From IMG/VR virus record IMGVR_UViG_3300021375_001117, positions 1 through 52,778 of that record: a DNA stretch of 52,778 bases. One strand, written 5' to 3'. Positions 1 to 52,778 of the stretch are shown piece after piece. How positions within the stretch are numbered: the first letter of the stretch is position 1; each line of letters begins with the position of its first letter. The translations under genes were made by a program, and so were the position numbers. The notes beneath the pieces are model-generated. The model was not told the origin of the DNA. It was given only the letters and a program-made list of their open reading frames with translations, and made no database searches. Source of the stretch: a virus.

Positions 1-1981
1 CGCCTGCCGCCCTCTTGCTTGGTGGCATACTGCTAGGAGTTATATATCCTTTGATTGTTTCTTCTTCTATCTCTACCTTAGAACCAGTACCCTTCTCGTA
101 ATCTTTTATCTCTTGTTTCCATTCTTTGTCAGCATTTGGTTGACTAAGTTTTTCATAGTTTTGCAAGTATTCAACACAACTATTTAAAAGTTTTATTACA
201 TCAAAGTAATCTTTTTTACCCACAATACTTTTGGCGGCGTCTATTACTTCGTGATTCACTACTTCTAAGTCTTTTAATTTCTTAGGATCTATTTCCTGTG
301 ACTTACGCAATAGTCTAAATACTGCTTTTACATATTCTTCTTTAAAGGCATCTTCATCGTACCCTGCTTTCATTATTGTAGCATATCTGATTGTTGCCTT
401 AAACACTTTATCAAACATCTCGTTGTAATCACTACCACCGGCAATTCTAAACTCTATCAGGTTGTTACCTGAATCTGTATCACTTTCACCTTTAAAATGT
501 ATTGAATTCATTTTACCACCGTCTATGCCTTTTGATAACATTTTCTCAAAATCTTTAAATGCCTTAGCATCTCCTCTCTTCATTCTCTCAGCATAATTTA
601 ATACACTTTGATATTGGCTTTTTGAGTAACTATTTCTAAGTCTACCAAACTCTGCTAATAAGTATTCATCACCTAACAGCAATGCCATTTTTAATTTGTT
701 TGGTTCTTGTGCCTGATTGTTTTCTGTTTCACCCTGCCAACTCATTGTGATATGCAGTCCTGTTGAACGGTTTGTGCCAAAGTTTTTTGCACTCCAGTCA
801 AATAGACTTTTCATTTCTTTGAGCATTGCTCTGGGACTGTCAAATACAGGTGATATCAATTCTGCACCAGTACCTTCATCTGCGTCAATACTGCTATCGT
901 TTTCAACCGACCAACCTGTAGTAGTATTAGTATCTCCGTAATCTCCTGACTCCGGATAGTCTGGGAATTCACTGTTATCTTTAATCCATACCATTAATTC
1001 ATCTGCAACATCTTCAATAGAGCCGCCGGCACTTCCATATTCATAACCATAATCATCGAGGAAACTGCTCATATAACTGTAGTTGTCATATATCCAATCG
1101 CTCATACTGTGGTCATCTCTTGCGGCATCTCTGGCGTCATCATCGAAGTCGTATTCATCTCTAACTGCACGGTCAAGCCATTCTAAATATTCGTCTTCGT
1201 ATTCTTCTTCTACATATTCTCTAACCCAGTTCATATAGTCCCAACCATCTTCCTCACGGTTTTCGTATTCTTTGGGATCGTTTTCTTCGAATTCTTCTTT
1301 GTATCGTTCTATTGCTTCTGAACTTGGGCCATCGCCACTATCTATAAAGTCGTTTAACCATTCTTCATCTTCTTTGACTTCTTGGACTTTATCACTCACT
1401 AAGTCGTCCAAGTATTCGTCTTGCCCTTTGCTGTACAACCAATCTTCAAAGTCTTCGTATGCTTGGTCTGGTAAATCACCATATTCGTATTCTATATCAT
1501 CTATGGACATTTCTTCTATGTCATTGCCTCCATCAGATACATTAAAGAAAAATGTTTCTGCTTCAAATCCACACTTGACTGGAGCATCTATGGCTTCTTT
1601 GCCTATTTCTTTTCTATTAAAATTAATTTCGAAAAGTTCTGCAGGCTGTTCTTTTAAATGTTTCTTAGCAAGTTTATTTGTGAGTTTTCGATATTTGTTT
1701 TTGATTGATGTTGCTTTTTTAAGTTTATATTCTAATGCTATGTCTTCTACTGTTAAATCCTTTGACTTAACAATTTCCTTTCTTTTGTTCGTGTGTTGTA
1801 CAACAACATCTTTTTCTCCTGCTGTAGAAATTACATCAACTTGGCTACCTTTCTTGTCTATTGCTTTTACAGGTTCTTTTGCATTGTCTAGTGCTTTGCT
1901 AAAGTCAGTAGGCTTATTTGTACCTGATTTTAAATCATTGTATGATGTTCCGTAACCTTCTATAACTTTTTTAAATCTCAT
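1..1981 (-). CDS. Amidoligase-like protein (COOH-NH2 ligase fold), C-terminus cut by window edge
   Basis: I read this frame by hand: it opens with ATG at 1981 and stays open to base 1, giving at least 660 residues. Seen: CGFEAE near residue 137, a very acidic segment of about 200 residues, then DSSIDADEG and GAELISPVF near 355-376, STGLHITMSW near 403-413 and LIEFRIAGG near 507. These match the order of Amidoligase_2 motifs (GxExE, DxS...GxExxSP, TGxHxH-like, ExR). The family ligates amines to carboxylates with ATP. The second histidine of the TGxHxH motif is replaced (TGLHITM), so activity is not assured. The start overlaps the stop of the upstream gene (ATGA). Substrate and role are unknown; a virion-associated peptide or protein modifier is inference. 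Confidence 0.72.
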   Translation of the reverse strand, partial: MRFKKVIEGYGTSYNDLKSGTNKPTDFSKALDNAKEPVKAIDKKGSQVDVISTAGEKDVVVQHTNKRKEIVKSKDLTVEDIALEYKLKKATSIKNKYRKLTNKLAKKHLKEQPAELFEINFNRKEIGKEAIDAPVKCGFEAETFFFNVSDGGNDIEEMSIDDIEYEYGDLPDQAYEDFEDWLYSKGQDEYLDDLVSDKVQEVKEDEEWLNDFIDSGDGPSSEAIERYKEEFEENDPKEYENREEDGWDYMNWVREYVEEEYEDEYLEWLDRAVRDEYDFDDDARDAARDDHSMSDWIYDNYSYMSSFLDDYGYEYGSAGGSIEDVADELMVWIKDNSEFPDYPESGDYGDTNTTTGWSVENDSSIDADEGTGAELISPVFDSPRAMLKEMKSLFDWSAKNFGTNRSTGLHITMSWQGETENNQAQEPNKLKMALLLGDEYLLAEFGRLRNSYSKSQYQSVLNYAERMKRGDAKAFKDFEKMLSKGIDGGKMNSIHFKGESDTDSGNNLIEFRIAGGSDYNEMFDKVFKATIRYATIMKAGYDEDAFKEEYVKAVFRLLRKSQEIDPKKLKDLEVVNHEVIDAAKSIVGKKDYFDVIKLLNSCVEYLQNYEKLSQPNADKEWKQEIKDYEKGTGSKVEIEEETIKGYITPSSMPPSKRAAG

Positions 1982-2256
1982 CGACGTCTAGCCTTATTCA
2001 TACTTTGTACTCTTCTACTTGCTGGATTAATACGTTTTGTTCTTTGTGCCCTTCTCATCATTCTAGGACCCATTCTTCTTCTAGTCTTGTTAAGTGTAAT
2101 TCTTTTTTTGATATCAGGTGGTGCACTACATTGGCTTGCTTTTGATACAAGCCTACCCTTGCGCCTTCCACTAGTGCAACGAACCTTTTTGACAACTGTG
2201 TTTCCTTTCCTTGCCCAAACAATTCTTGCTTCTTTTATTATATCTTCTACTATCAT
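1978..2256 (-). CDS. Small highly basic protein, 92 aa
   Basis: I choose the ATG at 2256 (MIVEDIIKEARIVW...) because it overlaps the stop of the upstream gene in an ATGA arrangement; an upstream in-frame start at 2331 would run deep into that gene. The C-terminal two thirds are extremely rich in Arg and Lys (RRRMGPRMMRRAQRTKR) with two cysteines in the middle (VRCTSG, SQCSAPP). Similar small basic proteins occur in marine T4-like phages without known function. Nucleic-acid binding, for example as a packaged internal protein, is an inference from charge only. Confidence 0.6.
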   Translation of the reverse strand: MIVEDIIKEARIVWARKGNTVVKKVRCTSGRRKGRLVSKASQCSAPPDIKKRITLNKTRRRMGPRMMRRAQRTKRINPASRRVQSMNKARRR

Positions 2257-2504
2257 ATTCCTCTTGTGAGTAATGCTACTACTATTGCAAGTAAGGTAGT
2301 AAATACTCCTCCCATAATACCTATAAGCCAATTCTCTACTTTATCGAATCGTTGCTTACTTTCTATTTTTAAGGATTTGACGTCTTGTATTAATTGGTCA
2401 ATCCTTAACATATCTGTCAAAATCTGTGTCGTTAACGGATCATTCTTTACTAACTCTGAGGTTACAGTAACTTCGTTATCCGGTTCATTATCTTTTGTTG
2501 ACAT
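2253..2504 (-). CDS. Holin-like / XhlA-like small membrane protein
   Basis: 83 residues: a soluble N-terminus, a heptad-like coiled-coil stretch (about 28-55, LIQDVKSLKIESKQRFDKV), then one hydrophobic segment (about 58-79, WLIGIMGGVFTTLLAIVVAL) ending in a short basic tail. This layout is that of haemolysin XhlA-type proteins and some class III holins or spanin-like partners. It overlaps genes on both sides (2488-2504 and 2253-2256), so it is translated as part of the late transcript that starts at 2901. No endolysin is visible in this window, so a lysis role is only plausible. Confidence 0.5.
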   Translation of the reverse strand: MSTKDNEPDNEVTVTSELVKNDPLTTQILTDMLRIDQLIQDVKSLKIESKQRFDKVENWLIGIMGGVFTTLLAIVVALLTRGI

Positions 2505-2901
2505 TTTGCACCTTTAAAATTTCTGTGTTTACGCCCTTACCCTGAGTTTTTATAACTCCTCCTGCGAGTACTGTTTTATCAAAAATTTCTGACAGCATCT
2601 CTTCGGAGTATAATCCTGTTAGGTCATACGCAAACTTTAATACCCATCCTGAACACTTAAACTTTTTAGATCCAAAGAAATCTAATTTGTTATCTTTAGC
2701 ATTGATTGGCATTCCTATCATTACAGGTTGCCCTCTTAATCCTAACATCTGTATAATGCTTTCTAAATCTTTTCTAGACTTAGAACGAAAATTCTCAGAT
2801 GGTCTAAGATTAAGTTTTGTATACAATGTAAAGAATTCTAAATTAGTATCTGGGTTTTCCAAATCATAATCAGTTAGTGTTGTATTCAAAACTGTATTCA
2901 T
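2488..2901 (-). CDS. Hypothetical protein, 137 aa, leaderless late gene
   Basis: I do not recognise the family. The protein is soluble, with no membrane segment; a motif-like LGLRGQPVMIGMPINAKDNK lies in the middle. The ATG at 2901 is preceded directly by the late promoter octamer GATAAATA and five bases (CTGTT), with no Shine-Dalgarno site, so it heads a late transcription unit that continues into the holin-like, basic and amidoligase-like genes through short overlaps. Confidence 0.6.
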   Translation of the reverse strand: MNTVLNTTLTDYDLENPDTNLEFFTLYTKLNLRPSENFRSKSRKDLESIIQMLGLRGQPVMIGMPINAKDNKLDFFGSKKFKCSGWVLKFAYDLTGLYSEEMLSEIFDKTVLAGGVIKTQGKGVNTEILKVQNVNKR

Positions 2902-2906
2902 AACAG

Positions 2907-2914
2907 TATTTATC
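2907..2914 (-). promoter_or_regulatory. Late promoter, leaderless type
   Basis: GATAAATA on the minus strand, 5 bp (CTGTT) before the ATG at 2901. T4-type late start-site spacing puts +1 on the A of ATG. Confidence 0.75.
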
Positions 2915-2940
2915 TATTTGCGTTTCGATGTTGCAGTCAA

Positions 2941-2966
2941 AAGAAAACCGGGACTGGCCCGGTTCT
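2941..2966 (-). terminator. Intrinsic terminator after the 2984-3328 gene
   Basis: On the minus strand AACCGGG / CCCGGTT form a 7-bp stem around a 5-base loop, followed by TTCTTTT. It ends the transcript of the small structural gene just upstream. Confidence 0.8.
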
Positions 2967-2983
2967 CTAAATCTATAACTAGA

Positions 2984-3328
2984 TTAAGTTTGTAATACAA
3001 ACCCTGTTTCTGTTACTGCTGATGCCTCACAATTTGCTGTATCGGCTCCGACAGATCCGCCTAAGGCTCTAATATTCGCCTGTAAGTTTGTTGCTGTCCA
3101 GTCGCTGTTTGCTATTGCTACTGAGAAGTTTGAAGCATTTGCGTGATGATTAAATATCACTGCTGTTCCTCTTTGCTCAATAACTTGTCTAACTTCTTCT
3201 AAAGAGTTAGCATTAGCACCGTTATAACCTGCAACTAATGTATCGGCGTTTTCAACTAAAAAGAATGATAAAACACCGTCTAGACTTTGAAAGTCAGTAG
3301 TGCTACCACCTGCTCTTACTTGTGCCAT
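2984..3328 (-). CDS. Small abundant virion structural protein (MAQ family, copy 2)
   Basis: I choose the ATG at 3328 (MAQVRAGGSTTDFQSL), 114 residues, because AGGAG lies nine bases upstream; the longer start at 3346 would place the Shine-Dalgarno site inside the gene. The protein is rich in Ala, Asn, Ser and Gly, without membrane segments, and resembles small abundant structural proteins of marine T4-like phages. It has its own late promoter, a leader hairpin and a strong terminator, as expected for a highly expressed virion component. It shares the MAQ start and an almost identical ribosome-binding region with the gene upstream. Exact location in the virion is unknown. Confidence 0.65.
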   Translation of the reverse strand: MAQVRAGGSTTDFQSLDGVLSFFLVENADTLVAGYNGANANSLEEVRQVIEQRGTAVIFNHHANASNFSVAIANSDWTATNLQANIRALGGSVGADTANCEASAVTETGFVLQT

Positions 3329-3347
3329 TTTATTTCTCCTAATCAAT

Positions 3348-3363
3348 GAGCATTCTACTGCTC
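3348..3363 (-). promoter_or_regulatory. 5' leader hairpin
   Basis: GAGCA / TGCTC stem with a 6-base loop, three bases after the predicted late start site at 3366 and just before the AGGAG site of the structural gene at 3328. Probably protects the mRNA or keeps the ribosome site open (inference). Confidence 0.45.
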
Positions 3364-3371
3364 TATATACT

Positions 3372-3379
3372 TATTTATC
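3372..3379 (-). promoter_or_regulatory. Late promoter with leader
   Basis: GATAAATA on the minus strand; the sixth base downstream is A (3366), the predicted +1. Leader of about 38 bases with AGGAG. Confidence 0.7.
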
Positions 3380-3388
3380 TTTAGTCAT

Positions 3389-3418
3389 AAAAAAAAGGAG
3401 ACCGAAGCCTCCCTTTAA
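3389..3418 (-). terminator. Strong intrinsic terminator with UUCG tetraloop
   Basis: On the minus strand AAGGGAGGC-TTCG-GTCTCCTTT forms a 9-bp stem (two G-T pairs) with a C(UUCG)G loop followed by a T run. It ends the gene at 3438-3806. It partly covers the region just upstream of the next late promoter. Confidence 0.88.
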
Positions 3419-3437
3419 ATTTTATAAAAACTAGTTC

Positions 3438-3806
3438 TTATAGGTCGAAAGCCGCTACTGTTACTGCTGACATTGTGATGCCATCTGTATCAGTAAGTGC
3501 TTGTACAACGTCTTCTAAGTGAGCCGCTAGGGTTTCACTGTTAGATCCGTCATAAGTATCAGTACCGTGTGTACCTTCAAAAAGAACTTTCATTCCTTGT
3601 CCAGTTCCACCTGTATTATCTACCGCGCCTATAGCCACTGGTGTTAGACCTTCATTCATAATTGCTTTAATTATAACGTCAACCCCACCGTCAGCGGCAA
3701 GTTTTGCTGTAGCATCAACACCGAAGTCTAACTGAATACCTGCTAAAGGTAAACCGTTGTAATGACCTGGCTTAACTACACTACCTGTTGCTTTTGATTG
3801 TGCCAT
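3438..3806 (-). CDS. Small abundant virion structural protein (MAQ family, copy 1)
   Basis: 122 residues starting MAQSKATGSVVKPGHYN, rich in Gly, Ala, Thr and Asp, no membrane segment. The ATG at 3806 follows GGAG by nine bases. It is a single-gene unit: perfect late promoter TATAAATA upstream and a UUCG terminator downstream. Expression signals and composition indicate an abundant virion protein such as a head decoration or fibre component (inference). Sequence similarity to its neighbour beyond the N-terminus is weak, so they may be distant paralogues or only share expression signals. Confidence 0.65.
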   Translation of the reverse strand: MAQSKATGSVVKPGHYNGLPLAGIQLDFGVDATAKLAADGGVDVIIKAIMNEGLTPVAIGAVDNTGGTGQGMKVLFEGTHGTDTYDGSNSETLAAHLEDVVQALTDTDGITMSAVTVAAFDL

Positions 3807-3836
3807 TTTATTTCTCCAATAAATGTTTGTTACAAG

Positions 3837-3844
3837 TATTTATA
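3837..3844 (-). promoter_or_regulatory. Late promoter, perfect TATAAATA
   Basis: TATAAATA on the minus strand, identical to the T4 late consensus; predicted +1 is A at 3831, giving a 25-base leader with GGAG. Confidence 0.82.
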
Positions 3845-3881
3845 CTTTCTAAGGATTTTTTCGGGGGTTATTTGTAAGATT

Positions 3882-4532
3882 TTATCTTTGGTATTGAGGT
3901 CTATTCTTTAACGAGTTTTTGCTATAGTCTTTAATACCTCTAGAAATTGCTCCTACTCCTGGTATCTTTCCTGCATCTCTCATTACTGCATTTGCTAAAT
4001 CTTTACCAGCCGCCGCACCACCGGCAACTGATCCAGTGGACATAGCAGAGCCTATGCCTTGTATTGCTTTACCAGTATCGGTATCTCCTATAACATCGCC
4101 TATTGTTCTATCTCTATAGTAACGTGGATCTCTTAATGTTCTACCATCAGAACCACGCCTAAACCCACCATCAGATGTGTTGCCTTGACCTGTGATGTTT
4201 TGCATTCTTCTATCTGTTTCAGCCTGAGCCTTTTTGGTAATATCTTTAAGGTCTTGTTTTAACTCGCTCCAAGTTGAATCTTGGTTAAGTTGAGTAACAA
4301 TATCTGTTCCTCTCATACTTTTTGTGTCTAAATCAATACCTTTTGATCTTAATATCATACCTGTTCTTTCTTGGGCAAGACCTACCACTGTGGGTTCATC
4401 CGCAGTTGGATCCTGCGTTCTTACTATTTGATATTGTTGAGTAAACAGTCTTTGATATTCAGGGTATTGGTTGAATAACTGAAAAATATCCCTTATTGCT
4501 TCTGCTTCTTTTAAAATCTGCTCTATTAACAT
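3882..4532 (-). CDS. Hypothetical protein, 216 aa
   Basis: Not recognised. The N-terminal half is helical and charged (LIEQILKEAEAIRDIFQLF at the start); the middle is polar and Gly/Arg-rich (GGFRRGSDGRTLRDPRYYR); the C-terminal part has a Gly/Ala-rich segment around 165-180. It is a late gene: the start codon sits 5 bp after GATAAATA. A virion or injected protein is possible from its expression class only. Confidence 0.55.
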   Translation of the reverse strand: MLIEQILKEAEAIRDIFQLFNQYPEYQRLFTQQYQIVRTQDPTADEPTVVGLAQERTGMILRSKGIDLDTKSMRGTDIVTQLNQDSTWSELKQDLKDITKKAQAETDRRMQNITGQGNTSDGGFRRGSDGRTLRDPRYYRDRTIGDVIGDTDTGKAIQGIGSAMSTGSVAGGAAAGKDLANAVMRDAGKIPGVGAISRGIKDYSKNSLKNRPQYQR

Positions 4533-4537
4533 AACTA

Positions 4538-4545
4538 TATTTATC
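4538..4545 (-). promoter_or_regulatory. Late promoter, leaderless type
   Basis: GATAAATA then TAGTT then ATG at 4532 (minus strand). No Shine-Dalgarno site. Confidence 0.72.
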
Positions 4546-5681
4546 TATTTTTTATTTCTTCCCAATGCCCAGTATGTACCTATTGCCGCTAAACTACCGG
4601 CAGTTTTAGGTTTAATTCTTCCTTTTGTTACTTTTGGTAGAACTTTTGCCGCGGCATACCCTGCCACACCTGCGGCGGCTAATTTTTTAAACGTGCTTCT
4701 TTTTTCTGGATTAGTAAGTTCTGTTTCATCAGCACCAGGTATAATAAACTTCTTCTGTTTGGCTAAAGTCATTAATGGCGTATATATCTCTCCGCCTAAT
4801 CCTCTTGCTCTAACGGCGTGTAATAATCTAGTTACCGCCAATTGCTTTTGTCTGTATTTTACTTTGTTAAAGTCTTGTACAATTCTGCGTACTGCTTTGT
4901 ATGAACTGTCTACTATCAATTGATTCTCTAATCTCACAAAGTAAGTTCTAGCAAAATCATCTAATCCCATAGCACCTCTAGATAGTTTTCTCATAAAGTC
5001 CATAAACATTCTATCATTAAAAAGTATTCTATCCTTCATATTTGAAGAATCTTTTATAGAGTTTTTTGAATGTTTTAAGGCGTGTACTAGCATATACAAG
5101 TCATTGTTATTACTTCTAGCCTGTCTAAAGTTGTTAAACTTTATAGTGTCTTTGGCATATTGCCTAGCAAAGTTCTTGTACGAATCTGTTTGACTCATCA
5201 TATATAATGTAATTGTGTACAAATAAATCAAGTCTTTAATATCTTTGAAGTCAAAACTTTTGAAGTTCCTTGTACGTCTATACAATCTACTTTCATTTAG
5301 TTCATCTATAAATTTATACTGGTTTGATTCTATAACAGAACTTTGTTGTGCCTGTACAGGAAAATATGCTGGTAAGTGTGTTTTACCCATTTCTCTTGCT
5401 TTTTCTAGCCTGTGATTGCCGTCTATAACACTTCTTTTATTTGGTGCAATCACAATAGGCTCAGATAAATCTGCTTGGTCAATATCATTAGTATCTATAA
5501 TTCTGTTGTAAGGATCTTCGCCACCTAATCCAGACAAAGGATATTCGTTGATTAACTTCCAATTATTATTTCGTATGTCATTAATCATCTCTGGAATGTG
5601 TATTCCATCATCCCAATCGTGAAGTTTATTCATCAATTCAAGCATTTCAGGGCCGGTCATTGTAAGTGGATAACTACTCAT
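4545..5681 (-). CDS. ParB/sulfiredoxin-like domain protein, 378 aa
   Basis: The N-terminal 110 residues contain PIVIAPNKRSVIDGNHRLEK and KTHLPAYF, the DGNHRL signature of the ParB/Srx fold (nucleotide-binding and sometimes nuclease or kinase activity). Residues 130-300 are a helical basic region without a recognised family; the last 60 residues are Ala/Gly-rich and weakly hydrophobic (AAAGVAGYAAAKVLPKV). The gene starts 5 bp after a late promoter. ParB-like domains are common in phage proteins with roles from DNA processing to virion modification; which applies here is unknown. Confidence 0.6.
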   Translation of the reverse strand: MSSYPLTMTGPEMLELMNKLHDWDDGIHIPEMINDIRNNNWKLINEYPLSGLGGEDPYNRIIDTNDIDQADLSEPIVIAPNKRSVIDGNHRLEKAREMGKTHLPAYFPVQAQQSSVIESNQYKFIDELNESRLYRRTRNFKSFDFKDIKDLIYLYTITLYMMSQTDSYKNFARQYAKDTIKFNNFRQARSNNNDLYMLVHALKHSKNSIKDSSNMKDRILFNDRMFMDFMRKLSRGAMGLDDFARTYFVRLENQLIVDSSYKAVRRIVQDFNKVKYRQKQLAVTRLLHAVRARGLGGEIYTPLMTLAKQKKFIIPGADETELTNPEKRSTFKKLAAAGVAGYAAAKVLPKVTKGRIKPKTAGSLAAIGTYWALGRNKK

Positions 5682-5686
5682 AACAG

Positions 5687-5694
5687 TATTTATC
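5687..5694 (-). promoter_or_regulatory. Late promoter, leaderless type
   Basis: GATAAATA, CTGTT, ATG at 5681 (minus strand): the same 13 bases as before the gene at 2901. Confidence 0.75.
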
Positions 5695-6280
5695 AGATAT
5701 CAAATTTAATTTCTGGTACTAGTACTGTTTGCTCTGGACGATATGTGTTAAGATCCACATTGAATGCTATGGTTAATCTATCTTTATTAGTCGGTGGTAC
5801 CCAATGCCATAAATCAGATTCAAATAAAACCAAGTCTCCATCTCTAACTGCTGGAGCATACACATTGTTTTGAAATGCCTTGTTTGGTGTAACTGGGTTG
5901 CGTTCTGTTAAAAATACTGTATTGTCTTTGTAGCAGTTCCGTACATATATTATACCTGATAGCCAACTACCTGGATGATTGTGAGGTGTATTAAAACTGC
6001 CGTCATTAAAATCGTTTGACCAAATTGTATTGATACGATATGCTGGCTTTTCCGGTGTATAGAACTCACACACATTGTCTATGTAGGCATATAATTTCTT
6101 TTTAATGTTGTTGGGCCACTTGTTTGGTAAGTCTAAATTTGCTTGTTTACCGTTGTGCAAGGAGACTTTTCTTTCGGTGTTGTCTTGCGATGCCAAAGTT
6201 TCAAAAAAATCTAATTCTTCATTTAAAAATGCAGAATCTTGATGAAAATACCATTTAGGGAATACCGGAGTTGCTTTCAT
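5693..6280 (-). CDS. 2-oxoglutarate/Fe(II)-dependent oxygenase
   Basis: 195 residues. The double-stranded beta-helix motifs are visible: HNHPGSWLSGIIYV near 99-112 (first metal His and following Asp/Glu region) and GDLVLFESDLWHWVPP with RLTIAFN near 148-175 (second metal His and the 2OG-binding Arg). This is the small phage-type putative 2OG-FeII oxygenase family frequent in marine T4-like phages. It could hydroxylate a protein or nucleic acid; the substrate is unknown. It needs 2-oxoglutarate, Fe(II) and O2. Start 5 bp after a late octamer. Confidence 0.8.
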   Translation of the reverse strand: MKATPVFPKWYFHQDSAFLNEELDFFETLASQDNTERKVSLHNGKQANLDLPNKWPNNIKKKLYAYIDNVCEFYTPEKPAYRINTIWSNDFNDGSFNTPHNHPGSWLSGIIYVRNCYKDNTVFLTERNPVTPNKAFQNNVYAPAVRDGDLVLFESDLWHWVPPTNKDRLTIAFNVDLNTYRPEQTVLVPEIKFDI

Positions 6281-6285
6281 AATGT

Positions 6286-6293
6286 TATTTAAG
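6286..6293 (-). promoter_or_regulatory. Late promoter (variant), leaderless type
   Basis: CTTAAATA, ACATT, ATG at 6280 (minus strand); same spacing as the consensus copies but weaker first bases. Confidence 0.55.
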
Positions 6294-6298
6294 TGTAA

Positions 6299-7588
6299 TT
6301 ACTTTTGGAAGTTGAGATTACTGAAGTCTAATCTATCTACCAGTTTGATTGCATTGCCTATTTTATCAACAGCAACAAACCCTTCTTCGCCTACTACTTC
6401 GAAACTGCCGTCTTCTGTTCTAGTAAAAGTATCCATTACTCTTAACCTAGTTAGTTTGTTTCTTAATAGTTCTTTTGCTTTGATAAGTTGTAAGTAAAGT
6501 TGATATGTGGTCATAATATCCTGAATATTATCTCTCAAAAATCTCACGCCTTCGACTTCTTTTTGAATCCATTTTTCTTTTGTAGCAGGATTTGAAACAC
6601 TATCCTCTGCGTCTTTCATTTTCTTTGTAAATCTTTGTACAAAAGTTTTAGCCATTTGTTGCGGATCCTGTGTGAACCCTGTTCCTGCTATAACACCTGC
6701 ATTGATGGCTGACATCATTTCTTGCTTCAATTTAAATCTACTGAATCCACCTTCGGACATTTCTAAGAAGTCAAACACTTTTTTATCTATGCTGTTAAAC
6801 AAGTTTTCTGATTGAGCAATAGTAAGTTCTAAGTCTTTTGATTCTTTTGCCGTTAAGTTTACCATACCACTAACATCTTTTATAGTGGCATCTCTAAACC
6901 ATACATTAGGTGTTTTTGTTAAACTGTCTGCATTAAAACCAAACTTGGCATCCATATCTTCTAATGTAGCACCTTTATATTCTGTGTGAAATACTATGCC
7001 TATTTTTGCACTCAGTATTTCATTTGCTAAATCACTTTGCTTGGGTACAGCATATATCAGTGTGTTTGGTTTAAAAATAATAAAGTCTTCACCTTTGATG
7101 TTTGCTTCTGATATATCTTTGTCAGTAAAAATTAAATCACCTTGTAACACACCTTGTATGTTTAAGTCTTGTAGATGTGTAAAAGCATATCTAAGTTTTT
7201 CTCTTAACCCTTCTTTGCTGATGTTTTCGCCTTTTTGCATTACATCTGCGTGATACTCTTCTATGTCTGATAGACTTTTATTAAGTTTAGGGTTTTTGTT
7301 AAACACACCTTTGGTACCAACAAAGAATTTACCGTCTGCTGGATCCGTGCCTACAAAGACTGCAGGACTACCATCCCATTTGGTTGTGATATTCATTCCT
7401 GATGCGGAACTTCCTTTGAGCATATTGTACAAAGAATTTAGATAGTTGATACTGTCTTTTGCTCCTTGGTATCCTTCTTTGTAAATTAAATCTTCTAAGT
7501 GAGTTAAATGTGTATTCTTGCCTTCTAGTAAAAGATGTTCGAATACAAGTGTTCTAACCACTTTCTTTTTTATTTCTGTGAGTTTCAT
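6299..7588 (-). CDS. Ligase-like covalent nucleotidyltransferase (KxDG family), 429 aa
   Basis: Contains ITTKWDGSPAVFVG near residue 68, matching motif I (KxDG) of DNA/RNA ligases and capping enzymes, followed by GKFFVGTKGVF (motif III-like), VLQGDLIF near 145 and EDFIIFKPNTLIYAV (motif IV/V region). This resembles a protein family common in marine T4-like phages that is usually left as a DUF. The lysine would be the AMP/GMP acceptor. The C-terminal half is helical and unrelated to classical OB domains. It begins where the downstream large gene pair is translated; ATG at 7588 overlaps the stop of the next gene. Polynucleotide ligation is likely by homology of motifs but untested. Confidence 0.62.
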   Translation of the reverse strand: MKLTEIKKKVVRTLVFEHLLLEGKNTHLTHLEDLIYKEGYQGAKDSINYLNSLYNMLKGSSASGMNITTKWDGSPAVFVGTDPADGKFFVGTKGVFNKNPKLNKSLSDIEEYHADVMQKGENISKEGLREKLRYAFTHLQDLNIQGVLQGDLIFTDKDISEANIKGEDFIIFKPNTLIYAVPKQSDLANEILSAKIGIVFHTEYKGATLEDMDAKFGFNADSLTKTPNVWFRDATIKDVSGMVNLTAKESKDLELTIAQSENLFNSIDKKVFDFLEMSEGGFSRFKLKQEMMSAINAGVIAGTGFTQDPQQMAKTFVQRFTKKMKDAEDSVSNPATKEKWIQKEVEGVRFLRDNIQDIMTTYQLYLQLIKAKELLRNKLTRLRVMDTFTRTEDGSFEVVGEEGFVAVDKIGNAIKLVDRLDFSNLNFQK

Positions 7589-9639
7589 TATTTGTCGAAG
7601 TAATCAGATTTTGTAGAACCTGGATCATTTGGTTTTGCTTTACCTTTGCCTATTTTAAGTTGCTTTTTTATTAAATCTGGGACTAGATTTCCTTTATTCT
7701 TCCACAATCTTTTGAGAAGAGTTTGTACATTTTGAGTACCTTTAAATATGTTCTTGTCACCGTGATCTATTATCTTTAACCCATATAGTCTTTCTACTGC
7801 TCTAGCATATAGTAAATCGTTTTGTGAAGGATACCACAATTCGTCTTGTTCGTCTTGCACATACAATACTCCGTCTCGCGATATTACTGCAAAGAATCTT
7901 TTATTTACGGATTTATCACTGTTAGGTTCATTCCCTGGTTCTTTTTCACTTAGTCCTACTTTTCCTGGAGTAGGATAAACTCCTCCATACATATCTTTCC
8001 AAACTTTCTTGGTTTCATCTGTGAATTGGTTCCAATTAATTCCATCACCTTTTGCTACCTTTGAAGGTTCTCCTTTTTCTCCGCTTGAAGGATCTGCTGG
8101 TCTTGGAACAACTTTCCCATCATTTGCAAACTCTGGATTTACAATTTGTACAGTTTTTGGATTTAAATCAGGTAGATCTGGTAAATCTGTTCTAATAACT
8201 TCGACTTCATTAATAACTTCAGTTTGTCTGAATACTTTTCTCAATACACTTTCATTGTAATTTTTTTCTGCTTTTTTTGTTTTAAGTTTTGCTTTAGGTT
8301 TTGCTTTTTTGGGATCTATTTCTTGTTTTCTTAAATCAGATACTTTTCTTCGTTTATTTACCTTCTTTCTAAACTCTGCACTAGCAATTTCTTTTGCTAA
8401 ATCTCTTGCTTTTTTGGGATCTGTAACTTGCAAGAAATCTGGAATGTTATCTTGGGTCTTCATCGGTGTCTCCCACTCAGCAGGTACTACTACTTTTTCG
8501 GGTGGTTCTATTGTTAAAAACATTAAGTCAGGGTCTACGTCTGATGCCTTACTACCAAATTCAGGCATATAAGGTTTATTAGGATAACCTAAACCTGCTA
8601 ATCTTATTTTAATTTGTTTGACCATACTTACCGATGCTGGTATTCTTGGTACATTAATAGTGTCGTTGATATCATCGTTTGGATTATAGTTGGTTAACCA
8701 TTTACTTTCGTCCATAAAACTTGGGTTATCGCTCATCAAAAGTTTGTAATATGGTTTATAAAATTTGTGTAACTTTTTATAATATTCTGTTGTTTTTGAT
8801 TTATAGTCACTGCTCAATCCTGTTAAACCTGGCAAAGTATCTTGTCCGGGTGTTAAGCCTTTTGTAGAAGTGTTTTTTGGTAGTGAGTCTGCACCTGTGA
8901 ATTTAATACCTTCTATATTCTCATCGTCTATAAGTTTTACATCTTTATCTCTAAAAGAGTCTACAAACCCATATACGGTATGTGCTTGGTCATCGAAATA
9001 ATTTTTCAGTATTTGTCTATTCTTTGTTGCTCCAAACTTATCATAGTTTGATTGTAGCATTTTACTAGATACATCTTGCATAGAACCTATGCCGCTGAAT
9101 GAATCAAACTTGCCTGGTGTTTTAAAAAGTATTAGTGTCTTGTCTAAATCTTTAATATCATTAGAATTAAGTTTTCTACTTTTAAATTGTTTGTTCTTTA
9201 ATGCTTGAGGATTATTTGACGTGTTTTTAGTATCTATTTTTTTAGGAGAACCATCAGGGTTATGTGTTCTGCCATATTTGTAATCCCATTCTGCTTGGGT
9301 TAGATAATCTGTAGGTGATTTTGAAAAAGTAACTGGTCTATCGCCAAATTTATCTTTTGCTCGTTTGTTTGCGGCTTTTCTTTCTTGTCCTTCTGGTCCA
9401 AAATATCTAGGATCTGCTTGTGGATCAACTTTTTTAGGATTCTTAGGATCTACTATACCATACTTAATTAATTCTTGTTGAGTCATTGTGGGTTCATTAG
9501 ATTCTGGATGGGGCAAACCCAGTTGCCAATTTGGAAAGTTTTGTACCAATTTAGCAATCGTATCGGATTGCACATCGAAGCCACCAACCTCTGTGAGATT
9601 CTTATCATCTAGAGTTGTTACTAACTCATTTATCTTCAT
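7588..9639 (-). CDS. Large hypothetical protein, about 683 aa
   Basis: Not recognised. I choose ATG 9639 (MKINELVTTLDDKN), which overlaps the end of the upstream gene by 14 bases; an alternative ATG at 9675 adds 12 residues. The protein is polar, Lys- and Pro-rich, with a long Lys-rich linker near 440-465 (KAKPKAKLKTKKAEKN) and a C-terminal part with YVQDEQDELWYP. Low-complexity linkers suggest a multi-domain virion or scaffold-like protein, but this is inference. Confidence 0.55.
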   Translation of the reverse strand: MKINELVTTLDDKNLTEVGGFDVQSDTIAKLVQNFPNWQLGLPHPESNEPTMTQQELIKYGIVDPKNPKKVDPQADPRYFGPEGQERKAANKRAKDKFGDRPVTFSKSPTDYLTQAEWDYKYGRTHNPDGSPKKIDTKNTSNNPQALKNKQFKSRKLNSNDIKDLDKTLILFKTPGKFDSFSGIGSMQDVSSKMLQSNYDKFGATKNRQILKNYFDDQAHTVYGFVDSFRDKDVKLIDDENIEGIKFTGADSLPKNTSTKGLTPGQDTLPGLTGLSSDYKSKTTEYYKKLHKFYKPYYKLLMSDNPSFMDESKWLTNYNPNDDINDTINVPRIPASVSMVKQIKIRLAGLGYPNKPYMPEFGSKASDVDPDLMFLTIEPPEKVVVPAEWETPMKTQDNIPDFLQVTDPKKARDLAKEIASAEFRKKVNKRRKVSDLRKQEIDPKKAKPKAKLKTKKAEKNYNESVLRKVFRQTEVINEVEVIRTDLPDLPDLNPKTVQIVNPEFANDGKVVPRPADPSSGEKGEPSKVAKGDGINWNQFTDETKKVWKDMYGGVYPTPGKVGLSEKEPGNEPNSDKSVNKRFFAVISRDGVLYVQDEQDELWYPSQNDLLYARAVERLYGLKIIDHGDKNIFKGTQNVQTLLKRLWKNKGNLVPDLIKKQLKIGKGKAKPNDPGSTKSDYFDK

Positions 9640-9877
9640 TTTTAGACTCTTTGATTCTTTGGAAACCTCTAGCAAGTTTGATAGGGTTTCTACCTTTTAT
9701 GCTGTTGATTAACCTTCTCTCCAAGTCTAATGCATCTTTTTCGTCAAAGTGTTCGTGTAATTGAGCAATTAAGTTAATTGCACTACTTACAATATGGTCG
9801 CCTCTGTTCTTGAGTACTTGATCCTTGTCTTTTTCTGCTACAATGCTGTTTAATTCTTGAAGTAAAGTTCTTTTCAT
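9626..9877 (-). CDS. Small conserved hypothetical, 83 aa
   Basis: Helical, charged protein (MKRTLLQELNSIVAEKDKDQ; later RGDHIVSSAINLIAQLHEHF) similar in appearance to short conserved proteins found beside large structural or unknown genes in marine T4-like phages. It has a leadered late promoter upstream with an AGGG ribosome site and overlaps the next gene by 14 bases, so the two are coupled. Function unknown. Confidence 0.6.
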   Translation of the reverse strand: MKRTLLQELNSIVAEKDKDQVLKNRGDHIVSSAINLIAQLHEHFDEKDALDLERRLINSIKGRNPIKLARGFQRIKESKNEDK

Positions 9878-9897
9878 TATTGTTTCCCTAATAGCAA

Positions 9898-9905
9898 TAT
9901 TTATC
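9898..9905 (-). promoter_or_regulatory. Late promoter with short leader
   Basis: GATAAATA (minus strand), predicted +1 A at 9892, leader of 15 bases containing AGGG before ATG at 9877. Confidence 0.68.
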
Positions 9906-9910
9906 TTCTT

Positions 9911-11302
9911 TTAACTTTTCTTTTTAAGAAAATCTTTTAGCATTGATCCTTGAGCGATGATATCTCCTGATTCTTCAGTGTGATCCGAACTAATTTCATC
10001 TTTAATACTACTTGAACGTTTTAAAGAGTTAATTAAACTACCTGCAACCATTGTGTCTGTGTCTTCATCGCTTTCATCTAAATCTTCTATTCTCAATGTC
10101 TCTGGAACAAATTTTAAGTCTATCTTTGTTCCTACACCACTACTAGAACGTGTTTTCATAAACTGTAGTTGATATCTACCACGTTCTCTCATAGCATTGC
10201 TTGTAAAAATACCAATTACATTATCTGCTGTTTGTATTTTACTAATACCACCTGCAATATGATGGTGGTCAAATTCTATTTCTTCTACTGCACCTCTGTT
10301 TAACTGCGATGCTGTTACCATTAGCACATTCCATTCAACTGCTAAATTACGCAACTCTTCAGATACATACTTGTCTTTGATAAACAAGTCTCCTGGATTT
10401 ACTCTACTACTAACTGGCATCATTAGATCCAAGTAATCAATAATAACTGCATCCACCTGCACACCGCTTTGAATCTCGTACTCTCTTAAAAATGCTTGTA
10501 TGTCGTTTGCTGTAATACCATTAGTCAACTGCTTAACTCTAAGTTTACCTGCGCCTTTACCTTTTGTTCTAACTTTTAAATCAACATCATCGATGTTTTT
10601 CATAACTTCACTAGTACCATAACCGCTTATCATACTGTCTAATCTCATACTACATAATTGTTCACTTAACTCTAAACTTATGAGTACTGTGTTTAAACCG
10701 CTTTGGCTCCAATTGAGTGCTAAGTTTTGTAAGAATAAACTTTTACCTGCGCCAGAGCCGCCTGCAAAGAATGTGAGTTCGCCTCTATTCAATCCTCCAT
10801 ACAGTTTCCTGTCCATTGCCTGCCAGCCTGTACTAATTGCACCTGCTTGGTTTTTAATCCATTCTAAACGTTCTTTAGGATTGGCATAGTAATCTAACCC
10901 TAAGTCTTTTACTAAACCTATTTGACTTGCTTCTTTAATCTTTGTTTCGACTGTGCCATAGTCTTTGCTTTCTAATAAATCAGTACTGTCAAGTATTGCT
11001 TTTTCCAATGCCTTATGTCTACAGAATGTTTCAAATTCATCCATAAACCATTCCACGTGTCTAGAATTGAAATCTTCAACCTTTTCTAATTTGATGTTTG
11101 CAGATGCTTCTATTTGCTCAATAGTAGGCATACTGTTATATTCTTGAACGTGTTCTTTTATAAATGTAACAGCATTTCTAAATTGCCTATCGAACATATA
11201 AGGCTGTACAATACTGTTTACTCTTGCAATAATATCGTTATCCGATACCATAAAACGTAAAAACAGTTCTTGTGTTTCTTCGTTGTAATTCATATTCTTC
11301 AT
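9911..11302 (-). CDS. 41: Replicative DNA helicase, gp41 (DnaB family)
   Basis: 463 residues, the usual gp41 length. Seen: an N-terminal helical domain, linker, then the RecA-type core with Walker A GGSGAGKS near 184, VLISLELSEQ (H1a-like Glu), Walker B VDAVIIDYLDLM near 287 and VTASQLNRGAVEE (H3-like). It unwinds the lagging-strand template as a hexamer and works with the gp61 primase encoded immediately upstream (ATGA overlap). Transcribed from the sigma-70 promoter at 12283-12311. Confidence 0.95.
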   Translation of the reverse strand: MKNMNYNEETQELFLRFMVSDNDIIARVNSIVQPYMFDRQFRNAVTFIKEHVQEYNSMPTIEQIEASANIKLEKVEDFNSRHVEWFMDEFETFCRHKALEKAILDSTDLLESKDYGTVETKIKEASQIGLVKDLGLDYYANPKERLEWIKNQAGAISTGWQAMDRKLYGGLNRGELTFFAGGSGAGKSLFLQNLALNWSQSGLNTVLISLELSEQLCSMRLDSMISGYGTSEVMKNIDDVDLKVRTKGKGAGKLRVKQLTNGITANDIQAFLREYEIQSGVQVDAVIIDYLDLMMPVSSRVNPGDLFIKDKYVSEELRNLAVEWNVLMVTASQLNRGAVEEIEFDHHHIAGGISKIQTADNVIGIFTSNAMRERGRYQLQFMKTRSSSGVGTKIDLKFVPETLRIEDLDESDEDTDTMVAGSLINSLKRSSSIKDEISSDHTEESGDIIAQGSMLKDFLKKKS

Positions 11303-12276
11303 AACATTTTACTCTGTACTTCTATTTTAATTTTATTAGATACACTATGTTTAATTATGCTATCTAATGTCAAAAGTTTGCCATATTTGAGTACGGCATC
11401 GCCAACATCTTTACAATCTTTGTGCCAAGGAGGGAAACTTACTTCCCAACCAACATCTGCAACTGCTCTAATTAATTCTTTACCTGGAGCATCTCTGTCA
11501 GGGCAAAGTATTACTCTTTTCTTTAAAGAGTTTATTTGATTAACTTGTTGTTCGTTTATTGTATTACCCAAACAACTAATACCATTTATAAGCATTGCAT
11601 CAAATACACCTTCCATCAACACAATAGTTTTAGTATCTGTAAATATATGATTATCTAATCCAAACACATAACCAGGCTGACTGTTCATCAAATACTTTGG
11701 CGTTTCTTTGTTAGGCGGATTTATATGTCTAGCAGTATACCCAACTAACTCTTCATTATATACAAAAGGCACAATTACTCTGTTCCTAAACTGTAACTGA
11801 TTGCTGTAGTATAACTTATGCTTGTCTATTTGTCTATTTACTGCATACTCATAAACTGCTGTAGCATCAGGTGGACTTGTTTCATCTAGTTCCATCCAAT
11901 GAGTTGGCATCTCTACCTTCTTAAACTTTTCAAATTTTATTTCAAAACTGTCTTCTATATCGTCAAATACATCTTTGTGTCTCATTAAGTTTAATACAAC
12001 TTCTTTAACAACTTTATCTGTTGTACCTAATTTATTAGATAAGTCTCTAAACTTTTTACCTATTCTTGGAGTTGGTGCCCACCCGGTTGTATATCCACAA
12101 TTAAAACAATTATAACTTATTTTTGCACCACTAGTTATAACACCTGCTCTGCCTCTTGTATCATTACACATAGGACAATCAAACGTATTCCACCCACTAG
12201 GTGTACGTTTAGTTCTAGCCGGCATATAATCTAATACTAGATTGTGTACCGATGTAACTAATTCAGATAATTCCAT
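11299..12276 (-). CDS. 61: DNA primase, gp61
   Basis: 325 residues. An N-terminal zinc-binding domain (CPMC near 35 and CFNC near 56) is followed by the catalytic part with TOPRIM motifs: VLMEGVFDAML near 218 (catalytic Glu) and ILCPDRDAPGKE near 262 (DxD). It makes RNA primers for lagging-strand synthesis with gp41. The start codon lies six bases after a perfect TATAAT, so +1 should fall on or next to the A of ATG; there is no Shine-Dalgarno site. Confidence 0.94.
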   Translation of the reverse strand: MELSELVTSVHNLVLDYMPARTKRTPSGWNTFDCPMCNDTRGRAGVITSGAKISYNCFNCGYTTGWAPTPRIGKKFRDLSNKLGTTDKVVKEVVLNLMRHKDVFDDIEDSFEIKFEKFKKVEMPTHWMELDETSPPDATAVYEYAVNRQIDKHKLYYSNQLQFRNRVIVPFVYNEELVGYTARHINPPNKETPKYLMNSQPGYVFGLDNHIFTDTKTIVLMEGVFDAMLINGISCLGNTINEQQVNQINSLKKRVILCPDRDAPGKELIRAVADVGWEVSFPPWHKDCKDVGDAVLKYGKLLTLDSIIKHSVSNKIKIEVQSKML

Positions 12277-12282
12277 ACTGTA

Positions 12283-12311
12283 ATTATACTAGAAGTAAAA
12301 GAAAATGTCAA
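12283..12311 (-). promoter_or_regulatory. Perfect sigma-70 promoter of the primase-helicase operon
   Basis: TTGACA (12306-12311), 17-bp spacer, TATAAT (12283-12288) on the minus strand; 6 bp then ATG. Host RNA polymerase promoter, early expression; predicted leaderless transcript. Confidence 0.92.
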
Positions 12312-12314
12312 GTA

Positions 12315-13133
12315 CTAGTTTCTAAGTAAAACTTGTTCTACTGTACCTGCGTTGGTGCTGTTTGGACTATATTGGAATCTTATACTATTGAAGTTACCTG
12401 TAAAGTTGTACGGCAAGGGGCCTGTCGCACTCGTAAGAGGTATTCTAAATATTTGTGTACCCAAAGGATCAATACCGAACCACATAGCATCGTCTGAAGA
12501 TGCTACTAAATCATTGTTGCCTTGAACGTATATATTACCTGAGAAGTTAGTGCAATAAACAGCAAGTGTATGTTTTGCACCTCTAAAGTTCTTACGTGAG
12601 TTGCCTTGCAATGCACTACTCTGGAAAATATTTGCAGTATCGCCATCGTTAATATTGCTGACTTGTAACCAAGTATTTGCTGTTTGAGTAGCCGCTGGTA
12701 CTTTTAAAGCATCATCTTTTACGATAACTGTTATACCTAACTTGTTGTTCTTGTCAGCATATATTGGAGTTTTTGAACCGTTAGAGTCAAGTTGGGAAAC
12801 AACCAGTTTATAATTACCAACTGCTAAATCGTTCAAGTCATCTTCTGTTAAGGTTAGTTTTGCACTACCTTTATCTAGTTCTGATGTTAAAAACTTTGTT
12901 AAAACTCTTTCGCTATTTTCAAAACTAATTAACTCAGCCTGAAATTCGCTATTGTTAATATTCTGTAGTTTTCTATCTTTGTTTCTAACATCAAAGAAGT
13001 AATCATTGTCCATTCCTTGATATGCTATAATTTCTGTTCTATTCATAGATGAGTTTTCCAAATAGGAGAAACTATCTCCTATAACTATATTTATCGCAGA
13101 GTTGTTATATTTGTATAAAGTATAATTCGACAT
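12315..13133 (-). CDS. Putative virion protein, beta-rich, 272 aa
   Basis: Not assigned to a named family. Residues 30-140 look like a beta-sandwich of the BppU/Ig-like kind seen in phage baseplate or fibre proteins (KLTLTEDDLNDLAVGNYKLV), followed by a second beta-rich domain (HTLAVYCTNFSGNIYVQGNN, with a final SIRFQYSPNSTNAGTVEQV). It has a late promoter with a short leader and AGGA. A baseplate, fibre or neck appendage is the most likely role, by inference. Confidence 0.6.
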   Translation of the reverse strand: MSNYTLYKYNNSAINIVIGDSFSYLENSSMNRTEIIAYQGMDNDYFFDVRNKDRKLQNINNSEFQAELISFENSERVLTKFLTSELDKGSAKLTLTEDDLNDLAVGNYKLVVSQLDSNGSKTPIYADKNNKLGITVIVKDDALKVPAATQTANTWLQVSNINDGDTANIFQSSALQGNSRKNFRGAKHTLAVYCTNFSGNIYVQGNNDLVASSDDAMWFGIDPLGTQIFRIPLTSATGPLPYNFTGNFNSIRFQYSPNSTNAGTVEQVLLRN

Positions 13134-13151
13134 ATTCTATTCCTGTACTAC

Positions 13152-13159
13152 TATTTATT
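13152..13159 (-). promoter_or_regulatory. Late promoter with short leader (divergent pair, left arm)
   Basis: AATAAATA on the minus strand; +1 A at 13146; leader of 13 bases with AGGA before ATG at 13133. Confidence 0.65.
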
Positions 13160-13166
13160 TAAAAAG

Positions 13167-13174
13167 CATAAATA
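13167..13174 (+). promoter_or_regulatory. Late promoter (divergent pair, right arm)
   Basis: CATAAATA on the plus strand, 6 bp before ATG at 13181; predicted +1 is the A just before ATG, so the leader is one base at most. Confidence 0.62.
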
Positions 13175-13180
13175 AAAGCA

Positions 13181-13585
13181 ATGCCTGATAGCAAACAAAC
13201 ATTTAATCAAAAAGAGATTGAAGAAAACTACCCTTTCCTTACCTGTATCAATTATGGTGACAATGATTACCTTGGTATAGTTACCAATCGAGATAAAACT
13301 TTTTTAAGTATGTTCGATATGGGTTTGATATCTACTCCTGATAAAACAAAGAAATTTGTAGAACTTGGTGAGAACTGGTGGTGGGAAAGTAATAGACAGA
13401 TACCAATCGATGTATTTTTATTTCAAGAACTTATTCCGTTTAGATATGCTATACGGACTTTTGAAAACAAACACATAGAAGTAAAGTTTGGACCTGTTAC
13501 AGAAATTAATAACTTGGTTAAGAAACGTATAAAAAGGCGTACAATAACTTTAGTAAAAAACGTTCCGTCTAAAGACTCTCAATAA
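13181..13585 (+). CDS. Conserved hypothetical protein, 134 aa
   Basis: One of the few plus-strand genes. The sequence (YPFLTCINYGDNDYLGIVTN, WWWESNRQIPIDVFLFQEL, then a basic tail RIKRR) has the look of a conserved single-domain protein common in marine T4-like phages. Function is unknown. It is transcribed divergently from the virion-like gene at its left and its last 17 bases overlap the end of the convergent DnaE-like gene. Confidence 0.72.
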   Translation: MPDSKQTFNQKEIEENYPFLTCINYGDNDYLGIVTNRDKTFLSMFDMGLISTPDKTKKFVELGENWWWESNRQIPIDVFLFQELIPFRYAIRTFENKHIEVKFGPVTEINNLVKKRIKRRTITLVKNVPSKDSQ

Positions 13586-14138
13586 TTTTATTCAACTGCA
13601 CCACAATACTTACAGCATAACTTAATGCGTGGCTTCTTTTAAAGAAGTAATCCTCTGTCTTCTCCCATACTTCTTTTTCTATTACTTCCCAAGTATGACC
13701 TACCAAATGTCTCTTACCAGGTCTAATCATTGCAAGTATCATTGCTAATTGCTCTATACTTTCGGGAGGATGTTTCTCTATGATAGCAAAATGATTACTG
13801 ATATGTGCTAATTGTTCAACTATTTCTTTATGCTCAAACAAACTCCAATTAACTTCTGTCTCTAATAATTTATCTAGATGAGTTTCATTCTCAATACCAT
13901 TATATATGCCATTATTGAGCAAATCTATTTTAAAGTAACCTCGTTCTTCTGCTTCATCATAAGGTATGGTTGAAATGTTTTGTATTGGATACTTTGGTAT
14001 GTTTTGTAAATATACACCTGAGTTGTGTTTGGTTAAGTCACCATCTTTTTCCTGACTAGCATTTATGTACCTAGGCAACTTATCCAGCAATAAATCTCTA
14101 TTTGCTAAATCAATATCTACATCAAAATCTAGTTTCAT
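13569..14138 (-). CDS. Miniature DnaE-like protein (C-family DNA polymerase active-site core), 189 aa
   Basis: Its motifs run in the same order as bacterial Pol III alpha: DVDIDL at 6-11 followed by ANRD (compare the PDxDxDF catalytic motif), HNSGV at 38-42 (compare HAAGV), GYFKIDLL at 67-74 (compare LxKxDFLG, third catalytic Asp), SIEQLAMILAMIRPGK at 127-142 (compare DLxAxxALYRPGP) and FFKRSHALSYA at 165-175 (compare FNKSHAxAY). All three candidate catalytic Asp (D8, D10, D72) are present. Missing are PHP, thumb, beta-binding and OB domains, and about 80 percent of the usual length. It is the last gene of the uvsW operon, overlapping the upstream gene by ATGA. Active polymerase, accessory factor or relic cannot be decided here. 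Confidence 0.62.
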   Translation of the reverse strand: MKLDFDVDIDLANRDLLLDKLPRYINASQEKDGDLTKHNSGVYLQNIPKYPIQNISTIPYDEAEERGYFKIDLLNNGIYNGIENETHLDKLLETEVNWSLFEHKEIVEQLAHISNHFAIIEKHPPESIEQLAMILAMIRPGKRHLVGHTWEVIEKEVWEKTEDYFFKRSHALSYAVSIVVQLNKIIESL

Positions 14139-14803
14139 ATATTTGCCTGCTCACTTATCTCTTGTACTGTTTGAACTTCTTCTGGATTCTTTCTAAATAA
14201 GTCTCTCCAAAATACAGGATCTGCTATATCTTTAATCATATCAATTTGTTCTTTATTAAATTTAGTCCAAAGTCCTTGTCCGCTTTCAGTTAAGAACATT
14301 AACCAAGGAGATATTTTTCCTGCTTTGATATGATATACTGCAAGTGGAGTTGTTACCTGTTTGAAGTAATTTTGTAAATCTGTGTTATGCTCTTTGCCCC
14401 ATTCTGTCATTGTGAGTATTGTACGTTCAATTGCCTTAAGAGCAGGTTCTTTTTTAACATATTGATTTAGGTATTTTGTATATGTTGCATCAGATGTCCA
14501 CAGTTTTAATTTTACACTATTCTTTATACAATATTCTGTATACTTCTCAGGATGTAGTAAATCTTCTTTTGCTATTTTTCTACCATACTTAACAAATGAC
14601 ATATAGTATTGGCTGTTTGCAAAATCTTCAAATGTTTTAGTTTTGGTAGCATTAGTGGATATTTCATAAAACATCTGGAATGCTCGAAGTCCTAATCTTA
14701 CGTGACTTAAATCTTTTTCTGCAAACCGTTGTTTTTTAGGACACATATGAACTGCTAGTGTGCGTTCACTAGCGAAAGACTTACTACAAAACTTACACTT
14801 CAT
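14135..14803 (-). CDS. Zinc-finger conserved hypothetical protein, 222 aa
   Basis: Starts with a C2H2-like finger (MKCKFCSKSFASERTLAVHM, then C), followed by about 190 residues of helical sequence with conserved-looking patches (YYMSFVKYGR, ISPWLMFLTESGQG, DPVFWRDLF). It resembles a family shared by marine T4-like phages without assigned function. Overlaps with both neighbours (ATGA type) tie it to the DnaE-like protein, suggesting they act together in DNA metabolism (inference). Confidence 0.68.
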   Translation of the reverse strand: MKCKFCSKSFASERTLAVHMCPKKQRFAEKDLSHVRLGLRAFQMFYEISTNATKTKTFEDFANSQYYMSFVKYGRKIAKEDLLHPEKYTEYCIKNSVKLKLWTSDATYTKYLNQYVKKEPALKAIERTILTMTEWGKEHNTDLQNYFKQVTTPLAVYHIKAGKISPWLMFLTESGQGLWTKFNKEQIDMIKDIADPVFWRDLFRKNPEEVQTVQEISEQANI

Positions 14804-15264
14804 TTTAAAATTTCTTTAATATCTTTGTCATCATATCCATAACCAACTAAAAAGTCTTTTATCTCTTCTTTAGTTGATAATCCAATAAACAGTTCTAACT
14901 CATCTGTTTTAGTATTTGGAAATAGTTTTCCAAACTCTTCCATTATTTTATTTTTCTTTCTTTTAGATGTAGGAGCCTTTACATAAGGATGCCACATCTT
15001 TCTACCTGCACCTGCTAGGCATAAACATTTCCAAACTAATTCAGGATGTTTACTTGAACCGGCGGCACTCCAATTATGATTAACACAATCATTTACCATT
15101 GTGAGATAATGAGAATCATAAGGTTGTCCTTGTACAGAAGAAGCATACCTTTGCATCATCCAAAAGTTTATACCTTTCTTTTGGTCATCAGACAATCGAG
15201 TATAGTAATTCATATCTCTTTTATCTAGTGCCAGCATTACATCTGCAATCTTAGGTACTGCCAT
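14800..15264 (-). CDS. Conserved hypothetical protein, about 154 aa
   Basis: I prefer ATG 15264 (MAVPKIADVMLALDKRDMNY); an in-frame ATG at 15291 would add nine residues and overlap the upstream gene by 41 instead of 14 bases. Features: INFWMMQRYASSVQG, GAGRKMWHPYVKAP and a C-terminal acidic/helical part. It looks like a widespread marine T4-like phage family of unknown role. It sits between the zinc-ribbon protein and the zinc-finger protein in the same overlapping operon. Confidence 0.65.
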   Translation of the reverse strand: MAVPKIADVMLALDKRDMNYYTRLSDDQKKGINFWMMQRYASSVQGQPYDSHYLTMVNDCVNHNWSAAGSSKHPELVWKCLCLAGAGRKMWHPYVKAPTSKRKKNKIMEEFGKLFPNTKTDELELFIGLSTKEEIKDFLVGYGYDDKDIKEILK

Positions 15265-15433
15265 TGTTCCTCGTTTGGTCTTTACTTGCATCTAGTTTCT
15301 CAAAAGTTTTATCATACCAAGCATTGCTACAGTATGCATCACAGAATACATTCATTTGATCCGGAGTGTGATACTTAATGTCCATTACATTTAACAGTTT
15401 ATCGCACTCTGCACATTTGAGGAATCTACTCAC
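15251..15433 (-). CDS. Small zinc-ribbon protein, 60 aa
   Basis: Two cysteine pairs (CAEC near residue 7, and CDAYC near 31-35) suggest a zinc-binding knuckle; the rest is short and polar. Overlaps the APRT gene (15426-15433) and the gene downstream. Function unknown; possibly a small nucleic-acid or protein adaptor. Confidence 0.55.
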   Translation of the reverse strand: MSRFLKCAECDKLLNVMDIKYHTPDQMNVFCDAYCSNAWYDKTFEKLDASKDQTRNNGST

Positions 15434-15962
15434 CTTCGAACTCCGTCAATGTCCTAACATCATATCCTGATTGTTTTATTATAGCACTTCCTCCCAAATT
15501 GGGCAAGTCTATTACTGCTAAAATTAAAATATTCTTTTTAGGTATCTTGAAATTTTCGTGTATTAAATCTGCACAGGTAATTGCTGTACCTCCTGTAGCA
15601 ATTAAATCATCTATAATAATCACATTGCCTTTGATAGGTGATATCTTTTGTATATGTAATTCAGATGTTCCATATTCCAGTTCGTATTCTTTTCTGTATG
15701 TAGGATTAGGTAACTTACCTGGTTTCCTAGCAAGTATGAAAGGAATATTTTTACTTGATGCAATAGTTGAACCAAATATAAATCCTCTGCTTTCAATTCC
15801 TACAATACAGTCAGCAACTGTTAAATTACAAATATCTTCAAACTCTTTATTGACTAAAGTAAATGCTTCAGGTGTTTCCAACAAACTTGTTATATCTCTA
15901 AACTGAACTCCTTCAATAGGAAAGTCTGAGACTGTTCTAATATATTTGTTTAACTTAGTCAT
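15426..15962 (-). CDS. apt: Adenine phosphoribosyltransferase
   Basis: 178 residues, full APRT length. Seen: VSDFPIEGVQFRDITSLL at the N-terminus (typical APRT), GIESRGFIFG near 56, KPGKLP loop, and the PRPP-binding motif VIIIDDLIATGGTA near 114-127. It converts adenine and PRPP to AMP in the cytoplasm. It follows metK with an 8-base overlap. MTA produced from SAM use can be cleaved to adenine, so the pair may recycle SAM by-products into AMP for phage DNA synthesis (inference). Confidence 0.93.
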   Translation of the reverse strand: MTKLNKYIRTVSDFPIEGVQFRDITSLLETPEAFTLVNKEFEDICNLTVADCIVGIESRGFIFGSTIASSKNIPFILARKPGKLPNPTYRKEYELEYGTSELHIQKISPIKGNVIIIDDLIATGGTAITCADLIHENFKIPKKNILILAVIDLPNLGGSAIIKQSGYDVRTLTEFEGE

Positions 15963-17052
15963 TAAAGATATCTACTTGTTCCCAAGGCATATCTTCTTTA
16001 CCAAAGTGTCCATAGTTAGTAGTCTTAGTCAAGTCTAATTTAAACAAATCAAATTTTTCAATTATACCTTTTGGTGTTAAATCAATGTTATTCATAAAAT
16101 AATCTGCAAACTCTTTCCTTACTTCACCATCTGCATACACATATATACTAGTTGGTTCTTTTACACCAATAGCATAACTTAATTGTACTGTGGCATTCTT
16201 TGCCTTGCCACTTGCTACAATATTCTTTGCTAAGTAACGTGCCATATAAGCCGCACTTCTGTCTACTTTGGTACAGTCTTTACCACTAAATGCTCCGCCA
16301 CCGTGTGGTGCATAACCACCATAAGTATCTACAATAATTTTTCTGCCTGTTAATCCTGTGTCTCCATCTGGGCCACCAATTACAAATCTGCCTGTTGGAT
16401 TAATTAACCATTCAGTTTTTAATAGGTGTACTTTGTCTTTAACAACGGGCAGTATAATGTCCATTACACGTTCTCTAACGTCTTCTATGCTTACTTCTTC
16501 ACTGTGCTGAGTACTACATACCACCGTCTTAATATCAATTGGTACACCCACGCCGTCGTAGTTAAATGTAACCTGTGCTTTGCTGTCAGGCCCTAACCAA
16601 TCTGCTCCATTGCGTCTAGCATTTTCTAATGCCTTTAGTATTTCGTGACTGTAATAAATTGCACTTGGCATATAGTTGGGTGTCTCATCACAGGCATAAC
16701 CAAACATTAAGCCTTGGTCACCAGCACCGAAGTCGTCGGTACCCAAAGCAATATCAGGCGATTGTCCGTGTAGTTCATTGTAAACAGCCATCTTGGCCCA
16801 ATGAAATCCATCTTGCTCATAGCCAATATCCTTAACAACGTTTCTCACAATATGTTCAATAACATCTTTATCAAACTTATCACTTTTGTATTCACCTGCT
16901 AGTGTGACCATATTTGTAGTAACTAAAGTTTCTACTGCCGCCCTGTGAGTAATCTTACCGTCGATAAGATATGTTGCTACTGCATCTGATATGTGGTCTG
17001 AAATTTTATCAGGGTGTCCACTACTAACACTTTCGCTTGTAAATTCGTACAT
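15955..17052 (-). CDS. metK: S-adenosylmethionine synthetase
   Basis: 365 residues, slightly short of the usual 380-400. Starts YEFTSESVSSGHPDKISD, contains the ATP motif GAGDQGLMFGYA near 110 and the phosphate loop GGGAFSGKDCTKVDRSAAYM near 245. It makes SAM from methionine and ATP. ATG shares its A with the mazG stop. In a phage this could feed DNA/RNA methylation or compensate for a SAM-limited host; no methyltransferase is visible in this window. Confidence 0.95.
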   Translation of the reverse strand: MYEFTSESVSSGHPDKISDHISDAVATYLIDGKITHRAAVETLVTTNMVTLAGEYKSDKFDKDVIEHIVRNVVKDIGYEQDGFHWAKMAVYNELHGQSPDIALGTDDFGAGDQGLMFGYACDETPNYMPSAIYYSHEILKALENARRNGADWLGPDSKAQVTFNYDGVGVPIDIKTVVCSTQHSEEVSIEDVRERVMDIILPVVKDKVHLLKTEWLINPTGRFVIGGPDGDTGLTGRKIIVDTYGGYAPHGGGAFSGKDCTKVDRSAAYMARYLAKNIVASGKAKNATVQLSYAIGVKEPTSIYVYADGEVRKEFADYFMNNIDLTPKGIIEKFDLFKLDLTKTTNYGHFGKEDMPWEQVDIFND

Positions 17053-17351
17053 TATAAATCTCCTTCTTTAACAAAGACTCCGTCAACCATTTTTCCTTTT
17101 CTGTCTTTGATGTCGTTATATGCTTGTTCCAAACAATCTTCGATACTGAGATTGTTTCGTTCAGCAATGTTAATTAATACTACAATCATATCACCTATAT
17201 CATCTGCTACATCATTGCCTTTACAGATATTATCACTAAGTTCGCCCATTTCTTGAATAAGTTTTGCTAGTTGATCCTTATCTGTTGCACCATCGATTAG
17301 GTTCCTGTCGTGATGCCATTGTGTAATTTTGGATATGTATTCTTCTACCAT
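17052..17351 (-). CDS. MazG-like nucleotide pyrophosphohydrolase
   Basis: 99 residues, single MazG-type domain. LAKLIQEMGELSDNI near 28 supplies the EExxE-like helix and DDIGDMIVVLINI near 50 the ExxD-like second metal helix. Such enzymes hydrolyse non-canonical or excess NTPs, or (p)ppGpp-related nucleotides in some proposals for marine phages. Coupled by one-base stop/start overlaps to the fusion gene and to metK. Confidence 0.85.
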   Translation of the reverse strand: MVEEYISKITQWHHDRNLIDGATDKDQLAKLIQEMGELSDNICKGNDVADDIGDMIVVLINIAERNNLSIEDCLEQAYNDIKDRKGKMVDGVFVKEGDL

Positions 17352-18127
17352 TATAGTTTTCCTTCTTCTCTCATTTGTTCACGTATTTTTGTAGCACTGA
17401 TATCGTGTATAGCATCGTCAAAAACTTCTTGCTCAATTTTATATCCAACATCTCTACCATACGTTATGTTTAGGAGGTTAGGTACAACCTCTATTTTTAC
17501 TTTACCAGCAAAGTTACACAAACTCTGTTGTAAGTTTTCTATAACTTCATATGCTGGAAAAGGATTCTTTTCATCTGTTGGCATATCTCTAACCATCAAA
17601 AACACTTGTCCGTGTTTGGCTAATGCTCTATCAAACAATGCTTGATGTCCAGGATGCCAAGGTTGGAATCTGCCAAGCATCTGTGTAGTAGGTGCTTTGT
17701 TATCCCAAATAAATCGTTGTCCAATTTCATAAGCAATTATTTTAGCATCTACATCACCACGTTGTTCGTGTACATTGTAGTCTGTGGCATAAGGTCTTTC
17801 AAACACTTTGTTTGTATCTTCAAACCTACCTTCTTTAATAGTGTCAATAAACACTTCATAATCTGCATCAAACTCTATTCTTGCATTTCTAAAAGGACAT
17901 ACAAAGTCTGCTATTGCTATTTTGCCTTCTGCTTCTGCTTCAGCACATAAGTCTACCATTCTTTGTTTTTGTCTGAATCTACCTTCTTCAGAAAAGTCCC
18001 AGTCGTCTGCTTCTTCTCTAACTTTATCTGCGTTGAACCAAGCAACTTTATCGCCTAAGTATTCAACTAGTCGTTCTGCTAAATATGTTTTACCACTTCC
18101 TGGTAAACCAAATATTAAAACTCTCAT
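17351..18127 (-). CDS. P-loop kinase (APS-kinase-like) fused to HxGH nucleotidyltransferase
   Basis: 258 residues, two domains. N-terminal (1-135): Walker A LIFGLPGSGKTYLAERL, FNADKVREEADDWDFSEEGR, the pattern of adenylylsulfate kinases. C-terminal (145-258): GRFQPWHPGHQALF (HxGH) and ISATKIREQM (ISxTxxR), the two signature motifs of NMN/cytidylyl/adenylyl transferases. The domain order equals that of animal PAPS synthetases (kinase then sulfurylase), but the second domain looks closer to the NMN-adenylyltransferase type; a NadR-like NAD salvage enzyme in reverse order is the main alternative. Member of the uvsW-mazG-metK-apt operon. Confidence 0.78.
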   Translation of the reverse strand: MRVLIFGLPGSGKTYLAERLVEYLGDKVAWFNADKVREEADDWDFSEEGRFRQKQRMVDLCAEAEAEGKIAIADFVCPFRNARIEFDADYEVFIDTIKEGRFEDTNKVFERPYATDYNVHEQRGDVDAKIIAYEIGQRFIWDNKAPTTQMLGRFQPWHPGHQALFDRALAKHGQVFLMVRDMPTDEKNPFPAYEVIENLQQSLCNFAGKVKIEVVPNLLNITYGRDVGYKIEQEVFDDAIHDISATKIREQMREEGKL

Positions 18128-18150
18128 CTATTCTCCATAAATTAATATTT

Positions 18151-18906
18151 TCACTGGGTAGTTTCTTCTCTCCAATCTTCTATGATGCCATCTTCTTCTA
18201 ACTGTTCAAAAGTTTGAGCATTCACATCGTGCCACTTGTTATTTAAGTAACCTACAGTAGCATAATAACCTTTTCCGGTTGTGTCGTTCCAATCGTATTC
18301 TAATTCAACTTCTTTGCCGTCATACCATACACTTTCTATAAAAGAACCCATATCAGTTTCAACTTGTTGGGTCGCTAACAACCTAGCATCAAAAGGTTCA
18401 TCTAACTCTAATTTAAAATCAAAAAACTGTCCTTTCTCTCCACTATGAAATGCTAACACAGGACTATAGTTTTCAGGATCTTCTACATCGCTGATATCTT
18501 CTGTCATATAACATTCCCTGCTACTGTAACAATAAACATTGTCAAAATCTATTTCTTCTGCATTATCGTAATCTTCTTCGCCATCTTCATTTATAGGATA
18601 AACACTTAGACCTGCATCTGCATAAGGTCCGTTGATGTGTTCTTTATCTTCATAATTAAACCAAGCACCAGGCTCAAACTCATCTGGGTCTTCTGTGGGT
18701 AAAGGCATTGCCTCTGGATCTTCTATCTCTTCAATTGTGCTAGGATCGATATCGTAGTCTGTTAGAAAATCAATTAAGTCTCCATCTCCATCTTCATCCA
18801 CAATAGGTTTCCAATAATCTACAAAGGCTTTGGATACTGTGCCAACAACACACTCTCCGCCATATCTTCCACTTACTAAATGATAATTATATTTTTTATC
18901 TGCCAT
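18151..18906 (-). CDS. Acidic conserved hypothetical protein, 251 aa
   Basis: Very acidic (many EDGDGDLIDFLTDYD-type stretches), no membrane segment, aromatic-rich C-terminal half (YDWNDTTGKGYYATVGYL). ATG follows AGGAG by eight bases. Resembles a marine T4-like phage family of unknown role. Its acidity suggests possible DNA mimicry or calcium binding, but nothing in the sequence proves this. Confidence 0.65.
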   Translation of the reverse strand: MADKKYNYHLVSGRYGGECVVGTVSKAFVDYWKPIVDEDGDGDLIDFLTDYDIDPSTIEEIEDPEAMPLPTEDPDEFEPGAWFNYEDKEHINGPYADAGLSVYPINEDGEEDYDNAEEIDFDNVYCYSSRECYMTEDISDVEDPENYSPVLAFHSGEKGQFFDFKLELDEPFDARLLATQQVETDMGSFIESVWYDGKEVELEYDWNDTTGKGYYATVGYLNNKWHDVNAQTFEQLEEDGIIEDWREETTQ

Positions 18907-18915
18907 TTTATTCTC

Positions 18916-19419
18916 CTAAAATAAATCACTGATGTCTAACACATCATTAATCTTGTTAATATCTTTGCAAAATAATGCACACCTAGGAGTGTTTCCATTC
19001 TCTAGGGGCACCGTAATCATATGTCCGTGTTTTAACTTTGGAAAAAACCATTTTACATCTTGATAAATGTTAACCACGTCCACTTGTTTCACCGTTGGTG
19101 ACTTATTCTCTAAAGGATTAAATACAGGTGTATGAAATCCTCTATTGTTTAAACTTGTTAAAGGTAGCATCTCAATTTCATTATACATATCATCATCGCA
19201 GATTGCTATGCTCCAATCAATTGGCATTTGAACTGTTCTGTCTCCTATTTTTAAAACCATTGCAGGAGAGTAAAAACTTTCTAAAAATATTAGTTGATGA
19301 AAATAGAAGTCCATCCATTCAGGATCTCCTGCGTCCATTATACAATATCTCAAATCCACATCTGAATCTGGCACGTTATCTAAATTATATGTTCTGTTTT
19401 CCACAGTCAATATGTTCAT
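18916..19419 (-). CDS. Conserved hypothetical protein next to uvsW, 167 aa
   Basis: Not assigned. Conserved-looking core: PIDWSIAICDD, EIEMLPLTSLNNRGF, IYQDVKWFFPKLKHGH, VPLENGNTPRCALFCKDINK. The same neighbour of uvsW seems familiar from marine T4-like phages. ATG overlaps the uvsW stop by four bases. Function unknown; possibly involved in replication given its place. Confidence 0.68.
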   Translation of the reverse strand: MNILTVENRTYNLDNVPDSDVDLRYCIMDAGDPEWMDFYFHQLIFLESFYSPAMVLKIGDRTVQMPIDWSIAICDDDMYNEIEMLPLTSLNNRGFHTPVFNPLENKSPTVKQVDVVNIYQDVKWFFPKLKHGHMITVPLENGNTPRCALFCKDINKINDVLDISDLF

Positions 19420-20876
19420 AAGTACTCCACTTTGGTAACTTTGAATGGATAGTTTGCTTCTTTGTAAAACTTTTTACGTTCTGTAAGATGCCTTTTACTA
19501 TATTTCAAAGTACTTGTAATATCAAAAACTTGCAAATAGTCTTTGTCTTGTGCTTTACGAATACCTCTACCGATACTTTGTATAACACGAACAAAACTTT
19601 TGCCAGGTTCTAATAAGATTAAATTAAAAATTCTAGGTATATTAATACCTGTTGATGCAACACCATATGTTGCCACTATCACTTTGTTATCCATTTTGCT
19701 GACTTCTTTGTATTCTGTTTTTCTATCAGCACTTTTCATCTCGCCACTCACAAATACCCAATCAGGATTTTGTTCGATAAGCAGTTGTCCAGTTTTAATC
19801 CTGTCAACTAATATAAGTGTGTTGCCAGAACCAGATAAGTTTCCAACCATATCAGATAAAAAGTTTATCCTCTCCGGAGATGTCACTAACCATTTTAGTT
19901 CTTGTGCATAATTACTAAAGCCTACGTGGGTATCTATTAATTGTAATACACTTATATCCAAGTTAGCAAGTACTCCTTGCTCTTGTAAATCACTAGCACT
20001 GAGTTGATTAATAACACTACCTAATGTGCTAACAACTCCTGCAAATTCATATTCTTCTTTAGGTATAGTTCCTGTTAGTCCCCAACGAATAGGAACATTA
20101 GCAAACACTCCACCTAATAAGTTTCTTAATACATCTGCTTTTGCTTTGTGTACTTCATCGACCATTACACATACGACATCTTTCATAAACTCGTCTACTG
20201 GAATTGGTGCTTCATCATTCTTTGTTTTCTTTTCTAGTATTGCTAAACTTTGCCAAGTACATATAGTGTGAGTCTTGTCATATTCTTTTCTATCGCCATA
20301 TAACACTCCTACATCTAACCCTAAGTTTTTGTAATCTTCTTCTGTTTGTGTTACTAAGTCTTTGTTAGGCACAATAACGATAGTTCTACCATATGCTTCA
20401 CACTTATGACTTAATACTGCCGTTATAAGAGTTTTACCTGCTCCGGTGGCTACTTCTTGTAAGCCTTGCAAATTGTTTAAGAAACAATTTATAATTTCTA
20501 CTTGGTAATCCCTTAAAATAACAGGCAGTCCTTCTGCAGTATGCCCTTTGGGCCAAGCAATATTATCATAGTCTGTATCTACTACAGGTGTAAATTCAAA
20601 TTTGTATGGGTGTCTGTGGTCTTCTACTTCTATATTGTATCCTTCTTTCTCCACAATAGGTAAAAGTTTATCTAGTAAGTTAAGATAACTTCTGCCACCT
20701 ATGTCGCAGAATCTCACACACCCGTCCCATCTTCCTAGTTTATATGCTGGCATATGATAAGCATAAGGTAAGAAAAACTTTAGTGCATCAGAAATCTTTC
20801 GACGTGTATGCACATCAAGGTCAGTGAATCTAACATTGACCTCGTCTTTAATTACTAATTTCGTTGTTCTTGCCAT
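19416..20876 (-). CDS. uvsW: UvsW helicase (SF2, RNA-DNA and branched-DNA helicase)
   Basis: 486 residues, close to T4 UvsW. N-terminal DNA-binding domain, then Q/Walker A region EVATGAGKTLITAVLSH near 141, DEVH box VMVDEVHKAKADVLRNLLGG near 236, motif III GLTGTIPKEE, and C-terminal motifs VIVATYGVASTGINIPR (V) and VIQSIGRGIRKAQDK (VI). It resolves R-loops and recombination intermediates, switching replication mode. It heads the long operon down to 13569; the -10 box ends only 8 bp before ATG and no Shine-Dalgarno site is visible. Confidence 0.93.
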   Translation of the reverse strand: MARTTKLVIKDEVNVRFTDLDVHTRRKISDALKFFLPYAYHMPAYKLGRWDGCVRFCDIGGRSYLNLLDKLLPIVEKEGYNIEVEDHRHPYKFEFTPVVDTDYDNIAWPKGHTAEGLPVILRDYQVEIINCFLNNLQGLQEVATGAGKTLITAVLSHKCEAYGRTIVIVPNKDLVTQTEEDYKNLGLDVGVLYGDRKEYDKTHTICTWQSLAILEKKTKNDEAPIPVDEFMKDVVCVMVDEVHKAKADVLRNLLGGVFANVPIRWGLTGTIPKEEYEFAGVVSTLGSVINQLSASDLQEQGVLANLDISVLQLIDTHVGFSNYAQELKWLVTSPERINFLSDMVGNLSGSGNTLILVDRIKTGQLLIEQNPDWVFVSGEMKSADRKTEYKEVSKMDNKVIVATYGVASTGINIPRIFNLILLEPGKSFVRVIQSIGRGIRKAQDKDYLQVFDITSTLKYSKRHLTERKKFYKEANYPFKVTKVEYL

Positions 20877-20884
20877 TGTATATT

Positions 20885-20913
20885 ATTTTATGCTCGTTTG
20901 TTTTAAATGTCAA
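20885..20913 (-). promoter_or_regulatory. Sigma-70 promoter of the uvsW operon
   Basis: TTGACA (20908-20913), 17-bp spacer, TAAAAT (20885-20890) on the minus strand. Only 8 bp separate the -10 box from ATG at 20876, so the leader is 0-3 bases. Confidence 0.88.
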
Positions 20914-20918
20914 CCTAA

Positions 20919-20947
20919 AAAAGAAAGTACCCCATAGTGGGGTACTT
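20919..20947 (-). terminator. Intrinsic terminator after the AAA+ ATPase gene
   Basis: On the minus strand AAGTACCCCA / TGGGGTACTT, a perfect 10-bp stem with a 3-base loop, followed by TCTTTTTT. It sits immediately before the uvsW promoter and isolates the two units. Confidence 0.92.
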
Positions 20948-20950
20948 CCG

Positions 20951-20983
20951 TGGTCCTCTAGGAGGTTCAGTATGCGAGGACCA
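20951..20983 (-). other. Second stem-loop with an alternative fold between ATPase stop and terminator
   Basis: TGGTCCTC / GAGGACCA form an 8-bp stem around a 17-base loop. Inside, CCTC-TAG-GAGG can pair locally instead, so two mutually exclusive hairpins are possible. May stabilise the 3' end of the ATPase mRNA or give a processed 3' UTR RNA; no known family recognised. Confidence 0.45.
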
Positions 20984-20989
20984 AACATA

Positions 20990-22021
20990 CTAAGCCATTC
21001 TCTTCATACAGGTTGTTTCAGCCAATGCCTTCCAACCCTCAGGCTTCATTTTCTTGAGGTCAGCAATCTTGAGTACCATTCTCAAACTAACTTCTCTAAG
21101 TCTTGCACTCTTCTCTACCATAAAGTCTACAACTTCTTGATTACCTTCGCCTTCAAATTTGTATTCATCAAGCATACCATCTCTAACAATTTGTTTGATT
21201 CTTAGGAACTTGTCTGAGACTTTGTTCATTTCCAAATCAATGTAGTGACATCTTGACATAAGTGCTTCTAAGTGATCCTTAATCTTCTTAGAACGAACGT
21301 TTTCAAAATCAACGTTAGTAATAAAGATTGCTGATCCTTCAAAGTCAAACCTATCTGGAATACCTTCCCTTCTCAATGCGTGGGATTCTGACTTCCAACT
21401 TACAGTTCTTTTCTTGCCTGAGTCTAAAACTGCCTTTAACATATTTAGGCAAACTTCATCAAACAATACTGTATCACAGTCATCAAATATAATAACATCT
21501 CCTTTAGCAGAGTTGTTAAACAATGTTTGGTACAAACCAATTGGAGTCATTGAACCTTTACAGAATTCTGTTTTTGGTCCTTTGCCTTTCAGTTTGTTAA
21601 ACATATCGTATTTGTCCATTTCAGTTTCAACACCAAAACTCTTACCAACACCTGGAGGGCCACTTAATATAAGTCCTCTCACAGTACCTTTGATAACTGC
21701 TCTAGTCATCTCAGTTAGTATATCGAATCTTGTTTTGATTCTGTCTAGTGCCTGTTCATCAGTTTCTTGCAGTTCTGCAGGAGTGCTTTTTTGCACTATT
21801 GCCTGTGCTTCAAACTCGTGTTCTGAAACTTTTTCAAAAGACGTAATGTCGTTGACAATAATTCTTGCACTTGGATACTTAGGTCCTAGTACTTTACTAG
21901 CATCAACTGTTAGAAACATTCCTTTCTTTCCAAAAGTAATGTCTTTGATTAATGGGAAAATGGCGTTCTTTATTGTGTTACCACGATATTTGCCAGATTT
22001 AATTTTAACGTAAGTTTGCAT
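20990..22021 (-). CDS. AAA+ ATPase
   Basis: 343 residues. Walker A GLILSGPPGVGKS near 117-129, Walker B DVIIFDDCD near 176, sensor-1 like AIFITNVDFENV near 234, arginine-rich second region (EALMSRCHYIDL). N-terminal 90 residues are a separate beta-rich domain. It is not the gp44 clamp loader; it resembles the stand-alone AAA+ ATPases of marine T4-like phages whose role (remodelling, possibly in replication) is unknown. Its unit is isolated: own sigma-70 promoter, AGGAGG site and terminator. Confidence 0.82.
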   Translation of the reverse strand: MQTYVKIKSGKYRGNTIKNAIFPLIKDITFGKKGMFLTVDASKVLGPKYPSARIIVNDITSFEKVSEHEFEAQAIVQKSTPAELQETDEQALDRIKTRFDILTEMTRAVIKGTVRGLILSGPPGVGKSFGVETEMDKYDMFNKLKGKGPKTEFCKGSMTPIGLYQTLFNNSAKGDVIIFDDCDTVLFDEVCLNMLKAVLDSGKKRTVSWKSESHALRREGIPDRFDFEGSAIFITNVDFENVRSKKIKDHLEALMSRCHYIDLEMNKVSDKFLRIKQIVRDGMLDEYKFEGEGNQEVVDFMVEKSARLREVSLRMVLKIADLKKMKPEGWKALAETTCMKRMA

Positions 22022-22061
22022 ATAACCTCCTAAAGTATGTATGTTTTAACTTATATATACT

Positions 22062-22089
22062 ATTATACGCCTATTTAGGCAAAAGTCAA
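22062..22089 (-). promoter_or_regulatory. Sigma-70 promoter of the AAA+ gene with palindrome in the spacer
   Basis: TTGACT (22084-22089), 16-bp spacer, TATAAT (22062-22067) on the minus strand. The spacer contains the 12-bp palindrome GCCTATTTAGGC (22069-22080), a possible operator. The leader of about 34 bases carries TAGGAGG. Confidence 0.85.
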
Positions 22090-22093
22090 CCGA

Positions 22094-22426
22094 CTATTTA
22101 AAAAAACTTTTAACGTTTATACCAAATAACTTCTTGTAATACTTGGCAATGCGTTCTTTAAATATAGGTTTTCTTTCTGGGTTATACTTCTTCTTGAGGG
22201 AAAGATAGTACTCTTCGCTGGATTCTATGTAAAGTTCTTCATTGGGTTCTAATTCATAACCGTTATATTCGCCACCGTTATCTCCGGAGGTTATTAGATA
22301 TCCTCCGTGTTTGTATGTTATAACCATACAACCATTTTGAGCCAGTAACGAACTTGTACTTTCATACTGTTCTATTTCTGCAAAATCTTTCGCAATACGA
22401 TTAATTTTATCAGTATACTGACTCAT
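22094..22426 (-). CDS. Hypothetical protein, 110 aa
   Basis: Not recognised. Soluble, with a central GGYLITSGDNGGEYNGYELE and a basic C-terminal third (KKKYNPERKPIFKERIAKYY). It follows the bL33-like gene after 6 bases and appears to be the last gene of that unit. No clear ribosome site. Function unknown. Confidence 0.55.
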   Translation of the reverse strand: MSQYTDKINRIAKDFAEIEQYESTSSLLAQNGCMVITYKHGGYLITSGDNGGEYNGYELEPNEELYIESSEEYYLSLKKKYNPERKPIFKERIAKYYKKLFGINVKSFFK

Positions 22427-22432
22427 TACAGT

Positions 22433-22636
22433 TTATTTTGAATGAGGAGGTAGTTTCGCTTCAACAAACCACTCGTGCTTTCTTTTTGCAGGGTTATACT
22501 TTTTAAGTCGTAACTTTCTGTTTTCTACTGTGAGTGTTCTTGTTTTGACAGCCGTGTAATGATATGTATGGTGATCTCTAGTCTCACCTTCTGGTATCAT
22601 ATAAACTAACGTTCTTCTTTTATCTTTCTTTGCCAT
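22433..22636 (-). CDS. Ribosomal protein bL33 homologue
   Basis: 67 residues; bacterial bL33 is about 50-56. The C-terminal half matches the family pattern: YHYTAVKTRTLTVENRKLRL followed by KKYNPAKRKHEWFVEAKL (compare FYTTxKNKRTxPxKLELKKYDPxxRKHVxYxEAK). No cysteines, so the zinc-independent form. The N-terminal 20 residues and the short C-terminal tail (PPHSK) are extra. bL33 lies near the E site of the 50S subunit. A phage copy could replace the host protein in ribosomes during infection (inference). The start lies 10 bases after the receptor stop; GGTAAATA is seen upstream. Confidence 0.75.
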   Translation of the reverse strand: MAKKDKRRTLVYMIPEGETRDHHTYHYTAVKTRTLTVENRKLRLKKYNPAKRKHEWFVEAKLPPHSK

Positions 22637-22643
22637 AGTTACT

Positions 22644-22651
22644 TATTTACC
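22644..22651 (-). promoter_or_regulatory. Possible late promoter before bL33
   Basis: GGTAAATA on the minus strand, 7 bp before ATG at 22636, overlapping the receptor stop codon. Spacing and +1 base deviate from the other late promoters, so this is weak. Confidence 0.3.
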
Positions 22652-24386
22652 AATTATATTGCAAAGTAATTAATACTTCCCTACCACGGTTATCATACCC
22701 TGGTAGAACCTCTACAACATCGTCTAAAGCATTGTTTACTTTAAATGTTAAGTTGTACTTACCCCAAGTCTTAGATGCACTTAAATCTAATCTATTTAAA
22801 TCTTCTAAGTAATCTTCTCCTTCTGGTATTATGTCATACTGCCCTGGTGCTCTTTCTAAGTTTACTGCATACCTGCCTGCAACTGTAACACCATTGAACA
22901 TTTGCTTGTATGTGATTGCTCCCATATACTTGGGCACTCTAGGTTGCTCTGTATCAGTATATGCTAACATTACACCAAACGGACCATAGTTATTAGCAAA
23001 TCTAAAACCTTGTGTGGAGTATTCTCCGCCATTTTCATACGTGGCATTTGTAAAAATATCTTCTGTTACAGCAGGAGTTACAGTAACTTCTCCTGTGTCA
23101 GGATCTGTTGTGGTTACTTCTGGCGTAACTATTATTGTTGTGGTATAACTTGGTTGGTACTCAATTGTTTCTTCGAAATCATATTTGAATACACTTATTG
23201 CGCCAAACCCAATCTCATACCCTACGCCTTCTTCTGGCATTAAATCTTCATTACCATCAACCCAAGCATCACCAAACCTTTCATACAAGTTTGCTTTTCT
23301 AAAACTGTTTCCAATGTTAAAGAAGAACTCGCCTTTTGATAAACCAAATCTCATTGCATTTTGGTCATCGTTGCCAAATCTCAAACCAAAGTTGTAGTTT
23401 AAGGCGAACGAGGCATTAACATTTAAGTATCCTCCAAAGTTTTCATCTTCGTATTTGTTTTCAGTAGCACCCATAGAGTTTATACTTTCTGTATTGTAAA
23501 TGTTTCTTTCACCATCTACACCAAATGCAACATTTAGTTTATTGGAAAGATCCAAATTATTACCAAATCTCACAAAGTCTCTATAACTTTCATTTGCATA
23601 AGTAGGATCTTCTACTGTAAAATATTCAGCACTGGTATAGTTTCTGCCTACTGTGATATAATCATTTCTAATTGCTACGTTATATCTTTCACCTAATTCT
23701 GTACATTCGTTGCTTTGACCCCAATTGTAATCATAACAGTTATCATAATCATATTCATAATCAACAAATTTAGCAATTACTTCAAAGTCCATTGCATCTA
23801 TAATAATTTTTGCTGACTGTTGTTCATAAGTATCTTCTTCATCATTATCATTTCTTGCACTAGCAATAGTATCTTTGAATGATGCTACTTCTAAATTGTT
23901 TGATGATAGTTTTATAAATTGATTTTCTATTCCACTGTCTACAATATTTCTCATTGTCAATCCTCTAGTGATTGTGTCTTCAATAAGAACTGTTCCAGCC
24001 ATTGCTCCAGAGCCATACATAACTCCGTTAGCACCACTAATAACTTTAATTTTTTCTCCTGATGCAATATCGTGTCCAAAATTATACCAAGAGCCGCCTG
24101 GTTCATTAGCAGGGATACCATTTCTAAATACTGCGGTATGAACTGTTTGAGCACCTCTTTCATTATAAAATGCTGAGCCGCCATACCCTCCAGCATTGTA
24201 TGTGAATGCTGGCAAAATCGCTGTCAATATATTAGTATCAGTAGCAGGGTTTGTTTTAACTGTTCTTTCTTGTTGACCCACTACTACAACTTCTTCAATA
24301 TCTGAAGCGAAAGCGAATGCTACCCATAATGGTAAGGTAACAATAATCGTAAATTTTATTATATGTTTGTGAAAAAAATCTTCCAT
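22647..24386 (-). CDS. TonB-dependent outer-membrane receptor (BtuB-like)
   Basis: I start at ATG 24386 (MEDFFHKHIIKFTIIV), preceded by AGGA and one base after the stop of the upstream gene; an earlier ATG at 24458 has no signal-peptide logic. 579 residues: signal peptide 1-28 (basic start, hydrophobic 12-26, AFA-S), TonB box EEVVVVG at 31-37, plug domain (about 40-155: ERGAQTVHTAVFRNGIPANE, VISGANGVMYGSGAMAGTVL), then alternating beta-barrel strands ending LITLQYNW with the C-terminal aromatic of OM proteins. About 440-460 there is a Thr/Pro-rich loop (PEVTTTDPDTGEV). BtuB size. Embedded in the gp32-uvsX operon, so a true phage gene. The ligand is unknown. Confidence 0.88.
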   Translation of the reverse strand: MEDFFHKHIIKFTIIVTLPLWVAFAFASDIEEVVVVGQQERTVKTNPATDTNILTAILPAFTYNAGGYGGSAFYNERGAQTVHTAVFRNGIPANEPGGSWYNFGHDIASGEKIKVISGANGVMYGSGAMAGTVLIEDTITRGLTMRNIVDSGIENQFIKLSSNNLEVASFKDTIASARNDNDEEDTYEQQSAKIIIDAMDFEVIAKFVDYEYDYDNCYDYNWGQSNECTELGERYNVAIRNDYITVGRNYTSAEYFTVEDPTYANESYRDFVRFGNNLDLSNKLNVAFGVDGERNIYNTESINSMGATENKYEDENFGGYLNVNASFALNYNFGLRFGNDDQNAMRFGLSKGEFFFNIGNSFRKANLYERFGDAWVDGNEDLMPEEGVGYEIGFGAISVFKYDFEETIEYQPSYTTTIIVTPEVTTTDPDTGEVTVTPAVTEDIFTNATYENGGEYSTQGFRFANNYGPFGVMLAYTDTEQPRVPKYMGAITYKQMFNGVTVAGRYAVNLERAPGQYDIIPEGEDYLEDLNRLDLSASKTWGKYNLTFKVNNALDDVVEVLPGYDNRGREVLITLQYNW

Positions 24387-24387
24387 T

Positions 24388-24819
24388 TTAATTCCTGTTT
24401 TTAATAGATAATATAGTGTTGGATGCTGGTAAAAAGTCTTTAAACAATTTATCAACATTCAACACCCGTTTTTTATTATTGTAAGACATCCATATCCACT
24501 TATCTAATTCATCTGTTGTTGAAAGCACCAAGCAATTTTCTAAGAGTGCTTTGTTAAACAGTTTTTCTAAATATGTATTTGCTACTAACAATAAATTATA
24601 TTCTTTTGCAGAGTTAATAATATCTATTGCGTGGTCTTCGTTATCATACTTAATAATTTTTAAATTCAAATCAATTTGGTCTAGAGTGAAATCTATATCG
24701 TTTGGTAAAATTAAAACGTCCTTGTAATCAACATAGCCTTTTGTTTCTTCAAAAGTTTTTGCTAAATCAATTCCGTATTCGATTGCTTGTTGCAAATCTT
24801 GTACTTCAATATTAACCAA
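24388..24819 (-). CDS. Hypothetical protein, 143 aa, TTG start
   Basis: Not recognised. The only plausible start is TTG at 24819, overlapping the upstream gene by 8 bases. The protein is acidic and alternates strands and helices (DYKDVLILPNDIDFTLDQID, NLLLVANTYLEKLF, ENCLVLSTTDELDKWIW), an alpha/beta layout. It is followed after one base by the receptor gene, so it is translationally coupled to it. No link to TonB systems can be seen. Confidence 0.6.
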   Translation of the reverse strand: MVNIEVQDLQQAIEYGIDLAKTFEETKGYVDYKDVLILPNDIDFTLDQIDLNLKIIKYDNEDHAIDIINSAKEYNLLLVANTYLEKLFNKALLENCLVLSTTDELDKWIWMSYNNKKRVLNVDKLFKDFLPASNTILSIKNRN

Positions 24820-25273
24820 CTGATATATCTTCCATTCCTGCTGTTCTTAACCTTACAATGTGACCAATTTGCCATTGCTTGGTATCTAAACCTTTCATTA
24901 TGCCTAAGTATTTGTTTCTTAAAAGACTTATTTGGTTTACTAAACTTGTTAGTTGTACCACTTCATCTTCACCGTCAACAAACTTATCTGCATCTCTACT
25001 TGTTAATTGTCTATTATAATTTTCAAGGAACTTTCGGAAGACCTTACTTCTGGTCTTCCTAAGTTCAATGTTAAGGTGTTCGAGAATTGCTTCTATTTCC
25101 TGTAACTGGTTGAATCTGTGTTCAGTAATACCTGGTAGTGCCGCAGATAATCTTTCGACATTACCTTTTACTCCACATTCAAACTTGGCTTCTGCTAGTT
25201 CTTTCTCATAGTAATCAATACAGTTTACTATTTCTGCTAAACTATCATTTACCTTGTTATACCAACCTGCCAT
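24812..25273 (-). CDS. UvsX-linked protein, possible UvsY-like recombination mediator
   Basis: 153 residues, almost entirely helical. Conserved-looking patches: LPGITEHRFNQLQEIEAILE, YNRQLTSRDADKFVDGEDEV, LRNKYLGIMKGLD and a C-terminal RLRTAGMED. The family is common beside uvsX in marine T4-like phages. Length, helicity and position suit UvsY, which loads UvsX on gp32-coated ssDNA, but I see no decisive motif; it may be a separate family. Confidence 0.6.
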   Translation of the reverse strand: MAGWYNKVNDSLAEIVNCIDYYEKELAEAKFECGVKGNVERLSAALPGITEHRFNQLQEIEAILEHLNIELRKTRSKVFRKFLENYNRQLTSRDADKFVDGEDEVVQLTSLVNQISLLRNKYLGIMKGLDTKQWQIGHIVRLRTAGMEDISVG

Positions 25274-25276
25274 AGT

Positions 25277-25513
25277 CTAGTCCCATTCCTCGTCTTCTTC
25301 TTCCTCGTCAAGACCTAAGTCCTCACGATATAAAGCCAATGCCTCTTTTAAATGTTTATCACAATCTGTAAACATTTTAATTTCATCTGGATCGAGCATT
25401 CCATTTTCTTCAAATACTCTTACAAGATTTTCAGCGGCTTCGACTTTAAGTTTGGCATCTATGTTTATAGAAACACTATCCCAAACTTCACTCAGTAGTT
25501 GTAGATTGTCCAT
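25277..25513 (-). CDS. Small acidic protein between uvsX and the uvsY-like gene, 78 aa
   Basis: Helical with a strongly acidic end (GLDEEEEDEEWD). Overlaps the uvsX stop by 26 bases and ends 3 bases before the next start. Conserved in position in related phages as far as I recognise; role unknown, perhaps an accessory of recombination. Confidence 0.62.
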   Translation of the reverse strand: MDNLQLLSEVWDSVSINIDAKLKVEAAENLVRVFEENGMLDPDEIKMFTDCDKHLKEALALYREDLGLDEEEEDEEWD

Positions 25514-26600
25514 CTAAAGTCTCCTCATCAACATCATCAAAGTTATCTTCTAAAGGATGATAATCTCTGTTTGGGTTAGTTCCCCATTCATCCATTACCA
25601 TTTGTAGTTTTTCAGCATCGTTCCATTGCTTTCTAAAATGCTTATGCTCTTCTCCTGTTACTGGACTTACATAAAGCAGTTTATTTCCTACTTTAGTAAA
25701 TATTTCTTTGCTTTCAAAGATATCTACTAGTCCACTAATTGGTTCTAAGCCTGTGTCATATGGTATTTTCAATTGAACTTGTTCAAACGGTTTGCTGTAA
25801 CGAGACTTCATTACTTTGCATTTCGCTCTAATACCTTTAACATCAGTAACTTTGTTGCCGTCTAAATCTTCTTTTAGTTTTAACTTTTGAAGTGCTACAA
25901 CAATGCTACTTGCATATATAAAGCCTTGACCACCTGATATTTTATCATCTGGATCAAACATATCTTGTGATGCATAAGTGTGGTTAGTTGCCACAAGTGC
26001 TATCGGATAAGGTGCTAATTGGTTAACAGTATTTCTAATCAATGCTGTTAGAGCCTTAGGTTTTCTACCTAAGTCGCCTTTTAGGTCACCCTTATCAAAT
26101 TGTGCTACATCAGTAGGTGTTAATAACATACCTAGACTATCTATTACAAATACAAGTTTAGGCATCTCTTCATATTCTAAGTCGCCATAGTTTGATTTGT
26201 AGTCTTTCAAAAAATCACCAAGTGTCTTAGCAACGTCATCAATCATAGACACACTAATTCTTAATAATTTTTCAGGTGATGTATCAACATCTAATGCTTT
26301 TAACCAGTCCTCATCTAGAGCATTCTCGGAATCAAATAAAACTACTTGACACCCCATCTTTTGTGCTTGGTGAACCAAACTTCCGGAGCATAAGAAACTT
26401 TTACCTGAGCCGGACTCTCCAGCAAAAACACTCACCTTACCAAGAGGGATTCCTTTATTGAAATCCCCGCTGATAAGATAATTGAGTGCAAAGTTACCCG
26501 TACTGATCCAATCTTGTGGATCGTGGAATCCAGCACTAATGCCTGATATACTTTTAGTTACACTGGTCCTAAATTTACTTAAATCAAAAGGTTTTTGCAT
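25488..26600 (-). CDS. uvsX: UvsX RecA-like recombinase
   Basis: 370 residues (T4 UvsX 391). Walker A FAGESGSGKSFLCSG near 59, VVLFDSENALDEDW (catalytic Glu region) near 87, Walker B KLVFVIDSLGML near 146, and KISGGQGFIYASS (L2-like) near 217. Catalyses strand exchange and recombination-dependent replication with gp32 (gene just upstream). Acidic C-terminus (DNFDDVDEETLDG). A ribosome site AGGAGG lies 8 bases before the ATG. Confidence 0.95.
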   Translation of the reverse strand: MQKPFDLSKFRTSVTKSISGISAGFHDPQDWISTGNFALNYLISGDFNKGIPLGKVSVFAGESGSGKSFLCSGSLVHQAQKMGCQVVLFDSENALDEDWLKALDVDTSPEKLLRISVSMIDDVAKTLGDFLKDYKSNYGDLEYEEMPKLVFVIDSLGMLLTPTDVAQFDKGDLKGDLGRKPKALTALIRNTVNQLAPYPIALVATNHTYASQDMFDPDDKISGGQGFIYASSIVVALQKLKLKEDLDGNKVTDVKGIRAKCKVMKSRYSKPFEQVQLKIPYDTGLEPISGLVDIFESKEIFTKVGNKLLYVSPVTGEEHKHFRKQWNDAEKLQMVMDEWGTNPNRDYHPLEDNFDDVDEETLDGQSTTTE

Positions 26601-26612
26601 TGCACAACCTCC

Positions 26613-27647
26613 TTAAGATTCAGTAGAACGGTTTCTAATCATTGCCAAAATATCTTCAGTAGAACTGTTGCCGTTGCTGGCAGAAGCATTTTCCTCTACT
26701 GGAGTACTTGGAGTTGGATTAGATACACTTTGCACTACGGCTTCATTACTAGTTTCAGAGGCTACGGATTCTTCGCTAGTAGATGAACTTGTTGTAGGAG
26801 TTGCTGGTGCAGGTGCTGGAGCCTGTGCAGGTGCTGATGCAGTTTGAACACTAGTTGTATTCAATTGCATTCCTGCTGGCTTGTAAAAACTACCCCATCT
26901 CTCTGGATCGTATAGTTCTCCATTAACACTTGCCTCAAACATTTCCTTGATAACTTGTAGTTCTTGGTCTCCTGGTTGCTTAGGTAAGAACGATTTTAAA
27001 TCGTGTAAACCGTGTGTATCAACAGCAGATAGTTCTTCTTCTGTTAGAGCAGATTCTTTTCTTGCCCATTTAGAAGTACTGTAGTCTGCATATTGACCTT
27101 TGGTTGTTTTTGATAAACGGAAGTCTGTTCCATTTACATAATCTGTTGGAATGTTTTCCATATCTGGATCCATTAGTGCACCTTTGATAATATTAAATAT
27201 CTGTGGTCCAATAATAAATCTTCTAATTGGATTCTCTGGTTTAGTATCTTCTTGTAAAGCATCTTCTTTCACAAATCCTTGAAAGATATAACTTTTCTTT
27301 TTCCAATACTTTCTACCCATATCTTCTAGACTTGGATCTTTGAACCAAGGTCTAACTTCCTGTAGTACTGGACATTGTCCACCATACATTTCTACGCACG
27401 GTACTTGTACGATAACGGGTCTGGAGTCTCCTCCTTTTATACCAGGGAATGGTAATCTAATCATTAACCTTTCTGTCCAGAACAAAATGTTGTCCGGGTC
27501 ATTGTCAGGTAAAAATCTTAGTGTTGTGGACTGACCTTCTGCGATATTCCAGAACGGATATACTGCGTTGTCCATTTGTGAGTTGCTACCGCCTGGTTTT
27601 GATTCCATCGATGCTAACTTTTGTCTTATTTCAGCCAATGTTGCCAT
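26613..27647 (-). CDS. 32: Single-stranded DNA-binding protein gp32
   Basis: 344 residues. N-terminal LAEIRQKLASMESK (the basic cooperativity region), OB core with WNIAEGQSTTLRFLPDNDPD and CVEMYGGQCPVLQ, and a long low-complexity Ala/Pro/Ser/Thr linker (APAQAPAPAPATPTT) before an acidic/polar tail that recruits partners. The zinc-site cysteines are only partly evident. Expressed from a perfect sigma-70 promoter through a leader containing a 19-bp inverted repeat and AGGAG. Confidence 0.93.
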   Translation of the reverse strand: MATLAEIRQKLASMESKPGGSNSQMDNAVYPFWNIAEGQSTTLRFLPDNDPDNILFWTERLMIRLPFPGIKGGDSRPVIVQVPCVEMYGGQCPVLQEVRPWFKDPSLEDMGRKYWKKKSYIFQGFVKEDALQEDTKPENPIRRFIIGPQIFNIIKGALMDPDMENIPTDYVNGTDFRLSKTTKGQYADYSTSKWARKESALTEEELSAVDTHGLHDLKSFLPKQPGDQELQVIKEMFEASVNGELYDPERWGSFYKPAGMQLNTTSVQTASAPAQAPAPAPATPTTSSSTSEESVASETSNEAVVQSVSNPTPSTPVEENASASNGNSSTEDILAMIRNRSTES

Positions 27648-27675
27648 AATATTTTTCTCCTATTTTGCCTTGTTT

Positions 27676-27694
27676 GTATGGAAACTTTCCATAC
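27676..27694 (-). promoter_or_regulatory. 19-bp perfect inverted repeat in the gp32 leader
   Basis: GTATGGAAA / TTTCCATAC with a single central base. It begins about 4 bases after the predicted start site. As RNA it forms a tight hairpin, as DNA a symmetrical operator. T4 gp32 represses its own translation through a structured leader, so autoregulation is a fair inference. Confidence 0.7.
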
Positions 27695-27704
27695 TGTTGC
27701 CTTA

Positions 27705-27733
27705 ATTATATTGCCAAGATAGATAAATGTCAA
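27705..27733 (-). promoter_or_regulatory. Perfect sigma-70 promoter of the gp32-uvsX-receptor operon
   Basis: TTGACA (27728-27733), 17-bp spacer, TATAAT (27705-27710) on the minus strand. Predicted +1 near 27698; leader of about 50 bases. Confidence 0.92.
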
Positions 27734-27774
27734 CCTATTTTTTAAAAAAGTTTTTAATTATCTAACAGTATTAT

Positions 27775-29724
27775 TTATATATCTTTAGTCAAATCTTCTA
27801 TAAAATCGGTAAATTCTTTACTTTCATTTATACTTTCATTTATCTGCGAACCTTGTCCAGACATAATTTTTTTGATTGTGTTTGTTTCAAATTCGCTTAA
27901 AGATACATTATTTTTAATCTTTCTAACACTATTGAGTAGTAAGTATTTTAGACTATCGCCTTGTACCATACTAGTCATTTCAGTTAACCATTCTGTAAGA
28001 TTGGATTCTGGATTAAGTGTTCTAAAGAAACTTTTTGAAATAGCAGTTGTATCTAGTTCTTCATTTACTCTGCTTTCAAAATTTTGTTTTTGTTTATTAA
28101 ATTTATTAAGTGTACCTAATACACTTTCTATTCTAGAGTCAACGAATGTCTCTTTGAAATAATTCATTAGGTCTTCGTTGTCTTCTTCTATGATTTCGTT
28201 TTGTGAAAATACTGCAAGTTCACTTATTGCTCTGGTGTATGTTTTTGCACCTGCTAAAGATTTAAGTATGTCTCTGCTGTTACTTAAATTTTCAACTGCA
28301 AGTTTTACATACTCTTCGTTTTCTTCGTTCATTAAGTTTTTGCTCTTTACAGCATTTAAAAATTGTCTTACTGTGGATAGGTTGCCAGTCATTTCTACAA
28401 TTTGCTCGCCTATTGTGTCGTGGACTTCTCCGCCATTACTCATATGACGTGCCATTGCTCTAGCACCTATCATTGAATTTACTGGAAACTTAAATCTTTC
28501 TCCAGCACGTTCTATAAAAATCTTGCTGATGTTTCTGCTTCTAGATCCTTTGACGTCTTCGTCTACTTCTTTCTTGTGTCTCACGACAATTTTAACGTCT
28601 TGGTCTAATGGTTGGTAACTTGTTTTTCTTGAACCTGATAATTTGCCAAAGCCTTCTTCAACTCTTCTTTTTTTATTTTTTTCTGGCTTATCGTGCTTGT
28701 CTATTCTTTTGGTATCGAATGTATCTTCAATTCTGCCTTCGTCTTTCTTCTTTTTGTCTTTGACTGCTTTTTTCATTGGCTCTTCTTTGTCGCCATCGCC
28801 GTCTAAATCTAGAAAGTCGGGTTTGGAGCCTTCATCAACTGAAGAAATACACTTTGCCATTTCTTTGCACTTGCTACAACGACCTACATTATCCTCAATT
28901 TCGCCTTCGATAGGAGCATCACAGCAATTACTGACTTTACTTTTCCCTTCGCTAACAGCATCTTCTAAGCCAGACAGACTTATTACGTCTTTAACTTTTT
29001 GTTGATGGTCAATCATTGTTTGGACATCTTCATCTGAAATTTCGCCTTCTGAAGGATATCTCCAATCATCATTGACATAGTGTCCGGAATCTTCAACTGA
29101 TGTGCCTAAATCTTCCATTGCAACACCGGCATCGGTTTGTGGTTCATCGCCCATACCCATCTGATATAGAGTATTAAAGATGCTTGACATTGCATCTTCT
29201 ATTAATTCTTTGCTCATAGAAGCAAGTGGTAATTTAACAAATTCCATAGCCAAATCGTTTTCGTATTCGTAGTCATCTTGAGGACCGTCTGGATCGATAA
29301 ACGGTTCATTACTTGTATGGTGATGACCATCTGGATTCTTTTCTTCGTCTGTTTTTACTTCTAGTCCTGCTAGTTTTCTTAATTCGTTTATTCCTTCCAT
29401 TGTTTCTCTCTTAATTTGATAGGCTTGATCCTTTGGTGTAATGTTTTTATTAAATATTTTGTACTCGAACTTCATAAGTGAATCACCTGCTAGTTCTTTA
29501 ATTCTTTTTCTGATAGGCTCCATTTCTTCTACTGTGTGGGCACTACCTCTAGCAAGTTTTATAATATTGTCTTCTGGTTCGATTGATATCATTATGTTAG
29601 GACTTTCACTGTAAAATCTAGTACTCTCTTCTGCATCAGTACTAATTTTGCCTTCTTCGTTAAACATCTTAATACGAAATCCTAATCCGTTTAAAATATC
29701 AAATATATCATTTCCTACTTTCAT
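27775..29724 (-). CDS. Large hypothetical protein with zinc ribbon, 649 aa
   Basis: Not assigned. N-terminal domain (1-110), then INELRKLAGLEV near 125, acidic stretch, a zinc ribbon (NCCDAPIEGE and CSKC near 270-290), the motif KPDFLDLDGDGDKEEPMKKA near 303 (EF-hand-like, frequent in marine T4-like phage proteins), Lys-rich linker, then a helical C-terminal half. It is a leaderless late gene, so probably a virion or assembly protein (inference). Confidence 0.62.
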   Translation of the reverse strand: MKVGNDIFDILNGLGFRIKMFNEEGKISTDAEESTRFYSESPNIMISIEPEDNIIKLARGSAHTVEEMEPIRKRIKELAGDSLMKFEYKIFNKNITPKDQAYQIKRETMEGINELRKLAGLEVKTDEEKNPDGHHHTSNEPFIDPDGPQDDYEYENDLAMEFVKLPLASMSKELIEDAMSSIFNTLYQMGMGDEPQTDAGVAMEDLGTSVEDSGHYVNDDWRYPSEGEISDEDVQTMIDHQQKVKDVISLSGLEDAVSEGKSKVSNCCDAPIEGEIEDNVGRCSKCKEMAKCISSVDEGSKPDFLDLDGDGDKEEPMKKAVKDKKKKDEGRIEDTFDTKRIDKHDKPEKNKKRRVEEGFGKLSGSRKTSYQPLDQDVKIVVRHKKEVDEDVKGSRSRNISKIFIERAGERFKFPVNSMIGARAMARHMSNGGEVHDTIGEQIVEMTGNLSTVRQFLNAVKSKNLMNEENEEYVKLAVENLSNSRDILKSLAGAKTYTRAISELAVFSQNEIIEEDNEDLMNYFKETFVDSRIESVLGTLNKFNKQKQNFESRVNEELDTTAISKSFFRTLNPESNLTEWLTEMTSMVQGDSLKYLLLNSVRKIKNNVSLSEFETNTIKKIMSGQGSQINESINESKEFTDFIEDLTKDI

Positions 29725-29729
29725 ATAAC

Positions 29730-29737
29730 TATTTATC
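29730..29737 (-). promoter_or_regulatory. Late promoter, leaderless type
   Basis: GATAAATA, GTTAT, ATG at 29724 (minus strand); the octamer ends at the stop of the terminase gene. Confidence 0.72.
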
Positions 29738-31317
29738 TAAAGCATTAAGATTGGAAGTGCTTCATCACCGCCTTCATCGTCGTCGTAATCGCCTAAACTC
29801 AATGTTACTGAGTCATATACACCTTCATCAAATGTAGCAACGTACTTGATTAGCCTAGCATTTATTATCATACTCATAACTAAATCGTCTGTTTCACCTG
29901 GTTTAGCACTAAAACTATTACCTCTACTAACAAAAGTTTTAAGTTCTCTAACTAAGTTTTTACTTTTAATTTTTAATTTACTGCTTTCAATCCAACGTTT
30001 TACTTCTAAGCAAGTTTCGACTTTGTTTCTATTTGTGGTATGGAATCCTTTTCTAGACTTTCTAGGTCCTGGTGCTCGTTTGGGTTCACTACAAAACATA
30101 CCTGGAAACTTTTCTTCGCCTGTTTCTCTAATAACAACTAGAGCGGCTTCACCTATAGCATTATTTTCTACTGTCCAATAAATCTCATCACACCCAGTAT
30201 CTCTTATTTCTGTGAGTATTTGTCTCATAGTTTTCATCTGTTGTTCTATTGGTGCTTTGTTGTTTTGCCATTCTGCAACTTGTTCCATACTGGGCAATTC
30301 AAAAACTGTGATTGCGGCAAAGTCTCCTCCTGTTCCTGTACTTGGATCTAATGCTATACAATAAATGCTGTCTTTGTTAGGCTTCTTGTACCACCTTACT
30401 TGTCCCATACGTTCTATAGGATCTATGCCTTTCATATCTATAAGTATTAAACTGTCTATTAGTGTTTCATCATATATAATAAATTCGCATTCGTGTTCAC
30501 GTCTAAAACGTTCTTCACCTATTCTACCACGTTCTTCTGTTGCCCATTCCTCGTTCCTGTCTGGATGCTCTTTCCAATGAACTTTGAATGCCTTAAACCC
30601 ATTGGTTCCTAATTCTTGTTCATCGCCTTTATGGTCTAATGTGTTACAAGCCTGACTCCAAATATTAGCAAATGTATCGTCATCGCTGTTTGGTGTGCTA
30701 GTAATAATACATTTACCACCTGTTGCTAGTGTGGGTGATAGTGAAGTCCAAAACTCCTTGGCTATTCTAGACGGCACAAATGCAAACTCGTCTAAATATA
30801 TTAATGAAAGCGACATACCTCTACCAGTATTTTCTGTAGTAGTTGTAGCAACAATTCTACTACCATTATCAAATTGTACACTACCTTTATTGTATTCTAC
30901 AACACCTGCTCTAATATGATTTGGAACTCCTTCATACGCATATCGTACTCTAGTCATAATCTCACTGGACCCTGTATGTTTATGTGCCGCAATTAATATT
31001 GTGCTGTCAGGCACAAACATCGCATACCAAAGCAAGTATCCTGCCGCACAGGTTGTTTTACCAGTTTGTCTAGGTAACATATTGATACTGAATCTGTATT
31101 GATGATAATTATCAACTAGAAAATTTTGAAACTTGAAAGGTTCAAATGCCATCTCTCCTTTTGTAGGATGCTGTATTTTCATAAAATTCTGCATAAAGTA
31201 TATAGGTCCTGTCTTTGGATCTAAACATAATGTCAGTTCTTCCATCTCCTCAGGAGTATACGGAGTCTTACTGTATGGCTTCTTTATTAGTTCTGTATTT
31301 GCTGTTCCTTTAGGCAT
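29737..31317 (-). CDS. 17: Terminase large subunit gp17 (ATPase and nuclease)
   Basis: 526 residues. ATPase: LPRQTGKTTCAAGYLLW (Walker A) near 80, LIYLDEFAFVP (Walker B and catalytic Glu) near 168, coupling motif ITSTPN. RNase H-like nuclease: ALDPSTGTGGDFAAITVFEL near 318, VENNAIGEAAL, and DDLVMSMI near 490. It pumps DNA into proheads and cuts the concatemer. Starts 5 bp after GGTAAATA. In T4 gp16 precedes gp17; here the two are separated by four other genes. Confidence 0.95.
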   Translation of the reverse strand: MPKGTANTELIKKPYSKTPYTPEEMEELTLCLDPKTGPIYFMQNFMKIQHPTKGEMAFEPFKFQNFLVDNYHQYRFSINMLPRQTGKTTCAAGYLLWYAMFVPDSTILIAAHKHTGSSEIMTRVRYAYEGVPNHIRAGVVEYNKGSVQFDNGSRIVATTTTENTGRGMSLSLIYLDEFAFVPSRIAKEFWTSLSPTLATGGKCIITSTPNSDDDTFANIWSQACNTLDHKGDEQELGTNGFKAFKVHWKEHPDRNEEWATEERGRIGEERFRREHECEFIIYDETLIDSLILIDMKGIDPIERMGQVRWYKKPNKDSIYCIALDPSTGTGGDFAAITVFELPSMEQVAEWQNNKAPIEQQMKTMRQILTEIRDTGCDEIYWTVENNAIGEAALVVIRETGEEKFPGMFCSEPKRAPGPRKSRKGFHTTNRNKVETCLEVKRWIESSKLKIKSKNLVRELKTFVSRGNSFSAKPGETDDLVMSMIINARLIKYVATFDEGVYDSVTLSLGDYDDDEGGDEALPILML

Positions 31318-31322
31318 AATAG

Positions 31323-31330
31323 TATTTACC
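31323..31330 (-). promoter_or_regulatory. Late promoter, leaderless type
   Basis: GGTAAATA, CTATT, ATG at 31317 (minus strand). Confidence 0.68.
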
Positions 31331-32093
31331 GTATTTTGCTGTTAAAATCATTAACTATGTGTTTAATTATTTTATGATTTACAGTAGGCCCTTGATGTGT
31401 TGTGTCTCTCGCTCTATTTTTTCTGTCCCAAAAGTATTTCTCGCCTACGATGTCTATAAGAAAAGGAATTTTTAGATGTGTAGCAACAAGTTCATCAACT
31501 GAATAATGTAACACAGGACAATCGAAATAAGAATCAATTAATTGCTTACACCAATTTGTATAAAAATGTGATGTAGCATAATCTTGTGACAGTTGCTCGA
31601 ATAATATTCTCTCATCATCTACTGACCATTTACCTATATTTCTTTGTGTGTCGTCATCTTTGAACAATGTAAAACGTGTAGGATATGTCATACAGTTTAT
31701 TACTGCTTTGGGTTTTATACCCTTTGAGTGTAGTATCTCACAATTTTTTACAGTGAACCAATTACTCACAGCAGGCATTCCTAAATTTATACTGGGTATG
31801 CCTGTTTGGGCAGTAAACATAGATGTCATAGTGTCACTATCGTCAACTCCTACTCCATAGACCCAACTGCAACCAAAAAACAAAACACTATTTTTCCAAT
31901 CACAATCTTCGAACTCTTTTGCTCTATAGCCTTGACTATTCAAAGTATAAGAGACTTTTTTGCCTAACCATTCCCAATTAGGGACTGCCTTATTTTTAAA
32001 CAGATAATTTTCCGTATTGTCATTACTGTCAAACGGAAACACACCTGGGTATTGGTTATGACTCGTGGATTTGCATAAAGCAGGGAATAACAT
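31326..32093 (-). CDS. SGNH/GDSL hydrolase-like protein
   Basis: 255 residues. FFGCSWVYGVGVDDSDT near 72 replaces the GDSxxxG block (nucleophile Ser kept), NLGMPAVSNW near 100 supplies the second-block Gly/Asn, and RDTTHQGP near 228 the DxxH triad end. SGNH enzymes deacylate or deacetylate esters, often on carbohydrates or capsules. A late gene beside terminase; may modify host surface polysaccharide or a virion part (inference). No signal peptide. Confidence 0.7.
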   Translation of the reverse strand: MLFPALCKSTSHNQYPGVFPFDSNDNTENYLFKNKAVPNWEWLGKKVSYTLNSQGYRAKEFEDCDWKNSVLFFGCSWVYGVGVDDSDTMTSMFTAQTGIPSINLGMPAVSNWFTVKNCEILHSKGIKPKAVINCMTYPTRFTLFKDDDTQRNIGKWSVDDERILFEQLSQDYATSHFYTNWCKQLIDSYFDCPVLHYSVDELVATHLKIPFLIDIVGEKYFWDRKNRARDTTHQGPTVNHKIIKHIVNDFNSKIR

Positions 32094-32099
32094 AAATGT

Positions 32100-32107
32100 T
32101 ATTTATT
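32100..32107 (-). promoter_or_regulatory. Late promoter, near-leaderless
   Basis: AATAAATA, 6 bp, ATG at 32093 (minus strand). Spacing is one longer than in the others. Confidence 0.6.
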
Positions 32108-33326
32108 GGCTTTTGTAACTGTCTCTTAAATAATTGAGTAGTGCTTTTTTATTAGTACCATAAGGATCAAAAGGTTTTTCTCCTTGCTCTGGTTGAGTAA
32201 CTGTTATTGCAACAGGCTCTGCCATTACTTCGCCGTCTGGTCCGTTATCTACTTCTCCATCTGAATGTGGAGACATTTCTTTTGGTAGGTCGTGTCCAAT
32301 TAATGCAAGTAAACGTTTCATTTCTTCCATAGAATCTGCACTTGCTTCTATGCTAACTGACCCTGTGTCTGAGGATTTTTCTTTTCTGAAGTGAACACTT
32401 TCCTTGTCACCTTCTGATGCATCACAGCAGGCTTCTTCTAAACCTGCTAATTTTTTTAAGTTGTTTATTTCTTCATTCATATCTATACTCTCATTTTGAT
32501 TATCGAAAAGTGGCAAACTTTCAATTGAATTATATTTCTTTAGTTTAGGATCATTTTCCTTTATAAAATCTTCTACTCTTTGCAACATCTGTTTTGTGTG
32601 TGCAAATCCTCTGTTATAAAGAAAGTTCACAATAAATCTTTCGTCATCTGTTATTTTATACTCTGCTGGTATGCCTCCGAAAGTGTTATCATTCAATAAA
32701 TTTTTAGCATTATCTTTAATCTTTGCCCAAAACTTTTCTTGTTTGTCTTGTTGCATAACTGAGTTAAATTCATCTGTAAAATGTTCCCAGACTCTTTGTA
32801 ATTGCATTTCATCTGTGATTGGTTCAAGACTAGGAACTCCGTAACCGCCTGACATACGTTGTTCTTCTTCTCTTGCTTTATTAGTATCTACTACAAATCT
32901 TAAAAAATTATCTGCAACTGGCATAGTTGAAAGATATTGGAAGTCTGGAATAGGTGCTTCTGTGAGTTCGTTACTTTCCATAGGAACATCTATGTCTGCT
33001 TCAGCAAACATTTCGTCTGCATCTTCTTGTGCTTGTTCTAATGCTTCTTCGTGTTCGGCACCGCCTGGTTTGATTTGTTCGTTTGCAAACTCATCATCTA
33101 TTTTTGCTAGACTATTTTCACTGCCTAGTTCATCAAAGTGTGCTTCTAAACTGTCTGGGATAACTTTTAAACCGTAAAAGCCGCCTAATCCACCAGCATC
33201 AATGTCGCCGTCTGATCCTACAACTTCTGCTGTATAACTTATTTCTCCGTCCACGGTGTTACCGTCATCGCCAGTAAACATATATTCTACAATGCCTTTA
33301 TACTCTTCACCTGGCATTGGATTCAT
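32103..33326 (-). CDS. Hypothetical acidic structural-type protein, 407 aa
   Basis: Not assigned. Acidic, with Gly/Asp-rich start (VGSDGDIDAGGLGGFYGLK), a helical middle, the motif EINNLKKLAGLEEACCD near 285 and an acidic linker near the end. The KLAGL motif also occurs in the gene at 27775-29724. ATG has AGGA upstream and follows the stop of the next gene by one base. Possibly a head-associated or internal protein (inference from neighbours gp16/gp17). Confidence 0.55.
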   Translation of the reverse strand: MNPMPGEEYKGIVEYMFTGDDGNTVDGEISYTAEVVGSDGDIDAGGLGGFYGLKVIPDSLEAHFDELGSENSLAKIDDEFANEQIKPGGAEHEEALEQAQEDADEMFAEADIDVPMESNELTEAPIPDFQYLSTMPVADNFLRFVVDTNKAREEEQRMSGGYGVPSLEPITDEMQLQRVWEHFTDEFNSVMQQDKQEKFWAKIKDNAKNLLNDNTFGGIPAEYKITDDERFIVNFLYNRGFAHTKQMLQRVEDFIKENDPKLKKYNSIESLPLFDNQNESIDMNEEINNLKKLAGLEEACCDASEGDKESVHFRKEKSSDTGSVSIEASADSMEEMKRLLALIGHDLPKEMSPHSDGEVDNGPDGEVMAEPVAITVTQPEQGEKPFDPYGTNKKALLNYLRDSYKSQ

Positions 33327-33327
33327 T

Positions 33328-34065
33328 TTACTTTATTCCTGATAACTTTTGAAGTATTAGATTAAAATCTTCTATACTTTCTGCTTTAACTTGTACAGGT
33401 GCTGATACCTGCTTATCCTCAGAGTCTTTTTTAGATTTAATTTTTAATTGTTTCTCTGCTTGTCTTTTTTCTGTTTCTTTCTCTTTATCTTTTTTAGCAT
33501 CTTTTTTGGCTTCTGATTCTGCTCTTGCGGCAGATATAGCCTGGTTTACTACTTCTGCTGGAGATTGTCCAGTATCTTTAGCAGTATTCCACATAATTTT
33601 TGCTTTACCTTGGAAACTATTTCTAATTTCTGGTGTAATACCTCTTGCGTCTGCTGTTCTTAGAGCGTCATTAATAGCAAGGTTAAGTGAAGCAGATGTA
33701 TGTTTAGTTTCTTTTTCTTCGATAGGCTCTTCGTTGTTCTCTGCACTATTCATCATTTGATCCTTGTGCATTTGTTGGTCTTGTCGTTGAAGTCTCATAA
33801 CATCGCCCATTCCGCCTTCTATATATCTCAGCAATAAACTCAAAGGCTCTTTTAATGCACCTGATAAGTTTGATGGGATGGCTTTTCCTGCCATTGCGTG
33901 TTCTATTCCTCTTTTAGCATACATTGTTTTCTGAGCATCGTCGCCCATTAACTTTCTCAATGCCGCTAATTGTCCACCGCTTAGTTCTGGAATATCTGAG
34001 GTTGTAGTAGTACTATCTACTGTTGGCTCTTCAGTTATTGATTTGTCAAATTCGTCTATCCTCAT
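33328..34065 (-). CDS. Hypothetical protein with Lys/Glu-rich coiled coil, 245 aa
   Basis: N-terminal half with LSGGQLAALRKLMGDDAQ near 29, then HTSASLNLAINDALRTAD, then a 45-residue Lys/Glu/Ala-rich helix (KKDAKKDKEKETEKRQAEKQ), ending SIEDFNLILQKLSGIK. Overlaps the upstream gene by ATGA. No function recognised; composition resembles scaffold or internal head proteins. Confidence 0.55.
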   Translation of the reverse strand: MRIDEFDKSITEEPTVDSTTTTSDIPELSGGQLAALRKLMGDDAQKTMYAKRGIEHAMAGKAIPSNLSGALKEPLSLLLRYIEGGMGDVMRLQRQDQQMHKDQMMNSAENNEEPIEEKETKHTSASLNLAINDALRTADARGITPEIRNSFQGKAKIMWNTAKDTGQSPAEVVNQAISAARAESEAKKDAKKDKEKETEKRQAEKQLKIKSKKDSEDKQVSAPVQVKAESIEDFNLILQKLSGIK

Positions 34066-34793
34066 TTTGTTAATCCTTGATTTATCTCAACATACTTAGG
34101 CTCTGGACCATAGTTGTGTTGACGTTGCAGAATATCCATAAGTGGTTTTAAGTTATCACCCATAAGTTCATCCTTAGTAGGATATGAACTGTAATACTCT
34201 GATCCTCTGCTGTCTTTTAATGCTTGGATCTTTTTCATCATTTCTTGATTTAATTCAATACCATATAAACTTAGGTCATCAACTAATATTTGATTAATCT
34301 TTTCATACCCTAAACTTTCGCCTTTTGCTTTGGCATCAGCATTTTCTAATTCGTAATGTGATTGTTCCTCTTTGTTTAACTCTGCATCTTCTTCGCTAAC
34401 AGTTCTTCCTTCATCGTTTTCCATTCTGTCTGCTTCTACTTCGTCAACATTTGTTCGAGGACTATCAACTTGTTGTACTATGATTTGCTCTGGGTTTATA
34501 CCAAAGTCTAATGCTAATAGTACTTCTAATAATCTTTCATTGATTGGGTATTTTAGTACAACATCTGTACTGCATACTTCTACAGGACCATCTAAAGGTC
34601 TGTTTTTAAAATCAATTGGGTTCTTTTGTATTGGAGTTCTCTTCCAATCTGATGCACTTTCAAATTGATATTTTGCTAGACTTCTTTCTAACAAGTTCAT
34701 ATCATCTGCTGTACACTCCATTGCAAACTTGATTCTGTATGCAATAGTCTTACTAAAACTTTCGCTTAGTATTTGTTTAAAATTTCTAGTCAT
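34062..34793 (-). CDS. Hypothetical protein, 243 aa
   Basis: Begins MTRNFKQILSESFSKTIAYR; an alpha/beta N-terminal part (CSTDVVLKYPINERLLEVL, NPEQIIVQQVDSPR) and a charged C-terminal part (EEDAELNKEEQSHYELENAD). Not assigned. It heads a leadered late unit (GATAAATA, CGGAG) containing this gene and the two downstream. Virion role is possible only by position. Confidence 0.58.
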   Translation of the reverse strand: MTRNFKQILSESFSKTIAYRIKFAMECTADDMNLLERSLAKYQFESASDWKRTPIQKNPIDFKNRPLDGPVEVCSTDVVLKYPINERLLEVLLALDFGINPEQIIVQQVDSPRTNVDEVEADRMENDEGRTVSEEDAELNKEEQSHYELENADAKAKGESLGYEKINQILVDDLSLYGIELNQEMMKKIQALKDSRGSEYYSSYPTKDELMGDNLKPLMDILQRQHNYGPEPKYVEINQGLTK

Positions 34794-34813
34794 ATCTAAA
34801 ACTCCGTATAAAC

Positions 34814-35296
34814 TTATTTATCATCTTTGTTGATAAATTTGAGTAAGTCGTTCCTATTAAAAATCTGTTGATTTGGGTTATTTGCTTGGTCTGGATCCAA
34901 GTCTTGGTCAAGTTTTTGTCTTTTAAGTTGTAAGTCTACCATTTTTAATTTCTTATCTATCTTGGTACTTTTGCTGTCTAATGCTACTTTTAGCATATTT
35001 GCGGCGTTATCAAATATTCTTCCTGCGTGTACATCCTGTACATTCATACCTAATCGCATAAGTTCTTCATAACTTTCCAGAGCCTTACTAGCAATATCAT
35101 CTAACTCTACATCTGCATTTGTAAGTCCTTTGACTTGTGGTAATGCTTCGTTAATACGGTCTGCTATGTCTAAAGCATCGTCTACTTCTTGTTTAGTCGC
35201 AGGAAGTTCAACAACTTCTTGTTCAACAACTTCTGCTTTTTCTGTTACCTCTTCTATAGGAGGTAAATTAAATTCTTCTTCTAATCTTTTTGTCAT
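34814..35296 (-). CDS. 16: Terminase small subunit gp16
   Basis: 160 residues, helical. Residues 70-135 carry the gp16 core: ALESYEELMRLGMNVQDVHA then GRIFDNAANMLKVALDSKST and KKLKMVDLQLKRQKLDQD, which closely follows the T4-like pattern. It recognises DNA and regulates gp17. Acidic N-terminus and polar C-terminus are variable. ATG overlaps the stop of the gp4-like gene. Confidence 0.87.
   Translation of the reverse strand: MTKRLEEEFNLPPIEEVTEKAEVVEQEVVELPATKQEVDDALDIADRINEALPQVKGLTNADVELDDIASKALESYEELMRLGMNVQDVHAGRIFDNAANMLKVALDSKSTKIDKKLKMVDLQLKRQKLDQDLDPDQANNPNQQIFNRNDLLKFINKDDK
34815..34822 (-). promoter_or_regulatory. Late promoter with short leader
   Basis: GATAAATA on the minus strand; +1 A at 34809; leader of 16 bases with CGGAG before ATG at 34793. 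It lies inside the 3' end of gp16. Confidence 0.62.
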
Positions 35297-35739
35297 TTTC
35301 TTTTTCTTTTACCTGCGTTAGCAAACATATGACTTTCATTTAACACTCTAAAGTGTATGCCTTTACGTTTACACCACTCGTGAGCGGCTTTCCATTTTGC
35401 GGCATTTAAAACAACACTTGCCTTTTGAGATTGACTTCTTGCACTCTCCATTGTTGTTTGGGCACCTGGTTTAATTTCTATAACCTCAATCTTGGTACTA
35501 CCTTTCTTGTCTTTGTATTTAATCGAAAAGTCTGGAACATACACCGTAAACTTGCCCGTCATTGGATTTTGATATGGTATTTTTAAGTTCTCACTTGCCC
35601 ATTCGAGTACATAAGGATGGTCATCGCACATACGCATAAAGGCTAATTCCCAACTACTTCTGTAATAAGGATTCTTTTTGCCTACAAATTTTTGTGGATT
35701 TTTAGGAGTGTAAACACCTTGTGCAAATTTATTTGCCAT
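35293..35739 (-). CDS. 4: Head completion protein gp4 (nuclease-like fold)
   Basis: 148 residues, as T4 gp4. Seen: YRSSWELAFMRMCDDHPYV near 26, YVPDFSIKY near 67, KIEVIEIKPG near 82 (PD...ExK-type signature) and AAKWKAAHEWCKRKGIHFRV near 112. Protein gp4 (50/65) finishes DNA-filled heads before tail joining; the nuclease-like residues are characteristic of the family. Upstream AAGGGG ribosome site. Confidence 0.88.
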   Translation of the reverse strand: MANKFAQGVYTPKNPQKFVGKKNPYYRSSWELAFMRMCDDHPYVLEWASENLKIPYQNPMTGKFTVYVPDFSIKYKDKKGSTKIEVIEIKPGAQTTMESARSQSQKASVVLNAAKWKAAHEWCKRKGIHFRVLNESHMFANAGKRKRK

Positions 35740-35742
35740 AAG

Positions 35743-36159
35743 TTACCCCTTAATTAATTTAGACACTTCAGTTGGTGTTATTGTACTCTCTACTATTTGA
35801 ACGTTTTTATCTCTTTTGGCGTTGATAATCTCTTTGCCTAATTCTGTAAGTACTATGGCATTGTTTACAATGTTATAAGTGTCTGTGAGTTGTTTTTTAT
35901 TTTCCAGAGTACCTTCTTTTAATGTTTCTACAGTTGCTCTTGCTGTTTTTTCAGAGTAACCATTTGTAACAAATGCATCAATAGTTTGATTCATTTGATT
36001 TATATTGGGAATAGGTTCGTTAAAAAAGTTTTCGTCTAATAAGTCTTTACTGGTTTTTTGTACCTGTAATTTCTCACCTGTAATACTTACTTGCTTGTAA
36101 TGGTGATTCTTTTTAATTATTTTGCTGTCTACACCAAAGTTATTAAATATTTCTGACAT
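35743..36159 (-). CDS. Hypothetical protein, 138 aa
   Basis: Helical, polar protein (FVTNGYSEKTARATVETLKE; NAIVLTELGKEIINAKRDKN) between gp4 and the gp54-like baseplate gene. Not recognised. A GGTGG site precedes ATG. Position suggests head or baseplate assembly. Confidence 0.58.
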   Translation of the reverse strand: MSEIFNNFGVDSKIIKKNHHYKQVSITGEKLQVQKTSKDLLDENFFNEPIPNINQMNQTIDAFVTNGYSEKTARATVETLKEGTLENKKQLTDTYNIVNNAIVLTELGKEIINAKRDKNVQIVESTITPTEVSKLIKG

Positions 36160-36161
36160 AG

Positions 36162-37340
36162 TTACCCACCAAACAGTTTATCATTAATTTTATTATTTAC
36201 TTTAGCAGTTGTTTCTGCAAATTCACTTTCCAGTCTATCATTGGCTATTTGCCCTGCACTAAGTATTGCCGCACCTATTGTGGAGTCGTATAGTCTTTCA
36301 AAGAAACTTCTGCCTTCAAAATCTCCTGGCTCGACACTTGTTACATCTGGATTAACAAGTCCTTTGTTGGGTTGTAACTGTTGAGATGTTCTAGAAGCAC
36401 TTGCGACTTTCTTTTGTGATTCATTATTAAGGCCTTTAATTGCACCTGCTCCTGGTGTGTTATCATTACTACCAAAAAGAATACCTTTGATAAAATCATT
36501 TATTCCATTAGTAACACCATCTATAAAATCTTCTACTAATCCTCCTATGCCTCCTTCTAAGCCTCCTACTTGTCTAAAAAGTAAGTTGCCAACTGGATCG
36601 AATATAGGAGCAAAACGTTCTTTTTCAAAATCGTCCATCTGAACTTCAAACTCTGGACTTATTAGAACTTTTTCAAAACTAAAATCTAGTTGTAGTTCTT
36701 GTAATTCACTGCTTGAATAATCATTAGCACTTTGAGTAAAACTGTTAAGTGTAGGGTTTATAAAATGTGTTACTGATACTTTACCACCTGAGTATTTGTA
36801 AAAGTCTATCCTGTCTATAAGATACTTGTCTCTGTGTATATCTAAACCTGCTGAGCCTGGATTCCATAATCCATTATTACTGGCGTTTTGGTCAGCCATA
36901 GGTAATGTTGTATCCAAGTCTTGTTTGAATCCGTTTAGTTCGTCTGAGTATCCTCTTCCATCCATATAATGATAATTGTGATATATAGATAAAAATCTCA
37001 TCCAATTGTCGTGAATATCATCGTGAACCGTTAATGCCAAGTTACCATACTCCAACCCTGTCTGAGAGATACGTTTTCTGTTGTATTGATTTAGTACTTG
37101 GTTTCTATATGTGATTTGCGGAAACTGAAAAGTTTTAATTAAGTTGCTTAACTTAAAATGTTCGCTAATATCTAAATTTAAAATACCATAGTTAGGTATC
37201 ACATTGACGAAGTATGCGAAACTTTGTCTGGGAGGTGTTCCGCCACCGTTTCTAAAATGTGTGCCTAATTGGGTTTGTGCGTGACGGGGGCCTGCTAAAT
37301 AGGCCCCTGTGCTTACATTGTGCCTAGACCTGAACTCCAT
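36162..37340 (-). CDS. Baseplate tail-tube initiator, gp54-like
   Basis: 392 residues. The N-terminal 250 look like the tail-tube fold of T4 gp54/gp48: FAYFVNVIPNYGILNLD, FQFPQITYRNQVLNQYNRKR, LALTVHDDIHDNWMRFLSIY, VSVTHFINPTLNSF, LQLDFSFEKVLISPEF. Then a Gly-rich hydrophobic stretch (GGLEGGIGGLVEDFIDG) as in gp54. It would sit on top of the baseplate and start tube polymerisation by gp19, encoded just upstream. gp48 is the alternative. Confidence 0.6.
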   Translation of the reverse strand: MEFRSRHNVSTGAYLAGPRHAQTQLGTHFRNGGGTPPRQSFAYFVNVIPNYGILNLDISEHFKLSNLIKTFQFPQITYRNQVLNQYNRKRISQTGLEYGNLALTVHDDIHDNWMRFLSIYHNYHYMDGRGYSDELNGFKQDLDTTLPMADQNASNNGLWNPGSAGLDIHRDKYLIDRIDFYKYSGGKVSVTHFINPTLNSFTQSANDYSSSELQELQLDFSFEKVLISPEFEVQMDDFEKERFAPIFDPVGNLLFRQVGGLEGGIGGLVEDFIDGVTNGINDFIKGILFGSNDNTPGAGAIKGLNNESQKKVASASRTSQQLQPNKGLVNPDVTSVEPGDFEGRSFFERLYDSTIGAAILSAGQIANDRLESEFAETTAKVNNKINDKLFGG

Positions 37341-37361
37341 TAAGTTGCTCTTGGTCTAAAA

Positions 37362-37982
37362 TTAAACGCCTGTACCAGGTGTAGTTGGTAAAGGTGCCGC
37401 TATTGGGAATGGATCTCCTGCTTGTACTTTTCCGCCTAATGTATTAGGCCCTGCAACGTGAACAGCATTATCGTATCTGATTTGCATATCAACTGTGACT
37501 GGCTCACTTGTTGAGTAGTCGTGTTCGCTGTAGTTAGTATTAATTAGGAAACAACCTTCTAGTTCCCATTGCTCAGTTGCTTCTGCGTTAGAGCCATCTA
37601 ATACCTGAATTAACATATCAAATTTATAGTCTGATCCTGATATTGCTGATGTTTGTTCAAAGTGGTTTAACTGTCTTTGGACTTGCTGTCCAACTAAAGC
37701 GGAAACTTGGTTAGTAATATCATCCCTTATAATGAGTGATACTGGTTCCCAAGTATGCTTACCTTGAACGTATGCTCTAGAGTTATAACTGTCAATGGTT
37801 ACTTCTTCATAGCCTAATGTAGGTCTTGTTACACTAACAACATTACTTGTTAGTTCGTCAGATCTACCACCGGCTCCAAAACCTGTCATTATGACTCTAA
37901 ATCTATAACGTAATTTTGGTTGGAGGATTCCCAGACGATTACCATCAATTGGTACACCGAATTTATCCTTTGTTACTGCCAT
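37362..37982 (-). CDS. 19: Tail tube protein gp19
   Basis: 206 residues. PKLRYRFRVIMTGFGAGG near 24, VVSVTRPTLGYEEVTIDSYN near 48, TWEPVSLIIRDDITNQV near 76, EGCFLINTNYSEHDYSTSEP near 143 and VDMQIRYDNAVH are typical of T4-like tube proteins. Polymerises as hexamer rings inside the sheath. Highly expressed: leadered late promoter, 5' hairpin, strong CTAGGAG site. Confidence 0.93.
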   Translation of the reverse strand: MAVTKDKFGVPIDGNRLGILQPKLRYRFRVIMTGFGAGGRSDELTSNVVSVTRPTLGYEEVTIDSYNSRAYVQGKHTWEPVSLIIRDDITNQVSALVGQQVQRQLNHFEQTSAISGSDYKFDMLIQVLDGSNAEATEQWELEGCFLINTNYSEHDYSTSEPVTVDMQIRYDNAVHVAGPNTLGGKVQAGDPFPIAAPLPTTPGTGV

Positions 37983-37998
37983 TTCTTTTTCTCCTAGG

Positions 37999-38016
37999 AA
38001 GAACTTAAATGTTCTT
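37999..38016 (-). promoter_or_regulatory. 5' leader hairpin of the tube mRNA
   Basis: AAGAAC / GTTCTT stem, 6-base loop, about 6 bases after the predicted start site and directly before CCTAGGAG. Confidence 0.5.
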
Positions 38017-38027
38017 ATATATGCAAT

Positions 38028-38035
38028 TATTTATC
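38028..38035 (-). promoter_or_regulatory. Late promoter of gp19 with leader
   Basis: GATAAATA on the minus strand; predicted +1 A at 38022; 40-base leader. Confidence 0.75.
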
Positions 38036-38046
38036 TTATTTCACTC

Positions 38047-38078
38047 AAAAAAAAGCGGCACCTATTAAGTACCGCTTT
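38047..38078 (-). terminator. Intrinsic terminator after the tail sheath gene
   Basis: On the minus strand AAAGCGGTACTT / AGGTGCCGCTTT form an 11-bp stem followed by eight T. Lies between gp18 and the gp19 promoter. Confidence 0.9.
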
Positions 38079-38109
38079 AATTGTTACTCCTACTGTAACT
38101 TTTTAAGTC

Positions 38110-40944
38110 TTAACTACCTGTTTGACCTAATGTACTTTGAATTCTTATCGGAACATATATAAACTCAACTGCTTTAGTTGGTTGTATTGCAACGTCTAAG
38201 TATAACTCATTTCTATTAATTCTTGCAGTAGTGTTGTTTGTTTCATCACAAACTGTAATAAAGTCAAACACACCTCTTAGGCTTACAAGTTCTGACAATA
38301 ATTGGTCAGCAACTCGTTTTACGCCTTGTCTAGTAATAGAATCATTTGGTTCGAACAAGAATGGTTTTACACCGATATCTAATTGATATCTGACATAGTT
38401 AATCAATCTTGCTACGTTAATTCTATCTAAAGCACTAGAATTTGGATTTAATGTTTTCTGTCCAAATACTGCTAGACCTTGTCCAGGGAAGTTTCCAATT
38501 GGGTTAATTTTGTTTGCGTAAAGAGTATCTCTTTGACCTTCACTTAAATTAACTACTTGGAATTCACTAGTTGCTTCGTTCACATAACCAACTGAAGTAG
38601 CATTTTGTACTAAACCTCTGTTGAATCCTGCTGGAGCAAACCACTGATATGCTACCTGGTCATTGTATGCTAAAGTTCTTAAAGCAATGTGACTTGCTGG
38701 AACTACAACATTTGTACCGTCTAGGTTAGTTGTTAAACCGTGTGGGTAATGAACTGCCGCATAGGCTGAACTTGAAACAAGTCCTTCTTTACCGTTCTCA
38801 CCTGCTTTATTGGCATTGGTTGCCCAATTTTGTAGACTTAATGAACTACTGTCTAAAGTGAATGGAGCATCTGCTAAGATAAATCCAACTTCTTTTTTAT
38901 CAGTATTTAATGTAATCATTTCATCTAATAAGCCTGGGAAGCCTGGAGCAGAAATAACATTAAAGAAGTTAGTCTCACTTCTAATGTCTTGGTCGCCAGA
39001 AAGTTCTGCCGCCATTTTTGTTTCTACTACACGTCTAACTGCATCATTTCCACTATACATACTTCCGTCTGCTTTGTTTCCACTTGCTGTTACCCAAACA
39101 TTACCAATGTTTGTATCTACTGGAGTATAGTTAATTTTATACTCTTTAACATTTTTACCACTATATCTAGTGTTCCAAGCCAATATACCAACTGCTTTAG
39201 TACTTGCCAATGTTGCGTCTGCATCTAAACTACTTGTTGGTGTTTGCCTAAAGTCTTTAAATATAATACCATCGCCTGTTACTTGGTCTGTGTTATCAAC
39301 TTTAACCCACGCACTTGTACTAGCATTCCACTTGTAAATTGCTGGTTGGTCAACTGCGTCTGAATCAACCCAAAGGTCACCATTTACCAAACTGCTTACG
39401 CCGTCTGCTTTCTTGGTAGGCTCTGTTGCTGTTACGTTTACGTCATAGTCTGTACTATATGAAGTCCATCCTACACTAGGCTTGTTGTATAAAATATCAA
39501 CATTAGCACTAGTATCATACCATAGTTTACCATCTGTTAATGATCCAGTTGGGGCACTTGCACCTGCACTATAAGTTAATGTAGTGTCACTTGCTGGATT
39601 TTTCCAGTTACTGTAAATGCCTGCTGTGATGTTTATATTAGTTGGGCCAAATCCGCCAACATTACCTGCTCTAACTCTGATATCTCTACCTGTTGAACTA
39701 GTTAAAGTAATTTTACCACCAACATTTGAAGCAACAATACTACTTGATGCTGTGCTAAATGCTGAGTTGAAGTCTTGAATCATATCATCGACACTTGCGT
39801 TTCCGTCTGCGTCGCTGTCTGTTCTAAACTGAACGTTGATGTTACTGCTTGATGTTTGACTGTCATTTACGATAATACTTACTGTAGCACCTGTATGACT
39901 TGCTAAACTTATTGCTGTATCTGTTAAGGCACTTGAACTTTGTACAATTAAAGTACTAGAACCATTATGTCTTAAAATTTCTAATTCTCCTGCTAATACA
40001 GGATCATCGTCACCGTCTTGATTTCTATTTGCAATAAATGTACCTGCTGTAACATTATTACCATTTGTTGTGTAATAGTTATGCGTACTGCTCCATACTG
40101 CTGGATTTACTAAACTAAAAGCACCTGTTGATGAATTGTAAACTTTAACGGCAATGTTTGAACCGTTGTTTAATACATCGTGCTGGAATAATAAATCGCC
40201 ATTTGCTAAAGCACCACCACTGTTCTGTGTGGTTGGTAATGAAGCAAAACTTGCCATTTGGAAGTCCTTGCTAACAACATCTTTGAAACTTGTTTCATTT
40301 GTTGTTATTTGATACCAAGTATCTGAATACTTGTAATAAAACTTAATCAACGTACTAGCCGCACCTGTGCTTGTCATTGTGACAACTGCTATAGAGCCAT
40401 TCTGTAATACAGAAGCCTTTGGTGCGCCACTACCTGCGATTTGGTCTGTTGTAAGTACTGTGTAACTTGCAACGTCCCATTTACCTGTAGTGCTGTTATA
40501 TTGTTTAAGTCCAAATTTTGAATTTGGTGTGTCGAGCCATATAGCACCATTAACTGGTGATACTGTTGGGGCATTAACAGAACCTGCTAAGTCTCCTAAG
40601 TCTATATCTGCTCTTAGTACATAGGCTCTGCTAGAGATACCTAAAAAACTGTGAGCGGCTAATAAGCCGTACTCATTAATTGCTGATCCGTGTAATTGTG
40701 AACCACCTGATGAATAAAAAAGAGGATCTCCATAACTCTGAAGTAACTCTCTTTGACTTGTAATCAGTTTTAATTTACCTGCCTCAGCGGCTGTAGTAAA
40801 AGAAGCAGTTCCACTGCCATCTGGATTACTTTTGTCTTGTTTTGTTGCTATAATTAGCAACGGCACCGTACCTTGTGAGGCCGGCGTGTAAAACGATTCA
40901 TCTGTAGTGGTTATACTAACACCGGGGGATGTCAATGTAGCCAT
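38110..40944 (-). CDS. 18: Tail sheath protein gp18, with repeat-bearing insertion
   Basis: 944 residues against 659 in T4. N-terminus ATLTSPGVSITTTDESFYTP and C-terminal third (RINVARLINYVRYQLDIGVK, FEPNDSITRQGVKRVADQLL, VEFIYVPIRIQST) are clear sheath. Between about 130 and 570 lies a Ser/Thr/Asn-rich insertion with repeats of the type NGxLWxDTxxxxxxxYNxxxxxW (for example NGAIWLDTPN, DGKLWYDTSA, NGDLWVDSDA). These probably form exposed decoration domains on the sheath. Leadered late promoter, 5' hairpin, AGGAG and terminator. Confidence 0.94.
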   Translation of the reverse strand: MATLTSPGVSITTTDESFYTPASQGTVPLLIIATKQDKSNPDGSGTASFTTAAEAGKLKLITSQRELLQSYGDPLFYSSGGSQLHGSAINEYGLLAAHSFLGISSRAYVLRADIDLGDLAGSVNAPTVSPVNGAIWLDTPNSKFGLKQYNSTTGKWDVASYTVLTTDQIAGSGAPKASVLQNGSIAVVTMTSTGAASTLIKFYYKYSDTWYQITTNETSFKDVVSKDFQMASFASLPTTQNSGGALANGDLLFQHDVLNNGSNIAVKVYNSSTGAFSLVNPAVWSSTHNYYTTNGNNVTAGTFIANRNQDGDDDPVLAGELEILRHNGSSTLIVQSSSALTDTAISLASHTGATVSIIVNDSQTSSSNINVQFRTDSDADGNASVDDMIQDFNSAFSTASSSIVASNVGGKITLTSSTGRDIRVRAGNVGGFGPTNINITAGIYSNWKNPASDTTLTYSAGASAPTGSLTDGKLWYDTSANVDILYNKPSVGWTSYSTDYDVNVTATEPTKKADGVSSLVNGDLWVDSDAVDQPAIYKWNASTSAWVKVDNTDQVTGDGIIFKDFRQTPTSSLDADATLASTKAVGILAWNTRYSGKNVKEYKINYTPVDTNIGNVWVTASGNKADGSMYSGNDAVRRVVETKMAAELSGDQDIRSETNFFNVISAPGFPGLLDEMITLNTDKKEVGFILADAPFTLDSSSLSLQNWATNANKAGENGKEGLVSSSAYAAVHYPHGLTTNLDGTNVVVPASHIALRTLAYNDQVAYQWFAPAGFNRGLVQNATSVGYVNEATSEFQVVNLSEGQRDTLYANKINPIGNFPGQGLAVFGQKTLNPNSSALDRINVARLINYVRYQLDIGVKPFLFEPNDSITRQGVKRVADQLLSELVSLRGVFDFITVCDETNNTTARINRNELYLDVAIQPTKAVEFIYVPIRIQSTLGQTGS

Positions 40945-40962
40945 AATTTTTCTCCTAAAAAA

Positions 40963-40977
40963 AACATTTATAATGTT
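40963..40977 (-). promoter_or_regulatory. 5'-terminal hairpin of the sheath mRNA
   Basis: AACATT / AATGTT stem with a 3-base loop; the predicted +1 (40977) is the first base of the stem. Followed by a U run and AGGAG. Confidence 0.55.
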
Positions 40978-40982
40978 AGTAG

Positions 40983-40990
40983 TATTTACC
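40983..40990 (-). promoter_or_regulatory. Late promoter of gp18 with leader
   Basis: GGTAAATA on the minus strand; 5 bp then A (+1) at 40977; 33-base leader with AGGAG. Confidence 0.72.
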
Positions 40991-41066
40991 TAAATTCGTT
41001 GTTTTAGTGCGGTATTAGAATGTAGCAGAACTGCTAATTTTTAAAAATAATGATAAATAATCGATT

Positions 41067-41750
41067 TTAGACTAAATCGAACTTTTGATGTGTTTTTTCG
41101 TCTTTTGCAACGTAATTTGTATTTATTTTGAGTACTTCTGTATCCAGTTCTTCTAAGGTGCCATTGTTATTAATAACGTCATCAAATTCATAACCTACCC
41201 AATCCCATTCGCTTGAATGAACGTGTTTGTAATTGGTATTCATTATGTGTAATGACTTAGGATCTCCGGTATTTGCCTTAACGGCAAAATCGTACCATTC
41301 TGGAATGTTTCCTCTTATAACGTGATATACTTTGCCACCTAGTTTTTTAATAAAGTCTAACTCGTTCACAAATCTACAATCGCTTATAATTACACACCTG
41401 TGGTTTTTGTGTTGTTGAAGTATCCTATATTCTAAACTGGACAACCATATATCTTTATTAAAATGGTCTCTTAATACATCTGTCCCAATAAGTTGTAATG
41501 CTAATCTAGGCGTAAATCCTTTTATACCTAACTTGCCACTCCAATATAAATCTACAGTTTCTCTGAATTCTCTGCTTTTCTGAGTTTGACCTTCTAGTAA
41601 TTCTCTATCCCAACCAAATATACTTGCACATACACTTTTTAGTGGGCCTGCAAAACTTTCTTGAACACAACCGGATTCGACCAATTTAGTGGCTACTGAG
41701 TCTTTGCCCGAGCCTATAAATCCTACTAAACCGATTATTCTATTTGACAT
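41067..41750 (-). CDS. 1: Deoxynucleoside monophosphate kinase (T4 gene 1 family)
   Basis: 227 residues (T4 gp1 241). P-loop GLVGFIGSGKDSVATKLVES near 7-26, FAGPLKSVCASIFGWDRELL near 33, GFTPRLALQLIGTDVLRDHF near 77, VIISDCRFVNELDFIKKLGG near 118 (Walker B and Arg). Phosphorylates dNMPs for phage DNA synthesis. The ATG is at the stop of the gene upstream. A weak stem-loop overlaps its stop codon. Confidence 0.88.
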   Translation of the reverse strand: MSNRIIGLVGFIGSGKDSVATKLVESGCVQESFAGPLKSVCASIFGWDRELLEGQTQKSREFRETVDLYWSGKLGIKGFTPRLALQLIGTDVLRDHFNKDIWLSSLEYRILQQHKNHRCVIISDCRFVNELDFIKKLGGKVYHVIRGNIPEWYDFAVKANTGDPKSLHIMNTNYKHVHSSEWDWVGYEFDDVINNNGTLEELDTEVLKINTNYVAKDEKTHQKFDLV

Positions 41751-42502
41751 TATCCGATTACAAAGCCTAAATGTTTATTTCCTTCTTCCATATTGTTTAT
41801 AGCCGCCAATAATCTTTCTTTGTCAGCCATTGATTCCTGTTTTAATGCATCACCGTTAAGTGTAACTGCTCCGCCTGGACCAGGTAAACCTCCTGGGAAT
41901 TTACTTCTTGCTTCGCCTAACATCATTTTACATTCTGCTAAGGCCCAATCTGCAATCCAAGGTTTCGCATAATTGTCGTTAAGCAATATTTCTTCAGGTA
42001 CATAATTATATACTCCAACGGAAATATCTTCTTCGTGTTTTATGGCTCTTAGTATTTTTAAAACTTTGGTATTTGGATTAAACGTAAAATCGTACTCACT
42101 ACCAAATATTCTTCCTAATGTTTCTTTATACTGAGCAAATGCATCAAAAACTGCTAATCCACCAATCTGTCCTGCTTGAACCATATACATATTATGGAAA
42201 GCAACATCAAACGGATCAAAGTTAGTACCACCTGTTGATGTGGAACTTACTCCTCTTCTATAAACTTTTCTAACATTTAGAACTTCTGCAGGCAAACTGT
42301 ATTCTTGAACGTCTACTAGAGTAGATAAAAATACATAACTTTCTTCACTTGCAACGTCACTACGAGACCGTAACACATCAATTGCTTTGGATATAGCAAG
42401 ATTGTAGTGTTCTGGATCTAATTCCACATCAACCATACCGTCGCCTAAACGAAGTTTGATTTCTGTGATTAATTTATTTTTGTTGGTCTCGGATGAACTC
42501 AT
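41750..42502 (-). CDS. Putative neck / head-tail connector protein (gp13-like)
   Basis: 250 residues. IKLRLGDGMVDVELDPEHYN then AISKAIDVLRSRSD near 15-50 and LVDVQEYSLPAEVLNVRKVY near 62 resemble the N-terminal part of neck or connector proteins of marine T4-like phages; the middle has FDPFDVAFHNMYM. A leaderless late gene close to gp14/gp15. Exact T4 equivalent uncertain; gp13 is my best guess. Confidence 0.5.
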   Translation of the reverse strand: MSSSETNKNKLITEIKLRLGDGMVDVELDPEHYNLAISKAIDVLRSRSDVASEESYVFLSTLVDVQEYSLPAEVLNVRKVYRRGVSSTSTGGTNFDPFDVAFHNMYMVQAGQIGGLAVFDAFAQYKETLGRIFGSEYDFTFNPNTKVLKILRAIKHEEDISVGVYNYVPEEILLNDNYAKPWIADWALAECKMMLGEARSKFPGGLPGPGGAVTLNGDALKQESMADKERLLAAINNMEEGNKHLGFVIG

Positions 42503-42507
42503 ACAAG

Positions 42508-42515
42508 TATTTATC
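42508..42515 (-). promoter_or_regulatory. Late promoter, leaderless type
   Basis: GATAAATA, CTTGT, ATG at 42502 (minus strand). Confidence 0.74.
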
Positions 42516-43678
42516 TAAAACGTGGTTAGTAAAATAGTATGTTCATTTATTCTACCATTCATTTTAGTACCAGTAGTAGTTAGTGATTCAAACTCTTTAG
42601 CAAATTTTGTTTTTGCTGAGCCTGTCCAGTTCTTTATTTGCTCTGCTGGCTTACGCAATGTTTTTTGCTCACTAGAGTCAGGGCAAAAGTCTAGTATTGT
42701 TGTACCTTTAACCATTAAACCTGCATCAGGTCTGTTCAGTGCTTTGGGGTCTTTGCTTGTTGCGTGGTAGACTCCTACCTTTCTGTTCTTTGTGTTGTAC
42801 ACCCATAATTCATTGCAATTAACGATGTCTGTGGGCGAGATAGACGCCAATCCTAACTCACTAAAGGCTTCCATATACTTTAACTTTTTAATAATAGAGT
42901 CTTTACTTCTTGCTCTAGGCTTTCTTGCTTTACGAGTTGACTTTGCTTGATTGATAACTGTGTCACAAGCAGTTTCAATCTTTTCAAAAAATGCTAGGTA
43001 ATCTTTTCTCATTTTAACAGTCATAAAATTGTAGCCTTCTTTAATATCTTCATCTTGCCACTCTACAACTTCTACTGCTTCTGCTTTAGCATACTCATAT
43101 GATTCTACAATCAATTTGGCGTGATTAGCCTTAACGGCAGGTTGATACGATTGCATCATCTTGTATGGATCGAAGTCTTTAACAGTTTTATTGCCTGATA
43201 TAAATTCATCTAGATATGCTTCAAAGTCTCCCAGCAAGTCTGTAATTTGTTCTTGCATTCTTTCTTTGATTGTTACAATTTTTGTTTTTTGTTTTTCTTG
43301 TTTTTCTTTCTTTTCTAAAATTGCTGTCTTGCCTCTTGTAATCCATTCTAATTTGCGTTTTTCCAAATGTTTTTTGAAGCCTTCACTTAGATAGCCTAGT
43401 TTGGTTTCTATAAAGAATGAGTTGCCAGTGGCAGAAAATGCCCAGTCTGGATTTGCTAGGATAAGTTTAATTTCTTCTTTATCCCACCCTGATTTGTTTT
43501 TAATCCAATTCCTTGCCGCGGAAACTGTTTGCTTACTTTTAATCTCTGTGCGGACAAAGTACTCACATTCTTTGAATGCTTTTTCTCTATCGTTCTCATC
43601 TGTTAAAAGTTTTAGAGTTTTCCACTCTGGTTCTTTGGTAATAAAAACTGAACGTGTTTTAATTTTTCTTCTTGGCAT
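42515..43678 (-). CDS. Hypothetical basic protein, 387 aa
   Basis: Lys-rich; N-terminal globular part (WIKNKSGWDKEEIKLILANP), a coiled-coil Lys/Glu stretch (LEKKEKQEKQKTKIVTIKER) near 120-140, and a C-terminal domain with LWVYNTKNRKVGVYHA and GLMVKGTTILDFCPDSSEQ. Not assigned; resembles conserved proteins of marine T4-like phages and could bind DNA. Overlaps the upstream membrane-protein gene by 20 bases, hence likely early-expressed with it. Confidence 0.62.
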   Translation of the reverse strand: MPRRKIKTRSVFITKEPEWKTLKLLTDENDREKAFKECEYFVRTEIKSKQTVSAARNWIKNKSGWDKEEIKLILANPDWAFSATGNSFFIETKLGYLSEGFKKHLEKRKLEWITRGKTAILEKKEKQEKQKTKIVTIKERMQEQITDLLGDFEAYLDEFISGNKTVKDFDPYKMMQSYQPAVKANHAKLIVESYEYAKAEAVEVVEWQDEDIKEGYNFMTVKMRKDYLAFFEKIETACDTVINQAKSTRKARKPRARSKDSIIKKLKYMEAFSELGLASISPTDIVNCNELWVYNTKNRKVGVYHATSKDPKALNRPDAGLMVKGTTILDFCPDSSEQKTLRKPAEQIKNWTGSAKTKFAKEFESLTTTGTKMNGRINEHTILLTTF

Positions 43679-43916
43679 CTACTATTTTTATCTCTACTAG
43701 TTCATTTTTAACTATAAACTGGATCCAATCGGGCCAATTTTTAAATCCTAGTATATGTTTAGGATTTTTAAATGCTTTCTTTTCAGCATAGAATTCGCTT
43801 ATCTCAACTATGCCTTCCGCTTTGCCCAAGGTACGTCCGTGTTCGTAGCCTTTGTTATAACAGTATGTTGAATAAAGTGCACCTATTATTGTGAATGCAA
43901 GTATCGTCATTTCCAT
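43659..43916 (-). CDS. Small membrane protein, 85 aa, early gene
   Basis: One N-terminal hydrophobic segment (MEMTILAFTIIGALYSTYCY), then a charged soluble tail (EHGRTLGKAEGIVEISEFY; KNWPDWIQFIVKNELVEI). Probably an inner-membrane anchored protein. Perfect sigma-70 promoter and AGGAG upstream indicate early expression; superinfection or host-takeover function is only a guess. Confidence 0.6.
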   Translation of the reverse strand: MEMTILAFTIIGALYSTYCYNKGYEHGRTLGKAEGIVEISEFYAEKKAFKNPKHILGFKNWPDWIQFIVKNELVEIKIVDAKKKN

Positions 43917-43937
43917 AAATGTTCTCCTGTTATGGTT

Positions 43938-43966
43938 ATTATATATGCCTTTGGGTACAAAGTCAA
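43938..43966 (-). promoter_or_regulatory. Sigma-70 promoter, divergent from a late promoter
   Basis: TTGACT (43961-43966), 17-bp spacer, TATAAT (43938-43943) on the minus strand; leader about 15 bases with AGGAG. Confidence 0.88.
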
Positions 43967-43987
43967 CACAAAATAGAATCGCAGAAC

Positions 43988-43995
43988 GATAAATA
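43988..43995 (+). promoter_or_regulatory. Late promoter, leaderless type (plus strand)
   Basis: GATAAATA, GTGTT, ATG at 44001 on the plus strand. Same 5-bp spacing as the minus-strand copies. Confidence 0.75.
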
Positions 43996-44000
43996 GTGTT

Positions 44001-45077
44001 ATGCCTAAAATAAGTTTATGGAATCCGGAAAAAACAAACGACTACTATTTTACAAGTAGGATAGTTGGCGAGCATCTGTTCTCAGGTGGCACAGGAATAT
44101 TTGTTCACAAGTATTTAGGTGTTGCTGAAGATGTATCAGACGGAAATGACTATACTCAAAAAAGTCCTTTAAACTATTACGACAGTGATGGTAATAAAAG
44201 AACTGGAGAGTCTGTAATACAAGATTTATTATTTTTAGAAAACAGAGATAGAATTTACAGTCAAGACGTATATGAACTTAGAGGAGCCTACGATATAGGC
44301 GATAACGACTTCGATATGACACAATTTGGATTATTTTTATCCAATGATACTATATTCATAAATTTACATATTGAAAGTATGGTAGATGCTTTGGGCAGAA
44401 AGTTAATGGCAGGTGATGTAATTGAGTTACCTCATCTGAGAGATGATTTATTATTGGACGACAGAGAAGAAGCAATTAATAGATTTTATGTTGTTCAAGA
44501 TGGTAGTAGACCATCTTCAGGATTTGATCCAAGATGGTGGCCTCACTTATGGAGAATTAAGTGTGGACCAATTACAGATTCACAAGAATACAGAGATATT
44601 ATTGGGACTGGAGAAGAAATTGGTGACCTTAGAGATGCTATTAGTACATACCAAGATGAGATTGATATTTCAGATGCTATTGTACAACAAGCAGAAAATG
44701 ATGTACCATACGACGAATCATATCAAGCAGGAGTACACCTTTATGTTAATGAAGAATTACCCAACAAGCCTATTATAGGAACTGTTGAAGGTGCTCCTAA
44801 TGGTGTAGCATTAGTAGGCAGTGGAACAAGTTTCCCTGTTTCGTCAAATGATAACGACTACTTCCTAAGAACAGACTTTACACCAAACAGATTATTTAAG
44901 AAGTCTGGTACTAGATGGGTTAAAGTACAAGATGATACTAAACAAAGTTGGAACAATGCTAACAGAATTTTAAGTTCATTTATTAATAACAGTAATAAAA
45001 CTACACAATCAGATGGTAGTACAATAGATGAAATGCAATTTGTCAGTAAAGTTGTAAAACCTAAAACGGATAATTAA
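44001..45077 (+). CDS. Neck protein, gp14-like
   Basis: 358 residues (T4 gp14 256). QDLLFLENRDRIYSQDVYEL near 75, DNDFDMTQFGLFLSNDTIFI near 95, LMAGDVIELPHLRDDLLLDD near 134 and INRFYVVQDGSRPSSGFDPR follow the gp14 pattern of an Mg-like neck protein that joins head and tail. The C-terminal 100 residues are extra, with a module DNDYFLRTDFTPNRLFKKSG then RWVKV. First gene of the plus-strand late operon. Confidence 0.6.
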   Translation: MPKISLWNPEKTNDYYFTSRIVGEHLFSGGTGIFVHKYLGVAEDVSDGNDYTQKSPLNYYDSDGNKRTGESVIQDLLFLENRDRIYSQDVYELRGAYDIGDNDFDMTQFGLFLSNDTIFINLHIESMVDALGRKLMAGDVIELPHLRDDLLLDDREEAINRFYVVQDGSRPSSGFDPRWWPHLWRIKCGPITDSQEYRDIIGTGEEIGDLRDAISTYQDEIDISDAIVQQAENDVPYDESYQAGVHLYVNEELPNKPIIGTVEGAPNGVALVGSGTSFPVSSNDNDYFLRTDFTPNRLFKKSGTRWVKVQDDTKQSWNNANRILSSFINNSNKTTQSDGSTIDEMQFVSKVVKPKTDN

Positions 45078-45079
45078 AA

Positions 45080-45385
45080 ATGAAAATATATGAAGTAGCA
45101 GATAGAGTAGAGCAATTAGAAGATAAACTATATGATATGAAGTCGGCTAAAAGTAATGCTAGAAATATTACTAAAAAAATAAAGTACAGCAATGTTTATA
45201 GTGAAATAGTTGCGGAGTTAGGAACACTAGCAGAAGATAATGGTTTAGAATTAGACGAATATCAAATTCGACAAGTTTATCAAGCACAAAACCATTTAGA
45301 GTCTGAAATATATCAATTGGAAGAAATATTCGATGACGCAATTAGAGAACTTAGAAATAAAATAGATGACGCGGAAGAAGAATGA
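45080..45385 (+). CDS. Small coiled-coil protein, 101 aa
   Basis: Helical and charged throughout (VADRVEQLEDKLYDMKSAKS; LEEIFDDAIRELRNKIDDAE). Two bases after the gp14-like stop, overlaps gp15 by ATGA. Function unknown; could be a small virion or assembly factor. Confidence 0.6.
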   Translation: MKIYEVADRVEQLEDKLYDMKSAKSNARNITKKIKYSNVYSEIVAELGTLAEDNGLELDEYQIRQVYQAQNHLESEIYQLEEIFDDAIRELRNKIDDAEEE

Positions 45386-46740
45386 AATATTGGTATGACG
45401 AACAGTTAAGAAGGTACATACTTCAGTTTGTGAGAATATTTGCAAACTTCAAAGTTAAAGAAGGCGGTAAAGGTACACAGAAACCTTACTACAATCAAGT
45501 GCCCGTTAGATATGCTGATATGAGCAGAATGGTTGCACATATACTTAGACAAAACTCTGAGAATATGATTAATAGCACACCGTTTATTGCTTGTTCTATT
45601 CAACAGTTAGCAATAGCAAGAGATAGAACACACGAGCCAAACTTTGTTGATAAAAAACAAATTACTGAAAGAAAATACGATAAAGAAACAAACAGTTACA
45701 GCACGTTGCCTGGCAACCAATATACTATAGAAAGATATATGCCAGTGCCGTATAATTTAACAATGCAGGTCGATATATGGACTCCTAACACTGATACTAA
45801 GATGCAGTTGTTAGAACAGATACTTGTATTGTTTAATCCAACAATTCAAATTCAAGCAAATACAAATCCGTTAGACTGGACTAACATTGTTGAAGTTGAA
45901 CTTATAGATTTACAGTGGACCAGTAGAACACAGCCTGTTGGAGTAGATGAGCAGATTGATATTGCATCTCTAACATTTACTTTACCTATTTGGTTAAATC
46001 CACCAGCAAAAGTTAAAAAACAAGAAATAGTAGAACAAATAGTTGCTGATATAAAACTTGTAGATAACTTGCAAGAGTTAGGATATGATGATGAAATATA
46101 TGATTTCTTTGGCGATTTAGAAAATGCCGCCAGTGTTATTGTAACTCCAGGCAATTATAGAATTGGGGTGTCAGGAACAGAAGTACAATTACTTTCACAA
46201 GACAGTTTATCAATTAAAAAGTGGAATGAAGATTTAATAGATGCGTATGGAAAACTTAGAGATGGCGTTAGTATTTTAAAACTAAGACAATCAAATGACC
46301 ACGAAGACCATACACAAGACATAATAGGAACTGTTTCAACACATTCATCAGATGCAGATAAACTTACATTTACAATAGACAGCGATACATTACCAGCAAC
46401 AACACTCGGTGACATAGCAAAAATTATCGACCCACAAGTAAACTATCCAGGAGACGGTACACTTGCTCCTGTGTTTGACGGGCAACGATATCTTATTACT
46501 GAAGAAATATCAGCATCAGGATATCCCGATTGGGGTATAGATGCACAAGAAAATGATATAATTCAATACAGTCAATCATCATCTAAATGGACAGTTGTTT
46601 TCGATGCTAGTTCATATTCAGGTACGGTACCTGTTACAAAGAACTTAAATACTAACAAACGTTATAAATTTGTGAGTAATCAATGGATATCCGTTTACGA
46701 AGGAGAGTACAACCCAGGGTTTTGGAAACTGGTGCTTTAG
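45382..46740 (+). CDS. 15: Tail sheath stabiliser / completion protein gp15, C-terminally extended
   Basis: 452 residues (T4 gp15 272). The N-terminal 250 match gp15: YWYDEQLRRYILQFVRIFAN, VPVRYADMSRMVAHILRQNS, YNLTMQVDIWTPNTDTKMQL, LEQILVLFNPTIQI, LTFTLPIWLNPPAKVKKQEI. gp15 caps the tail top and binds the neck. The remaining 200 residues are an extra beta-rich region with W-containing repeats (ENDIIQYSQSSSKWTVVFDA, NTNKRYKFVSNQWISVYEG). Confidence 0.86.
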   Translation: MKYWYDEQLRRYILQFVRIFANFKVKEGGKGTQKPYYNQVPVRYADMSRMVAHILRQNSENMINSTPFIACSIQQLAIARDRTHEPNFVDKKQITERKYDKETNSYSTLPGNQYTIERYMPVPYNLTMQVDIWTPNTDTKMQLLEQILVLFNPTIQIQANTNPLDWTNIVEVELIDLQWTSRTQPVGVDEQIDIASLTFTLPIWLNPPAKVKKQEIVEQIVADIKLVDNLQELGYDDEIYDFFGDLENAASVIVTPGNYRIGVSGTEVQLLSQDSLSIKKWNEDLIDAYGKLRDGVSILKLRQSNDHEDHTQDIIGTVSTHSSDADKLTFTIDSDTLPATTLGDIAKIIDPQVNYPGDGTLAPVFDGQRYLITEEISASGYPDWGIDAQENDIIQYSQSSSKWTVVFDASSYSGTVPVTKNLNTNKRYKFVSNQWISVYEGEYNPGFWKLVL

Positions 46741-47162
46741 TAAAAATAGGCGCAGGAGCAGTTTTCATTTCAAAAAGCACAGGGCGATGTCTCTTACAAT
46801 TAAGAAATAATAGTAATAAAAGAAACAATAACACTTGGGGTCTGTGGGGTGGAATGGTTGACGAAAATGAAACACCGTTGGAATGCCTGCACAGAGAACT
46901 TACAGAAGAAATAGCAGAATACCCAGGCATACTAAAATTAAATCCTATAGATGTTTTCAGAAGCAAAGATAAAAAATTTATATATTACAGTTTTGCGTGT
47001 ATAGTGGAAGACGAATTTATACCTACCCTCAATGAAGAAAGTGCAGGATACTGCTGGGTAGACATTGGCAAGTGGCCCAAACCACTTCATTCAGAAGTTA
47101 AAAAAACCTTAGACAAAAGTGGAACAGAAAAACTTAGACTTATTTTGGAGTTAAATGGATAA
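46683..47162 (+). CDS. Nudix hydrolase
   Basis: 159 residues. Nudix box GGMVDENETPLECLHRELTEEI near 55-77 (Gx5Ex7REUxEExGU with I for the last Gly-adjacent residue). Hydrolyses nucleoside diphosphate-X compounds such as NDP-sugars, NADH, Ap4A or RNA caps; substrate not predictable. The ATG at 46683 lies 58 bases inside gp15; a TTG near 46721 following GGAG is a possible alternative start. Confidence 0.8.
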   Translation: MDIRLRRRVQPRVLETGALVKIGAGAVFISKSTGRCLLQLRNNSNKRNNNTWGLWGGMVDENETPLECLHRELTEEIAEYPGILKLNPIDVFRSKDKKFIYYSFACIVEDEFIPTLNEESAGYCWVDIGKWPKPLHSEVKKTLDKSGTEKLRLILELNG

Positions 47163-47958
47163 CAACGATAAAATAATTTTAGTTAGTTTACAAAGATCCG
47201 GAAGTACAAAGTTATCTGTAATCTTAAATCATACACTTATGACCAAGTATCCATTTTACTTTAACAATTCTTTTTTAAAACCTTTTTATGGAGGTGCTGA
47301 CAAGTACGGTAAATTTGAATTGCCTACTCTTATAAAAGTTCAAAAAGGATTAGAATGGTTACATCCACAGAAAATGACTAGTAGATTTACATACACTATA
47401 AAAGGAGATTTAGTTGACGTTAGGTATGGAGATGAAACCAATTCTGGATTGGCTGAATTACCTACAAGATGCGAGTTTTTAAAGTATTTTGCGATAAATA
47501 ATATGCACCAACATTACAAACATATAGTGTCAGGATTTCAAGATAGAGAGACATTATCACAATTTAAACAGCAAGGCTATAGATTAATTGGTACATACAG
47601 ACAAAATAAATGGCATCAATTTTTAAGTTATAACATAGCAAAACACTCAAGATTTATATATTACAAAAACGAAACGTTACAAGAAGTACAGAAACAAATA
47701 AGGCTCACAGAAGACGACATAGTGTACTTTAAGGAACATTTAGATAAGTACGATAGTATTAAGGATATACTAGATGAAGAAATTACTTATGAAGAGATTA
47801 CAACCGACATCGACAAGGTGTCCCACACACTAAACACAGACTTAATCGAGGACGATGATTTTATTGCAAGTCAAAAAATCAATTCCGTTTCTAGAAGTAA
47901 TTTGTTTGCAAACATAGATGAAGCAAAGGAGTTATTCGATTGGCAGGTAAAATATTAG
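47155..47958 (+). CDS. Sulfotransferase-like protein
   Basis: 267 residues. The start IILVSLQRSGSTKLSVIL near 7-24 matches the 5'-phosphosulfate binding loop of PAPS-dependent sulfotransferases, and RLIGTYRQNKWHQFLSYNIA near 141-160 the 3'-phosphate binding RxxxxxxxS element. The rest is divergent, as usual. It would transfer sulfate from PAPS to a glycan or other acceptor. An APS-kinase-like domain encoded at 17351-18127 could supply PAPS. Overlaps Nudix by 8 bases. Confidence 0.6.
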   Translation: MDNNDKIILVSLQRSGSTKLSVILNHTLMTKYPFYFNNSFLKPFYGGADKYGKFELPTLIKVQKGLEWLHPQKMTSRFTYTIKGDLVDVRYGDETNSGLAELPTRCEFLKYFAINNMHQHYKHIVSGFQDRETLSQFKQQGYRLIGTYRQNKWHQFLSYNIAKHSRFIYYKNETLQEVQKQIRLTEDDIVYFKEHLDKYDSIKDILDEEITYEEITTDIDKVSHTLNTDLIEDDDFIASQKINSVSRSNLFANIDEAKELFDWQVKY

Positions 47959-48566
47959 ACTTTAAACTGATTAGGTTTAAAGAAAGTTTAGAAAAGTTTA
48001 ACAAAACAAATGTTATACCAGACGAATATCTCACGGGTATTTTAAATATAGAAAACTTAAAGGAACATTATTATTCAGACTTGTCAGACGGTTATAAAAA
48101 AATATTTGCTAACTTACAGAGAAAACTTACAGGTAAATTAAGAAAAGATAAACATAATTTGCACGAAACATTCTCTGAAGAGTATGCTACTTTGATGCAA
48201 AATTTAAGAACTAAAAAAGACATATTTGTATTTCCTTCTCTTATGAAAAAATATAGAAAGGATATTAATCCAGCAAGAGCATTGTACTTTGAAATATCAA
48301 ATCTAATGTTACATTTTAATAGTGACGATGAAAGACATATTTGGTTACTAGGATTGTTTAAAGAAAATACTTGGAGACAAGAACTTATTCACAGTTGCTT
48401 ATTAGATGTACAAAACATAGACAGTTTAATATCTAAATATTTCCATCATATGAAAAAAGAAGGTAATGTAAGCCTAGAAATGTTACACATTATAGAAATA
48501 CGAAAAGACTTAAAAACTTATGTTGGCGTGTTCGATGACTTCTCACACTTTGATTACGGCGACTAA
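47940..48566 (+). CDS. Hypothetical protein, 208 aa, TTG start
   Basis: The only good start is TTG at 47940 with AAGGAG nine bases upstream, inside the end of the sulfotransferase-like gene (19-base overlap). Basic helical protein (FANLQRKLTGKLRKDKHNLH; FEISNLMLHFNSDDERHIW). Not recognised. Its TAA abuts the stop of the convergent cyclase gene with no terminator between. Confidence 0.58.
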   Translation: MAGKILDFKLIRFKESLEKFNKTNVIPDEYLTGILNIENLKEHYYSDLSDGYKKIFANLQRKLTGKLRKDKHNLHETFSEEYATLMQNLRTKKDIFVFPSLMKKYRKDINPARALYFEISNLMLHFNSDDERHIWLLGLFKENTWRQELIHSCLLDVQNIDSLISKYFHHMKKEGNVSLEMLHIIEIRKDLKTYVGVFDDFSHFDYGD

Positions 48567-50471
48567 TTACTTGTAAAGTTTACGTTGTTCGCCATCGAAT
48601 AACGGTGTATACATTCTAACAGGAATTTCTTTACCTTTTACTTTAATTTCACCTAAATTACCAAATGCTATATCAGGGCATTGCATATAAGTAAACTCAG
48701 AAACAATAATTGGAACATCTTCTGCTCTAGTTTGTGCTTCTAATCTAGCACCTAAGTTTACAGCATCGCCAACAACACTATAATCCATTCTTGCTTCACT
48801 GCCCATATTACCTACAATACAAGGACCTGTGTTTACACCTGTGCCAAATTTTACTCTAGGTAAGCCACGTTCTTCCATTTCTTTTTCTAATTCGTCACCT
48901 AATAGTTCGATTTCCATTGCTGTTTTAACTGCCAACTCGGCGTGATTATCACAAGGTATTGGAGCATTCCAGAATGCCATAATACAGTCTCCCATATACT
49001 TGTCTATTGTTCCGCCGTTAGCAAGTACAATTTTTGTCATCTTATCTAAGAATTCATTTATAAGTTCTACTAATCCTTCTGGATCATCTTCCTTCATATA
49101 TTTTTCTGATATAGGAGTAAAGCCAACTATGTCAGCAAACATAAAACTCATCTCTTTTCTATCACCGCCTAGTGTCATTAAACTAGGATCTTTTACAATC
49201 ATATCTACATACTCTGGAGATATATAGTTTCCGAATTGTCCTTTAATTTGTTGTCGTAATTTAAACTGTTCATAGAAATTATTAAATGCTGATTGTGTAA
49301 ATACCAAAAATGAACTTAGTACTGGAAATGTTGCGTCAAGTAACACCAAACTGCTGGTGTACCTATACACACTAAAGTATGCTATAGCACCCATTATAAT
49401 TAAAGATATAGGAGCACTTGCCCATATAGGTGCTCTTTTAACTACGAGTGTGATTAACAGCATACTCATTAAAGCAACTAAGACTTCATATAACGCACTC
49501 AAATCGCTTCTTTGTATATTTGATCCATCAATAAAATTCTGTAGCATAGCGGCTTGTATGTGCTGTGGATAGAGGTTGCCTCTTGGAGTAGGTACAGGGT
49601 TAGCAATACCTTCTGCTGTAACACCTACTATAACAAACTTACCTGCTAAATCTGGTATACTTTCTGCACCCTCATATTCTATTTCTGTAAATTGGTTGTT
49701 GAATCTTATATATGCTGTGCCGTCTGGTTGTGTTATAATTGGTTGGTAGCCTTTAACTGTAATTTCTTGTACGCCTATTTCATTTGTTTTGACTATATAA
49801 CTTTTGTTACCTGTTTTAACTCTCAACATTTCTACAGCAAAAGAGGGATAAATTTTCTCACCCACAGTAATTGCTAATGGGTATGTTCTTGTTTGATTAT
49901 CTGGTTGTGGTGCAGAAGCATTTACTCCTTTACCGTTACTTGCTGATTCTAATGTATCAACATTAGTAACCAAGTTTGGCCACTTTAACAAATAATCTTT
50001 TGCTGGAACTGGCCCTATTGTGCCTGTGCCTATATGAGGTCCAGATGACTTTACGCCTTTTACACTTGGTGTTTGGCTTAGTACATTGTAGTTTACAGGA
50101 TTACGTCTAGCACCTGGAACGTTCATTACGTTCTGTTTCATCATACCTGAAAAACTTTCATCGCCTTGAAATCTATCTGCTTCTGGAAACATAATAGTCC
50201 AGCCTAATACACCACCATTTTTCATAGCAACGTCTACTACCAATTGAGCATAGTATTGTCTTGGGAAAGGGTACTGTCCGTATTTTGCTAAACTTTTTTC
50301 GCCAATGTTTATTAATACAACATCATTGCTTTGTACTAATTCATCTAATTGTTGATAACTGTCAAAAACTTGACCACGTAAACTTTGTAATGCTGTGGGA
50401 TCTATTATTCTTAAACCAAGCAATAATAAAATTGATACTGCAACTGCATACCCACTATATAACCATTTCAT
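48567..50471 (-). CDS. Membrane adenylate cyclase, class III, with CHASE2 sensor
   Basis: I start at ATG 50471 (MKWLYSGYAVAVSILLL), 5 bp after a late promoter; the ATG at 50504 would lie in the FNR gene. 634 residues: TM1 (about 4-22), a periplasmic CHASE2-type domain (FDSYQQL..., LINIGEKSLAKYGQYPFPR, FVIVGVTAEG), three TM helices (about 325-400), then the catalytic domain with MFADIVGFT (metal Asp, about 446), TIDKYMGDCIMAFWNAP (Lys for adenine and second metal Asp, about 495) and MDYSVVGDAVNLGARLEAQT (adenine Asp, transition-state Asn and Arg, 560-576). All catalytic residues are kept and the Lys/Asp pair predicts ATP as substrate. Phage copy is very unusual. Confidence 0.92.
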   Translation of the reverse strand: MKWLYSGYAVAVSILLLLGLRIIDPTALQSLRGQVFDSYQQLDELVQSNDVVLINIGEKSLAKYGQYPFPRQYYAQLVVDVAMKNGGVLGWTIMFPEADRFQGDESFSGMMKQNVMNVPGARRNPVNYNVLSQTPSVKGVKSSGPHIGTGTIGPVPAKDYLLKWPNLVTNVDTLESASNGKGVNASAPQPDNQTRTYPLAITVGEKIYPSFAVEMLRVKTGNKSYIVKTNEIGVQEITVKGYQPIITQPDGTAYIRFNNQFTEIEYEGAESIPDLAGKFVIVGVTAEGIANPVPTPRGNLYPQHIQAAMLQNFIDGSNIQRSDLSALYEVLVALMSMLLITLVVKRAPIWASAPISLIIMGAIAYFSVYRYTSSLVLLDATFPVLSSFLVFTQSAFNNFYEQFKLRQQIKGQFGNYISPEYVDMIVKDPSLMTLGGDRKEMSFMFADIVGFTPISEKYMKEDDPEGLVELINEFLDKMTKIVLANGGTIDKYMGDCIMAFWNAPIPCDNHAELAVKTAMEIELLGDELEKEMEERGLPRVKFGTGVNTGPCIVGNMGSEARMDYSVVGDAVNLGARLEAQTRAEDVPIIVSEFTYMQCPDIAFGNLGEIKVKGKEIPVRMYTPLFDGEQRKLYK

Positions 50472-50476
50472 ATTAA

Positions 50477-50484
50477 TATTTATT
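50477..50484 (-). promoter_or_regulatory. Late promoter of the cyclase, leaderless type
   Basis: AATAAATA, TTAAT, ATG at 50471 (minus strand), within the 16-base gap after the reductase stop. Confidence 0.68.
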
Positions 50485-50487
50485 GAC

Positions 50488-51204
50488 TTACCCTGCAAAT
50501 GCACGTTCTAACATAAAGTCTCCATTCTCACCTGTATTGCCTTCTTGCCAATCTAACTCTGAAAAATATTCTCTACATTCTTTGTTCATTTCAGGAGAAC
50601 CACACGCCATTACTACATCTAAATCTTTTCTAAATGTTCTTTCTAATGTAGGTTCAATGTAATCCCAAAATCTTCCTGGTCTGTCAAAATCTTCTCTGGT
50701 TACAGTTGAAATATATCTAAACTTAAACATATTTTGTAGTATTGCTAATCTCGAATTGTATGCCAATTCGTTTTTGGTTCTCACAGTATGAAACAAGTAA
50801 ACATTTTTAAATTTATTATAAGTTTCTATATCATTAACAATACTCATAAAAGGTGCAAGTCCTGTGCCTGTGCTGAGCATAATTAAGTTAGGCTTTGCGT
50901 GTACATAATCAATACATAAACTGCCTGTTGTTTTAGGATTTACTATTACTTCGTCTCCAACTTTTAAATGCTGTAAGCGACTTGTAAGAGGTCCGTCGGG
51001 TACCTTTATGCTTAAGAACTCTAAGTAATCTTCATAATTTGTACTTACTATGCTGTATGCTCTAAGTATAGGTCGAGGCTCAACATCTAATCCAATCATA
51101 GCAAATTCGCCATTTTTAAATCTAAATGTGTTGCTTCTTGTTGTTTTAAAACTGAATAGCCTATCCGAATAGTGGGTTACTTCAATAACTATTTCTTTAT
51201 TCAT
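50488..51204 (-). CDS. Ferredoxin/flavodoxin-NADP+ reductase
   Basis: 238 residues, the length of bacterial Fpr (about 250). FAD domain: RAYSIVS near 49 (RxYS) and PDGPLTSRLQHLKVGDEVIV near 69; NADP domain: LSTGTGLAPFMSI near 110, FHTVRTKNEL, VMACGSPEMNKECRE near 199 and the C-terminal GDFMLERAFAG. Moves electrons between NADPH and ferredoxin or flavodoxin, for example for radical-enzyme activation or iron-sulfur and oxygenase chemistry. Starts 5 bp after ATTAAATA, so it is a phage late gene. Confidence 0.92.
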   Translation of the reverse strand: MNKEIVIEVTHYSDRLFSFKTTRSNTFRFKNGEFAMIGLDVEPRPILRAYSIVSTNYEDYLEFLSIKVPDGPLTSRLQHLKVGDEVIVNPKTTGSLCIDYVHAKPNLIMLSTGTGLAPFMSIVNDIETYNKFKNVYLFHTVRTKNELAYNSRLAILQNMFKFRYISTVTREDFDRPGRFWDYIEPTLERTFRKDLDVVMACGSPEMNKECREYFSELDWQEGNTGENGDFMLERAFAG

Positions 51205-51209
51205 AATGC

Positions 51210-51217
51210 TATTTAAT
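51210..51217 (-). promoter_or_regulatory. Late promoter of the reductase, leaderless type
   Basis: ATTAAATA, GCATT, ATG at 51204 (minus strand). Confidence 0.6.
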
Positions 51218-51222
51218 TTGTT

Positions 51223-52626
51223 TTAATGTAAGATTGCTGAAAAGCCTGGCAAATTATTTCCTGCCATATGACTTGGTGCGTGATATTGAAATTCATAATC
51301 TAAACTTGAAAAAGGTTTTCTACTTACAATAATCTTTCCGTCTGGTGTAATATCTATTTTTGCTAACTCGGCTCTAGCATTTTGTAAGATATTTTTAATC
51401 ATATTATTGTATTTGTCTTTCTTGTCTATTGTTTTTGCATCTGCTAAAAATCCTGTTCCTAATATATAGGTCATAATGTTTGCACCTGCTGTGCCTTTAC
51501 TGGCGTCCCAACTAGGCTTTCCTGCTTGTTTGGCTTTGGGTTTTATTTCTGTAAGTCCCATATAAAATTTGTGGTCTGCTGGCATTCCTCGAGGTTTGTA
51601 GTTTTCTGCTTGGTCATCATTACCTGACATACTTATAGGGTATACTGCTTTTAAAAAGTCGCCATAATCATTAAACGTTTCGGAATACTCTATTAAATCT
51701 TGAAAGGTAAATGAATCTTTGCCTATTACTAACGACATTGATTTGTGTTCAGGCGTGTCTGCTTGTTCACTACCTGCAATAATTTTATCAACATTTTTTC
51801 CTTCTGTGTCAACAAATGCTCTAAAAAACTTATGTACTCTTTCGTCGTCGGCATCCATTTCAATAGTGCCGGCTTCTGCTTCATCTCTAAACTTATCCAT
51901 ATATTCTTTAATTGCTTTAAAACTTGTACCACTACCACTAGCACTTTTAACACTCACAGGCATACCTGCAATAATTACATCTGCTAACATTTCATTACCT
52001 GGAGGGAAGTCTATACTTTCTGAGTCTTGTGCTAACATTAAGGGAGTAAGTATCTCTCCAAAATCAACACCTGTTTGCCTAACGTCATTGGGATCAATTA
52101 ATTGCATAACACCTTCATCAACTTCTGTTTGTTCCTCTAATGCGACTTCTACTAGTTGTAACAAGAATTCTAGTAATGCCTCATCTTGAATTAATGTTGG
52201 AAGATTTGTTTTTAAATAATTACCTAACTCTTTTTTGTTTAAACTTTTGCCTGCTAGTCCTAAGTTTTTTGGTGTAAGTGATTTTATACCAACTTTAGAA
52301 TTTTGCCTAAGAGCAACAAGTCCAATAAGTTCTTGTCCTGCTAAATCTAAATCTTCAAAATCAACAGGGAAAGTAATTTTAAAAGATTGAGAATACATAC
52401 CACTCAATGCTGGTGCATCATCAAAATTTATACCAATGCCTTGTTCAGTAAACAACCTAACAATCTCTTCTGCATTGTTGTTGATTCTGATGTGTCTTAT
52501 TTTACTAACTCTTGCAACTGACGGTGCTCTTGCTTCTAACCCTAATTTAACAAAAAAAGCCTGTGCTTTATTATAGACTTTAGTCTCAGGTGTTGCCGCT
52601 TCTTGTACTAGTTCATCAAATTGCAT
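51223..52626 (-). CDS. Large hypothetical protein with nuclease-like patch, 467 aa
   Basis: Not assigned. Mixed alpha/beta. The stretch GNEMLADVIIAGMPVSVKS followed by ASGSGTSFKAIKEYMDK near 210-245 resembles a PD-(D/E)xK-type core (D, then xVK) and may mark a restriction-endonuclease-like fold. C-terminal YHAPSHMAGNNLPGFSAILH looks conserved. Leaderless late gene. A virion-associated DNA-processing or structural function is inference. Confidence 0.6.
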   Translation of the reverse strand: MQFDELVQEAATPETKVYNKAQAFFVKLGLEARAPSVARVSKIRHIRINNNAEEIVRLFTEQGIGINFDDAPALSGMYSQSFKITFPVDFEDLDLAGQELIGLVALRQNSKVGIKSLTPKNLGLAGKSLNKKELGNYLKTNLPTLIQDEALLEFLLQLVEVALEEQTEVDEGVMQLIDPNDVRQTGVDFGEILTPLMLAQDSESIDFPPGNEMLADVIIAGMPVSVKSASGSGTSFKAIKEYMDKFRDEAEAGTIEMDADDERVHKFFRAFVDTEGKNVDKIIAGSEQADTPEHKSMSLVIGKDSFTFQDLIEYSETFNDYGDFLKAVYPISMSGNDDQAENYKPRGMPADHKFYMGLTEIKPKAKQAGKPSWDASKGTAGANIMTYILGTGFLADAKTIDKKDKYNNMIKNILQNARAELAKIDITPDGKIIVSRKPFSSLDYEFQYHAPSHMAGNNLPGFSAILH

Positions 52627-52631
52627 AACTG

Positions 52632-52639
52632 TATTTATC
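52632..52639 (-). promoter_or_regulatory. Late promoter, leaderless type
   Basis: GATAAATA, CAGTT, ATG at 52626 (minus strand); the octamer overlaps the TAA of the upstream gene. Confidence 0.75.
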
Positions 52640-52778
52640 GTTTATTACAAGTGTCTTTGGCTTGATTAAGTAACCTAAAGTTATTTGCAACTACTATAGA
52701 ATATAACATATTAGTATCGTTTAGTTCCTCTGGTGACACAGTTTTATAATAATCGTTATACAATAAGCCAGGCAGAAG
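52635..52778 (-). CDS. Partial gene, C-terminal 47 residues (enters from right edge)
   Basis: Read by hand from the right edge: the frame LLPGLLYNDYYKTVSPEELN runs to TAA at 52635-52637 (end NQAKDTCNKR). Too short to recognise. Its stop codon is inside the late promoter octamer of the next gene. Confidence 0.6.
   Translation of the reverse strand, partial: LLPGLLYNDYYKTVSPEELNDTNMLYSIVVANNFRLLNQAKDTCNKR

Follow-up and report, generated by a model that had tools for sequence, protein, structure and literature searches.

A mosaic CHASE2 class III cyclase gene behind a late promoter motif in a jumbo-type T4-like phage lineage

Does a phage gene for a sensor-linked membrane cyclase encode a working enzyme, and on what would its product act? 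The question is raised by a linear IMG/VR fragment of 52,778 bp (hereafter the window, i.e., the whole stretch of DNA that was analysed), in which a sequence-only reading had proposed a phage CHASE2 membrane adenylate cyclase with four membrane segments, an architecture borne out by the Pfam domains CHASE2 and Guanylate_cyc and by four helices in a structural model. The explanation that we favour, and consider reasonably probable, is a late inner-membrane class IIIb adenylate cyclase that forms the last gene of a phage curli/T8SS island and would convert envelope sensing by CHASE2 into cAMP.

Protein architecture and phage lineage

The features of the locus are as follows.

48567..50471, minus strand: gene for the predicted CHASE2-TM-class III adenylate cyclase, 634 aa (ORF, Pfam; model mean pLDDT 85.7)
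49458..50432, minus strand: CHASE2 domain, residues 14-338, the Pfam match taking in TM helix 1 (PF05226)
50403..50453, minus strand: TM helix 1, residues 7-23 (hydrophobic segment and model helix)
49233..49499, minus strand: TM helices 2-4 and exit helix, residues 325-346, 349-374 and 381-413 (hydrophobicity, model)
49221..49346, minus strand: mosaic junction, residues ~376-417, from the sensor lineage to a different cyclase lineage (maximum chi-square)
48627..49157, minus strand: class III cyclase catalytic domain, residues 439-615 (PF00211; PDB matches CyaB 3r5g and CyaC 1wc1; conservation)
50477..50484, minus strand: T4-type late promoter motif AATAAATA, 5 nt before the ATG (motif; spacing kept upstream of many homologues)
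50488..51204, minus strand: ferredoxin/flavin reductase-like gene with FAD and NAD-binding domains (PF00970, PF00175)
51223..52626, minus strand: phage gene with no Pfam or PHROG match, kept in the nearest relatives L002-L007
47940..48566, plus strand: convergent phage gene on the cyclase's other flank, likewise in IMG/VR relatives (relatives' loci)
52627..52778, no strand: contig end, beyond which relatives L003, L004, L015, L027 and L073 have curli-repeat and FecR/CsgG/CsgF genes

The encoded protein consists of one TM helix, a CHASE2 domain (E 1.5e-30, 107 bits, cut-off 26.3), three further TM helices and a class III cyclase domain (E 6.5e-20, 71.9 bits, well over the cut-off). An AlphaFold2 model built on a 35-sequence alignment begins with a helix, followed by an extracytoplasmic domain of mixed alpha/beta structure, a run of three long helices and the cyclase domain, and the four hydrophobic segments coincide with its four long helices. 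The protein thus has the hallmarks of a CHASE2 receptor, i.e., a domain above the curated cut-off that lies extracytoplasmically between TM segments, and this TM layout predicts a periplasmic CHASE2 domain. Foldseek matches the cyclase domain to 3r5g (P. aeruginosa CyaB, TMt 0.87) and 1wc1 (Spirulina CyaC, 0.83), and the structure of the guanylyl cyclase Cya2 is matched as well. An alternative GTG start at 50504 would give 645 aa, the ATG at 50471 being preferred because of its conserved MKW start and the promoter position. The reductase-like gene directly upstream, across a 16-bp gap, is also found near the cyclase in many relatives.

PHROG matches to terminase, sheath, tube, gp32-type SSB, UvsX, DnaB-like helicase and neck protein show that the window encodes a T4-like phage. 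PA5oct-like jumbo phages are the nearest isolates by terminase (56%) and sheath (42%), and their genes follow a similar order in the neighbourhood of sheath, terminase, UvsX and primase-helicase. The 26-87 kb stretch of a 250,519-bp contig (G001) is collinear with the window. The lineage is thus jumbo-type T4-like, and an assignment to pelagimyophages of the HTVC008M type was rejected on the same terminase and sheath affinities and the same synteny. No tRNAs were found in the window.

Other genes of the window include a TonB-receptor plug-domain gene (22647-24458, minus strand, 603 aa; 47% to G001 52682-54712) that has no homologue among isolate phages and whose product is possibly a decoy or receptor-blocking protein; host inference from it gave no usable signal, bacterial matches being limited to the plug domain. 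Metabolic genes occupy 15426-18127 (minus strand) and 46683-47162 (plus strand), namely S-adenosylmethionine synthetase, an APS-kinase/cytidylyltransferase-like fusion and a Nudix hydrolase, together with APRT-like and MazG-like genes (both by eye).

Active site, selection and module exchange

The metal aspartates and the Asn/Arg transition-state residues named by the sequence-only reading are present (D447, D495, N572 and R576). Both aspartates are invariant in the 83 aligned phage homologues, as are K491 (adenine), R576 (transition state) and K612 (phosphate site), and N572 (transition state) is kept in 82, with Melnitz as the sole loss. The Lys/Asp adenine pair of that reading needs correction: the partner position, seven residues before N572, is Ser565, with Ser in 46 homologues, Thr in 36 and one exception among the 83. 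A Lys/Thr adenine pair is the class IIIb arrangement, CyaB (DYT) and the second phage cyclase type described below have Thr at the aligned position, and Ser is plausibly an acceptable substitute. In alignments, K491 lies opposite a Lys of CyaB, an adenylyl cyclase, and opposite a Glu of Cya2 (2w01), a guanylyl cyclase, which makes ATP the likely substrate. The window protein is probably an active adenylate cyclase. Measured against relatives of the same cyclase type only, cyclase-domain dN/dS is 0.036-0.13; the domain is under purifying selection, and the feature is far beyond chance. In the Melnitz cyclase (L083 10001-12052) the catalytic Asn is replaced by Ser and the adenine pair is Lys/Asp, and this enzyme may be weak or inactive.

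The homologues comprise two cyclase types, here called S-type and T-type. Compared with the window, T-type proteins reach ~76-94% in the CHASE2 region and ~42-59% in the cyclase domain, as opposed to 65-70% and 85-94%, respectively, for S-type proteins (e.g., L022). The sensor tree nests the window trio among T-type sequences (SH-aLRT 99, set of nine), and the cyclase tree separates S and T as two clades (98 and 97). Maximum chi-square values for 16 triplets range from 69 to 232, those of permutations (500 each) being at most 19.4, and most breakpoints fall at residues 376-417, i.e., in the helix linking the membrane to the cyclase. T-type cyclase domains are up to 58.6% identical to bacterial ones and up to 50.5% to S-type ones, and S-type domains are nearest HTVC008M (64-66%). 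The same exchange pattern appears between HTVC008M and Melnitz, with 53% identical sensors and 36% identical cyclases. Rapid evolution as the source of the two types was rejected because dS jumps too (0.46 in CHASE2 and 1.33 in the cyclase between the window and L030) and the T-type is nearer to bacteria than to the S-type. Approximately unbiased (AU) tests are moderate, the hypothesis of a single S clade on the sensor having p 0.039 and that of a single T clade p 0.08. Taken alone, the cyclase tree is compatible with T branching beside the window trio. As judged from these sequence comparisons, the protein is a mosaic whose catalytic module was exchanged at the linker while the sensor was retained. 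Both modules have complete active sites, and the pairing of two intact catalytic modules with a single sensor family implies that cyclase output is selected for. In the phylogeny against bacterial CHASE2 cyclases that the earlier reading had proposed, the sensor tree places the phage proteins in a group of their own.

Late promoter motif and curli island

The late promoter motif that had been placed 5 bp before the gene is confirmed, AATAAATA ending exactly 5 nt before the cyclase ATG. The motif NATAAATA lies at exactly this distance from the start of eight window ORFs (2488-2901, 3882-4532, 4545-5681, 27775-29724, 41750-42502, 44001-45077, 48567-50471 and 51223-52626), as opposed to 0.013 expected for any given distance, and the same holds for 21 ORFs of the 250-kb relative G001 (0.054 expected) and 6 in the first 50 kb of HTVC008M (0.010 expected). 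The corresponding counts are 0 in a T4 late region, 1 in a PA5oct region and 0 in P-SSM2, the motif there lying further upstream. Before the cyclase, the motif is retained in T-type loci and many S-type loci, the other S-type genes starting directly behind the upstream gene. In T4, late TATA boxes precede the transcription start by about one helical turn (PMC2988020); given this geometry and the 5-nt spacing, the first transcribed base would be the A of the ATG or one adjoining it, and the late mRNAs would be leaderless. Late-promoter detection in pelagimyophages had failed (PMC7029224). The motif supports late expression of the cyclase gene.

In relatives, the gene order is csgF, csgG, curlin repeat, FecR, curlin repeat, small genes, often a reductase, the cyclase and the convergent phage gene, with CsgF, CsgG and FecR confirmed by Pfam in L015. 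Genes for csgF, csgG, FecR and curlin repeats lie upstream on the same strand in L015, L027, L051, L062-L064, L073 and others, and a homologous cyclase is found downstream of the curli cluster in HTVC008M and Melnitz and in L015, L027, L043, L045, L051, L062-L064, L073 and L078, among others; in the near relatives L003 and L004 a curlin-repeat gene lies a few kb upstream of the cyclase. The window itself has no FecR profile match and no recognised curli gene among its ORFs; its contig ends 152 bp beyond the last gene, just before the position of the curli cluster. In L064 and some other relatives, the operon link is loose because several kb of other genes separate curli from the cyclase. The window's synteny and its PA5oct-like affinity therefore place the curli-FecR-cyclase island in a jumbo-type lineage also, and, in a partial coverage of the literature, no paper reporting it in jumbo-type phages was found.

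FecR lies directly upstream on the same strand in 15 of 71 bacterial CHASE2 cyclase loci, a non-random set chosen by cyclase similarity and limited to loci with sufficient upstream sequence. As FecR with a CHASE2 cyclase is thus also a bacterial arrangement, the pair may have entered phages as a unit. Two further features of the islands are, in the jumbo lineage, a pair of small one-helix proteins of holin-like size directly before csgF (L015 2143-2747, L027 2534-3126, L073 1740-2335) and a small lipoprotein gene between curli and the cyclase.

The search for the gene in other phages, suggested from the outset, recovered homologues in HTVC008M, Melnitz and at least 80 IMG/VR contigs, and the gene is not unprecedented: annotated copies exist in Pelagibacter phage HTVC008M (41% identity) and four Melnitz phages (31%), and the class has been published, a 2022 paper having described the curli (T8SS) clusters of pelagiphages as containing an adenylate cyclase together with FecR and a histidine kinase (PMC9599517). 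Two other papers describe the curli genes of pelagimyophages and Melnitz, with no use of the word cyclase in their main text (PMC7029224, PMC9004378). The HTVC008M cyclase (AGE60353.1) shares the architecture over 98% of its length, a complete Lys/Ser active site, a late-promoter-like NNTAAATA 5 nt before the ATG as in the window, and the last place in a csgF-csgG-CsgB-FecR-like-curlin-cyclase cluster; the identity is ~30% in the sensor and ~64% in the cyclase, and HTVC008M is a 147-kb pelagimyophage, whereas the window belongs to a jumbo-type lineage. The cyclase of Melnitz (QZI94833.1), a Methylophilales phage, is likewise a CHASE2-TM-cyclase following CsgF, CsgG, curlin repeats and FecR, but carries a different cyclase domain, in addition to its altered catalytic residues. 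The pelagiphages of PMC9599517, both myo- and podophages, have an adenylate cyclase that belongs to the curli cluster; the accessible text concerns Pelagibacter phages and a whole-protein tree, and does not contain a jumbo-type lineage, catalytic-domain exchange or the promoter arrangement. Bacterial CHASE2 class IIIb cyclases (SAR86 AG-447-K20, alphaproteobacterial MAGs; catalytic structures CyaB 3r5g and CyaC 1wc1) share domain order and catalytic residues with the window protein, often have a FecR gene directly upstream, and are ~30-34% identical to it overall. Phage CHASE2 cyclases beside curli genes are therefore already known in related marine phages; new are the carrier of jumbo-type lineage, the exchange of catalytic modules under the sensor and the 5-nt late-promoter arrangement.

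Candidate targets of phage cAMP

Under the favoured explanation, the cyclase would be expressed as the last gene of an island running from csgF, csgG, curlin repeats, FecR and curlin repeat to the cyclase, and its periplasmic CHASE2 domain would sense the state of the envelope, probably via the FecR-domain protein of the same island. The signal would pass through the TM/linker helix into a homodimeric cyclase and control cAMP synthesis, so that cAMP would rise late in infection. This scheme draws on what can be read from sequence (domains, catalytic residues, purifying selection, late motif, island in syntenic relatives and module exchange), and from it we infer dimerisation, ATP as the substrate, the FecR partnership and the late cAMP rise. 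Counting against it are the window itself, which is cut off and has no curli or FecR gene, the absence of an effector where one is expected, the missing catalytic Asn of Melnitz and the loose operon link exemplified by L064. The best guess for the target is a host cyclic-nucleotide effector, e.g., a CNG K+ channel, and no phage protein. A phage-encoded cAMP receptor was rejected, as a search of 20 phage records, among them the complete HTVC008M and Melnitz, revealed no cNMP-binding domain; the window record is likewise without one.

It has also been proposed that phage cAMP reprogrammes the host, driving catabolite or global control through a CRP-type regulator. The class IIIb cyclase is intact, and this route would be open if the host were a larger bacterium, those with close CHASE2 cyclases having 10-24 cNMP-binding domain matches. 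However, among 14 small alphaproteobacterial genomes that encode proteorhodopsin, ten lack the cNMP-binding domain as well as the class III cyclase (the other four have both); size, GC (~29-33% in the stretches read) and rhodopsin suggest that these 14 are SAR11 and allies. In SAR86, moreover, the single cNMP protein adjoins the cyclase and mostly has the size of a channel (15 of the 17 positive genomes). Since the phages and most of the small SAR11-like genomes sampled have no cNMP-binding protein, generic catabolite control is argued against, and we regard this route as unlikely. Nothing useful was found in the literature on cAMP in SAR11.

A second alternative is envelope-to-ion-channel signalling, in which cAMP would open a host CNG K+ channel and cause a late shift of membrane potential or turgor. 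Among 61 SAR86-order genomes, each of the 15 that carry a class III cyclase encodes, within ~3 kb on that contig, a 260-395-aa protein with a cNMP-binding domain; the 46 genomes lacking the cyclase have no cNMP protein of that kind and two others (Fisher p 2e-12, these two counted). In two SAR86 loci, the protein is confirmed as an Ion_trans plus cNMP_binding channel with a TVGYGD filter, and, of the bacterial cyclase domains sampled, the one closest to both phage types comes from SAR86. On the other hand, the phage TonB-receptor gene yielded no host assignment, and the SAR11-type host of HTVC008M is probably devoid of such a channel. If the host is SAR86-like, phage cAMP would act on the K+ channel; if it is SAR11-like, cAMP would have no known receptor. 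We regard the channel reading, too, as unlikely. In SAR86 single-cell genomes, the one-to-one pairs of CHASE2 cyclase and channel span L088 9959-15118 and L105 9920-13837, and in L088 DUF481 and MscS-like genes lie between the two.

More speculatively, and with little probability, the phages could bring a complete foreign second-messenger input, in which a conserved periplasmic sensor with interchangeable cyclases would be expressed late, from leaderless mRNAs, alongside a curli pore and FecR, and the cAMP made would act on membrane potential, on curli export or on the timing of lysis instead of on transcription. Its hosts would be streamlined, lacking a cAMP system of their own or having a K+ channel as their only cAMP receptor.

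The sequence-only reading further suggested interference with nucleotide-based defence, and a counter-defence or decoy role could be imagined in which the cyclic nucleotide disturbs Pycsar or another nucleotide defence, or the protein is a phage-side PycC-like enzyme. The best PADLOC matches are indeed PycC models (E 5e-22), but they are confined to the shared class III domain, as expected of any class III cyclase. Canonical purine residues (Lys with Ser or Thr) and a late instead of an early promoter speak against this role, a purine-type pocket and the membrane sensor set the protein apart from PycC, and no Pycsar effector (PycTM or PycTIR) lies beside the cyclase in the loci read, where the neighbours are the reductase and phage genes. 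No positive sign of such interference was seen, and we judge it very improbable; like catabolite control, it depends on which host the phage infects. Finally, although the gene has a bacterial appearance and is close to the end of its contig, a chimeric contig or join with host DNA is excluded, and a decaying passenger gene is hardly credible, given at least 80 IMG/VR contigs with the same convergent phage genes downstream of the cyclase (relatives being the best 80 of 147 confirmed viral stretches, from ~69 datasets), the synteny with the 250-kb contig, the low dN/dS, the intact active site and the presence in isolates HTVC008M and Melnitz.

Marine phages with a cyclase in a curli cluster occur widely across the ocean. 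With a cyclase judged functional by its sequence, an exchanged module and a late promoter, the question becomes a testable one, i.e., whether infection raises cAMP and on what this cAMP acts. It bears on bacteria that seem almost free of cAMP receptors, for which the pairing of cyclase and channel in SAR86 offers a concrete candidate answer as to the target.
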